Of a DNA stretch of 41,831 nt, positions 1-41,831 are shown piece by piece. The position numbers were made by a program, and so were the translations under genes. Position 1 is the stretch's first letter; every line of letters starts with the position of its first letter. The stretch lies in the NCBI GenBank assembly GCA_031264185.1, contig JAISEL010000016.1:1-41831 (forward strand). Reading direction: 5' to 3'. The stretch is from Deltaproteobacteria bacterium. Lineage in GTDB: Bacteria; Desulfobacterota; Desulfarculia; Adiutricales; Adiutricaceae. The notes beneath the pieces are model-generated. The model was not told the origin of the DNA. It saw nothing but the letters and a program-made list of their open reading frames with translations, and searched no databases.

Positions 1-219
1 TTATTGAGTTTTGTTGAACATAAATATAAAAACCAAGCTGACCGGATAAATCATACTGACGGTCTAAGTATGGAAATGACGGACTGGCGGTTTAATTTAA
101 GACCTTCCAATACTGAATCTCTTTTGCGGTTGAACTTAGAAACCAGGGGATTGAAATCAGATGTCCAAAAATATGTTTCAGAAATTGAGGAAATAATTTT
201 TCAAAACAAAATAAATTGA
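1..219 (+). CDS. Phosphomannomutase/phosphoglucomutase, C-terminal fragment (cut by window edge)
   Basis: Only the last 72 codons are inside the window; the frame is open from base 1, so the gene continues to the left. The visible part matches the C-terminal phosphate-binding domain of ManB/CpsG-type phosphohexomutases. It has the run DGLSMEMTDWRFNLRPSNTE, whose RPSNTE loop contacts the substrate phosphate, followed by LLRLNLETRG. In the family this enzyme interconverts mannose-6-phosphate and mannose-1-phosphate, the step before GDP-mannose. The next gene on the same strand encodes a GDP-mannose 3,5-epimerase, which supports the mannose reading over glucose. The fragment is too short to separate PMM from PGM by sequence alone. 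Confidence 0.8.
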   Translation, partial: LLSFVEHKYKNQADRINHTDGLSMEMTDWRFNLRPSNTESLLRLNLETRGLKSDVQKYVSEIEEIIFQNKIN

Positions 220-492
220 AATTTTTTCATTTCTGTTTCTTTTAATTTAACAAAATTTTAATATTTAGTGTTATATATATTAAATTTTTTGACTAATATC
301 AAAAAAAGGTAACCTAAAGCGACGGATTAAAATGCTCAATTGAGAGGTAAAATTTTGTATTTTACTTAAAATTATAGTATAATTTTATATATTTTATGAG
401 CTAATATTATATAAAATATTAGTCTTTTTTAACATAATTTTATTATTTATATTTTAATTTTCTTACTAACTTAACTAATTAGGATCTGAATT
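220..492. other. AT-rich intergenic gap before the epimerase gene
   Basis: No coding region is visible between the mutase stop and the epimerase start. The stretch is extremely AT-rich. A TATAAT at 378-383 could be a -10 box, but the matching -35 position (355-360, TTGTAT) is poor, and TATAAT is expected by chance in DNA of this composition. An AGGA eight bases before the ATG at 493 is a plausible ribosome binding site for the epimerase. Confidence 0.4.
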
Positions 493-1458
493 ATGAAAAC
501 AGCTTTAGTTTGCGGCGCCGGCGGCTTTATTGGCAGCCATATGGTTAACCAGTTAAAAAAAGAGGGCTTTTGGGTGCGAGGGGTTGATCTGCACTATCCC
601 CATTTTGGTCCGACTACGGCTGATGATTTCATAATCGGCGATCTCCGCGATTTTTCTGTCTGTCTCCAGTCAGTGGACCGCCACTTTGATGAGATTTACC
701 AGTTCGCAGCTGATATGGGCGGAGCCGGTTTTGTTTTCACCGGTGAAAATGACGCTGATATCATGCACAATTCAGCCACAATTAACCTCAATATGCTGGA
801 AGCGTCCTGGAGACGGAACAATAGAAGAATTTTTTATTCTTCTTCCGCCTGTATGTACCCCGAATATAATCAGGTCGATCCCAACAACCCTAACTGCGCA
901 GAGGACAGTGCCTACCCAGCTGCTCCCGACAGTGAGTACGGTTGGGAAAAACTGTTCAGCGAGAGGCTCTATCTGGCCTATCTGCGCAACAAGGACATGG
1001 ATGTCCATATTGCCAGATTCCATAACATCTTCGGACCGGAAGGCGAATGGACCGGCGGACGTGAAAAATCCCCGGCCGCTATTTGCCGCAAGGTGGCGAT
1101 GGCTAAAAGCGGGGACACTATTGAGGTCTGGGGTGACGGCAACCAGACCAGGTCTTTTTTGTATATTGATGAATGTGTTGAGGGTGTCAACCGGCTTTTA
1201 AAAGCTGATTGGCACGGACCCGTTAATATTGGTTCTGATGAAATGGTTACGATTAATCAGTTGGTTGACATTGTGGCCGGTATTGCCGGCAAACAGATAA
1301 ATAAACATCATATTCCAGGGCCGCTAGGGGTCCGCGGCCGTAACTCAGACAATAACCTGATCCAGCAAAAGCTTGGCTGGAGGCCCACCCAAACGTTGCG
1401 TTCCGGCTTGGAAAAAACTTACGTGTGGATAGAGGAGCAGGTTAAAAAGATTTCGTGA
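493..1458 (+). CDS. GDP-mannose 3,5-epimerase
   Basis: This 321-residue extended short-chain dehydrogenase/reductase has an N-terminal NAD-binding GxxGxxG (GAGGFIG, residues 8-14). It follows the plant GME pattern closely: YQFAADMGGAGF near residue 69, SSSACMYPE with Cys120, YGWEK with Tyr149 and Lys153, NIFGPEGEWTGGREKSPAA with Lys192, then WGDGNQTRSF, NIGSDEMV, HHIPGPLGVRGRNSDN and KLGW. Cys120 and Lys192 match the acid/base pair of plant GME, and Tyr149/Lys153 the SDR catalytic pair. The family converts GDP-D-mannose to GDP-L-galactose (and GDP-L-gulose) in the cytosol. It sits after a phosphomannomutase and converges with glycosyltransferase genes, so it probably supplies an L-hexose donor for a surface glycan. 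A related NDP-sugar epimerase specificity is the main alternative. Confidence 0.85.
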   Translation: MKTALVCGAGGFIGSHMVNQLKKEGFWVRGVDLHYPHFGPTTADDFIIGDLRDFSVCLQSVDRHFDEIYQFAADMGGAGFVFTGENDADIMHNSATINLNMLEASWRRNNRRIFYSSSACMYPEYNQVDPNNPNCAEDSAYPAAPDSEYGWEKLFSERLYLAYLRNKDMDVHIARFHNIFGPEGEWTGGREKSPAAICRKVAMAKSGDTIEVWGDGNQTRSFLYIDECVEGVNRLLKADWHGPVNIGSDEMVTINQLVDIVAGIAGKQINKHHIPGPLGVRGRNSDNNLIQQKLGWRPTQTLRSGLEKTYVWIEEQVKKIS

Positions 1459-1883
1459 GACATTGTTGGGTATTTATTCAGATAAAAACAAATAATTCCT
1501 AAAGACATCTTACATAAATGGAGTTACAACCATCATATTTTTATAAAACAACACATTACTTTAATTAGACAGCAATACAGTCCAATTTTATACAATAATT
1601 TTAATATTTGTTCTATTATTAGTAGTAATAAATGGACTTATAATTTTATTTTACGAAATTATCAGCATTACTAGTGTCGCAAAAGAGTCAAAGCGGAAAA
1701 TAAAAAATTATTACATCTGTTTATTTGAGATACCATCAATAGTTAATTTATATATTCCACAAAAAGCGATGTAATAATAATCTATATTTTAATGTGAAAA
1801 CTGATTAAATTATAATTTTATAAAATTAAAGTGTTTTAAAAAATTTATAAATATTTACCATCAATTTTATGACTATAAAGTTA
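1459..1883. other. AT-rich gap between convergent genes
   Basis: This 425-base stretch separates the 3' ends of the + strand epimerase and the - strand flippase. It is strongly AT-rich with stop codons in all frames. I see no gene, no convincing hairpin with a T-tract for either side, and no repeat. Its composition continues into the flippase gene. Confidence 0.5.
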
Positions 1884-3125
1884 TTAAATTGAATTTATAA
1901 ACTTATGTTTTGCCAATATAAAATTTAATCCTACAATTAACTGAATCGCACAAACAATACTTAAACAAAAAATTTGCACTAAATTTACACCATTTAATCC
2001 ATAAAAATATATAAAATAATTGATAAAACATACACATACACTAAAAGCAATGATATGAGATATTAAAATAACAAATAATTTCCGAAAAATCGTAAGAATA
2101 GTGACTAAATAGACATCTATAGCTACTAAAGAGGAAGCAATCATTGCTCCTTTTAATAGATAAGCGTGCTTTGCTATTTCTTTATTAAAAAGCCGAATAA
2201 GAATCAAGTCTCCAAATATATTAGCTAAAACATACAAAATCACACAGCAAAATATAATCATAAAAAAAATAAATAAAAATAATTTTCTAAATTGATTATA
2301 TTTTTTACTAATAAAATAATTAGCTAAGATATTAATTACAGGTGCAAATATAAAATATGAGAATACTTGAATCGCAAAAGCGGGCATCGTAACAGAATTA
2401 AATATTCCTAACGAATCAGTGCCTTCCATCAATTCAAGAGCATTTTTTGGCAGAGATAGTAAACAGGCAACTAAAATTCCTTGAAGAGCGATAGGAAAGC
2501 AAACTTTAAGCAACTGACATATCTTGTTAAAATTAAAATTAAGGTTAAATCGAGAAAGATATCTTGATTTTTTAATATCATAAAATAGAGAAAAAACTAA
2601 TGTAGAAAATGAAAAACCTAATATAGAAAAAAAAAGCCCAAATGATTGAAATATAACACTAAATGTTAAAAGAATAATAATTCCTCTGAAACCTAAAGAA
2701 AGTCCAGCATAATCTAATTTCCCATATTTTTGTTCTATACCATTAAGAACATCAATAAAAGATTCAAATCCTATAAAAAGCATAAAAGTCATAACTATTC
2801 CACGTTGATACCAAGTATCTACAAAGAATAGAGTATAACAAAAACATAGAAAAAGCGATATAATAACCGTAACAATTCTTGATGAAACATATATTCCATC
2901 AGAATATTCACTCTTTAAGTCAGAAACTTGATAGTTACGTATACTAAATGTCGCAAATACTTTAAAAATATTAGTAATGCTAATGGCAAGAGCTAAATTG
3001 CCAGCATCACTATATCCATTAGCCAGTTTAACAACAAGTATAGTTAAAATCCAAAGAGATAATAAATATACAATTGACCCACCAGAATTAAATAAAAAAG
3101 ACCTTAAAATGCTAATATTTTTCAT
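1884..3125 (-). CDS. Wzx-like polysaccharide flippase (PST/MOP superfamily membrane protein)
   Basis: This 413-residue protein is almost entirely hydrophobic, with about 12 candidate membrane segments separated by short basic loops such as DIKKSRYLSR and FISKKYNQFRK. That size and layout suit the oligosaccharide flippases that move undecaprenyl-linked glycans across the inner membrane. The ATG overlaps the stop of the upstream GT2 gene by four bases (ATGA), so the two are probably co-translated. The gene is far more AT-rich than the division genes and uses many Ile, Phe, Asn and Lys codons, which suggests recent horizontal acquisition. It is the last gene of the autotransporter/oligosaccharyltransferase run and would flip the lipid-linked glycan before transfer. 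The exact family (Wzx versus another MOP exporter) rests on topology and context, because no diagnostic motif is visible. Confidence 0.75.
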   Translation of the reverse strand: MKNISILRSFLFNSGGSIVYLLSLWILTILVVKLANGYSDAGNLALAISITNIFKVFATFSIRNYQVSDLKSEYSDGIYVSSRIVTVIISLFLCFCYTLFFVDTWYQRGIVMTFMLFIGFESFIDVLNGIEQKYGKLDYAGLSLGFRGIIILLTFSVIFQSFGLFFSILGFSFSTLVFSLFYDIKKSRYLSRFNLNFNFNKICQLLKVCFPIALQGILVACLLSLPKNALELMEGTDSLGIFNSVTMPAFAIQVFSYFIFAPVINILANYFISKKYNQFRKLFLFIFFMIIFCCVILYVLANIFGDLILIRLFNKEIAKHAYLLKGAMIASSLVAIDVYLVTILTIFRKLFVILISHIIAFSVCVCFINYFIYFYGLNGVNLVQIFCLSIVCAIQLIVGLNFILAKHKFINSI

Positions 3126-3931
3126 TCATGTGTTTTTTTATCTAATTCAGGAGACAATTTAGATCTAGATGCCAATAAATAACCAAAAAAAGCCATCATA
3201 CATTTACCTAGAACTGTAAATATCGGAAAAAAAACTTTATGGTTTTTTAAAGCTATATAATCATATTTGATACACTTTAAGTTATTCCTAATACCGCTGT
3301 TACTTTCCCCGCCAGCTATAAAAATAGTTACGGGGACAGGCACTGATTTTATGGTAAAATCAGGGTCAGTAAAGAGAGAAAGCTGAAAATTATAGTCGTA
3401 GGAGCGCTTAAAAGATTCCTCCGCCAAAGTATATTTTGCTAATGATTTGCTTGAGACTAAAAAAGTTTCAGTAGCGCACATCCAGCCCCATCTCCAGGGC
3501 AATTGTTTGCCACTCCATCGTCTTGTTACCTGCCCGTTTTTTTGAAAAATATATCCGGCGGCAACTCCGTTGCATCCACTGTCTATTATTTCTTCAGCCA
3601 GAAATTTCAGTGAATTTTCGGAAACAAAGACATTTGAAAATTGAATAAAATAGTCACCCTTAAGTATCGCAGCAGCCTTATTGTAAGCATGAGAAGCGTT
3701 CCTGTCCTCTTCCGACTTCCAAACGAACCCGTACCCTTTTTGTTTGTATTTCTCCTCATACTGTTTCAGCAGATCAGCAGAACCGTCCGTTGAAGCTCCA
3801 TCCATTATAATATGCTCAACATAAGGATAGTTCTGTTCAAGAACAGAATTCATTACTAATTTAAGCATTTTTTTGTCATTTTTGAACACAGAAAGAATAC
3901 TTATCAGAGGATAATTCATGATTATAACCAT
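3122..3931 (-). CDS. GT2 family glycosyltransferase
   Basis: The 269-residue product begins with a GT-A fold: PLISILSVFKND, the nucleotide-binding DGASTDGS at residues 44-51, and a WKSEEDRNASHAYNKAAAILKGDY segment. The last resembles the SE.D.G.YDAMNKG.....GDY region of WcaE-like GT2 enzymes. Where relatives carry the metal-binding D-x-D or DD, this protein has QFSNVF (residues 97-102), so the usual acidic pair is missing. The acceptor-side RSYDYNFQLSLF motif is present. Two starts are possible, ATG 3931 and ATG 3919; the second leaves GAGATGG about nine bases upstream and gives MNYPLISIL, which is my preference. The gene overlaps the flippase start by four bases. Its likely role is to add a sugar to a lipid-linked glycan, with donor and linkage unknown. 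Confidence 0.75.
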   Translation of the reverse strand: MVIIMNYPLISILSVFKNDKKMLKLVMNSVLEQNYPYVEHIIMDGASTDGSADLLKQYEEKYKQKGYGFVWKSEEDRNASHAYNKAAAILKGDYFIQFSNVFVSENSLKFLAEEIIDSGCNGVAAGYIFQKNGQVTRRWSGKQLPWRWGWMCATETFLVSSKSLAKYTLAEESFKRSYDYNFQLSLFTDPDFTIKSVPVPVTIFIAGGESNSGIRNNLKCIKYDYIALKNHKVFFPIFTVLGKCMMAFFGYLLASRSKLSPELDKKTHE

Positions 3932-3970
3932 CTCAACAAAAAGAACAAAGCCATTCAGTATGAGTTAACC

Positions 3971-4939
3971 CTAAATTTTATTTTGAAGCGGAGAAATTGG
4001 AACAGAATATATGTCGTTATTTAAAAAAGCCAATAGAAACTGTAAACCCAAAATAATCGGCAAGGCTGCCAACATAACTGTTCCGCTAGGAGTGGCGGAA
4101 ACCTGGCCGGCATTTTCGATCCATGTACTTAAACCAAATATAAATCCAAATAAAAATAAAATCAACCCTAGCACAAGTTCAAAACTACCTGAGGTAACAT
4201 CACGAAGAAAATAATTATAAAATATTCTTTTACACGTATTTTTAAGATGACCAGAAATAAAAGAGAATAATTCGCATGAAATTTTTAAATTACTAACCTC
4301 ATCTCTATAAATCGCTTTCATTGGAATATCCGTAACAACGGCTTTTAAAAGATTAAGGCGAAAAAGCATATCTGACTCAAAAAAATACCTTTTTGCTATT
4401 TTGTCCATCGGCAAAAGAGCAGCAACTTTTCCGCATATGGCTAAATAGCCGTTAGTCGGATCAAAGATGTTCCAATACCCGCTGGAAAGTTTGTTTACAA
4501 AAGAAATAAGGCCATTGCCGACCAAGCGGAATACAGGCATCTGAACGACATCTGATGGATTATGAAATCTATTCCCCTTGGTGTAGTCAGCCTGGCCGGA
4601 AACGATAGGTTTAGTAAAAAAAGGGGCCAGCTCCGGGTCCATTTGGCCGTCACCGTCAATTTTCACCAAAATATCGGCCCCATCTTCCAGAGCTTGTCTG
4701 AAGCCGGTCATAACCGCTCCGCCAACTCCCAGATTAGTTGGAGTCTTTAATACCACTAGCCGAGGGTCCGAACAATTATCTTTAGCCAACTGGCCGCTTA
4801 GTTCAGGACAACAATCATCGACTACATAAATCTTCCAAAAAAGAGGTCCCATCCTCTCAAGTAAAGATAAAATATGTTTTTTTACCTTGTAACAAGGGAT
4901 AATTGCCGCCACTTTTTGGTGTTCAGGAAGATCATTCAA
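3971..4939 (-). CDS. GT2 glycosyltransferase of the polyprenyl-phosphate (DPM1/GtrB-like) type
   Basis: The start is placed at TTG 4939. This TTG shares the TTGA overlap with the upstream oligosaccharyltransferase stop and has GGGAGG seven bases before it; a longer reading from TTG 4954 lacks that support. The 322-residue product has VAAIIPCYK, the nucleotide-binding VDDCCP (residues 40-45), NLGVGGAVMTGFRQAL and the metal-binding DGDGQM (95-100), all typical of the dolichol-phosphate-mannose synthase branch of GT2. FDPTNGY and the RYFFESDML region follow, then two hydrophobic segments near the C terminus. Family members attach a sugar to polyprenyl phosphate at the cytosolic membrane face or extend a lipid-linked glycan. 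Translational coupling to the transferase gene suggests it builds or decorates the same donor. Confidence 0.8.
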   Translation of the reverse strand: MNDLPEHQKVAAIIPCYKVKKHILSLLERMGPLFWKIYVVDDCCPELSGQLAKDNCSDPRLVVLKTPTNLGVGGAVMTGFRQALEDGADILVKIDGDGQMDPELAPFFTKPIVSGQADYTKGNRFHNPSDVVQMPVFRLVGNGLISFVNKLSSGYWNIFDPTNGYLAICGKVAALLPMDKIAKRYFFESDMLFRLNLLKAVVTDIPMKAIYRDEVSNLKISCELFSFISGHLKNTCKRIFYNYFLRDVTSGSFELVLGLILFLFGFIFGLSTWIENAGQVSATPSGTVMLAALPIILGLQFLLAFLNNDIYSVPISPLQNKI

Positions 4940-7131
4940 GGCAAAACCTCCCAAATGCCGCCAGCTTGATAATTTACTTTAACCAGTTTGAAATTAGGCA
5001 ATTCCGGTCCGCCTGGAAGCAGAAGATAAAGCGGCAAAGAAACAAGGCCAAATTGATCAACAATAAAAGTTGTGCTGTAAGCTGAGTTATAAACAATATA
5101 TGGGCCTGGAAGGTTCAAAACAGTCCAAGGAGGACCACTGATAGGGGTCACTGCCGCATCTATCGCGCTGCCGATACTGGTTTGACCGCGATTTATCACG
5201 CTTTGAGCTAAAGTCACATTTCCGGTTTCTTTATTGTGCTGAAACTCATTGCGGCTAATCTCACTGAAATGCATGCGAACCAAGTTACTATCGGCCGGTC
5301 TTGAGTTCCCCATGGCTATCCACCAAGCGGAAATACCAAAAATATCTTTAGGGAAAAAGACAAAAACTCTGCCTTCAGGGAAAAGCCAAGTATGACCACC
5401 GGGAAGACGGGCCAAATCAGCCTCAAGGTTGCCTGAATAAGTTGCTCCTGGCCGAAGGCTGCCATTGGGTTCTAGCGCCAGGAAAAACCTCTCCAGTACA
5501 GCATAAGCCTGCTCCTTGCCCCAGATTTTTTCTAAAGGTTCCAGACCATTTAATCCTCGGCGGGAAAAGAACCTCATCCATCTGGCAGCAGCTACCCGGT
5601 CAAGCATCAACCACGGACGAGCGGCGGCATAGGTCGTATCCGGATTCTGGGAACCGCCGTCAAAAAAAGCCGACTGCCCGGACCTGGCCATAATAAAGTA
5701 CCCGTCATCCCACCAATTGCAGAATGAAGCTCCTTTGATTCCCGATTCCCTGAAAGGGGAAAAGAGTTCATCATGAAGCTTGTTCCATCGAAGCGGGAAA
5801 GAGTGGTGTCCTGTCCACCAGGCACAGCTCAGGATAACTACGATTATCGCCGGAACAGCCAGTATTGATAACCGAGGAACTTTAGCCCAAAATGTGCTCA
5901 GGCTAAAGGTATCAGATATGCGTCCAAAAACAGGCGGAGGAGGAACAGCAATCTTCAGCTTAGAGGTAAATTTGACGAATTTATCGGAAATAAAATCCAA
6001 AGTTTTCGGGAGCAAGGCCACAGATATGGCCAGAGAGAAGCAGCCTATGTGAATCAGCCTTTGGGAGCTCAGTCCGGCAAACAGGAAACACAATCCCAGA
6101 ACCAAAGGCATTCTAAATTTAGGGTGGGCAAAAAAAGCGCCTGCCGCCGAAATAAGGATGATAACTCCTGATACCTTAAATCCGCCTATACGGGCTACCA
6201 AGTCAGGAAAACTGATTGGAGCTAACTCCTGTATTGAAGTGAAAAAAAAGTGCCTTTCAACACCAAAGACCATGGCTCCTTTAGATCTGATTTCCAGAGC
6301 CAGGGAAGTAGGGAACGGTACATACTGCTCAGGCAAAAAAACAATTAAGGCAAACCAAATAACAGCTATGGTTACCAAGGCCGGAAAAGCCTTATACCGC
6401 CAGAGCGGTTTCCAGGGAGTCGCAAACATAAGCCAGTAGCCTAAAGTTATGACGCCTCCAAGAAAAATTCCTGAATTCCAAAACCAAACTAAAAATATAA
6501 AGGCTATGAATGCCAGCCCAAAATCTTTCAACCGGGTTTTAAAACTGCGGCTTAAATCAGCAGCCAGAGTTAGAGCAAAAATCTCCAGCTGCCAAAAAAA
6601 TACTATAGCCGGGTCTGTATCGAACCAGACAGGGCCGGTCCGCTGGACCCAGGGCGGCATAATGGAAAGAATAATGCAGGCTAGAATGGATAATGAGAAA
6701 CTGGCCTCTAGCCTTATGAACCAGGCCCTTATAAGAAGAGCAAAGCCGACAGTAAAAACAAGATTGGCATAAAAGACCGTATTCTCCATGGAGGCTTGGG
6801 TAATAAACCTGAGAATCACGGCCAGTACGGACAGGGCAGGAGTAGAGAGAGACAATCCCTCAGAAACCGCTTTGGAAGCCTGGCTCAGAAAAAAATACCC
6901 GTCCGCTCCGACAATCATCGGAGTGCCGGAATCAGCATAGTGCCAATTAGCCGGCCAGGTAAACCAAGGGTTCCCCTGAAGAACCACCGGAACGCAGATC
7001 GAAAAAGCGACCGCTAATAATGAAACCAGAACGCATAGGGAAGAGCGGCCTATCTCAGGCCAGTAAGGCCGGATCTTTCTGGATAGTCTGAGCAGAATAT
7101 CAGCCGCCATGCGGGCTTTTACAGATGTCAT
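4936..7131 (-). CDS. STT3/PglB-family oligosaccharyltransferase
   Basis: The 731-residue product has about 12-13 hydrophobic segments and then a soluble C-terminal domain, the size of bacterial PglB (about 713). STT3 landmarks appear in order: first-loop GADGYFF with Asp77; RTGPVWFDTD with Asp171 and Asp173; the external-loop motif SIQE with Glu302; SSQR with Arg358; and the signature WWDDG at 473-477 (WWDYG in PglB). It then continues SAFFDGG like the DVKTLVDGG segment of PglB. The family transfers a glycan from a polyprenyl-pyrophosphate carrier to Asn in N-X-S/T on the periplasmic side. By hand alignment Arg314 sits where C. lari PglB has Arg331, the residue that favours an acidic -2 position. 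The gene follows the autotransporter by 64 bases, with a terminator-like hairpin between. The start is uncertain, since the ribosome binding site is weak and Met8 is an alternative. Confidence 0.9.
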   Translation of the reverse strand: MTSVKARMAADILLRLSRKIRPYWPEIGRSSLCVLVSLLAVAFSICVPVVLQGNPWFTWPANWHYADSGTPMIVGADGYFFLSQASKAVSEGLSLSTPALSVLAVILRFITQASMENTVFYANLVFTVGFALLIRAWFIRLEASFSLSILACIILSIMPPWVQRTGPVWFDTDPAIVFFWQLEIFALTLAADLSRSFKTRLKDFGLAFIAFIFLVWFWNSGIFLGGVITLGYWLMFATPWKPLWRYKAFPALVTIAVIWFALIVFLPEQYVPFPTSLALEIRSKGAMVFGVERHFFFTSIQELAPISFPDLVARIGGFKVSGVIILISAAGAFFAHPKFRMPLVLGLCFLFAGLSSQRLIHIGCFSLAISVALLPKTLDFISDKFVKFTSKLKIAVPPPPVFGRISDTFSLSTFWAKVPRLSILAVPAIIVVILSCAWWTGHHSFPLRWNKLHDELFSPFRESGIKGASFCNWWDDGYFIMARSGQSAFFDGGSQNPDTTYAAARPWLMLDRVAAARWMRFFSRRGLNGLEPLEKIWGKEQAYAVLERFFLALEPNGSLRPGATYSGNLEADLARLPGGHTWLFPEGRVFVFFPKDIFGISAWWIAMGNSRPADSNLVRMHFSEISRNEFQHNKETGNVTLAQSVINRGQTSIGSAIDAAVTPISGPPWTVLNLPGPYIVYNSAYSTTFIVDQFGLVSLPLYLLLPGGPELPNFKLVKVNYQAGGIWEVLP

Positions 7132-7147
7132 GTCCCTGTCAAAAATA

Positions 7148-7173
7148 ACGGAGGGGATATATATCCCCTCCGT
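7148..7173 (-). terminator. Intrinsic terminator or attenuator between autotransporter and oligosaccharyltransferase
   Basis: A perfect 26-base inverted repeat has arms ACGGAGGGG and CCCCTCCGT around ATATATAT. On the transcribed strand it is followed at once by TATTTTT. It lies 22 bases after the autotransporter stop and 16 bases before the transferase ATG. The form is that of a rho-independent terminator. Because the downstream genes have no other clear promoter, partial read-through would give much more acceptor than transferase. Confidence 0.75.
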
Positions 7174-7195
7174 CTAGGTTATGGAAAGATTAGGA

Positions 7196-10100
7196 TTAGA
7201 ATTCGAAGCCTATGCCGAGCGAAGCTTTATGATCGTAGTAGTCTGAGGCGACATCAAGATCGTAGTTGGCAAAGACATCGACCGTGTCATTGATCTTAAC
7301 TTTTAAGCCGGCGCCGACCTGGAAGGTGCTGCGGGGCGGGGTTATGCCCCAAATCGGCATAGTGCCTCTGTAGCCGACAAAACCCACATTAACTTTGTTG
7401 TCAAGCTCTTTAGCCGTATAGGTCCAGCCAAGACGCAGTTCCGGGGTGATTTTAGCGTCACCGGCATCAATGGTGGTGTTGATTTTTACCTGAAGAGGTA
7501 TATCAACTAAGTCGTCATTATAACCGTCAAAATAGTTAAGCACACGATTGACATTTGAATGTTCTCTCCAGCCGTCCTGTTTCATATGCAAATAACGGAC
7601 TCCTATGGAGGGAGTAATTTCAAAATTGCCGGCCTGCAGAATCCAGCCGCCCCTGATTCCGAACTGCCAGGAATCAATGTCAAAGGAACCGGACTTACGG
7701 CCTAAAACAGGCACATTAACTGTAGAATCATTGTCAGCAGTGGAGTACGCAACTGTACCGTCAAGGAAGAGACCGTTGTCGAACTTATAGCTGCCGTAGA
7801 TGCCTAAACTGAACGTATCAGTGTCAATCTTGCCCATATCATGGTTTACTTTGATTTCGCCGAAGGAGAAGGCCATGGATGCGCCAAGGACCAGTCCGGG
7901 AACTCCGTCGAAGGTCCGATCATAACCCAGAGCGAATCCGCCGGCATCATACTTGTAACCGGCTACATCATCGTCATCATCCTGCTTGGACCAGGATCCG
8001 AACCCGCCGATCCAGGCCCGGTTCAATAACCCTTCACCGGCGGCCGGAGGAGTATTAAGATCTGCGGTATGAATCTTGTCCAACCGGCCAAGAACAACCG
8101 AGTTAGCCTTGAATATGGTGGTCGCTACGGCGTTTCTGACATTTACAGTGGCTTCGCCAATGCTCTGCCTTAAAATATATTCAACGAGATCAGAATAGCC
8201 GTGATTGGCGGCATAGTAGCCTCCATAAACTAAATATCCAGCTAAAGCACCCATGGCTTTAAAATCAGGATCAGTCGAAACCAAACTGTCGTTGTAAAGC
8301 CGATCAAGTAAATTCGCTGCGCTAGCGAAATTTCTGGTGTAATCGAATCCGGATTTACTGATCGCTCCGGTAAAACCAACATATGAGTTTACAACAGCCT
8401 GGCCAGCTGGATTAACGGTAATATCAAAGAATGGACTTTCAAATTTGGAATTAGGAGTAACATTATCAACAGTTCCATTGATGATTGTAGCTCCCACAAA
8501 ATTACTCATATTGGCAGCTGTAATGTTGCCGTCATTAAACATGACCTCAACCGTACCGTTATAATCTACGTCAGCTTCAAGCTGGCCAAGGTCAGCGGAG
8601 GAAGTCCCCAGAAGGTTAAGGAAGGAACCGTCATTCAAAAATACGCCTTGACCAACCTCAAGAATATTATTTTGACCGATGTTCAAGCCGCTGTCGTCAC
8701 CTACCCGGATACTACCGTTAATAAAGTTCCGGCTGCCGGGAATTCCGGAACCGAAAGCTGATATTTCGCTGCCGCCGGAAAGAATAAAGCCGCTGTTGGA
8801 CGGATCATCGAAATCAACAAAAGAATTAGAAGTCAGAATGATTTCGGTATCTTCTCCTGAAGCGGTAACGGATGAAGAGCCGGTAACCGGATTGGTGATG
8901 TTGAACCCGGTGTTACCCATGGTGACTGTGCCATTGGTAAAAGCCACGCTGCCGTTGTCTACATATACATAAGCGCCTGCTAAATTAACAAAATCGGCGC
9001 TGCTGGCAATTCTGCCATTATTTACACTGACAAAGCCCCGGAGCGTGTTATTGGAGTTTTGAGACATTACCAAAGAAATATTCTCTAGGAATATATTGTC
9101 AATGGTATTATTGCCGCCTCTCAGAGAAAGAGAACCGTCTGACTCTGTAGGCGCCACGTTCAACAAATTAGCAATATAGTTTTCGCCATTGCTGATAACA
9201 ATATTAGTCCTATCAGCATCTATTAAGGACAGACTATTCGTGCCACCGGAAATTTCAATGGAGCCGTTAGTATTTTCTACAGTATTAGTAACATTAACTT
9301 TTGAACTGTCCCCGGTAATTAGCAGGTTGCCGTTAGTTCCGGTCAAAATGTCAGCAACAGTAACAGTACTCCCATCAATCACCACGCTGCCATTGCTGGT
9401 GCCGGTAGTGATGACTCCATTAGAGCCAGCGAAATTAACAACAGAACCGTTAATCGCAATGTCGCCGGAAGCTGTCTCAATAAAGGCAGAAGTCCCAGTT
9501 AAATTCAAAGCGCTGTTATCAACTACAACTCCGCTGCTGGCGCTTATGTTGCCGCTGACATTAAAGTCAGCTTCGTTTATGATGGAAAGCGCCCCGTTTT
9601 CGGCAGTTAAAGCGCCGACTGAGCCCTTAGTGCCATCAATTGATACGGAATTATTGGCGAACAGCTGAGTGTTGGCAGCAATAAGGCTACCGCCGACAAT
9701 GGCTAAATCGCCGCCAGTGGCGTTGATCCACGCCGAAGCTCCAGTCATATTTAAGGTAGTGTTGGTAAAAGAAACATCCGTGGCTGCTAAAATATCGCCG
9801 CTTACATTTAAATTCGATTCAGTAATGCTAACATAAGTACTATTGGCAGTTAAATTGCCAACAGCGCCCACTGTGTTATCAATTTCTACAGACTGATTGC
9901 CGTACAGCTGAGTGTCGGTGCCAATAAGGGTACCGCCTGTAATGGATAAAGCGCCGTTAGTTGCGTTAATCCAAGAAGAAGGGACAGTCATATTTAAGGT
10001 GGTTCCGCTTAAAGCAACGCTAGTGTTCGCGACAATATTTCCGGTTAAGTTCAAATTCGAACCGGAAATAGCAACACCAGCTTTATCGGCAGTTAAATTG

Positions 10101-11899
10101 CCGACAGAACCATTGGTGTCATCAATTGCTATAGAATTATTGCTGTAAAACTGAGTGTCGGCTGCAATAAGTGTACTGCCGACAATGGTTAAATCGCCGT
10201 TAGTTGCGTTGATCCACGAAGAAGCGCCACTCATATTTAATGAAGTGCCAGCAATAACAACATCGGTGGCCGCAGTAATATTGCCGCTTACATTCAAATT
10301 CGAGCTAATCAGGTCAACATAACCATTTTCGCCAATGATATCAACGAAAGAACCGTTAACATTATCATAATCTACGCTTGTGTTAGCGTAAACAGTCCAG
10401 TTTGAATTTGTTTCGGCAGCAAACCTAGTGTTAGCAATTCGCACAGAATCACTCGTTGAATTAATAATACCAGCTGAACCAGTACCAGTTAAATTCAGCA
10501 AACCTACATCTTCTATATTAATAGAAGTGTTTGCCAGTATGCCATAGCCGGAAGCAGCTGAGACAGGTGTAAGGTTTAAGACATTAACACCGGAAATGTT
10601 TACAGACCCATTGACTGACTGAATAAGTTCCGTGCTTACATTTCCTGATACGATGCTAATATTGCCTTCGTTAGCAGTGATATTACCTGAAAGATTAATA
10701 TTGGAGCCGGAAATATTAATGTCGCCCGCAGCAGTTTGAATGTTGGTGCCATTAACCCTGACCGCATCCTCAATAGTTACATAGGTTCCGGCTGTAATAT
10801 TGCCGGTAAGATTTGTCTGGCCGCCGGTAATTTGAATGCTTTGGTTAGCTTCAATGAACGCGCCTGTAACGTTGTCGCCGGACAGGATGACGCTTCCGTT
10901 GGAAGAATTAATTCCAGCATCACCGAGAATTACATTGCTGGTGACTATTTCTACAGTTAGGTTGGCATTTATCCCCTCACCAGCAGCGCCAGTAGCATTA
11001 ATATTGCTGCCTGTGATTGATATGCCTTCCTCCAGAGCGGTCAGATTACCGGTAACATTTGAGCTATCAATAGTAAGACTTCCATTGGCAATAATATAAC
11101 CATCAGTAGCATTGACCAGACTATTAGCTAAAATGTCAATATTGCCTTCAGTGGAATTAATGTTAGCGGCAGTTACATTGCTGCTGCCAATCGTAATGGT
11201 CTTATTCGCAGTAATATTACCGGTAGCGTTAACGTTACTTCTGTCAGTAATATTCAGACGTCCTTCTGTGACATCTATGGAGTCAGCGACAACAGTAGTT
11301 GCGTTATTTATAATAACTGACTGATTGCCGGAAATATTTCCTGAATCGGAACCTGTTAAATTTACCAAGCTGCCATTGTCCAAAATAACGGAACCTTCAG
11401 TACTGACCAATTGGGATATGTTTCCGTCCGAGGCAGTGATTGTTCCGTTTGACAGGATAATATCGCCAGTCACAGTAATATTTAACCCTGTGCCTGAGCC
11501 ACTTTCAGAAACATTCAATTTACTGTCGGTTATAATAAAGTTTCCGCCAGCAGTTATAAGGCCACCATCTTCAGAAGTGCCTGCATTCTGTGTGGTGTTT
11601 ATGTTAATAGTTGAATTTCCCTGAATAACAATATTGTCTACTGCTGTTATGTTTGATAAATTTCCCATTGCAGTATTGTTAAGGGAAATATTACTACCAG
11701 CGGATATGTTACCGCCATCCATATCAGCTAAAACTGTACCGGAACCATCAGCATCTGTTCCATCTACAGTAACATTAGTGCCATTATAAAGTCCACCCCA
11801 GGCCACTCCATTGCCCAAAAACAGAAGGGCCCCTAAAACCATTGCCAGCGAGGCGGACACCAAAGTCAGGCCGCCCCACGTTTTCTGCCTATGTTCCAT
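7196..11899 (-). CDS. Sequon-rich type V autotransporter with C-terminal beta-barrel
   Basis: This 1567-residue surface protein starts with a signal peptide (basic MEHRQK, a hydrophobic core to about residue 33, likely cleavage near AWG). Residues from about 36 to 1150 form a low-complexity passenger rich in Asn, Gly, Ser and Thr, with recurring GNITA/GSNLNLSG units that suggest a beta-helix. It includes three 81-residue tandem repeats at 533-775. I count about 89 N-X-S/T sequons there, eight with Asp or Glu at -2. Residues from about 1285 to the end are an autotransporter beta-domain with alternating aromatic strands, ending in SLGIGFEF with the usual terminal Phe. The ATG has AAGGAG ten bases upstream. 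The likely role is adhesion or a surface layer; no protease or enzyme motif was seen. The oligosaccharyltransferase directly downstream makes the passenger a candidate N-glycoprotein. Confidence 0.9.
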   Translation of the reverse strand: MEHRQKTWGGLTLVSASLAMVLGALLFLGNGVAWGGLYNGTNVTVDGTDADGSGTVLADMDGGNISAGSNISLNNTAMGNLSNITAVDNIVIQGNSTININTTQNAGTSEDGGLITAGGNFIITDSKLNVSESGSGTGLNITVTGDIILSNGTITASDGNISQLVSTEGSVILDNGSLVNLTGSDSGNISGNQSVIINNATTVVADSIDVTEGRLNITDRSNVNATGNITANKTITIGSSNVTAANINSTEGNIDILANSLVNATDGYIIANGSLTIDSSNVTGNLTALEEGISITGSNINATGAAGEGINANLTVEIVTSNVILGDAGINSSNGSVILSGDNVTGAFIEANQSIQITGGQTNLTGNITAGTYVTIEDAVRVNGTNIQTAAGDINISGSNINLSGNITANEGNISIVSGNVSTELIQSVNGSVNISGVNVLNLTPVSAASGYGILANTSINIEDVGLLNLTGTGSAGIINSTSDSVRIANTRFAAETNSNWTVYANTSVDYDNVNGSFVDIIGENGYVDLISSNLNVSGNITAATDVVIAGTSLNMSGASSWINATNGDLTIVGSTLIAADTQFYSNNSIAIDDTNGSVGNLTADKAGVAISGSNLNLTGNIVANTSVALSGTTLNMTVPSSWINATNGALSITGGTLIGTDTQLYGNQSVEIDNTVGAVGNLTANSTYVSITESNLNVSGDILAATDVSFTNTTLNMTGASAWINATGGDLAIVGGSLIAANTQLFANNSVSIDGTKGSVGALTAENGALSIINEADFNVSGNISASSGVVVDNSALNLTGTSAFIETASGDIAINGSVVNFAGSNGVITTGTSNGSVVIDGSTVTVADILTGTNGNLLITGDSSKVNVTNTVENTNGSIEISGGTNSLSLIDADRTNIVISNGENYIANLLNVAPTESDGSLSLRGGNNTIDNIFLENISLVMSQNSNNTLRGFVSVNNGRIASSADFVNLAGAYVYVDNGSVAFTNGTVTMGNTGFNITNPVTGSSSVTASGEDTEIILTSNSFVDFDDPSNSGFILSGGSEISAFGSGIPGSRNFINGSIRVGDDSGLNIGQNNILEVGQGVFLNDGSFLNLLGTSSADLGQLEADVDYNGTVEVMFNDGNITAANMSNFVGATIINGTVDNVTPNSKFESPFFDITVNPAGQAVVNSYVGFTGAISKSGFDYTRNFASAANLLDRLYNDSLVSTDPDFKAMGALAGYLVYGGYYAANHGYSDLVEYILRQSIGEATVNVRNAVATTIFKANSVVLGRLDKIHTADLNTPPAAGEGLLNRAWIGGFGSWSKQDDDDDVAGYKYDAGGFALGYDRTFDGVPGLVLGASMAFSFGEIKVNHDMGKIDTDTFSLGIYGSYKFDNGLFLDGTVAYSTADNDSTVNVPVLGRKSGSFDIDSWQFGIRGGWILQAGNFEITPSIGVRYLHMKQDGWREHSNVNRVLNYFDGYNDDLVDIPLQVKINTTIDAGDAKITPELRLGWTYTAKELDNKVNVGFVGYRGTMPIWGITPPRSTFQVGAGLKVKINDTVDVFANYDLDVASDYYDHKASLGIGFEF
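9575..10303 (-). repeat. Three tandem 243-base repeats inside the autotransporter passenger
   Basis: Units run 10303-10061, 10060-9818 and 9817-9575 with no gaps. Each encodes 81 residues beginning SNLNVSG or SNLNLTG, and each contains a WINAT motif about 30 residues in and a GSLIAA/GTLIGT-TQL segment near residue 45. A diverged partial fourth copy starts at about 9570 (ADFNVSGNIS). Every unit carries several N-X-S/T sites in matching positions. The in-frame spacing indicates expansion by duplication of a beta-helix block. Confidence 0.9.
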
Positions 11900-11997
11900 A
11901 AATCCGTAACTCCTTGTTGTACATCAGGGGCCCTGCAAAAAAACCGTTTCCCTCAGTCGAACCCCGTAATTGTTAAGTTAAAAGCCTAAAAACTATA

Positions 11998-12026
11998 ATT
12001 TTAACTCTCAAACACTTAAAAACCAA
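11998..12026 (-). promoter_or_regulatory. Candidate promoter for the autotransporter run
   Basis: On the - strand TTGGTT (12026-12021) and TAAAAT (12003-11998) are separated by 17 bases. The -10 matches the consensus at five of six positions and the -35 at only three. Transcription from here would leave a leader of roughly 90 bases before the AAGGAG and ATG. The surrounding DNA is AT-rich, so chance matches are likely. Confidence 0.3.
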
Positions 12027-12371
12027 GATAATCACCAAATTTTTTATTATTTTATACTATTTATTTTTCACCTCCATCGAATTTCTGTTTAAAGCTTGCC
12101 AAATTAGTAAAGATTCTTAACACTGCCAGTAATTAAAACCCGCCCCAAAAAATAAAACTCGCAGATCCAGGGTCCCTCACCCTTGATCCGACTTAAAACA
12201 GATATAATTAGCAATTTTTTTGAAAAAAAATAAGGCAAATAAAATCAAGAGCTATCTTATTCCCAATCTTTAACCCGGATTACTGCTGTAAACCCCGATC
12301 AGCTCCTAACCGGACAGCAAAATAACTCAAAGAGCCTAAAACCCTTAATATCCGCCAGGTTAAATCACCGC

Positions 12372-12650
12372 TCACTCTTCCTTTCGGATAAAACCCCAAA
12401 GCTCACGCATTTCCTTGGCCACTTTAGCACCAACTTCGGGCCGTGTCAATTAAAAACAGTTTCTCTCCCAAAAAAATTCCGTCTTTCCCTTTCTTCTGGC
12501 CGCGAAAGCAAAAAGCCAAATATAAAGGTTCAACCGGCATGGTTCAATGAAAAAAAGACTCCGGAAAACTGCCATTACTTCCGGACAATTTTAAATCAGG
12601 ACTTACCCCGGCTCTCTTTCACCCGGAAGGCTACAAAAAACAAAATTTAA
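12372..12650 (-). pseudogene. Possible decayed gene remnant, family not recognised
   Basis: Conceptual translation of the - strand gives protein-like segments that jump frames. In order they are SPDLKLSGSNGSFPESFFH, then after a stop MPVEPLYLAFCFRGQKKGKD continuing into GIFLGEKLFLIDTAR, then a one-base shift into PEVGAKVAKEMRELWGFIRK and a TGA at 12372. The last segment looks like a normal amphipathic C terminus, and the join at ...DTAR/PEV is seamless apart from the frame change. I infer a gene broken by at least one frameshift and one stop. I do not recognise the family, and chance open frames remain possible at this length. Confidence 0.35.
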
Positions 12651-13119
12651 GAAATTATATCCGTCTAATACTGCCTTGTCAACAGCTCAAAAGACAAAAT
12701 CCAGAGAATAAATAAATTCAGCGTTATTTTTCTAAAATTATTTTAGTTTATTTTTATCTATGGTAAAAATATTGAGCTTTTCCTAACTGTTCCGGCTCTG
12801 AAACGAGCTGACCGAAAAATTATCCCGGACAAAACCTGTCTTTTGATTACTGACTGCCAGGGACTGAGAACCGGAAAAAAATGACTTATTAAATATTATG
12901 ATTTCAACATCCTTCATCGGCAAAAAACAGGAGATTCTTTAAAAAATTCCCCTGCTGAGAGGCAAATTCAGGTCATCTGAGTCCAATCCTTGGGTGTTTA
13001 CGGCAGCCTTCAGCGCAGATTGCTAAGATTACACTCCCAATTAGCATAATTTACCTGACTATGAACTCAGGCTCTATACAGCTGAATTTTCTTCCTGATC
13101 ATAGTAGACTAAAAGGAAA

Positions 13120-14337
13120 TTAATGTAAAGACTTTTTTTCGAACCGTTCCATAATTTTACCTGCTTCCAGCCGGGCCCTTTTATCGGCCTCAAGAACTCC
13201 TTCCATTGTCGAGACCCTATCTATCGGCAGAATATTCAGGCACTCTTCAACCACCGGTATTATCTGAACAAAAGGAATCCGACCGGTTAAAAACCCCCGG
13301 ACCGCCTCTTCATTGGCCCCGTTCATAATGGCCGGAGCTGTCCCTCCCCGGCGGCCGGCCTCTTCGGCCAGGGCCAGGCCCCGGAAGAACTTCCGGTCCG
13401 GCTCGGCAAAGGTCAGGCTGCTTAAAGTTAAATCCAGAGCCTCAATCCCCAGAGGACTGCGGCATCCCTTTGGGCCGGCTACCGGCCATCTTGCGGGATG
13501 GCTTAAGCTGTAAGCCAAAGACAGGCGCATGTCGGCCGGACCTAGTTGAGCCAGCTGAGAGCCGTCGACAAACTCGACCAAAGAATGAACCGCGCTCTGG
13601 GGGTGAACCAGGACCTCAATAAGATCGTAAGGGATCCCGAAAAGATGATGAGCCTCTATGACTTCCAGACCCTTGTTCATTAAAGTGGCGCTGTCGCAGC
13701 TTATTTTAGGCCCCATGGACCATCTGGGATGGTTTAGGGCCATTTCCCTGGTTACGCATCTGAGCTGTTCTGCGGTCCAGCCTAAAAAAGGACCGCCTGA
13801 GGCAGTTAAAATAAGCCTTCTGATTCCCTGGCCGGTCAGTTTTCCGCCCAAAGCCTGGAAAACGGCCGAGTGCTCGCTGTCCGCCGGCGAAATTTGACTG
13901 ATCATAGGCCGGATAAGCTCTCCGGCCAAAACCAGGCTTTCCTTATTGGCCAGAGCGACCTTAAGCCCGGCCTTAAGGGCGGCCCAGGTCGGCTTCAGCC
14001 CGGCCGCTCCGGCCATGGCCGAAAGAACTGCAGCCGCTCCGCTATGGGCAGCTACGGATGCGGCTCCCGCCTCCCCTGACAGGATCTCCGGAAAGTTTTC
14101 TTTTCTGAGGCCTCTGGCTTTTAAAAGAGCCGCCAGTTTTCCGGCCTCATCCGGACCCAGAACCGAAACCGCTTTTGGCTTAAAACGGATTACGGATCCG
14201 GCCAGAGGCTCCAGGCTGGCGGCCGCCGCCAGACCAACTATCTCTATATGCTCAGGAAAAGCCTCAGCCAGACTCAGGGCCTGACGTCCGACGGAACCGG
14301 TTGAGCCTAATACGGCCAGTTTTATAGGATCAGTCAT
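13120..14337 (-). CDS. dxr: 1-deoxy-D-xylulose 5-phosphate reductoisomerase
   Basis: This 405-residue enzyme converts DXP to MEP using NADPH and a divalent metal, the committed step of the non-mevalonate isoprenoid pathway. The pathway ultimately supplies the undecaprenyl carrier used by the wall and glycan genes in this window. Visible landmarks are the NADPH-binding GSTGSVG (residues 11-17), ALANKESLVLAG, TASGGPF, the long active-site block NHPRWSMGPKISCDSATLMNKGLE, LVHPQSAVHSLVE and the C-terminal GANEEAV. The length is normal. In many proteobacteria dxr sits beside cdsA, as here, but uppS, frr and rseP are absent from this neighbourhood. It follows cdsA by 137 bases, which contain no obvious terminator. 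Confidence 0.95.
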   Translation of the reverse strand: MTDPIKLAVLGSTGSVGRQALSLAEAFPEHIEIVGLAAAASLEPLAGSVIRFKPKAVSVLGPDEAGKLAALLKARGLRKENFPEILSGEAGAASVAAHSGAAAVLSAMAGAAGLKPTWAALKAGLKVALANKESLVLAGELIRPMISQISPADSEHSAVFQALGGKLTGQGIRRLILTASGGPFLGWTAEQLRCVTREMALNHPRWSMGPKISCDSATLMNKGLEVIEAHHLFGIPYDLIEVLVHPQSAVHSLVEFVDGSQLAQLGPADMRLSLAYSLSHPARWPVAGPKGCRSPLGIEALDLTLSSLTFAEPDRKFFRGLALAEEAGRRGGTAPAIMNGANEEAVRGFLTGRIPFVQIIPVVEECLNILPIDRVSTMEGVLEADKRARLEAGKIMERFEKKSLH

Positions 14338-14474
14338 GCTTAAAATCTTTTATTCTTAAAACCGACAGCTCTTTAAACAATCGGAGGCCGGACCGGCTGA
14401 TCCTGACCTCCAGTAAACTAAAAACCTGACCTAAATTATATGTCCGCCTGTCCGGCCTGTCCTGTTCGGAAAAC

Positions 14475-15311
14475 TTAAGGGGACATCTGGAAATTTATGT
14501 AAAAATAGACCACCGGCAGGTTGAACAGCAGGGAATCCAGCCGGTCCCAGACTCCGCCGTGGCCCAGTAATATAGATGAGGTGTCCTTAAGGCCCATGGC
14601 TCTTTTCAAAGCTGACTCAAAAAGGTCCCCGAAGGACCCCCATAAGGCCAGGACCAGGCTTAAGACCGCAATGGAAGACCGGGAAAACTCCGGCGGCAGG
14701 TAGGAAAACGACAGGGCTCCGGCAATGACGGCGGTCAGACACCCGCCGAACAGGCCGGAAATTGTTTTATTCGGGCTGACTTTGGGAAAGAGCCTGGGGC
14801 CTTTAAGATAGGACCCGATATAGTAGGCCCCGGTATCGGTCAGACAGGTGACTGAAATGGCATAAAACAGCCACCTGCTGCCGAAATATTCCTGCTTAAT
14901 CAAAAAGATGAAGGAGAGCAGAAAACTTAAATAAAAATGGCCCAGCGCGTACCGGGAAATAAGATTGACCGCCGCCCGGTCTTCCTTTTCCGGGAGAACG
15001 GCCATTAAGTAGAGAGCCCCCAGACCTAAGGACAAGGCCAGACCCAGACCCTGGCCCTGGGGGCCGAAAAGAAGAGCCCCAGCCCCGGTGGCCAGCCAGC
15101 CCAGAACAGCCAAACTAAGAAGCCCCAGCCGCTCCCGGCCCAGCAGATTGACGCTGAACTCCCACCAGCAGACAGCCCCCAGAACGCCGACCACCCCCAG
15201 AATGACCAGATTATTGTCCATAAAAATAGCCAATAAAGTCGGGGGGATCAAGATAAGCGCTATCAGCCACCGGCTGAGCTGCCCTTTGGTTACGCGTTCT
15301 CCCAAACTCAC
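14475..15311 (-). CDS. cdsA: Phosphatidate cytidylyltransferase (CDP-diglyceride synthase)
   Basis: The 278-residue membrane protein carries the CdsA signature near the C terminus (SALKRAMGLKDTSSILLGHG followed by GVWDRLDS), plus the preceding LTDTGAYYIGSYLKGPRLFPKVSPNKT segment. About eight hydrophobic segments fill the rest. It makes CDP-diacylglycerol from phosphatidic acid and CTP at the inner membrane, the precursor of phosphatidylethanolamine, phosphatidylglycerol and cardiolipin. The start is GTG at 15311, with CAGGAG seven bases before it. It lies between an unknown gene and dxr on the same strand. Confidence 0.95.
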   Translation of the reverse strand: MSLGERVTKGQLSRWLIALILIPPTLLAIFMDNNLVILGVVGVLGAVCWWEFSVNLLGRERLGLLSLAVLGWLATGAGALLFGPQGQGLGLALSLGLGALYLMAVLPEKEDRAAVNLISRYALGHFYLSFLLSFIFLIKQEYFGSRWLFYAISVTCLTDTGAYYIGSYLKGPRLFPKVSPNKTISGLFGGCLTAVIAGALSFSYLPPEFSRSSIAVLSLVLALWGSFGDLFESALKRAMGLKDTSSILLGHGGVWDRLDSLLFNLPVVYFYINFQMSP

Positions 15312-15388
15312 AAAAGACTCCTGAAAATCTCCTGACTGTCCGCTGCCAGGCGGTCTTAACGGCTGTCAGGCGAAGCGGCGGCCGCCGG

Positions 15389-15853
15389 TCAGAGCGGCTC
15401 CATGTCTTCAGCCTTGCTCTGCCTGGTCAGCCGAAAGGCCCAGGCCGAAACTTTCTGCTCCTTCAGAAAAGCGAATCCCCGGCCCAGATATTCGTCAGCC
15501 GACTTCCAGCCCATAATCTCCTGACCCCAGTACAGGCCGCTTTGGGACTGCCAGGGCATCATGACCGTATCCTCCACCAGGACAAAAAGGCCGTAAATGG
15601 GCTCCGGCCCGCCGACCTGGGATTTCCATTCCGTGAAGGAAGCCTCAGGCGGCATGGGGGTTATTTCGTAACGGCTGATGAAATCCCTCTGATCCTGCCC
15701 GGAAATCCGGAGCTGGCTCTCCAGAGTCCAGAGACCGGCCGCATGGCTCATCAGCAGCTGTCCCTGGGCATCGTGCCGGTTATCTTCCTGATCGTAATAA
15801 TGGCCTTCTACGGCCCAAAGGCCCGGCTCCAAAAGATAGGTATGCCTGAACAC
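15389..15853 (-). CDS. Conserved-looking 154-residue protein of unknown function
   Basis: I do not recognise the family. The product is soluble, with no signal peptide or membrane segment, and is rich in Trp and Tyr. Alternating patterns such as GLWAVEGHYYDQ, GLWTLESQLRISG and FISRYEITPM suggest an all-beta, possibly barrel-like fold. The start is GTG at 15853, with GGGAG about nine bases upstream; an in-frame TGA lies shortly before, so it cannot extend far. It lies between nagZ and cdsA on the same strand. The GC-rich codon use matches its neighbours, so it looks native. A beta-barrel ligand-binding or enzyme accessory role would be speculation. Confidence 0.65.
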   Translation of the reverse strand: MFRHTYLLEPGLWAVEGHYYDQEDNRHDAQGQLLMSHAAGLWTLESQLRISGQDQRDFISRYEITPMPPEASFTEWKSQVGGPEPIYGLFVLVEDTVMMPWQSQSGLYWGQEIMGWKSADEYLGRGFAFLKEQKVSAWAFRLTRQSKAEDMEPL

Positions 15854-15946
15854 CGGCTGAATCTCCCGTTCTCAGCATTTCTGCCGGACAATTCTTAATT
15901 GATCAAAAAAGACTTCCCGTCAGGCGCGGAGGCCCGGACTTAAATG

Positions 15947-17071
15947 TCAGTACGGCAGCCTTTCCAGAAACCGGCGCAGTCTCAGGCCGGATTCTATGAG
16001 ATGGCCCTGGGTGATCTGGTTATTCAGGATGGCCTCCAAAACAGCCTTGTAGACCGCCCTGACCGCTTCCAGCCGGTGGCAGACCAGCAGAAGATCGTGG
16101 CCGGCCAGAACAGCCTTGACGGCGGCCGGACCCGGATCCGCTTCCAGGCTGACGGCGCCCATTTCCAGGTCATCGGTCAGCAGAAGCCCGTCAAAGCCGA
16201 TGTCCTGGCGCAGGCAGCGGACAATCTCCCGGGAAAAAGTGGCCATGTTATGCTGATCCAGGGCCGGGCAGTAGGCGTGGGTGGTCATGACAGCCGGAAG
16301 GCCGGCCTCAGTCAGGGCCCGGAAAATATCAACGGCTCTTTCCACAGCCTCTCCGGGCAGGTCTATTTCCGACGTCTGCTTGTGGGGATCCTGAACAGCT
16401 CCGCCTAAGCCCGGAAAATGCTTGCCGCAGGCCAGGATGCCCCAGGCCGAAAGACCGGCCGCAAAAGCCAGGGCGCATTCCTTCACCAGTTCAGGGTCGC
16501 CGCCGAAAGACCGGCGGCCTATGTAGCCGCCTTCCGCCGTATCCAGATCCAAAACCGGGGCTAAATTCAAATTAAAGCCGGATTCGTACAGCTCCCGGCC
16601 GGCCCGCCGCGCCAGGGACTCAGCGGCCCTGACTCCCATAAGGCCCAGCTCCCGGGCCGAAGGCAGCTGAAAGTACGGTTCCGGCAGTCTCCTGACCAGT
16701 CCGCCTTCCTGATCCACAGCCATCAGCAGAGCCCGGCCCGTAACTTTCCGGGCATATTTCTGAATTAAGCGGAGCATTTCCTGAAGAGCGCCCGGGGCCG
16801 CCAGATCCGGCCGGTCGCTTTGTTTCGGCCGCAGGGGATAGTTGCGCTTAAAAAAAATCAGGCCGCCCGGATGAAACTCATCGATCAAAGCCCTTAAATC
16901 TCCGGACTCCCGGCCCTCCCAGCCGATCATAAGCAGGCGCCCGGCCGCCTCCTCCGGCGTTTCCGGGGGGAAAAAACGGACTTTATCGCCGATACCGGCC
17001 CGGCCTCCGGTCTGGGCTTCGGCTGTATGATCCTTTAAATCAGAGCCGAAACTGCTGAACTCTCTCCCCAT
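15947..17071 (-). CDS. nagZ: Beta-N-acetylhexosaminidase, GH3 family (NagZ-like)
   Basis: The 374-residue product has the GH3 TIM-barrel pattern: HPGGLIFFKRN, LLMAVDQEGGLVRRL and FNLNLAPVLDLD. Next comes KHFPG (217-221), followed by the catalytic Asp228-x-His230 dyad (QDPH), and LLTDDLEM with the nucleophile at Asp300. The usual KHFPGHGD is changed to KHFPGLGG, but the dyad that acts as acid/base in NagZ is kept. NagZ removes GlcNAc from 1,6-anhydro-muropeptides during wall recycling. No signal peptide is seen, so it is probably cytosolic. The first 40 residues are poorly conserved in character and the ribosome binding site at ATG 17071 is weak, so the true start may be internal (for example Met48). 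The gene starts eight bases after the radical-SAM gene ends, consistent with one transcript. Confidence 0.85.
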   Translation of the reverse strand: MGREFSSFGSDLKDHTAEAQTGGRAGIGDKVRFFPPETPEEAAGRLLMIGWEGRESGDLRALIDEFHPGGLIFFKRNYPLRPKQSDRPDLAAPGALQEMLRLIQKYARKVTGRALLMAVDQEGGLVRRLPEPYFQLPSARELGLMGVRAAESLARRAGRELYESGFNLNLAPVLDLDTAEGGYIGRRSFGGDPELVKECALAFAAGLSAWGILACGKHFPGLGGAVQDPHKQTSEIDLPGEAVERAVDIFRALTEAGLPAVMTTHAYCPALDQHNMATFSREIVRCLRQDIGFDGLLLTDDLEMGAVSLEADPGPAAVKAVLAGHDLLLVCHRLEAVRAVYKAVLEAILNNQITQGHLIESGLRLRRFLERLPY

Positions 17072-17079
17072 TGATGCGG

Positions 17080-18837
17080 TCAGTCATTCTTCCGGCTGAA
17101 GCCGCAGGAACCGCAGCAGCCGCAGGCCAGTCCCGGCGGACAGGCGGGGCTCACCGCGTCGGCCAGAGACCGCCTGTATTCATTCTCCAAAAAATCCGGC
17201 CCGGCCGAGACCGCCACCACCCGCCAGGGCTTATAGCGGTCACGGGGCCAGTTTTCCGAAAAAAGGTACCGTTCGTAATCGCGGTGCCGGTGATCTTCGC
17301 TGTAGGCGGCCCTGAACCGGCGGAAAGCAGGCCGGCACCGGCCGTGCTCAGCCTGCAGGCACCGGACGAGATTGCTGGCTTCGGCTCCGCCTCTGGCCAG
17401 CATCCCCTGGACAACGGACCAGATGGGCGGATCAAGCTTAAGCTCCAGGCCGCCTACCTTAACCGCCGCTTCCCTAAGGATCTGCCCCCGTCTTTTCAGC
17501 TCCGATTCGGTCAGCATGGGAACGAATTCAAAAGGCGTCTGGGGCTTGGGCGTGAAATTGGCGACCGAAAGAATAAGCTTAGGGGCAAAGCTTTTGGTCT
17601 GGACGGCTTTTTTGATCTTCCGGCAGAGTTCGGCTATTGACCTTATGTCTTCGTCCGTTTCTCCGGGCAGCCCCAGCATGAAGTAAAGCTTCAGCCGGCG
17701 CAGGCCGCCCTCGGACAGCAGACGGCAGGAGCCTAAAATTTCCTCTTCATTCAGGGTCTTATTAATGGAGTCCCTGAGGCGCTGACTGCCGGCTTCGGGA
17801 GCAACGGCCAGACCTTTGACCCCGGCGGCCAGAAGACGGCGGGTCAGATTCTCAGTCAGGGACGACAGCCTGAGCGACGAAACCGAGACCTCCCGGTTCT
17901 GACTGGCTAAAATCTCCAGCAGGCTTTCGATCTCCGGATGATCGGCCACAGCCGGACTGACCAGGCCGACCATATCGTTCTTCAGTCTGGGGCGGCCCAG
18001 GACATAGATAATTTTAGATTTCGGCCAGGGACGGTGAGGGCGGTACAGCACTCCGGCCAGACAGAACCGGCAGCCGTAGGGACAGCCCCGGCTTATCTCC
18101 ACCAGCCTGCGCTCGCCCAGCTCGGTATTAGGCGTGACTATGGGCGAGACAGGGGGGTAGTAGCCTTTAGGCGGCCACTTCAGTACGGCCGGACGGACGG
18201 GTTCGGCTAAAGGAGCTTCCCCTTTCAGGACTTCTTCCGGCCAGAGGCTGGGAATCAGAACGCCGGGCACCTTCTCGGAGAGAATTTTCAGTTTTCCGGC
18301 TTTGGGAGTCAAAGCGAACGAGACGTCCAGATAATGCTCCACAATCTGGGGCCACTGGATTTCGGCCTCGCCCAGCATAATCAGGTCCAGAAAGGGAATG
18401 ACCGGCCAGGGATTGGACCAGACCCCCACCCCGCCGGCAAAAACCATCGGCTCTCCCCGGCGGTCGGCCCGGTCGGGATTGATCCGGCCTTTAATCAGGA
18501 TGTCCAGAAAAATCCAGTAGTCGTTTTCCAGGGTCAGCGAGGCGGCTAAAAGATCAAAGGCCTCCAGCGGGGACTGAGTTTCCAGGGACAGGGGCGCCTG
18601 GCCGGGCTCGGGCTGAAAAATTCTTTCAGCGTAGACTCTGGGCTGGACATTTATTAAAGAGTAAACGGACAAAAACCCCAGAGACGACTGGCCGGTCTCA
18701 TAAGGCCCCGGCCAGATCAGGCCTATCCGGATCCTGCCGCCCGGCTCCTTGTAAACCGTGCCCCGTTCCTGCTCCAGATACCCGGTATATTTGTTCCTGG
18801 TTCTTCGTCTGAGTCGGGGAGAATCGTAATCTTCCAA
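17080..18837 (-). CDS. B12-binding-type radical SAM protein (TIGR03960-like)
   Basis: The 585-residue protein has an N-terminal region like cobalamin-binding radical SAM enzymes (IRIGLIWPGPYETGQSSLGF, LLAASLTLENDY, VFAGGVGVWSNPWP). The core follows, with the cluster motif C252-x3-C256-x2-C259 in SRGCPYGCRFCLAG and the downstream VAPEAGSQRLRDSINK and LYFMLGLPGETDEDI motifs. The tail is Cys-rich (CPPGLACGCCGSCGF), perhaps a second cluster or metal site. The family is widespread in anaerobes but I know of no proven reaction. The gene starts at TTG 18837, immediately after the ftsZ2 stop, and is followed by nagZ. Co-transcription with division genes is likely by spacing, but a division role is not shown. 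Confidence 0.8.
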   Translation of the reverse strand: MEDYDSPRLRRRTRNKYTGYLEQERGTVYKEPGGRIRIGLIWPGPYETGQSSLGFLSVYSLINVQPRVYAERIFQPEPGQAPLSLETQSPLEAFDLLAASLTLENDYWIFLDILIKGRINPDRADRRGEPMVFAGGVGVWSNPWPVIPFLDLIMLGEAEIQWPQIVEHYLDVSFALTPKAGKLKILSEKVPGVLIPSLWPEEVLKGEAPLAEPVRPAVLKWPPKGYYPPVSPIVTPNTELGERRLVEISRGCPYGCRFCLAGVLYRPHRPWPKSKIIYVLGRPRLKNDMVGLVSPAVADHPEIESLLEILASQNREVSVSSLRLSSLTENLTRRLLAAGVKGLAVAPEAGSQRLRDSINKTLNEEEILGSCRLLSEGGLRRLKLYFMLGLPGETDEDIRSIAELCRKIKKAVQTKSFAPKLILSVANFTPKPQTPFEFVPMLTESELKRRGQILREAAVKVGGLELKLDPPIWSVVQGMLARGGAEASNLVRCLQAEHGRCRPAFRRFRAAYSEDHRHRDYERYLFSENWPRDRYKPWRVVAVSAGPDFLENEYRRSLADAVSPACPPGLACGCCGSCGFSRKND

Positions 18838-20154
18838 TTAGTCCGCCGGTTTTCTGATAAAGCGGGGCTGGTCGTACAAACCGGGATTATTATTCACCGG
18901 TTCGACCCCGGAACTTTCCTCATTGTAAGAAACGTTCTGACCCTGATAGCGCTCCAGCTGCGGACGGATGGTCCGGCGGGAAGCGGCGTAAGGTCCCGGT
19001 TCTACGGAAGCCGGAGGATTTTCAGATCTACCGGCCGGCGCGATGACTTCCAGTTTCGGCCGACTGACTTCTTTTTCTCCTAAAAACAGCTTAACGGGCG
19101 CTTTCCTGTCTCCGGCCTCCGGTTCGGAATCCAAGTCCAAAGTTTCCAGAGGCAGAAGATCCTCTTCCGAGAGTTCGTCCGGTCCGCTCAAACCCGGTTT
19201 CATTTCCCGGACCAGACCGGAGGCCAGAATCGTGACCCGGAGAAGCGACGTATCCTTAAGGCTCTGGTCAACCACCAGACCGAAGAAAAGCTTGACCCCG
19301 GAGCCGATGGCCTGATGGATCTGGCGGTTTATTTCGGTGACTTCCCTGACCAGAACCATATCGTCGCAGGTGATGTTGCAGATGACGGCCTGGGCGCCGG
19401 ACAGGGTCGCTTCGGACACCAGAGGATTCGAGACGGCCTCCTTTAAGGCTTCCGCCGCTCTCCTGGGGCCTCTGCCCTCCCCGAAACTGATGATGGCCGG
19501 ACCTTTATGGACCAGAACAGCCGAAACATCGGCGAAATCTATGTTGATTTCCCCCGGAACATCGACCAGATCAATAATGCTGGACACAGCCCGGTACAAA
19601 ATCGCGTCCGCCTTCTTATTGTTCTCCATGAAGGGCAGATCCGGGTCATCCGCCTCCAGTCTGGAATTGTCAACCGCGATGACGCTGTTGCAGTGCCGGT
19701 AAAGCTCCTCCAGAACCTGTCCGGCCAGAGGCAGCTTAAAGTCTTCGTAACTGAAAGGCATGGTCACGACGGCCACGACTAAAGGCGGCTTTTCCAGCCG
19801 GGACAGAGCCTCAGCCACTACCGGCAGCCCCCCGCTGCCTGTTCCTCCCCCCAAACCGGCGGTTAAAAAGACCAGATCGCTGCCGGCCAGGGCAGCCATG
19901 ATTTCCGGCAGATTCTCTTCGGCTGAACGGCGGCCTTTTTCGGCCACTCCCCCGCAGCTGCCGCCTCTGGCAGTCCTGACCCCGACCTGGATCTTTTTAG
20001 CCGGAGCCGGACAGCGTCTTAAGACCCTGACATTCGAGTGGGCGGCTACAAAATCAGCCCCCTTCAAGCCGGACCGGATCATGTGGCTGACGGCGTTGCA
20101 GCCGCAGCCGCCCAGACCTAATATCCTGAAAACATGCTGATTACACTTTTCCAT
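18838..20154 (-). CDS. Second, divergent FtsZ paralogue
   Basis: The 438-residue tubulin-family GTPase has GLGGCGCNAV near the N terminus, the tubulin signature GGGTGSG at 102-108 and the T7 catalytic loop N204-I-D206-F-A-D209, so hydrolysis across the filament interface may be kept. It departs from typical FtsZ in the nucleotide-side loops: AHSNVRVL replaces the usual INTDAQAL, and GGSCGGVAEKG replaces the GAGGNPxxG loop. A disordered linker follows from about residue 320. The C terminus, LYDQPRFIRKPAD, resembles the conserved peptide that binds FtsA and ZipA. The gene lies 71 bases after ftsZ1 on the same strand. It is probably a duplicate specialised as a modulator or partner of the main Z ring. 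It is too intact to be a pseudogene. Confidence 0.85.
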   Translation of the reverse strand: MEKCNQHVFRILGLGGCGCNAVSHMIRSGLKGADFVAAHSNVRVLRRCPAPAKKIQVGVRTARGGSCGGVAEKGRRSAEENLPEIMAALAGSDLVFLTAGLGGGTGSGGLPVVAEALSRLEKPPLVVAVVTMPFSYEDFKLPLAGQVLEELYRHCNSVIAVDNSRLEADDPDLPFMENNKKADAILYRAVSSIIDLVDVPGEINIDFADVSAVLVHKGPAIISFGEGRGPRRAAEALKEAVSNPLVSEATLSGAQAVICNITCDDMVLVREVTEINRQIHQAIGSGVKLFFGLVVDQSLKDTSLLRVTILASGLVREMKPGLSGPDELSEEDLLPLETLDLDSEPEAGDRKAPVKLFLGEKEVSRPKLEVIAPAGRSENPPASVEPGPYAASRRTIRPQLERYQGQNVSYNEESSGVEPVNNNPGLYDQPRFIRKPAD

Positions 20155-20225
20155 CGCACGACACCTTCCGGCGGCCGACCGGTGACTGCCCGAAAACTGA
20201 CCGTCAGGCGGCAGGTCTTAAGCCG

Positions 20226-21707
20226 CTAAACCAGGGGATCCCGGTCTTTCCGGTCCTTGTTTTTCCGATCCCGGTAGATCGGCGGCAGATCGAAGAACTC
20301 ACTCTGGGTGAAAGCCGGATCAACGCCCTGATTGTATTCGTATCTCGTTTGCTGACGGTGGCTTCCGGATCGGATAACCATCGCGGCCGCCGGATCTTTC
20401 GGAGCCGCCGGCGTTCTCGTTTCGCCCGGGCTCAAAAGCACGGGCCGCCGGACGGAAGTCTGGCTTTCCGCGTAAGTCTGAGCTGCACGGCCCTGAGCCT
20501 GACCCTGAACAGAACCCTGGCCCCGGCCCTGAACATGAGCCTGAGGCGCCTGGGATACTGGAGCCAAATGGCCGCTGCCGGCGTTTTCCGCGCTTCTGGG
20601 CCAGGCGGAATCAATTTCCACGGGCACCTGCATGTTGATCTCAGCGCCGTTCCGGGCATCGGACTGGGAAAAGGCGGCCTCATCCTCCGCTTCCTCCTGG
20701 TCCAGTCCGGTCGCCACCACGGTCACCTTTAAGGTGTTGGTGTCTTTAAGACTATCATCTACCACAAAACCGCATATAAATTCAACTCCCTGCCCGATTT
20801 CCCTGTGAACCAGCTTGTTGATGGCCTGAACTTCGCCGTTGGGCGTAGACCGGTCGCCGGTAATGTTGACCAGAACCCCTTTGGCGCCTTTCAGCGAAGT
20901 CTCTGACATCAAAGGATTGGTGATGGCCATCTCCAGAGCCCTCTGGGCCCTTTTCTCGCCAGAGGCCTCCCCGAAGCCCATGATGGCCGAGCCCTTTTTG
21001 GTCATTATCTTGCAGACATCGGCAAAGTCAACGTTAATCTCCCCGGAATTTTCAATCAGCTCGGTAATGCTGCAGACGGCCCGGTACAGAATGTCGTCCA
21101 CCAGAGCCTTGGCCTGCATGAAGGGCAGATCCGGGTCCAGCTCGCACAGGCGGGCGTTGGGAATGATGATGACGCTGTTGCAGTAGCGCCTGAGCTCCGT
21201 GATGACTTCATCGGCCAGAGGCTCCCGGTAATCCTCCCAGGGGAAGGGTCTGGTCACCACCCCGACGACCAGCGGCTGACTGTCCAGTTTGGTCAGAGCC
21301 TGAGCCACCACCGGAATAGCCCCGCTGCCCGTGCCGCCGCCCAGGCCGGCCATGAGAAAAACCATGTCGCTGTCTTCCAGGGTCTTCAGGATCTCGTCAA
21401 GATTCTCTTCGGCGCATTTCCGGCCGATCACCGGATTGCCGCCGCAGCCGTGACCGGCGGCCGTTTTGACTCCCAGCTGGACTTTACGGGCCGCCAGACA
21501 GGGATTCAAGGCCTGCAGATCCGAATTGGCTCCGATAAAGACCGGACCTTTCAGGCCGGATCTGACCATGTAGTTGATGGCGTTGTTGCCGCAGCCGCCC
21601 AGACCCATGACCATGATCTTGTGGTGAAACTGATCGGAATCATCCACAAATTCCAGGCCGCAGTCTGAGATATCCAATGAATCGGTAGTGAAATCATCGT
21701 TATCCAT
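20226..21707 (-). CDS. ftsZ: Cell division protein FtsZ
   Basis: The 493-residue GTPase polymerises into the Z ring at midcell. It shows GLGGCGNNAINYM, a near-canonical GHGCGGNPVIGRK loop, the tubulin signature GGGTGSG at 123-129, the T7 loop N225-V-D227-F-A-D230, and TNPLMSETSLKGAKGVLVNITG. A roughly 130-residue linker is low-complexity, with a Gly/Gln-rich stretch (HVQGRGQGSVQGQAQGR). The end has FFDLPPIYR, an atypical form of the FtsA-binding C-terminal peptide, followed by a charged tail. An acidic 30-residue N-terminal extension precedes the GTPase domain. It is longer than usual (about 380-430). It follows ftsA by 100 bases and precedes the divergent paralogue. Of the two copies this one is closer to the standard motifs. 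Confidence 0.95.
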   Translation of the reverse strand: MDNDDFTTDSLDISDCGLEFVDDSDQFHHKIMVMGLGGCGNNAINYMVRSGLKGPVFIGANSDLQALNPCLAARKVQLGVKTAAGHGCGGNPVIGRKCAEENLDEILKTLEDSDMVFLMAGLGGGTGSGAIPVVAQALTKLDSQPLVVGVVTRPFPWEDYREPLADEVITELRRYCNSVIIIPNARLCELDPDLPFMQAKALVDDILYRAVCSITELIENSGEINVDFADVCKIMTKKGSAIMGFGEASGEKRAQRALEMAITNPLMSETSLKGAKGVLVNITGDRSTPNGEVQAINKLVHREIGQGVEFICGFVVDDSLKDTNTLKVTVVATGLDQEEAEDEAAFSQSDARNGAEINMQVPVEIDSAWPRSAENAGSGHLAPVSQAPQAHVQGRGQGSVQGQAQGRAAQTYAESQTSVRRPVLLSPGETRTPAAPKDPAAAMVIRSGSHRQQTRYEYNQGVDPAFTQSEFFDLPPIYRDRKNKDRKDRDPLV

Positions 21708-21807
21708 ATTATCCCGCCTTAAAGCCGATTTTGAAATTTATCAGTTAATTAATCACTATTACAAAATAAAAGAGGACAGCATTATCAGCCAGAAGGCAGC
21801 CCCGGCC

Positions 21808-23040
21808 TTAACCCCGGAAAAACGAAGCCAGACGGTCGCGGAGCTTGTCCCACAGGGTTTTGCCGCCCTTGTAGCCCGAGGCCCGCAGGTTAATGCCCTC
21901 TTCCTGCCTTAAGCTGTAAAGGCAGAGCCCCACGGCAGTGGAGTATTTCGGATCCCTGACGATCTCGGTCAGGCCGCCGATATGCCCCGGCATGCCCCGC
22001 CGGACCGGCTTTTCCAGAACCTGGCGGCTCAGTTCCGGGACCCCCTTCAAAAGCGAAGAGCCGCCGGTGACGACCACCCCGTTGATCTGCTCGTCAAAGC
22101 CGCTCCGGATGAACTCGCTGTTGATGAATTCCATGATCTCATCAACCCGGTCTTCCAGAAGGCCGCACATGACGCTGAGCTGGACCTGCTCCGGCCCGGT
22201 GTCGCCCAGTGCGGGCACCTCAATGAACTGTTCCTGGGGCACTAGACCGGGCAGGCAGCAGCCGTGGAAGATCTTCAGCTTTTCGGCCGAATCCAGGGAA
22301 ATGTGCATAGACTGGGCCAGGTCGCCGGTCAGATTGTTTCCGCCCATGGCCAGAACGGCCGAATGCCTGATCCGGCTGCCGGAATAGACGGCTATGTCGG
22401 TTGTCCCGCCGCCGAAATCAAGCAGGGCCACTCCCAGCTGCCTTTCTTCGGGCGTCAGGACGGCTTCGGCCGAGGCCACGGACTCCAGAACTATGTCATT
22501 GACTTCCAGGCCGGCCTGGATGGCGCAGTTAATGACATTGTGGACCGCGTTAATGGCCCCGGTTATGACATGGACCTGAACTTCCAGCCGGACCCCTTTC
22601 ATGCCGAAGGGCGGATCCAGGATGCCGGGCTGATCGTCAACCTTATATTCCTGGGTAATGGTATGAAGAACCTCCCGGTCCAGGGGAATGCTTAAAGCCA
22701 GAGCCGCGTCCTGAACCCTGGTGATGTCCCTTTGGGAGATGGTTTTGCCTTCCACGGCAATCATGCCGGAGGTGTTGAAACTGCTGACATGCCCTCCGGC
22801 CACCCCCAGATAGGCCGAATCGATGCGGCAGCCGGCCATTCTCTGAGCTTCGTCCACCGCCTGATGGATGGAATTGACCGTCCGCTCGATGTTGGTCACC
22901 ATCCCCTTGTGCATACCTGTGGATTTGGCCGTTCCCATGCCCCGGATATCCACTCCGCCTTCACCGTTGGGTTCGGCTACCAGGCAGCAGATTTTGGTGG
23001 TCCCGATATCCAGTCCGACCACAAGATTGCTGGCCGCCAT
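21808..23040 (-). CDS. ftsA: Cell division protein FtsA
   Basis: This 410-residue actin-family ATPase anchors FtsZ to the membrane. The first phosphate loop is GLDIGTTK (residues 10-17). LLDFGGGTTDIAVY is the second phosphate motif and GVVVTGGSSLLKG the adenosine motif. The 1C-domain region sits around IERTVNSIHQAVDEAQRM. The last 18 residues, KTLWDKLRDRLASFFRG, form the amphipathic membrane-targeting helix. The start has AAAGGAG ten bases before the ATG. A 520-base AT-rich gap separates it from ftsQ, so ftsA and the two ftsZ genes may have their own promoter. Length and order are normal for the dcw cluster. Confidence 0.95.
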   Translation of the reverse strand: MAASNLVVGLDIGTTKICCLVAEPNGEGGVDIRGMGTAKSTGMHKGMVTNIERTVNSIHQAVDEAQRMAGCRIDSAYLGVAGGHVSSFNTSGMIAVEGKTISQRDITRVQDAALALSIPLDREVLHTITQEYKVDDQPGILDPPFGMKGVRLEVQVHVITGAINAVHNVINCAIQAGLEVNDIVLESVASAEAVLTPEERQLGVALLDFGGGTTDIAVYSGSRIRHSAVLAMGGNNLTGDLAQSMHISLDSAEKLKIFHGCCLPGLVPQEQFIEVPALGDTGPEQVQLSVMCGLLEDRVDEIMEFINSEFIRSGFDEQINGVVVTGGSSLLKGVPELSRQVLEKPVRRGMPGHIGGLTEIVRDPKYSTAVGLCLYSLRQEEGINLRASGYKGGKTLWDKLRDRLASFFRG

Positions 23041-23123
23041 GATATATCCCGCTCCTTTAACTCAAAGCTGACCAAAAAGTCCCTGAAACCCCAGATCAGG
23101 CCAGAACAATCGGCAACAGTATT

Positions 23124-23142
23124 TCAGCCGCTTTGCGGCTGA
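23124..23142 (-). promoter_or_regulatory. Hairpin in the presumed ftsA leader
   Basis: A perfect inverted repeat TCAGCCGC-TTT-GCGGCTGA (eight-base arms, three-base loop) lies about 85 bases before the ftsA start. It is not followed by a T-tract on the - strand, so it is not a standard terminator. A leader stem-loop affecting stability or translation, or a protein site, is possible. Confidence 0.45.
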
Positions 23143-23250
23143 GGATCTAATCCAATGGATGTATAAGCAAATTCAGCTGTAATTTCTACGTCAGATACAG
23201 TTTTTAAAAAACTAAACGCTTACTTTTGAGTATTTTTATATATACCGCAA

Positions 23251-23259
23251 ATTATATCA
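23251..23259 (-). promoter_or_regulatory. Extended -10 promoter element upstream of ftsA
   Basis: The - strand reads TGATATAAT, a perfect extended -10 (TG-N-TATAAT). No good -35 is seen at the usual distance, which extended -10 promoters can tolerate. It would give a leader of about 200 bases containing the hairpin. The AT-rich background lowers certainty. Confidence 0.4.
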
Positions 23260-23560
23260 ATTAGAAGGCAATAATTAGAAATTCCGTATTGACTGGTGCT
23301 TAAAAATTTTTGCCCGGAATTGATTTTACTCTTAAAACCTAATTTTTCCTAACTTTCCCCCATAAACCTTTCAGCCCGGTAATTTATGACCCCGAATTAA
23401 CTTCTTCATTCCCATTCCGGCCCAGGAAACGAAATTTCTATAATTTTCGGCTCTCAATCAGTATTTCAGCCATTATTAAAGGCGGCTTAAAGTTTACTTT
23501 TATTTCTTATCATATAATTTTAAATTTTACCACTCTTTTTTTACTATTCTTAGTGACCCT

Positions 23561-24568
23561 TTAAGATTCCAGTCCGAATCCGCCCTGACTGTAGCGCAGG
23601 ACCACTCTCGGCGGGGTCTCCAGATGAATTAAAGACAGCCCGGCCGCCTGGCCGTTGAGCTTCAAATGGGCCATCACCCGGCCCAGCCGCCGGAATTTTT
23701 CCATATAAGAGCCGAAACCGACCCTGAGCTTCAGGCCCGACCGCCGGGTAAAAAGAGTCAGTCCCAGATCCGGGTCATAGTTAAATTCCGATATGCTGTC
23801 CAGCCGGAATTCGTCCGTTCTTTGGCCCAGGATATCCATGAGCAGAAAGACCTCGTTCAGGGCCTCTCTGACCAAAGGCCCGCCGGCCGCAATTTCGTCT
23901 AAGGAAAAACCGTTAATTATTGGCAGATCCGGATTTTCGCCGGGGTCCAGCTTTTTAAAGGCCCGGCCCCGGTCGTCCAGATAATAGAGCTGGTCCAGAT
24001 TGACCAGAGCCCTGGGCTTATACTCCCTGACCTCAACCAGCAGTCCGTCCGGCAGAGTGCGGCTGATGCGGGCCTCTTCCACCCAGGGCAGGCTGCCTAG
24101 GCTCCGGACGGCCGCCTGGGCGTCAAAAGTCAGATTATTGACCGGCCGGTCCAGGCCGGCGGCGGTCAGGACCTCGTCTCTGGTCAGATGGCTGAGGCCG
24201 GCGATTTTTAAGTGCCGGACGGCGAAATAGTCGGACTTGGACAGATAAAGGTACCCGCCGACCAGAAGAACCGACAGGACAATCAGGACCAGAAAGCCGA
24301 CCAGGCCCAGCACGGCAAGCTTTACGGCCCGGCCGATTACGGCCCCCACAGGCAGGGGCTTCCTGGGCTCCCTGACCGTGACGCCGCCCCGGGGCGATTC
24401 CTTTAAAAACAGGCTTTTAAGCCGGCTTCTGTTTTTTTTCGCTTCCCCGGGATAGCGCCGCCTCAAAACCGGCTGGCCGGCGGGCGCTCTTCCGGCTCCG
24501 GCCTTCTTCGGCTTTAAGGCCTGCTTCCCGGCCATAATTTTTTTAAGCCGGCCGCTGTATCTAACCAT
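23561..24568 (-). CDS. ftsQ: Cell division protein FtsQ
   Basis: This 335-residue bitopic membrane protein has a strongly basic cytosolic tail of about 80 residues, a membrane segment at about 82-108, a POTRA domain starting YFAVRHLKIAGLSHLTRDEV (about 114-185) and a beta domain. FtsQ links FtsL/FtsB to the divisome in the periplasm. The tail is longer than in E. coli FtsQ. The ATG overlaps the murB stop by eight bases (ATGGTTAG), indicating coupling. It is the last gene before the AT-rich gap. Confidence 0.9.
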   Translation of the reverse strand: MVRYSGRLKKIMAGKQALKPKKAGAGRAPAGQPVLRRRYPGEAKKNRSRLKSLFLKESPRGGVTVREPRKPLPVGAVIGRAVKLAVLGLVGFLVLIVLSVLLVGGYLYLSKSDYFAVRHLKIAGLSHLTRDEVLTAAGLDRPVNNLTFDAQAAVRSLGSLPWVEEARISRTLPDGLLVEVREYKPRALVNLDQLYYLDDRGRAFKKLDPGENPDLPIINGFSLDEIAAGGPLVREALNEVFLLMDILGQRTDEFRLDSISEFNYDPDLGLTLFTRRSGLKLRVGFGSYMEKFRRLGRVMAHLKLNGQAAGLSLIHLETPPRVVLRYSQGGFGLES

Positions 24569-25544
24569 TGGTCAAGTCCTTCACCCAGGGACAGGATATT
24601 TCCGTCTCCAGCTGCAATCCGAACCGCCTCAGAACTTCCTTCTGGATTTCCACAATAAGGCCGAAAACATCTGAGGATCTGGCCCCGCCGGTATTGACGA
24701 TGAAATTGGCGTGCTTGGTGCTGACCTGGGCCCCGCCGATCCGGCGGCCCTTAAAGCCGCAGAGATCTATCATCTGGCCGGCTGTCATAAGCTCATTGCC
24801 GTAAAACTTATCGCTCCTGTCGTCCCGGTAGCATCTGCCGAAAGGCGGAATCAGGGGGTTTTTAAAAATGCACCCGGCCGAGTGGCCGCCGGGCTGGCGG
24901 GCTCTGAAAGCCCGGCTTTTTTCCGTCCGCTGTCGGATGACCTCGGCCGAAGCCCGGCATAAGCCCAGCTCAACTTCCAGAATAAGGCCCCGGTTGTTGC
25001 CCAGATTCAAATTCCTGTACCCGAAGTTCAAGTCCCTCCGGTAGATATCCCGGATCAGGCCGTCCAAGCCGTAAAGCCTGATTCTCTCCACCAGTTCGCC
25101 GACTTCCCCCAGGCGGCCCCCGGCGTTGTAACGGACCGCTCCCCCGATTGTGCCGGGCAGGCCGAACAGAGGCTCCATTCCGCTTAAGGAGTTTTCCTGG
25201 GCCAGTCTGATTAAAGCGCCCGTACTGACGGCCGCCCCGGCCACTATCCTGGTTCCGGCCACAAAGCACCTGGAAAATCCCGGCCCCAGACGGAGCACGA
25301 TGCCCCGGAAGCCCCGGTCCTCGAAAAGAACGTTGCTGCCCCCGCCCAGGACAAAGACCGGCCACTTGTGACGGCGGGCCATGGCCAGAATATCTTCCAG
25401 CTGGGGCTCGTTGTAGGCGGAGATCAGGACCCTGGCCGGTCCGCCGATTTTGAATGTGGTCAGTTCCGCCAGCTGGACATTAAAGGTCATCTCAGTTTCC
25501 GGATGAGCCCTGGACCATTTGTCCAGTTCCTGCCGCAGAATCAT
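24561..25544 (-). CDS. murB: UDP-N-acetylenolpyruvoylglucosamine reductase
   Basis: The start is set at ATG 25544 (MILRQELDKW), eight bases after the murC stop and preceded by GAGG. A longer frame reaching 25835 lies wholly inside murC and its first 97 codons do not look like MurB. The 327-residue FAD enzyme reduces UDP-GlcNAc-enolpyruvate to UDP-MurNAc. Landmarks are TTFKIGGPARVL, the FAD-binding VLGGGSNVLFEDRGFRG, GLPGTIGGAVRYNAGG, and HSAGCIFKNP. In the last motif Cys takes the place of the proton-donor Ser of E. coli MurB. That substitution also occurs in other bacteria, so the enzyme is probably active. KHANFIVNTG follows near the C terminus. Confidence 0.93.
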   Translation of the reverse strand: MILRQELDKWSRAHPETEMTFNVQLAELTTFKIGGPARVLISAYNEPQLEDILAMARRHKWPVFVLGGGSNVLFEDRGFRGIVLRLGPGFSRCFVAGTRIVAGAAVSTGALIRLAQENSLSGMEPLFGLPGTIGGAVRYNAGGRLGEVGELVERIRLYGLDGLIRDIYRRDLNFGYRNLNLGNNRGLILEVELGLCRASAEVIRQRTEKSRAFRARQPGGHSAGCIFKNPLIPPFGRCYRDDRSDKFYGNELMTAGQMIDLCGFKGRRIGGAQVSTKHANFIVNTGGARSSDVFGLIVEIQKEVLRRFGLQLETEISCPWVKDLTNG

Positions 25545-25552
25545 TTCCGGCC

Positions 25553-26947
25553 TCAGGCGTCCGCCGGTGTTTCCGGCCCGGACAGATTCCGCAGAATTTC
25601 CTCGCCGGCCTGCCATATGTTGCCGGCGCCCAGAGTCAGAATCACATCGCCAGGCTCCAAAGCGGCCAGAACGTGAGACGGCAGCTCGGAGACGCCGCCC
25701 ACATACGTAACCCCCCGGTGACCCCGGCGGCTGATGGCCTCGGCCAGTTTCCGGCTGTCCAGACCGGGCGCCTCCGGTTCCCCGGCGGCGTAGATATCGG
25801 CCAGATAAAGGCGGTCGGCCTGATTGAAGGACCACAGGAACTCTTCAAACAGATCCCGGGTCCGGGAATAACGGTGGGGCTGAAAGAGGATGACCTTCCG
25901 CCGGCCCGGGTAGCATTCGGCCAGAGCGGCTAAGGTGGCCCGTATTTCCGTGGGATGGTGGCCGTAATCGTCTAAAACCGTGATCCCCTCCAGTTCGCCT
26001 TTTTTCTCAAATCTCCGGCCGACCCCTTTTAAGGCCCCGATGCCCCCGGCAATGACCTCCGGGGCCAGGCCCAGCTCCAGGCCCACAGCCGCAGCGGCCA
26101 GAGCGTTCAGAACATTGTGACGGCCGGGCAGGCCGACCTGAACGCGGCCTAAATCGGCCTGTCTGCGGTAAAGGTTAAAGCTGTAGCCCCAGGACTCGGG
26201 CTTTATGTCTCTGGCCGTGACTTCGGCCACCGAAGACAGGCCGTAAGTGACGTATCTTTTTTTGATCCTGGGGATCAGCGACTGGACCCTGGGATCGTCC
26301 AGACAGATGACCGAAGCCCCGTAAAACGGAACCCGGTTTATGAACGTCAGAAAAGTCTCTTCCAGATGAGCCATGTCCCGGTAGTAGTTCATGTGCTCCT
26401 GGTCAATATTGGTGACCACATTAATGATAGGCGACAGGAGCAGGAATGAGCCGTCTGACTCGTCGGCCTCGGCCACCAGAAATTCGCCCTGGCCCAGACG
26501 GGCGTTAAGGCCTAAATTATTGATTCTGCCGCCCACCACCAAAGTCGGATCCAAGCCCCCGACCGTCAGGACCATGCCCAGCATGGAGCAGGTGCTGGTT
26601 TTCCCGTGGGAGCCGGCTACGGCCACGGAGCTTTTAAGACGCATAAGCTCGGCCAGCATCTCGGCCCGGGGAATGACCGGAACGCCGGAGCGCCTGGCTT
26701 CGGCCACTTCCGGATTGTCTTCGCCGACGGCCGAAGAGACGACGACCACCTCGGCGCCGTTAATGTTCCCGGCCGAGTGGCCTAACGTGACCTGAGCGCC
26801 CATCGCGGCCAGCCGGCCGGTCTGGGCTCCGGCCTGGATGTCGGAGCCGGAAATGCCGTGCCCCAGATTGAGAAGAACCTCGGCCAGGCCGCTCATGCCG
26901 ATGCCGCCGATGCCGACAAAATGGATGTGGCGTTTTCTGTGATACAT
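25553..26947 (-). CDS. murC: UDP-N-acetylmuramate--L-alanine ligase
   Basis: The 464-residue Mur ligase adds L-Ala to UDP-MurNAc using ATP in the cytosol. It opens with HIHFVGIGGIGMSGLAEVL, the MurC-specific nucleotide-binding start, followed by the ATP loop GSHGKTSTCSMLG, EADESDGSFL, NIDQEHMNYY, GRHNVLNALAAAA and DDYGHHPTEI. Length is normal. It starts eight bases after murG ends and ends eight bases before murB. Its high-GC codon use matches the rest of the cluster. Confidence 0.96.
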   Translation of the reverse strand: MYHRKRHIHFVGIGGIGMSGLAEVLLNLGHGISGSDIQAGAQTGRLAAMGAQVTLGHSAGNINGAEVVVVSSAVGEDNPEVAEARRSGVPVIPRAEMLAELMRLKSSVAVAGSHGKTSTCSMLGMVLTVGGLDPTLVVGGRINNLGLNARLGQGEFLVAEADESDGSFLLLSPIINVVTNIDQEHMNYYRDMAHLEETFLTFINRVPFYGASVICLDDPRVQSLIPRIKKRYVTYGLSSVAEVTARDIKPESWGYSFNLYRRQADLGRVQVGLPGRHNVLNALAAAAVGLELGLAPEVIAGGIGALKGVGRRFEKKGELEGITVLDDYGHHPTEIRATLAALAECYPGRRKVILFQPHRYSRTRDLFEEFLWSFNQADRLYLADIYAAGEPEAPGLDSRKLAEAISRRGHRGVTYVGGVSELPSHVLAALEPGDVILTLGAGNIWQAGEEILRNLSGPETPADA

Positions 26948-26955
26948 GCCCTGAC

Positions 26956-28041
26956 TTACCCTATCCAGGCCAGAAGACGTTCGGCCATCTGGCGGGCGGC
27001 CAGGGGATTGACCAGGTCTCTGGCCGCCCCCGACATCCGGTTTAATTTCTGGGCATGATCCATTAAATCCGTGACCATGGCCGGAAGCCCCTCCAGTTCA
27101 TCTTCCATTAAAATTCTGGCCCCCCCGGCCTCGGCTAAGGTCCGGGCGTTAACCAGCTGGTGATTGTCGGCAGCTGCGGGCAGAGGCACTAAAATGGCCG
27201 GCAGGCCCGCCGCCGCCAGTTCCGTGACGGTCAGAGCCCCGGCCCGCATCAGACCCAGATGAGCCTTCCGGTAAAGTCCGGCCGGATCGTGAAAAAAAGA
27301 GGCTGTTTCATGCTTTATCCCCAGGCGGTCGTAAAAAGTGCCGGTGACATCTCCGTCACTGGCCCCGGTCTGGTGGATGATCTCAAAATCCCGGCCTTCG
27401 CCGGCCAGTTTAGCCGCCAGCTCCATGGCCGCCAGATTAATCCGGCTGGCCCCCTGACTGCCGCCCATGATCAGCAGAACCAGTTTCTGGCCGGATCTGT
27501 AATCAACCTTATGATCCAAAAGCTCCGTAAATGCCGGCCTCAGGGGATTGCCGGTCGCCACCGTCTTTCCGGCCGGGAAATACTCTCCGGCCCCGGGAAA
27601 GCCCAGGAAAATCTCTCTGGCCACTCTGGCCAGCAGACGGTTGGACAGCCCCGGCCGGGAGTTCTGTTCATGGATCACCACCGGACGTCCGGTCAGCCAG
27701 GCGGCCAGACCGACCGGTCCGGAAACATAGCCGCCGACCCCGTAAAAAAGATGAGGCCGGAAGCGGCGGATTAATCTTAAGGCCTGAAAAAAACCCTTCA
27801 GGGCGGTAAGGCCGGCCCCGGCCTTGCCGGAGATGGTTCCGCCCTTAAAGCCTCTGGCCGGCAGAACGACCCGGGCCCAGCCCCCGGGATCCAGAATTAC
27901 GGCCTCGGCCGGACGGCCGGCTCCGGCGAATAAAATATCCGCCTCCGGACAAAGACTTCTGAAGGCCTCGGCCACCGCCAAAGCCGGAATCAGGTGTCCG
28001 CCGGTTCCTCCGGCTCCTATGAGGAGGCGGGGGCCGGTCAT
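26956..28041 (-). CDS. murG: UDP-GlcNAc transferase MurG (lipid II synthase)
   Basis: The 361-residue GT28 enzyme attaches GlcNAc to lipid I at the cytosolic membrane face. It has GAGGTGGHLIPALAVAE (residues 9-25), VGGYVSGP, the HEQNSRPGLSNR block, MGGSQGASRIN and the UDP-GlcNAc-binding LMRAGALTVTELAAAGLPAILVPLP. The start overlaps the ftsW stop by four bases. Length and order (ftsW-murG-murC) are standard. Confidence 0.96.
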   Translation of the reverse strand: MTGPRLLIGAGGTGGHLIPALAVAEAFRSLCPEADILFAGAGRPAEAVILDPGGWARVVLPARGFKGGTISGKAGAGLTALKGFFQALRLIRRFRPHLFYGVGGYVSGPVGLAAWLTGRPVVIHEQNSRPGLSNRLLARVAREIFLGFPGAGEYFPAGKTVATGNPLRPAFTELLDHKVDYRSGQKLVLLIMGGSQGASRINLAAMELAAKLAGEGRDFEIIHQTGASDGDVTGTFYDRLGIKHETASFFHDPAGLYRKAHLGLMRAGALTVTELAAAGLPAILVPLPAAADNHQLVNARTLAEAGGARILMEDELEGLPAMVTDLMDHAQKLNRMSGAARDLVNPLAARQMAERLLAWIG

Positions 28042-29210
28042 GCTGCCGTCAGTCCGGTCTGCCGGTCTTTCAGGGAGCCGGACCGGTCAGCGGCCGCGGC
28101 CTGTCCGGCCAGACGCCCCTGGCCGGCGATATTCAGCAGAATGCCCATGGCCGCGCAGCTGACCACTAAACTGGAGCCGCCGTAACTGAAGAAAGGCAGC
28201 GGCAGCCCTTTGGAAGGCCACAGGGACAAAGCCACGCCCATGTTCAGAAAGGCCGGCAGACCCACCACTAAAGTCAGTCCCGGGGCCAGATAGAAGCCGC
28301 CCAAATCCCGGGCCAGCCGGGAAATCTGAAGACCCCGGCAGCAGAGGCACAGAAAAAGGCTGGCCACGGCCGCAACCCCGATATAGCCGAGCTCTTCGCC
28401 CACGACCGAAAAGATGTAGTCCGTATGCACTTCGGGCAGAAACGACAGCTTCTGGGTGCTGGCCCCCGGGCCTGCTCCGGTAATGCCGCCGCTGGCAAAG
28501 GCGAAAAAGGAATGGATGATGCTGTAGCCGCTTTTTTGGGGATCGCTCCAGGGATCGTACCAGCCGGAGATGCGGCTTAAGCGGTACTGGAACAAGGTGA
28601 TCAGACCCCATAAGGAAGGGACGGCCACCAGGGCTATGACTATAAAATAGATGAACCGAAGGCCGGCCACGAACAGCATGGCCATGATCAGGGAGGAAAT
28701 AATCAGGGCCCCGCCTAGATCCTTTTCCAGCAGAATCAGGCCCACAAAGATGATCATGACCAGAAAATGGGGCAGAAAGCCGTAACTGAACGTATTGACC
28801 AGCTCGCCTTTCTGGCTCAGTGATTTGGCAATATAGATGACCACGGCCAGCTTAGCCAGCTCCGACGGCTGAATGCTGGCGAACACCAGCCATCTCGTAG
28901 CGCCGCCGGCCTTAATGCCCATGCCCGGCACCAGCACTAAAATCAGAAGAACAATGCTGAAGATCAGAATGGGCGTGCCCAGCTTCAGCCAGAACTGGTA
29001 GGGGATCTTCCATAAGGCTATTACGGCGGCTACCCCCAGGACAGCGTGCCTCAGCTGCCGGATGATGTAATAATACGGATCCCCCATTCCTATTTCCCCG
29101 GGGGTGTAGCTGGCCGACAGAAGCATCACCATGCCCGACAGGAACAGGACGAACAAAAGGCTGGACAGAACCGTGTCCAGCGGTATTTTTGACCGTCCGG
29201 CGCTACTCAT
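28038..29210 (-). CDS. ftsW: Lipid II polymerase FtsW (SEDS family)
   Basis: The 390-residue polytopic membrane protein has about ten hydrophobic segments. It carries SEDS landmarks: ASIQPSELAKLAVVIYIAK, LLEKDLGGALI, VHTDYIFSVVGEELGYIG and the family signature LPFFSYGGSSLV near the C terminus. With FtsI it polymerises septal glycan. The start overlaps the murD stop by eight bases and the end overlaps murG, so it is embedded in the operon. A cytosolic tail of about 35 residues follows the last helix. Confidence 0.95.
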   Translation of the reverse strand: MSSAGRSKIPLDTVLSSLLFVLFLSGMVMLLSASYTPGEIGMGDPYYYIIRQLRHAVLGVAAVIALWKIPYQFWLKLGTPILIFSIVLLILVLVPGMGIKAGGATRWLVFASIQPSELAKLAVVIYIAKSLSQKGELVNTFSYGFLPHFLVMIIFVGLILLEKDLGGALIISSLIMAMLFVAGLRFIYFIVIALVAVPSLWGLITLFQYRLSRISGWYDPWSDPQKSGYSIIHSFFAFASGGITGAGPGASTQKLSFLPEVHTDYIFSVVGEELGYIGVAAVASLFLCLCCRGLQISRLARDLGGFYLAPGLTLVVGLPAFLNMGVALSLWPSKGLPLPFFSYGGSSLVVSCAAMGILLNIAGQGRLAGQAAAADRSGSLKDRQTGLTAA

Positions 29211-30660
29211 TCTTCCTGCCCCCGGATTTTTTTCCGCCCTGGCGGCCGGGCCTGGGCAGAGGGCCTTTTTTCAGGGCCTTAACCTCCCGGCAGAAGGCCT
29301 CGCCCCGGTCTTTGTAGTCCTTGAACATGTCAAAGCTGGCGCAGGCCGGGGAAAGAAGAACAATCTGGCCGGCTGAGGCCAGCCGGGAGGCGACCGAGAC
29401 CGCCTCTTCCATGGAGTCGGCCAGAGACACGGGGGCCGCGCCCCGGAAAGCGGCCCTCATCTTATCCTGGGTTTCGCCGATTAAAACCAGGTTTTTGACC
29501 TTTTCTTCGATCAGGGGCCGCAGGAAGGCGAAATCCAGATCCTTGTCCCGGCCGCCGGCAATTAAAACGATTGGATCGTCAAAATTCTCCAGCGCCTTGG
29601 CCACAGCCCCGACATTGGTGCCTTTGGAATCGTCGTAATAGCGGATCCCGTTTATTTCGTCCACCAGCTGAAGACGGTGATCGCCGGGCCTGAAATCCCT
29701 GGCTCCCAAAAGGGCTTCCCCGGCCTCCATGCCGACGGCCATGGCCAGACCGACCGAAGCCAGAACATTCTCCTGGTTGTGAGTGCCGAAGAGCTTGAAT
29801 TCCGACCAGGGCGCCTCGGCCAGAATTTTTTCACCTTCAACTATGACTAGAACATCTTCCCTGGGCTCCTGGCGGACGTAGCCGCCGACAGGCGGCCTTC
29901 TGCGCCTGGAAAACCCGAAGCGCCTGCCTTTGACGGTCTTGCGGCTTAAAAGATAGTCGTCTTCGTTCAGGACAGCCACGTCTTCCGTGGTCTGGTTGTC
30001 AAAAATCCGGCATTTCAGGTGAAAGTAATCGGCCATGCTCCGGTGACGGTCCAGATGATCGGGAGTGACGTTCAGGACGGCCGCCCCCTCGGCCACGAAA
30101 TCGGACGTCGTCTCCAGCTGGAAGGAAGAGACCTCCAGAACGGCCGCGTTAAAGTCCACCCGCCTGCCGATGACGTAATCACAGGCCAGATTGGACAGGG
30201 GATTGCCGATGTTGCCGCCTGTAAAAGGATTAAACTCCGGACTTTTGGCCAGTATGTAGCTTGTCAGGGAAGTCACTGTGGTTTTTCCGTTGGATCCGGT
30301 CACCGCTAAAATGGGCAGACTCTGTTCCCGGAAAGCCAGTTCCATCTCCCCGACCACTTCAACCCCGCATGACCGGGCCGAATTGAGTTCCGGCAGATCA
30401 TAAGGAACGCCCGGGGAAATTACGATTAAATCGCTGTCTTCATAGACTTTTTTATTCTGAGGTCCGAAAAGCCATCTGACCGATTCGGGAGCTTTGTCTC
30501 TGACCCCGGGCAAAAGATCTTCTCTTTTTTGGTCAGTTATGGTCACTATGCACTTCAAAGCCGTCAGGAGGCGGGCCGCCGCCAGTCCCGACTCGCCGGC
30601 CCCCACCACCAGTACTTCTCTGTCTTCCCAGGAAAGATCCAATTTCATATTTTTGACCAA
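29203..30660 (-). CDS. murD: UDP-N-acetylmuramoyl-L-alanine--D-glutamate ligase
   Basis: The Mur ligase adds D-Glu to UDP-MurNAc-Ala. It shows VLVVGAGESGLAAARLL, the ATP loop VTGSNGKTTVTSL, FTGGNIGNPL, LNVTPDHLDRH, HNQENVLAS and YDDSKGTNVGA. Two starts are possible: TTG 30660, immediately after the mraY stop, or ATG 30648 (MKLDLSWED), which I consider likelier although neither has a strong ribosome binding site. The C terminus carries a basic Gly/Lys/Arg tail (RPGRQGGKKSGGRKNE) not usual for MurD. At 485 residues it is slightly long for the family. Confidence 0.94.
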   Translation of the reverse strand: MVKNMKLDLSWEDREVLVVGAGESGLAAARLLTALKCIVTITDQKREDLLPGVRDKAPESVRWLFGPQNKKVYEDSDLIVISPGVPYDLPELNSARSCGVEVVGEMELAFREQSLPILAVTGSNGKTTVTSLTSYILAKSPEFNPFTGGNIGNPLSNLACDYVIGRRVDFNAAVLEVSSFQLETTSDFVAEGAAVLNVTPDHLDRHRSMADYFHLKCRIFDNQTTEDVAVLNEDDYLLSRKTVKGRRFGFSRRRRPPVGGYVRQEPREDVLVIVEGEKILAEAPWSEFKLFGTHNQENVLASVGLAMAVGMEAGEALLGARDFRPGDHRLQLVDEINGIRYYDDSKGTNVGAVAKALENFDDPIVLIAGGRDKDLDFAFLRPLIEEKVKNLVLIGETQDKMRAAFRGAAPVSLADSMEEAVSVASRLASAGQIVLLSPACASFDMFKDYKDRGEAFCREVKALKKGPLPRPGRQGGKKSGGRKNE

Positions 30661-31740
30661 CTAGCGTAATTTCAAAGTTGAGAGTCCGGCCAGTCCCAGG
30701 ATAATGGCGATAATCCAGAAACGGATGATAATCTTGGGCTCCGGCCAGCCTTTGAGTTCAAAATGGTGATGCAGCGGCGACATTCTAAATAACCGCCGGC
30801 CGCCGGATGTTTTAAAAAATGCCACCTGAAAAATGACCGACAAAGCTTCTATGACAAAAAGCCCGCCCACTAAAATCAAAACCAGTTCCTGCTTGACGAT
30901 CAGGGCCGCCAGACCCAGAGCCGCCCCCAGGGACAGGGAACCGACATCTCCCAGAAAGATATCGGCCGGATAAGTGTTAAACCACAGAAAGCCCAGGCCC
31001 GCCCCGATTAAAGCGGCCAGAACGACCGCCACTTCCGAGGCCCAGGGGACGCCGGTTATCTGAAGGTAATTGGCAATGACCGAGTTGCCGGCGCAGTAGG
31101 CGAAAACCATGTACGTGCCGGAGGCCATAATCAGAGGTCCGATGGCCAGACCGTCCAGGCCGTCGGTTAAATTGACCGCCGACGAGGTGCCGACCAGAAC
31201 CAGAGCCGCGAAAACCACGTAAAAGGGGCCTAAATTTATGACCAGAGCCTTTAATCCGGGAAACGTCAGGGTCGGATCAAAGCCCGGAGCCAGGTAGAGA
31301 TAAAGACCGGCCAGAAGTCCGATCAGCGCCTGGGCCGCCAGTTTCTGCCGTCCGGACAGACCGGCGTTGTGTCTGCGTTTGACTTTCAGGAAATCATCCT
31401 GAAAGCCTATAACCGCGTAAGATAAAGTCACTATCCACATCAGCCAGACGGCTTTGGCTCCTGGATCGGCCCACAGAAGACAGGACACGAAAGCTGTGCC
31501 CAAAACCAGGATCCCCCCCATGGTCGGGGTGCCGGCTTTTTTCTTATGGCTGGCCGGGCCTTCTTCCCGGATGTACTGACGAATCTGATAAGCCTTGATT
31601 AAGGCAATAAACCTGGGACCGAAAAAAAACCACAAGATCATTGAGGTCAGGGAGGCTAAAATGATCCGAAAAGTGATATACCTGAAGACATTCAAAAAAT
31701 TGAGTTCAGGTATAAGCTCCAAAAAGAATTTGTACAGCAT
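30661..31740 (-). CDS. mraY: Phospho-N-acetylmuramoyl-pentapeptide transferase
   Basis: The 359-residue integral membrane enzyme has about ten segments and transfers phospho-MurNAc-pentapeptide to undecaprenyl phosphate, making lipid I. Signatures include EGPASHKKKAGTPTMGG, the Asp pair in GFQDDFLKVKRRHNAGLS, NLTDGLDGLAIGP, NTYPADIFLGDVGSLSLG and the His-rich MSPLHHHFELKGWPE. It shares its carrier lipid with the glycan pathway at the left of the window. The gene starts 18 bases after the murF stop. Confidence 0.96.
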   Translation of the reverse strand: MLYKFFLELIPELNFLNVFRYITFRIILASLTSMILWFFFGPRFIALIKAYQIRQYIREEGPASHKKKAGTPTMGGILVLGTAFVSCLLWADPGAKAVWLMWIVTLSYAVIGFQDDFLKVKRRHNAGLSGRQKLAAQALIGLLAGLYLYLAPGFDPTLTFPGLKALVINLGPFYVVFAALVLVGTSSAVNLTDGLDGLAIGPLIMASGTYMVFAYCAGNSVIANYLQITGVPWASEVAVVLAALIGAGLGFLWFNTYPADIFLGDVGSLSLGAALGLAALIVKQELVLILVGGLFVIEALSVIFQVAFFKTSGGRRLFRMSPLHHHFELKGWPEPKIIIRFWIIAIILGLAGLSTLKLR

Positions 31741-31758
31741 TTCAGTCTCCGCCCTGCC

Positions 31759-33165
31759 CTATTTCGCCTGAAGCCTTGCGACGGCCCGTTCCAAAGCTCC
31801 GGCTCTGGATCCTTTGACCAGAACGAAGCCGGATTTGTCCAGAAGCCCTCTGGCCCAGTCGGCGGCGTCCTCCGGGGCGGAGAAAATCTCCAGCTTAATC
31901 CGCCGGCTGCCGGCTGTTCTGGCTCCGGACATGGTCTGGCGGGCCATGGATCCGACAACGGCCAGAAAATCCAAACCGTGCTCCGCCGCCGACCGGCCCA
32001 TCTCTTCATGAAATGTTCTGGCCTCACTGCCCAGTTCCAGCATGTCGCCTAAGATAGCGCCTTTTATGCCGGGCGCAGCGATTGAGGTCATATAGTTAAG
32101 TCCGGCTTCGACCGAAGCGGGGTTGGCGTTGTAGCTGTCGTCTATAATCCAGTAGCCCTGATCGGCGTGAATGGGCTTCAGGCGCCCGTCCAGGGCCTCA
32201 ATCCTGCTTAAGCCCTGCTTTATTTCCAGCTGGCCGCAGTCCATGGCCAGAGCCGCCGCCACCGCCGCCACCGCGTTAAAGGCATTATGTTCGCCGACCA
32301 AAGGCAGTTCAACTACCATGTCATTGACCGCCGGGCCTCCGAAGGTCAGGGTTTGGCCTCGAAAGCCGCGGGACTCGTTTTTTTTCAGCCAGACCTGGCC
32401 GTCCGGTCCGTAAAATAAAGTGTTGACTGAATTGGAGGCCAGCTGGGCCACCATTAACGGATCCGACTTATTGACCACGGCCAGGCAGCCCGGATCCATG
32501 TTCCGCAAGAGTTCGCCCTTGGTTTTGGCCAGGGTCTCCAGATCTTTGAACTTCTCCAGGTGAGCCGGTCCGATGGCTGTCACCAGGCCCACGTCAGGCC
32601 GGGCGATTTCCGTCAGGTACCTGATCTCCCCCGGAGCCGAGGCCCCCATTTCCAGGACCGCGTCAGTGGGATCCTGCTGCATTTTTACGGATTCCAGGAT
32701 GGTCAGAGGCAGGCCTATTTCGTTATTGAAGTTGCCCCGGGTGGCTAAGATCTCCCGGGTCGGGGCAATCAGCCGGTTTCTGGCCTCAAGGATGCTTTTC
32801 ACCATTTCCTTGACCGTGGTCTTGCCCACCGAACCGGTTACGGCCAAAACCTTAAAGCCCTTCTGGCGCCGGACATGCCTGGCCATTTCGGCTAAAGCCC
32901 TGAGGCTGTCTGCAACCTCAATGACCGGCTGGTCAAAATGGCCTTGGCGGTCCGAAACGGCGGCCAGGGCTCCGGCTTTTAAGGCCGCCTCAACGAAGTC
33001 GTTGCCGTCGTACGTGTCGCCTTTAATGGCCACAAACAGCTCTCCGGGCCTGATGCTCCGGCTGTCCGTACTGACCCCGGTGAAAATCAGTTCGGATACG
33101 CTCCGGCCAAACCAACGTCCCCTGCTGAAGGCCAGGACTTCGGAAAGTTTAAGTCCCATGCTCAT
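31759..33165 (-). CDS. murF: UDP-N-acetylmuramoyl-tripeptide--D-alanyl-D-alanine ligase
   Basis: The 468-residue Mur ligase adds D-Ala-D-Ala to the UDP-MurNAc tripeptide. Landmarks are GVSTDSRSIRPGELFVAIKG, the ATP loop VTGSVGKTTVKEM, LEMGASAPGEI, GPAHLEKF, HNAFNAVAAVA and IDDSYNANPASVEAGL. The start overlaps the murE stop by 17 bases. ATG 33165 and ATG 33159 are both possible, with GGCGGAAG upstream of either. No ddl gene for its D-Ala-D-Ala substrate is present in the window. Confidence 0.95.
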   Translation of the reverse strand: MSMGLKLSEVLAFSRGRWFGRSVSELIFTGVSTDSRSIRPGELFVAIKGDTYDGNDFVEAALKAGALAAVSDRQGHFDQPVIEVADSLRALAEMARHVRRQKGFKVLAVTGSVGKTTVKEMVKSILEARNRLIAPTREILATRGNFNNEIGLPLTILESVKMQQDPTDAVLEMGASAPGEIRYLTEIARPDVGLVTAIGPAHLEKFKDLETLAKTKGELLRNMDPGCLAVVNKSDPLMVAQLASNSVNTLFYGPDGQVWLKKNESRGFRGQTLTFGGPAVNDMVVELPLVGEHNAFNAVAAVAAALAMDCGQLEIKQGLSRIEALDGRLKPIHADQGYWIIDDSYNANPASVEAGLNYMTSIAAPGIKGAILGDMLELGSEARTFHEEMGRSAAEHGLDFLAVVGSMARQTMSGARTAGSRRIKLEIFSAPEDAADWARGLLDKSGFVLVKGSRAGALERAVARLQAK

Positions 33166-34720
33166 GAACTTCCGCCTTTTTTACTGAATTCGGCCCAAAT
33201 TTCTCCAGCGCTTCTTTGGCCACCAGACGGTCGTCAAAAGGAATTTTCGTCCGCCGGATAATCTGATAGTCTTCGTGCCCCTTGCCGGCTATGAGCAGAA
33301 TATCGTTCTTTCTCAAAAGCGACACGGCCAGAAAAATAGCTGCCCGCCGGTCCGGCTCGACCAGATACCCCCGGAAAGCACCGGCAGCCGTTTTTCCGTC
33401 CAGCTCAGGGATAAGAAGACTGTCCAGACCTGCCTGGGCATCTCTGATGATGGCCTGAGCGTCTTCGGTTCTGGGGTTATCTGATGTCAAAACTGTCAGG
33501 TCGGCCAGGCTGCCGGCCGCCATGCCCATAAGCGGCCTTTTCAGCCGGTCCCGATCGCCGCCGCACCCGAAAAGGACCAGCAGCCGGCCGGGATTAAGTT
33601 CTCTCAGCGCAGTCAGCGCCGTCTCCAGGGCTGCCGGAGTATGGGCGTAATCCACTAAAATCAGGCAGCCGTCCGGTCCGGAGACTTTTTCCAGCCGGCC
33701 CGGAGCCCCGGCCGCCCTGGCCAGGGCTTTTTTAACGGTTTCGGCCGGCACGCCCGCAAGCCCGGCTACGGTTACGGCCCCTAAAATATTTAAAGCGTTA
33801 AATGAGCCTATTAAAGGCGAGTCCTGCTCCCACCCGCCCCAGGGAGTTTGAACCGCCAGCCTGATTCCCGAAAGGGAACAGCTTAAATCACAGCCCTTTA
33901 TGTCGGCTTCCGAAGTCAGTCCGTATCCGTAGGCCGAAGAGCCCAATTCCTTTTTTAAGGCCGAGCCGTAGGGATCGTCCACCCCGACGGCCGCCCGGAC
34001 TGCCCCGTCTTTTTTTAAATGCCGGGTGAATAATTTTTTCTTGGCTGCAAAATAATTATCGAAATTCAGATGAAAATCCAGATGATCCTGGGTCAGATTG
34101 GTAAACAGGGCCAGAGAAAATTCCAGCCCCTCGACCCGGCCCAGCTCCAAGGCGTGAGAAGACACTTCCATGACCACAGTCCGGCAGCCGTCCGAGACCA
34201 TCTCGGCCAGAGTCCGGTACAGCAGGGGCCCTTCCGGAGTGGTGTTCAGAGCCTCCCTGACCTGACCCGGCCACCTGTAGTTGACAGTCCCTATTATTCC
34301 GGTTAAAAGCCCGTGTTCCCGGAAAATATCCTCCAAAAGATAAGCGATGCTGCTTTTGCCGTTAGTTCCTGTAAGGCCGACGAGAGCCAGCTTTTGGTCC
34401 GGGCATCCGTAAACAGTCCGGGCCACCCGGCTTACGGCCGGCCTGAAACCGGATTTTCCGGAAAATAAAAGCCTGGGACCGACCGGCAGATCCGGCTCTT
34501 CCAGCATGACAGCGGCGGCTCCGGCGTCTCTGGCCCTGTCTATATAATCCCGGCCGTCGGAGCCCAGGCCTTTGATGGCCGCAAAAATATCCCCCGGCCT
34601 GACGGACCGGCTGTCTTCGGTCAGACCGAAAACCTGGGGATCTCCGCCAACGGCTTTCAGATCAAACTGTCCGGCCAGTTCAGTCAGACGAACAGGCGAT
34701 GAGACATTACTGGGCTCCAA
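33149..34720 (-). CDS. murE: UDP-MurNAc-L-Ala-D-Glu:meso-diaminopimelate ligase
   Basis: The 523-residue Mur ligase adds the third stem-peptide residue. The ATP loop is GLTGTNGKSSIAYLL (GTNGKSS at 118-124), followed by TTPEGPLLYRTL, EVSSHALELGRV, NLTQDHLDFH and VDYAHTPAAL. DNPRTED near residue 420 marks the meso-DAP-adding type, pointing to a Gram-negative wall. The start is probably TTG 34720, with AAGGA seven bases before it, overlapping the ftsI stop by 14 bases. No in-frame ATG lies near, and the ATG at the ftsI stop is in another frame. It ends overlapping murF. Confidence 0.95.
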   Translation of the reverse strand: MEPSNVSSPVRLTELAGQFDLKAVGGDPQVFGLTEDSRSVRPGDIFAAIKGLGSDGRDYIDRARDAGAAAVMLEEPDLPVGPRLLFSGKSGFRPAVSRVARTVYGCPDQKLALVGLTGTNGKSSIAYLLEDIFREHGLLTGIIGTVNYRWPGQVREALNTTPEGPLLYRTLAEMVSDGCRTVVMEVSSHALELGRVEGLEFSLALFTNLTQDHLDFHLNFDNYFAAKKKLFTRHLKKDGAVRAAVGVDDPYGSALKKELGSSAYGYGLTSEADIKGCDLSCSLSGIRLAVQTPWGGWEQDSPLIGSFNALNILGAVTVAGLAGVPAETVKKALARAAGAPGRLEKVSGPDGCLILVDYAHTPAALETALTALRELNPGRLLVLFGCGGDRDRLKRPLMGMAAGSLADLTVLTSDNPRTEDAQAIIRDAQAGLDSLLIPELDGKTAAGAFRGYLVEPDRRAAIFLAVSLLRKNDILLIAGKGHEDYQIIRRTKIPFDDRLVAKEALEKFGPNSVKKAEVHEHGT

Positions 34721-36878
34721 AATATATCCTTGTCAGCTGCCCGGTTTCCACCCGGCTGCCTGAAGCCGGTTCCTGGCTTACAGCCATTCCGCTGCCTGAA
34801 TATTCAACATTCAAATTGAAACTGCTCAGAAGATCCATAACTTCCCGCATGGACATGCCTTTGACATCCGGCATAATTCCCGGTTCGCCGCTTTCGTTAG
34901 GCGGGGTGATTATGTCTTTGGCCTCCGTCAGACCGTCAAAATCCAGACTTTCGGCGGCATAGCCCTGAAAATCCTGCCCTAAAGCCGGTATGGGGCCGGG
35001 CTGTCCACGATCGCCTTTTTTCAGCTTAACCATCAGAAAATTGGCCGGCGAACCCGGGACCACTCCCGGAGCCCCGGGAGCTGATTTGCCTTTGGCCTCA
35101 ACCGGCCAGGCCGGATCGCTGGGTTCTTCCAGCATGGGGATATCCAGTAGAGGCAGAGCCGCTTCCATGATTTCCTTAAAAACCGGCGCCGCCACCTCGC
35201 CGCCGTAGTATGAGGGCCAGGGCTCATTTAAAGAGACGAAGACGCAGAGTTCCGGATTCTGGTAAGGAGCTACCCCGACAAAGGACGCTACGTACTTGTC
35301 TCTGGAATAACCGGAGCTTCCGGGCTGAACTGTCTGAGCCGTGCCCGTCTTGCCGGCTACCGGATAACCCGGAATATCGGCTCTCCTACCGGTTCCGCCT
35401 TTCATAGCCGCCATGCGCATCATAGCCAGAACCTGACGGGCGGTCAGAGGAGAAACCACCTGCCTGACAATCTGGGGCGGCCTCTGCTCAATAATGCTTC
35501 CCTGGGAGTCTATAACCCGGGAAACCAGGGTCGGCCGCATTAAAACGCCGTCATTGGCCAAAGCGGCTACGGCCATAGCCATCTGAAGCGAAGTCACTGA
35601 CAGGCCCTGGCCGAAAGCTATTGTGGCCGCGTCAACCGGGTACCACTCCCGGGGAGGGCGGAGACGGCCGGCCGATTCACCCGACGGATAGGCCAGACCG
35701 GTTTTTTCCCCGAAAGCGAATCTGGTCAGATAGTTGTAAAGTTTCTGGGGCCCTAAGCGTTCGCCTATCTTAATGGCTCCGATATTGGAAGAGACCTGGA
35801 CTATCCTGCTGACCGAGAGATCGCCGTAACTGGAAGTATCCCGGATGGAAGTGCTGACCCCTTCAATTTTATAAAGACCGTTTTCGCAAAAGAAAACCGT
35901 TTCCGGGCTGATGAGCTTTTCTTCCAAAGCGGCGGCCACGGTAAAGACTTTAAAGGTGGAGCCCGGTTCAAAGGGATCGGTCAGGATTTTGTTGCGCCGT
36001 ATGGAACTGTCGCTTTCCTGGTAAGTGTTGGGATCAAAGGTGGGGTAAACGGCCGAGGCTAAAATTTCGCCGGTCCGGACTCTGACCACTACGGCCTGGC
36101 CGCTTTTGGCGTTTCTCTCTGTAACCGCTTTGGACAGGGCTTTTTCCGTCAGATGCTGGATCTGCCTGTCCAAAGTCAGCATGACCGAAGCGCCTTTAGG
36201 CTGACTTATGGCCTGTTCCGGAACATCCATGATAATCCGGCCCAGACGGTCCTGACGGACGGTAATGCCTTGGGGATTGACCCTTAAATGACTGTCCAGG
36301 GCCAGTTCCAAACCTTCCAGTCCCTGACCGTCCTTGCCGACAAAGCCTAAAAGGTGAGCGGCTAAAGCGCCGTTGGGATATTCCCGGCGGTATTCCTTTT
36401 TAAGCCCCACTCCCCGGATCTTCACCTCCTTGACGGCTCCGGCTTCCTCTTCGGACAGATGCCGCTTGATCCAGGAATATGATCTTTGCTTAAGGGTCCG
36501 GTTAGGGGCGGTGGCGCTGGTGCCGGGCAGAGATTTCAGCTCTTCAAACTTTAAAGCCAAATCTTCGTAATCCATGTCCAGAGCCCTGGACAAGGCCCAA
36601 AACGCTTCCCCCCGTTCCGTGATTACATTGCCGTCCACAAAAACCGATTCAACCGCCACCGAGGAAGCCAGCTTTTCGCCGTTTCGGTCGTAGATCTCGC
36701 CTCGGACGGAACCCAGATTGAAGGATCTCTCGGAGGTTTTTTTGGATTCATTTAATAAAAGATCTCTTTTAAGTATCTGGATCTCGGCAGCCCTGACCAA
36801 AACAGCCAAATAAACCAACACAAATCCCACTAGAAGCCAGTTCAGACGGTTTTGTTTGCATTTAGGCAAAGACTGCAT
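34707..36878 (-). CDS. ftsI: Septal transpeptidase FtsI (class B PBP with a PASTA domain)
   Basis: The 723-residue protein has one N-terminal membrane segment (about 13-31), a pedestal domain starting at GSVRGEIYDRNGEKLA, and a transpeptidase domain with the three active-site motifs: S307-TFK, S363-S-N and K510-TGTAQ. A Pro/Gly-rich linker leads to a C-terminal PASTA domain (about 660-723, IMPDVKGMSMREVMDLL to RIYFGAQ). It cross-links septal peptidoglycan in the periplasm with FtsW. The PASTA tail makes it longer than E. coli FtsI and is seen in deltaproteobacterial and Gram-positive relatives. GGAGAC lies just before the ATG. Confidence 0.95.
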   Translation of the reverse strand: MQSLPKCKQNRLNWLLVGFVLVYLAVLVRAAEIQILKRDLLLNESKKTSERSFNLGSVRGEIYDRNGEKLASSVAVESVFVDGNVITERGEAFWALSRALDMDYEDLALKFEELKSLPGTSATAPNRTLKQRSYSWIKRHLSEEEAGAVKEVKIRGVGLKKEYRREYPNGALAAHLLGFVGKDGQGLEGLELALDSHLRVNPQGITVRQDRLGRIIMDVPEQAISQPKGASVMLTLDRQIQHLTEKALSKAVTERNAKSGQAVVVRVRTGEILASAVYPTFDPNTYQESDSSIRRNKILTDPFEPGSTFKVFTVAAALEEKLISPETVFFCENGLYKIEGVSTSIRDTSSYGDLSVSRIVQVSSNIGAIKIGERLGPQKLYNYLTRFAFGEKTGLAYPSGESAGRLRPPREWYPVDAATIAFGQGLSVTSLQMAMAVAALANDGVLMRPTLVSRVIDSQGSIIEQRPPQIVRQVVSPLTARQVLAMMRMAAMKGGTGRRADIPGYPVAGKTGTAQTVQPGSSGYSRDKYVASFVGVAPYQNPELCVFVSLNEPWPSYYGGEVAAPVFKEIMEAALPLLDIPMLEEPSDPAWPVEAKGKSAPGAPGVVPGSPANFLMVKLKKGDRGQPGPIPALGQDFQGYAAESLDFDGLTEAKDIITPPNESGEPGIMPDVKGMSMREVMDLLSSFNLNVEYSGSGMAVSQEPASGSRVETGQLTRIYFGAQ

Positions 36879-36917
36879 GATGTCTCCGAAACTTTCAGAA
36901 TTAAATGATGCTGCCGG

Positions 36918-37385
36918 TCAGTCAATGACGACTATCTGACCCTGGCTGGGACTTATTAGACCTAACTCGCGGCGGGCCAAAGCCTCCAGTTCATCCAAAG
37001 ACGCCTGCCTGGCCAGCTCTATCTTCAGGCGCCTGTTTTCTTCCTGAAGCAGGACCTGATATTTCGTCAGACGGGAAATTTCCATGCCCAGTTCGTTCTG
37101 ACTGTGCGAGATGCGGATAAAAACCAAAAGACCGAGAAAGAAAATCAGAGCCGCCGAGGCAATGAGAAAAAAATTCCGGCCTGACAGAAAATTCAAAGTC
37201 TCGTTGGGCAGCCGCGCCAGAAGCTGGTTTTCCGGTTTCCGGCTCTGCTCCAGATGGAGCTGAACCTTATTCTGGGACCTTTGTTTGACCCCGGCCTGGG
37301 TTGTTTTTTTCCACTTAGGCTGGACGAGGCCGATCTGGCTGTCCAGCAGGTACCCGTTTTTGGCTGAAGACTTAAAAATAGACAT
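36918..37385 (-). CDS. ftsL: Cell division protein FtsL
   Basis: This small 155-residue bitopic protein has a basic cytosolic tail of 70 residues, a membrane segment at about 71-91, and a periplasmic coiled coil (about 95-140, ELGMEISRLTKYQVLLQEEN onward). That shape, together with its place between rsmH and ftsI, identifies FtsL, whose sequence is weakly conserved. FtsL forms a complex with FtsB and FtsQ that activates FtsW/FtsI. GAGG lies six bases before the ATG. The 96-base AT-rich gap upstream may hold an internal promoter. Confidence 0.85.
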   Translation of the reverse strand: MSIFKSSAKNGYLLDSQIGLVQPKWKKTTQAGVKQRSQNKVQLHLEQSRKPENQLLARLPNETLNFLSGRNFFLIASAALIFFLGLLVFIRISHSQNELGMEISRLTKYQVLLQEENRRLKIELARQASLDELEALARRELGLISPSQGQIVVID

Positions 37386-37413
37386 TTATGCCTCATATAT
37401 TAATTAAAAGCAA

Positions 37414-37442
37414 TTAATATAGTACAATTACCAGTATGTAAA
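37414..37442 (-). promoter_or_regulatory. Candidate internal promoter before ftsL
   Basis: On the - strand TTTACA (37442-37437, five of six to consensus) is followed after 17 bases by TATTAA, or after 15 bases by TATATT. It lies in the only gap between rsmH and ftsI and would give a leader of about 25 bases before the ftsL start. The AT-rich setting makes it tentative. Confidence 0.35.
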
Positions 37443-37481
37443 ACTCTTTGAAAACAATACAAGAAAGTTAAATAAACAGTA

Positions 37482-38519
37482 TTATGATTTTTTAGCTGGT
37501 TCCAGACGTCTGGCGGCCCTTAGTTTAGCCGACCTGGCTTTCCGGTTTTCCGCCACCTCTGTGCGGGTGGGCTGAACCGGTTTTTTATAAAGGGCTTCCC
37601 AGTATTTTTTGCCCGCCAGCGAGCCGAATGTTCTTTTCACCTGACGATCTTCCAGGGAGTGGAAGCTAATGACTACCATCCGGCCTCCGGGCTTCAGGCA
37701 CCCGTGGGCCTTTTTCAGTAAAGCGTCAAGAGCTTCCATTTCCTGGTTGACGACCAGCCTCAACCCCATGAATACTTTGGTGGCCAGGTTGGAGCGGGCG
37801 TGATGTCCAGTACGCCACAAGACCTTGCCAACCAAATCGGCTAACTCGCCGGTTGTTTCCAGGGGTTTCCTGGCCCGATGGTTCATAATCGTCTTAGTTA
37901 ACCGAACACTGCTCCTTTCTTCCGCTTTGTACCTGATAAGTTCTATCAGTTTATCCTCAGGCCATTCATTGACAATGTCATAGGCCGTAAGTCCGCTTTC
38001 CGGGTCCATGCGCATATCTAACGGCTCATCTCTCAGCCAGGAAAAACCCCGGCCCGGACCCAAAATCTGCCGGGACGAAAGTCCCAAATCAGCCAGAAGA
38101 CCATCCGGCAGGCCCAGATTAAGCTCTTCCAAAATTTCATCCAGCCGGCTGAAATTGGCTCTCTTTAAAATCAGCCGGCGATCGCCGTGGGCCCAAATTG
38201 AAGCCCATCTCACGGCTTCGGGATCTCTGTCCAGAGCCAGAAGCCGGCCTTTGGGACCCAACTGGGAGAGGATCATCCGGCTGTGACCTCCTCCGCCCAT
38301 GGTCAAATCCACGTAAAACCCTCTCGGCTTGACATCCAAAGCCACCGTTGTCTCATTGGGCATCACGGGTATATGTCCGAAAGCCTTAGACCACTCGTCA
38401 GGTTCGTAGAACGGATATTTAAGGTCAGGCGGAACATCAAGCCAGACACTTTTCAGAGGCTTGCCCCGGTGAGAGACTTTCGGCTCAATCGGCTCAGTGC
38501 CCTTCTTATCTTTTACCAT
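37482..38519 (-). CDS. rsmH: 16S rRNA (cytosine-1402 N4)-methyltransferase
   Basis: The 345-residue SAM-dependent enzyme (also called MraW) methylates C1402 of 16S rRNA. Landmarks are HIPVMPNETTVAL, the SAM-binding VDLTMGGGGHSRMIL, GLLADLGLSSRQI, FSWLRDEPLDMRMD and VVISFHSLEDRQVKRTF. It carries about 45 extra N-terminal residues relative to typical RsmH (about 310). The ATG overlaps the mraZ stop by seven bases (ATGGTAA), which supports this start over an internal one. Confidence 0.95.
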   Translation of the reverse strand: MVKDKKGTEPIEPKVSHRGKPLKSVWLDVPPDLKYPFYEPDEWSKAFGHIPVMPNETTVALDVKPRGFYVDLTMGGGGHSRMILSQLGPKGRLLALDRDPEAVRWASIWAHGDRRLILKRANFSRLDEILEELNLGLPDGLLADLGLSSRQILGPGRGFSWLRDEPLDMRMDPESGLTAYDIVNEWPEDKLIELIRYKAEERSSVRLTKTIMNHRARKPLETTGELADLVGKVLWRTGHHARSNLATKVFMGLRLVVNQEMEALDALLKKAHGCLKPGGRMVVISFHSLEDRQVKRTFGSLAGKKYWEALYKKPVQPTRTEVAENRKARSAKLRAARRLEPAKKS

Positions 38520-39034
38520 TCGGGCAGCCTGCCGGTTTCCTGGATGGACTGGACACCTCTCTGGGCATCAAAATCCATGGCTTCCTTAAACAGATCCAGG
38601 TCTTTACTTTCATTGGCCAGGAATTCCTCGGGGGCCCAAATCTCAATTCTCCCGCAGTTACCGTTAATAATGACTTTCTGGCTGGGGACCAGGCCGATGC
38701 GTTCCCGGTAATTGGCGGGAATGAGGATCCGGCCGGCTTTGTCCATGATTACCATCTCAATGTTGGAAAAAAACAGTCTCTGAGCCGCTACCCGGACTTT
38801 GGTGCTTGGGAATCTGTTTTCATCGCTCCAGGCCGCCGACTGTTCCTTCCACTTCTCAAAGGTATAAACAGTCAGATGACGATTTGAAGGAAAGTAGCTC
38901 AAATAAAGACGATCCGGTATCTCTGAGACCCTGTGTAATTCGTCCCGCAGCACCACCGGCAGCATCAGACGACCTTTGTCATCCAAGGCATGGGGAAAAT
39001 TACCGTGAAATGTGAGGGGTCTAAGCTCGGTCAT
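38513..39034 (-). CDS. mraZ: Transcriptional regulator MraZ
   Basis: The 173-residue protein has two SpoVT/AbrB-like repeats: GNFPHALDDKGRLMLPVVLRDEL near the N terminus and VIMDKAGRILIPANYRERIGL in the second half. Both show the D-K-x-G-R-(I/L)-x-(I/L)-P core. MraZ forms a ring that binds direct repeats upstream of its own gene and represses the dcw operon in several bacteria. This copy is some 20-30 residues longer than usual, with the extra length mostly between the repeats and at the C terminus. It is the first gene of the cluster and overlaps rsmH. Confidence 0.93.
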   Translation of the reverse strand: MTELRPLTFHGNFPHALDDKGRLMLPVVLRDELHRVSEIPDRLYLSYFPSNRHLTVYTFEKWKEQSAAWSDENRFPSTKVRVAAQRLFFSNIEMVIMDKAGRILIPANYRERIGLVPSQKVIINGNCGRIEIWAPEEFLANESKDLDLFKEAMDFDAQRGVQSIQETGRLPEW

Positions 39035-39080
39035 GCCACTTAACCGCCACCGGTCAGACTGAATTGAGAGGCCTCCCGGA

Positions 39081-39096
39081 CAGTCCTTAAGGACTG
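39081..39096. promoter_or_regulatory. Perfect 16-base palindrome in the mraZ leader
   Basis: The sequence CAGTCCTTAAGGACTG is identical to its own reverse complement. It sits 47 bases before the mraZ ATG, just downstream of the candidate promoter. With no loop and no T-tract it looks more like a binding site for a dimeric protein than a terminator. Confidence 0.45.
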
Positions 39097-39120
39097 AAAT
39101 TCAGGAAACCATCAAGATAG

Positions 39121-39150
39121 AGAATAAAGGCAATCTCTCCCTCAAGTCAA
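39121..39150 (-). promoter_or_regulatory. Candidate sigma-70-type promoter of the dcw cluster
   Basis: The - strand has TTGACT (39150-39145, five of six) and TATTCT (39126-39121, four of six) separated by 18 bases, or TTATTC at 17. It is the best promoter-like pair in the region and is correctly placed about 90 bases upstream of mraZ. The leader would contain the 16-base palindrome. Confidence 0.5.
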
Positions 39151-39180
39151 GCTTTTTTTCAGAAAAAATGGACCGTCAGG

Positions 39181-39193
39181 CCACTTTTTACCA
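39181..39193 (-). promoter_or_regulatory. Possible MraZ-box-like repeat upstream of mraZ
   Basis: The - strand reads TGGTAAAAAGTGG, two TGG units with a ten-base period as in MraZ boxes (TGGGN repeats spaced by five bases), though without the third G. It lies about 30 bases upstream of the candidate -35. A near-identical copy, TGGTAAGAAGTGG, lies on the opposite strand at 39345-39357. Confidence 0.3.
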
Positions 39194-39196
39194 CTA

Positions 39197-40011
39197 ATCT
39201 CTATTCAGAGTACTTTACTGGTCAATATGACCCAATATACAGAAATAAAATTTCGACTGCCAGTGAAATATTTTTTGATCCGGGAGGAATTCTGAACAAA
39301 AAACGGGTAAATCTCCGCCCTGACTGAGGACAGAAGTGAGCTGGTGGTAAGAAGTGGTAGATGATAGTATCAAATAAAAAATAGCTAATTTAGATGCTTA
39401 AAATATATCAATAAGTATCTTATATTTCTTATATTATTTATAAATAAAATATTATTTTTTTATCAGCGGCATATTTTACTAACAGCCGCAATATATATTT
39501 AATGAGCCGATATGTCCATCGCTTTTGTAAGCGCCGGGTAAGTTCTCTTTGGAGGAGGACTCTGTTTGTCCGGGCAGGCGGAGAAAACTGCCCGGCCGGG
39601 AGACAAAAAGAGAATAAGCAAACGGCCGCTGTCCTTATTGAGCCTAAGTCAGCCGCATCTCCAAAGCCTGATTGTTTATTCCCAAGCCAGTCAGCCCAAT
39701 TCGCGCTTACCATCAGGCCATACCCCTTATCTCAGGCGATCAGGCCGACCGCCGCTCAACCACGTCATAAAACTGCGGATTTTCCCGGCGTTCCCTCATC
39801 ATCATTATAGTTTAGTCAGCCCGTAATCTTTTCCGTCAGGCCATGTTTGCGGTATAATAAAGGGCAGGGTCAGCCGTATTTTCGTCACTTATTGATATAA
39901 CTGCTTTTTTTTTGAACTCGGCTTCTGAAAACATGGGGTATTGCGAAGGCATCATTACTGCCTCCGGTTCACCAAAATCCAGGATTGCTATTGATCTGAA
40001 AGGTCTCCGCT
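39197..40011. other. Region with no supported gene between mraZ and the AAA-ATPase gene
   Basis: The first part (to about 39490) is AT-rich and probably intergenic. About 39500-39830 is richer in GC and has several overlapping open frames up to about 100 codons on both strands. None has a convincing ribosome binding site or recognisable protein features, and they overlap one another. The stretch could be a decayed coding region. Nothing further is identified up to the GTG at 40012. Confidence 0.45.
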
Positions 40012-41718
40012 GTGGCTGATTTAAAAAAAATACCCATCGGCGTCGCCGGTTTTCCGAGAATTCGCCAGAAGAGCTACCTTTATGCCGACAAGACCGAGCT
40101 TATACGCCAGTTTATCGAAAATGACACTCCGTATTTCCTTTCCCGGCCCCGGCGTTTCGGTAAATCTCTCCTGGTAAGCACCCTGAAGGCTGTCCTTCAA
40201 GGAGGCGATGACAACAGGAAGCTGTTCGAGGGTCTGTGGATCCACGACCATTCGGATTATGACTGGACGCCTAACCCGGTTATCCACCTCAGTCTGAACT
40301 CGATCTCCGCCGACAGCGTCACCTCTCTTAATCAGGATTTGCTCGACACCTTAAAAATTATCGCTGACAAGGAGAAATTGTCGCCCATTGGCGCCTCACC
40401 GGCAGTTTTTTTCAGTTCGCTCATTTCCATGCTTTCCGATAAATAAGGAAGGAATGTCGCGGTGCTTATCGACGAATACGACGCCCCCATCCTGTCAAAA
40501 CTCACTCAGACCGACCTGGCCGGTAAAATTCGGGAGGCCCTTGGAATTTTCTACGGCGTCCTGAAATCAGCCGAAGAGCACCGCGGCTTCACCTTCATCA
40601 CCGGGGTGACCAGATTTACTAAAGCGTCAGTCTTTTCCGCCCTTAATAACCTTAAAGACCTGACTCTGGAACCCGAGTACGCCTCCATCTGCGGCTTTAC
40701 ATTAGAGGAATTCGATTCCCTGTTCGCCGATCGGATGCCGCAGGCTCTGGCCAGAACCAAATCCATGGGCATCATGGATAAAGAGGCAACTGCTGAGGAT
40801 TTTAAAAACAAAATCCTGGACTGGTATGACGGCTATACCTGGGACGGCCGGACCCGGGTCCTGAACCCCTGGCCGGCGCTTAATTTTTTTGACAACTCAT
40901 TTTTTTCGGAATACTGGTACGCTTCCGGCGGCACATCTTTTTTGGCTGACCTCATTAAAGACCGCCAAATTGATCTGGCCTCCTTCAGCAGCAGCGATTT
41001 CCTGACTGACGGACTGAACACCATAGATGCAGGCGCAAAGTACAGCTCCAAAGCCTTGCTTTTTCAGGCCGGCTGCCTGACAGTTGACCGGGTTTTGATT
41101 ACAGGAGGGGGAAATAAGTTCTGCCTCCGTTTCCCTAATCTGGAAATTCAAGCGGCCATGGCCCGTCTCTGGCTGTTCCTTGAAGAGCCTTTTGACAACC
41201 CGTTATTGATGAAAAAGCAGGCTCAGGCGATGCTGGAAGCTCTAATCCAAAGGCAGGCCGATGAATTTCAGACGGCTTTCAAGAGCTTTCTCAGCCACAT
41301 CCCCTGGGAGGATCAGCTGAAGTACGAGGCCTACTGCGGGACGGTTTTTCTATTGGCCATGGTCATGGCCGGCCAGGAATGCGATTGTCAGCAGTCAGTC
41401 GGTTCAGGCAAGCTGGATGTCCGTTTAAGAACCAGAGACGGAAACTATTACGTCATTGAGCTGAAATTAGTCAAGGCTGCGGTTAATGTTAAAGGTAAAG
41501 ATAAGGATCTGACGGCCGAACAAATCCAAAAGAATATGGAAAAAGCCCTCGCCGCAGCCATGGTTCAGACAGAGAAAAATAAATACACCCTGAAATTTCA
41601 AGGTCATGGCAATAAAATTTATAAAACCGCTTTAGCCGTATCCGGCAGGGTTGACGTTCGGGTCATTTTTGAGGAAGCTGCCAATTGGATCCTGGCCAAA
41701 GATCCCGGACAACCTTAG
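40012..41718 (+). pseudogene. AAA-ATPase-like/PD-(D/E)XK nuclease family protein interrupted by an in-frame stop
   Basis: One reading frame covers the whole family length of about 568 codons but has a TAA at 40444-40446. The first part (144 residues from GTG 40012) has KIPIGVAGFPRIRQKSYLYA followed by DKTE, and the Walker-A-like SRPRRFGKSLL. Right after the stop the frame continues with VAVLIDEYDAPI (Walker B), TGVTRFTKASVFSALNNLKD, and the C-terminal nuclease motif GSGKLDVRLRTRDGNYYVIELK. That fits AAA-ATPase_like plus PDDEXK_9 proteins, common in gut and host-associated anaerobes and of unclear function. Relatives usually have Tyr at the stop position, so one base change explains it. An AAGGAAGG precedes GTG 40462, so the second part could be re-initiated as a separate 418-residue chain. 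Confidence 0.85.
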
Positions 41719-41831
41719 GAACCGTTAAATAATTACTTGCGAAAACAGCCTTTTCTGAGACCGCTTATACCAGGGAGTAATGAGACTCTAAAGTAACCCA
41801 ATAATATTTTTATACTGTTTAATAAAAATTA

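Follow-up and report, generated by a model that had tools for sequence, protein, structure and literature searches.

Sequon-rich autotransporter encoded beside a predicted PglB-fold oligosaccharyltransferase: a likely periplasmic route for sugar-coating a surface adhesin

In the window, which means here the whole stretch of 41,831 nucleotides that was analysed, a gene encoding an autotransporter crowded with N-X-S/T sequons is located beside a gene encoding an STT3/PglB-type enzyme. We consider it likely that the passenger of this autotransporter is N-glycosylated in the periplasm, from a lipid-linked donor, by the adjacent enzyme before its translocation across the outer membrane. The pairing suggests a dedicated periplasmic route for sugar-coating surface adhesins. 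The five open reading frames of the locus are placed as in the original prediction, all on the minus strand with agreeing coordinates (Table 1). The source bacterium is probably from an insect gut.

Table 1. Features of the autotransporter locus in the window
Feature	Position	Strand	Basis or remark
Wzx-like flippase, accessory	1884-3125	minus	PF01943 16.8 bits, below cut-off
Second GT2, accessory	3122-3931	minus	does not adjoin the cassette in G004 or G006
GT2, Dol-P-Man synthase/AglJ type, C-terminal membrane segments	3971-4954	minus	19-bp overlap with the STT3 gene
STT3/PglB-type oligosaccharyltransferase, 731 aa	4936-7131	minus	PglB-like model, family profile, invariant catalytic residues
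WWDDG motif, residues 473-477 of the STT3-like protein	5701..5715	minus	translation
Hairpin resembling an intrinsic terminator, between autotransporter and STT3 genes	7147..7174	minus	12-bp stem + T-run
Sequon-rich autotransporter, predicted acceptor	7196-11899	minus	1567 aa; PF03797 barrel + 93 sequons
Outer-membrane beta-barrel (translocator) domain, PF03797 residues 1295-1547	7259..8017	minus	E 4.3e-50
Autotransporter passenger, residues 36-1180, predicted beta-solenoid	8360..11794	minus	shuffle test; AlphaFold2 model
Sigma-70-type promoter-like site, 5' of the autotransporter	12654..12682	minus	TTGACA-17-TATAAT, 12/12; consensus match only

Sequon selection and fold of the autotransporter

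The passenger holds 89 sequons (up to residue 1146), while the linker and barrel hold 4, so that the hand count of about 89 against about four was exact. Shuffled passenger sequences are expected to hold 35.8 ± 5.0, and the highest value among 5000 shuffles was 53, which leaves the observed number above all of them. Relative to the passenger Asn, Ser/Thr was found 89 times at +2, 36 times at -2 and 38 times at +4.

A 772-kb sample of this genome (364 ORFs, 18% of the whole) was also surveyed for sequons. In this sample the window autotransporter ranked first with a z of 12.0, the second-ranked ORF was another autotransporter (z 4.6), and every other ORF was at 3.3 or lower. The remaining signal-peptide proteins of the sample held 212 sequons against 218.5 expected, and since these other exported proteins stand at expectation, sequon selection is limited to autotransporters. 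Our results show that there is selection for sequons, that it is specific to Asn-X-Ser/Thr, and that only certain autotransporters are subject to it. An acidic residue occupied -2 in 8 of the 89 passenger sequons; for the cassette autotransporters pooled, it was 13 of 270 sequons against 23 expected. Avoidance of overlapping sequons was considered as a steric signature. It was striking against simple density, and it was dropped as evidence after a conditional expectation was calculated, by which the cassette autotransporters had 0 overlaps against 1.45 (not significant) and the other sequon-rich autotransporters 1 against 6.7 expected (p 0.005, a modest effect).

The AlphaFold2 model of passenger residues 30-680 is all-beta and repetitive, with a mean pLDDT of 80.6, and on this prediction the passenger can be counted as beta-helical, as in type Va autotransporters. 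A fold search of the passenger against the PDB gave nothing significant, the top match being EtpA (E 5e-3). The protein ends in GFEF, an aromatic terminus after the PF03797 barrel as in type Va autotransporters, and its N-terminus is hydrophobic at residues about 9-35, passing a simple signal-peptide heuristic only.

The enzyme and the genes that follow it

The neighbouring gene had been described as an STT3/PglB-type transferase with WWDDG, and the predicted structure bears this out. The model aligned with C. lari PglB (6GXC) with a Z of 28.6 over 580 residues at 3.9 A, the next structural matches were human, yeast and archaeal STT3, and Foldseek related it to PglB 5OGL with an E of 3.1e-17. 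Both the GT-C membrane fold and the C-terminal periplasmic domain match PglB. Identity to PglB is only about 15%, and the window sequence alone found no match among PDB sequences; a profile built with its homologues matched PglB 5OGL at 1.8e-67 and aligned the catalytic segments with the corresponding segments of PglB. The residues D77, D171, D173 and E302 are invariant in 14 homologues, as are W474, D475 and G477, with W473 present in at least 90%, and the catalytic acidic classes (the Asp of DGY, the DxD and the Glu of SIxE) are retained. No Pfam STT3 model scored above its cut-off (PF21436 gave 17.3 bits, cut-off 23), PF02516, the canonical STT3 family, had no match in this genome or in 37 genomes of the family, and no relatives of the enzyme were found in viral contigs. 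On this modelling, the protein belongs to the oligosaccharyltransferases of PglB fold and keeps its catalytic residues.

The closest solved structure to the first GT2 is 5MLZ (E 2.1e-12), with ArnC at 4.5e-4. It was classed as Dol-P-Man synthase-like, with a polyprenyl-phosphate sugar synthase nearest and hydrophobic C-terminal segments; the AglJ equivalog TIGR04182 scored it at 45.6 bits, far under the cut-off of 325. In the window, the genes for the second GT2 and the flippase lie end to end (a 40-bp gap, then a 4-bp overlap) and are probably co-transcribed. At the intact loci of two relatives (G004 and G006; L012 and L013) they do not adjoin the cassette, which rules out a conserved five-gene cassette. 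Judged by N-terminal sequence only, genes similar to both are found in another surface-glycan locus of one of these two relatives (second GT2, L184:12968-13762; flippase, L184:13762-15006).

Conservation of the unit and other explanations

Three species of the genus share the order autotransporter-STT3-GT2 at one and the same place in the chromosome, and the locus is intact in G004 and G006, where orthologues of the first GT2, 72-75% identical, adjoin STT3. The check for a conserved neighbourhood was therefore favourable. Of the claim of a dedicated, self-contained cassette, the linkage of acceptor, enzyme and GT2 stands, but conservation of the unit does not extend to the flippase and second GT2, and a full lipid-linked oligosaccharide pathway is lacking. 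The orthologous cassette autotransporters of G004 and G006 have sequon z values of 11.2 and 10.6, and an autotransporter fragment of 352 aa at this site in G001 holds 42 sequons, where 13.5 ± 2.9 would be expected. Between orthologues, identity is 38-46% in the passengers and 70-78% in the barrels; sequon Asn is retained in 59% versus 47% for other Asn, and sequon Ser/Thr in 67% versus 47% for other Ser/Thr.

A sequon z of at least 4 was found in 12 of 27 autotransporters of the genus and in 0 of 38 from other genera. The two comparisons proposed in the original prediction, with shuffled sequence and with autotransporters from genomes without STT3, were mostly favourable. The sequon-rich autotransporters of the genus span two separate barrel lineages, and an unlinked second autotransporter (C105) is also enriched, with a z of about 5. 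Since sequon-rich autotransporters are also encoded at other places in these genomes, an exclusive role of the linked autotransporter as acceptor is not supported, and the contrast between the genus and the other genera suggests that the STT3-like enzyme probably serves several paralogues. A 14-row profile found no STT3 in G001, G002, G003 or G005. The first three are draft genomes that carry sequon-rich autotransporters; because their contigs all end at the cassette locus, the absence of STT3 from them is unproven, but it is not very likely that chance alone removed it from all three. In G029, STT3 is 39% identical, yet 0 of 15 tested autotransporters are enriched. Both observations weigh against the route that we favour. 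Among 20 STT3 neighbourhoods of distant relatives, viewed as ORF lists only, no autotransporter was recognised adjoining STT3.

It might be supposed that a cytoplasmic HMW1C/NGT-type enzyme encoded elsewhere modifies the sequons, and that the neighbouring STT3 has another target. NGT enzymes do act on autotransporter adhesins that hold 75 and 95 sequons (PMC5303269), and sequon-rich autotransporters occur in congeners where STT3 was not found, but this explanation leaves the conserved autotransporter-STT3-GT2 neighbourhood unaccounted for, and we regard it as very unlikely. A search for PF18254 (HMW1C/GT41) in 37 family genomes gave no match, and the control gave none either. Equally improbable is a purely structural origin, in which the Asn/Thr/Ser ladders of the beta-solenoid repeat chance to read N-X-T without glycosylation. 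The passenger is indeed a predicted Asn/Ser/Thr-rich beta-solenoid, and repeats multiply any motif; however, strand alternation would raise -2 and +4 as well, and only +2 is high. In the cassette autotransporters, Ser/Thr near Asn numbered 270 at +2, 116 at -2 and 101 at +4 (non-rich autotransporters, 487 and 532), and this +2/-2 asymmetry rules out alternation as the cause. The lack of enrichment in all 38 autotransporters of related genera and its presence in two separate barrel lineages of one genus also argue against a structural origin.

There is somewhat more room, though still little, for the view that STT3 acts with its GT2 in a general N-glycosylation system which stands beside the autotransporter by accident. 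The enrichment of the unlinked C105 autotransporter would fit this, as would the many distant relatives with GT2 genes beside or near STT3 and no autotransporters nearby; against it, the other exported proteins are not enriched, and the linkage of autotransporter and STT3 has been retained in three species. The most serious alternative, which we think possible but not favoured, concerns the donor. PglB itself uses pyrophosphate-linked oligosaccharides, and such a donor could be made here by the second GT2, the flippase and other glycan genes, instead of a polyprenyl-monophosphate sugar. The contiguity of these two genes in the window agrees with this, but in G004 and G006 only the first GT2 comes after STT3.

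Proposed route and comparison with known systems

In the route that we favour, lipid-linked N-glycosylation by the adjacent enzyme, the passenger would reach the periplasm by Sec export, still unfolded, and would be densely N-glycosylated by the enzyme between Sec export and barrel-mediated translocation. The adjacent GT2 would load polyprenyl phosphate with a sugar, making or starting the lipid-linked donor, and the glycosylated passenger would cross via the barrel and be displayed as a sugar-coated beta-solenoid. The enzyme would take plain N-X-S/T and also modify the second autotransporter lineage encoded elsewhere. Here we infer the transfer reaction, the identity of the donor and the timing.

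The Pgl system of Campylobacter is a general one that modifies many periplasmic proteins, and its locus holds the full set of genes for glycan assembly. The window enzyme shares the single-subunit PglB fold and catalytic residues with the PglBs of Campylobacter and Desulfovibrio, whose loci, unlike the cassette, have no built-in acceptor gene and whose enzymes are only about 15% identical to it. Unlike in Campylobacter, the passenger sequons mostly lack the acidic -2 feature, and the conserved unit is without full glycan-assembly genes or an ABC flippase. The Desulfovibrio PglBs have a relaxed -2 position and no preference for an acid there (PMC4894442), and the passenger sequons likewise show none.

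Sequon-dense autotransporter adhesins are also found in A. pleuropneumoniae, where those with 75 and 95 sequons are the sole native substrates known for its NGT; the original prediction, which confined HMW1C-type N-glycosylation to two-partner adhesins, was incomplete in this respect (PMC5303269). There the NGT is cytoplasmic (HMW1C-like), whereas here a membrane enzyme of predicted PglB fold is encoded next to the acceptor. The passengers of AIDA-I, TibA and Ag43 are heavily glycosylated, as predicted here, but with O-linked heptose added in the cytoplasm (PMC3068309). PglL-type O-oligosaccharyltransferases by pilin genes offer another case of a lipid-linked oligosaccharyltransferase gene adjoining that of its acceptor, although they are O-linking enzymes of an unrelated family with pilin acceptors (PMC3643930). 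In Haloferax, the Dol-P-Man-synthase-like GT2 AglJ loads polyprenyl phosphate and the STT3-family AglB acts on a surface protein, but this system is archaeal, has an S-layer acceptor and involves several further glycosyltransferases (PMC3871713). A search of the open-access literature, with subscription journals outside its coverage, found no autotransporter/STT3 pair.

Adhesin N-glycosylation is known by a cytoplasmic route and PglB-type N-glycosylation by a general periplasmic one, and a PglB-type enzyme tied to autotransporters, and apparently selective for them, would unite both. This raises the question of how a heavily glycosylated passenger passes across the outer membrane through its own barrel. 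Glycoengineering could also profit from an oligosaccharyltransferase whose N-X-S/T specificity is relaxed by nature and which comes with a natural acceptor of high sequon density.

Possibly the adjacent Dol-P-Man-synthase-like GT2 supplies a polyprenyl-monophosphate sugar as the donor. We put forward, tentatively and with more doubt than confidence, a minimal cassette in which a single polyprenyl-phosphate sugar synthase and the enzyme of PglB fold suffice to coat the autotransporter encoded with them, in the periplasm, with about 90 single sugars taken from a polyprenyl-monophosphate donor, while a conserved attenuator keeps the output of the enzyme under that of the acceptor. If this is true, autotransporters would gain their first dedicated lipid-linked oligosaccharyltransferase system, and a monophosphate donor would be seen at work in a bacterium.

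The terminator-like hairpin parts the acceptor gene from the enzyme gene, and this separation was counted against the route that we favour. The hairpin is probably an attenuator that holds the level of the enzyme under that of the acceptor. Its folding energy is -22 kcal/mol (z -6.9), and G004 and G006 carry the same hairpin, in which a single base pair differs, C-G having become A-T through changes on both sides of the stem.

Sequons in the autotransporter passenger

The recount of sequons (N-X-S/T) in the cassette autotransporter agreed exactly with the original prediction, which had counted by hand 89 in the passenger and four in the rest of the protein. It had also called for a comparison with shuffled sequences, and composition-preserving shuffles of the passenger (n = 5000) gave 35.8 ± 5.0 sequons with a maximum of 53; the count is above chance. 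Ser/Thr residues were found 89 times at +2 of Asn, 36 times at -2 and 38 times at +4, and the +2 position was Ser/Thr for 56% of Asn, against 29% of Asp and 17% of Ser. The pooled cassette autotransporters gave 270 at +2 and 116 at -2, and pooled non-enriched autotransporters gave 487 and 532. The in/out alternation of a beta-solenoid was rejected as the source of the sequons, because it would raise Ser/Thr on both sides of Asn but only +2 was raised.

Among 364 ORFs of 200 aa or more in a 772-kb sample of this genome, sequon enrichment was highest in the cassette autotransporter (z 12.0), followed by an autotransporter on contig C105 (z 4.6), and all others were at 3.3 or below. The remaining proteins with a signal peptide, called by a simple heuristic, had 212 sequons against 218.5 expected, and the rest of the proteins had 500 against 490, so the enrichment reflects no general drift of the secretome. 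The gene after the C105 autotransporter reads like a large acyltransferase. Across the family, z was at least 4 in 12 of the 27 autotransporters from this genus and in none of the 38 from other genera (Fisher p 4e-6, only indicative since the rows are related). On the barrel tree the sequon-rich proteins fall into two lineages, set apart by non-rich autotransporters from other genera.

The passengers of the cassette autotransporters in the window and in relatives G004 and G006 are 38-46% identical, compared with 70-78% for the barrels. Across these passengers, sequon Asn were retained in 59% of comparisons against 47% for other Asn, and sequon Ser/Thr in 67% against 47%. The density was 7.5-8.6 sequons per 100 residues despite the unequal lengths, and a fragment adjoining dxr at the equivalent site of G001 had 42 in 352 residues (13.5 ± 2.9 expected). 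It looks like selection acts on sequon density, with the individual sites turning over.

Organization and conservation of the locus

The window spans the whole of contig C95, part of a draft genome of 4.4 Mb, from a lineage which we take to be gut bacteria of the Adiutrix kind. All five predicted ORFs were present as described. The STT3-like gene begins 64 bp past the autotransporter gene and shares 19 bp with the first GT2 gene; about 40 bp later comes the second GT2, overlapping the flippase gene by 4 bp. The order autotransporter-STT3-GT2 is kept in the window, G004 and G006. In the window and G006 the autotransporter has dxr as its neighbour, and contig C260 of G004, spanning dxr into the autotransporter start, gives the same link. 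On the far side, G004 and G006 have nrdG; in the window genome nrdG lies on another contig (C75), and the first GT2 instead leads to the second GT2, the flippase and an epimerase. The conserved unit therefore has three genes; that part of the predicted five-gene cassette held, and the last two genes fall outside it. By N-terminal sequence recognition, unaligned, a GT2-flippase-like pair occurs in a surface-glycan locus of G006, which lies on the contig of the cassette, some 20 kb away. The low-GC end of the window looks like a separate glycan block attached behind the cassette.

A hairpin lies between the autotransporter and STT3 genes in all three species, and its stem carries one compensatory change (C-G to A-T) with both sides altered. 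It is probably an attenuator, by which the output of the acceptor would exceed that of the enzyme. The distance of the promoter-like site from the autotransporter start implies a long leader. No Rfam match was found in window 1-14500.

Features in the window and in related stretches
Feature	Location	Strand	Remarks
Low-GC stretch with epimerase, flippase, second GT2	window 1-4000		GC 0.26-0.36; mostly 0.53-0.62 from 13 kb on
Terminator-like hairpin and T-run	window 7147-7174	-	-22 kcal/mol, z -6.9
Hairpin, G004/G006 cassette loci	L012:3424-3500; L013:11155-11232
Sigma-70 promoter consensus	window 12654-12682	-	perfect match; ~750 bp upstream of autotransporter start
Cell-division/cell-wall genes (FtsZ, FtsQ, Mur ligase)	window 20226-37400	-	block adjoining dxr and CTP-transferase gene
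ORF with AAA-ATPase-like and PDDEXK_9 domains	window 40462-41718	+
Second sequon-rich autotransporter (C105)	L015:6811-10341		z about 5
Apparent large acyltransferase (C105)	L015:3870-5813
Cluster of six or more autotransporter genes	G029:C3 ~39-65 kb		tight; no sequon enrichment in those tested

The STT3-like enzyme and its proposed sugar donor

The STT3-like protein P0002 alone fell below every Pfam and NCBIfam cut-off and had no PDB sequence match; its profile with aligned relatives matched C. lari PglB at 1.8e-67. This profile takes in other deltaproteobacterial STT3-like proteins, maybe nearer to PglB, so that structure offers a more independent test. When the AlphaFold2 model of P0002 (mean pLDDT 81.2) was compared with solved structures, PglB ranked above human, yeast and archaeal STT3 (Z 28.6, 580 residues, 3.9 A). 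In the 14-row alignment D77, D171, T172, D173, E302, W474, D475 and G477 were invariant, and R358 and W473 were at least 90% conserved; from the profile alignment and what is known of PglB, we assign these to the catalytic residues of PglB. An acid was found at -2 in just 8 of the 89 passenger sequons, showing no preference, as is likewise reported for the PglBs of Desulfovibrio (PMC4894442).

The nearest solved structure to the first GT2 (P0003) is Dol-P-Man synthase. P0003 is also weakly similar, far under the cut-off, to archaeal AglJ, which in Haloferax puts the first sugar on dolichol phosphate, AglB being the oligosaccharyltransferase (PMC3871713). As several distant relatives also have GT2 genes beside or near STT3 genes, we suggest with moderate confidence that the donor, or its first step, is a polyprenyl-phosphate sugar; a pyrophosphate-linked oligosaccharide is possible.

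Distribution in the family and known systems

Sequon-rich autotransporters (z 4.6-10.2) also occur in G001, G002 and G003, and STT3 was not found with the 14-row profile in these drafts (80, 83 and 93% complete). Its loss from all three by chance is not very likely. The contigs all stop at the cassette locus, inside the cassette autotransporter in G001, 981 bp past dxr in G002 and inside dxr in G003, so the repetitive passenger probably breaks the assemblies there. G029 has an STT3 with 39% identity, with no autotransporter adjoining in the stretch read, and 0 of 15 autotransporters tested were enriched; the presence of STT3 alone therefore does not predict sequon richness. For cytoplasmic HMW1C-type enzymes, PF18254 gave no match in 37 genomes of the family, and its control gave none either.

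Sequon-rich autotransporters are already known as N-glycosylation substrates: no native substrates are known for the cytoplasmic NGT of A. pleuropneumoniae other than adhesins that carry 75 and 95 sequons (PMC5303269). Genes for the oligosaccharyltransferase PglL likewise adjoin their pilin acceptors, although PglL is O-linked (PMC3643930). No pairing of an autotransporter with a PglB/STT3 enzyme was found in the open-access literature searched.
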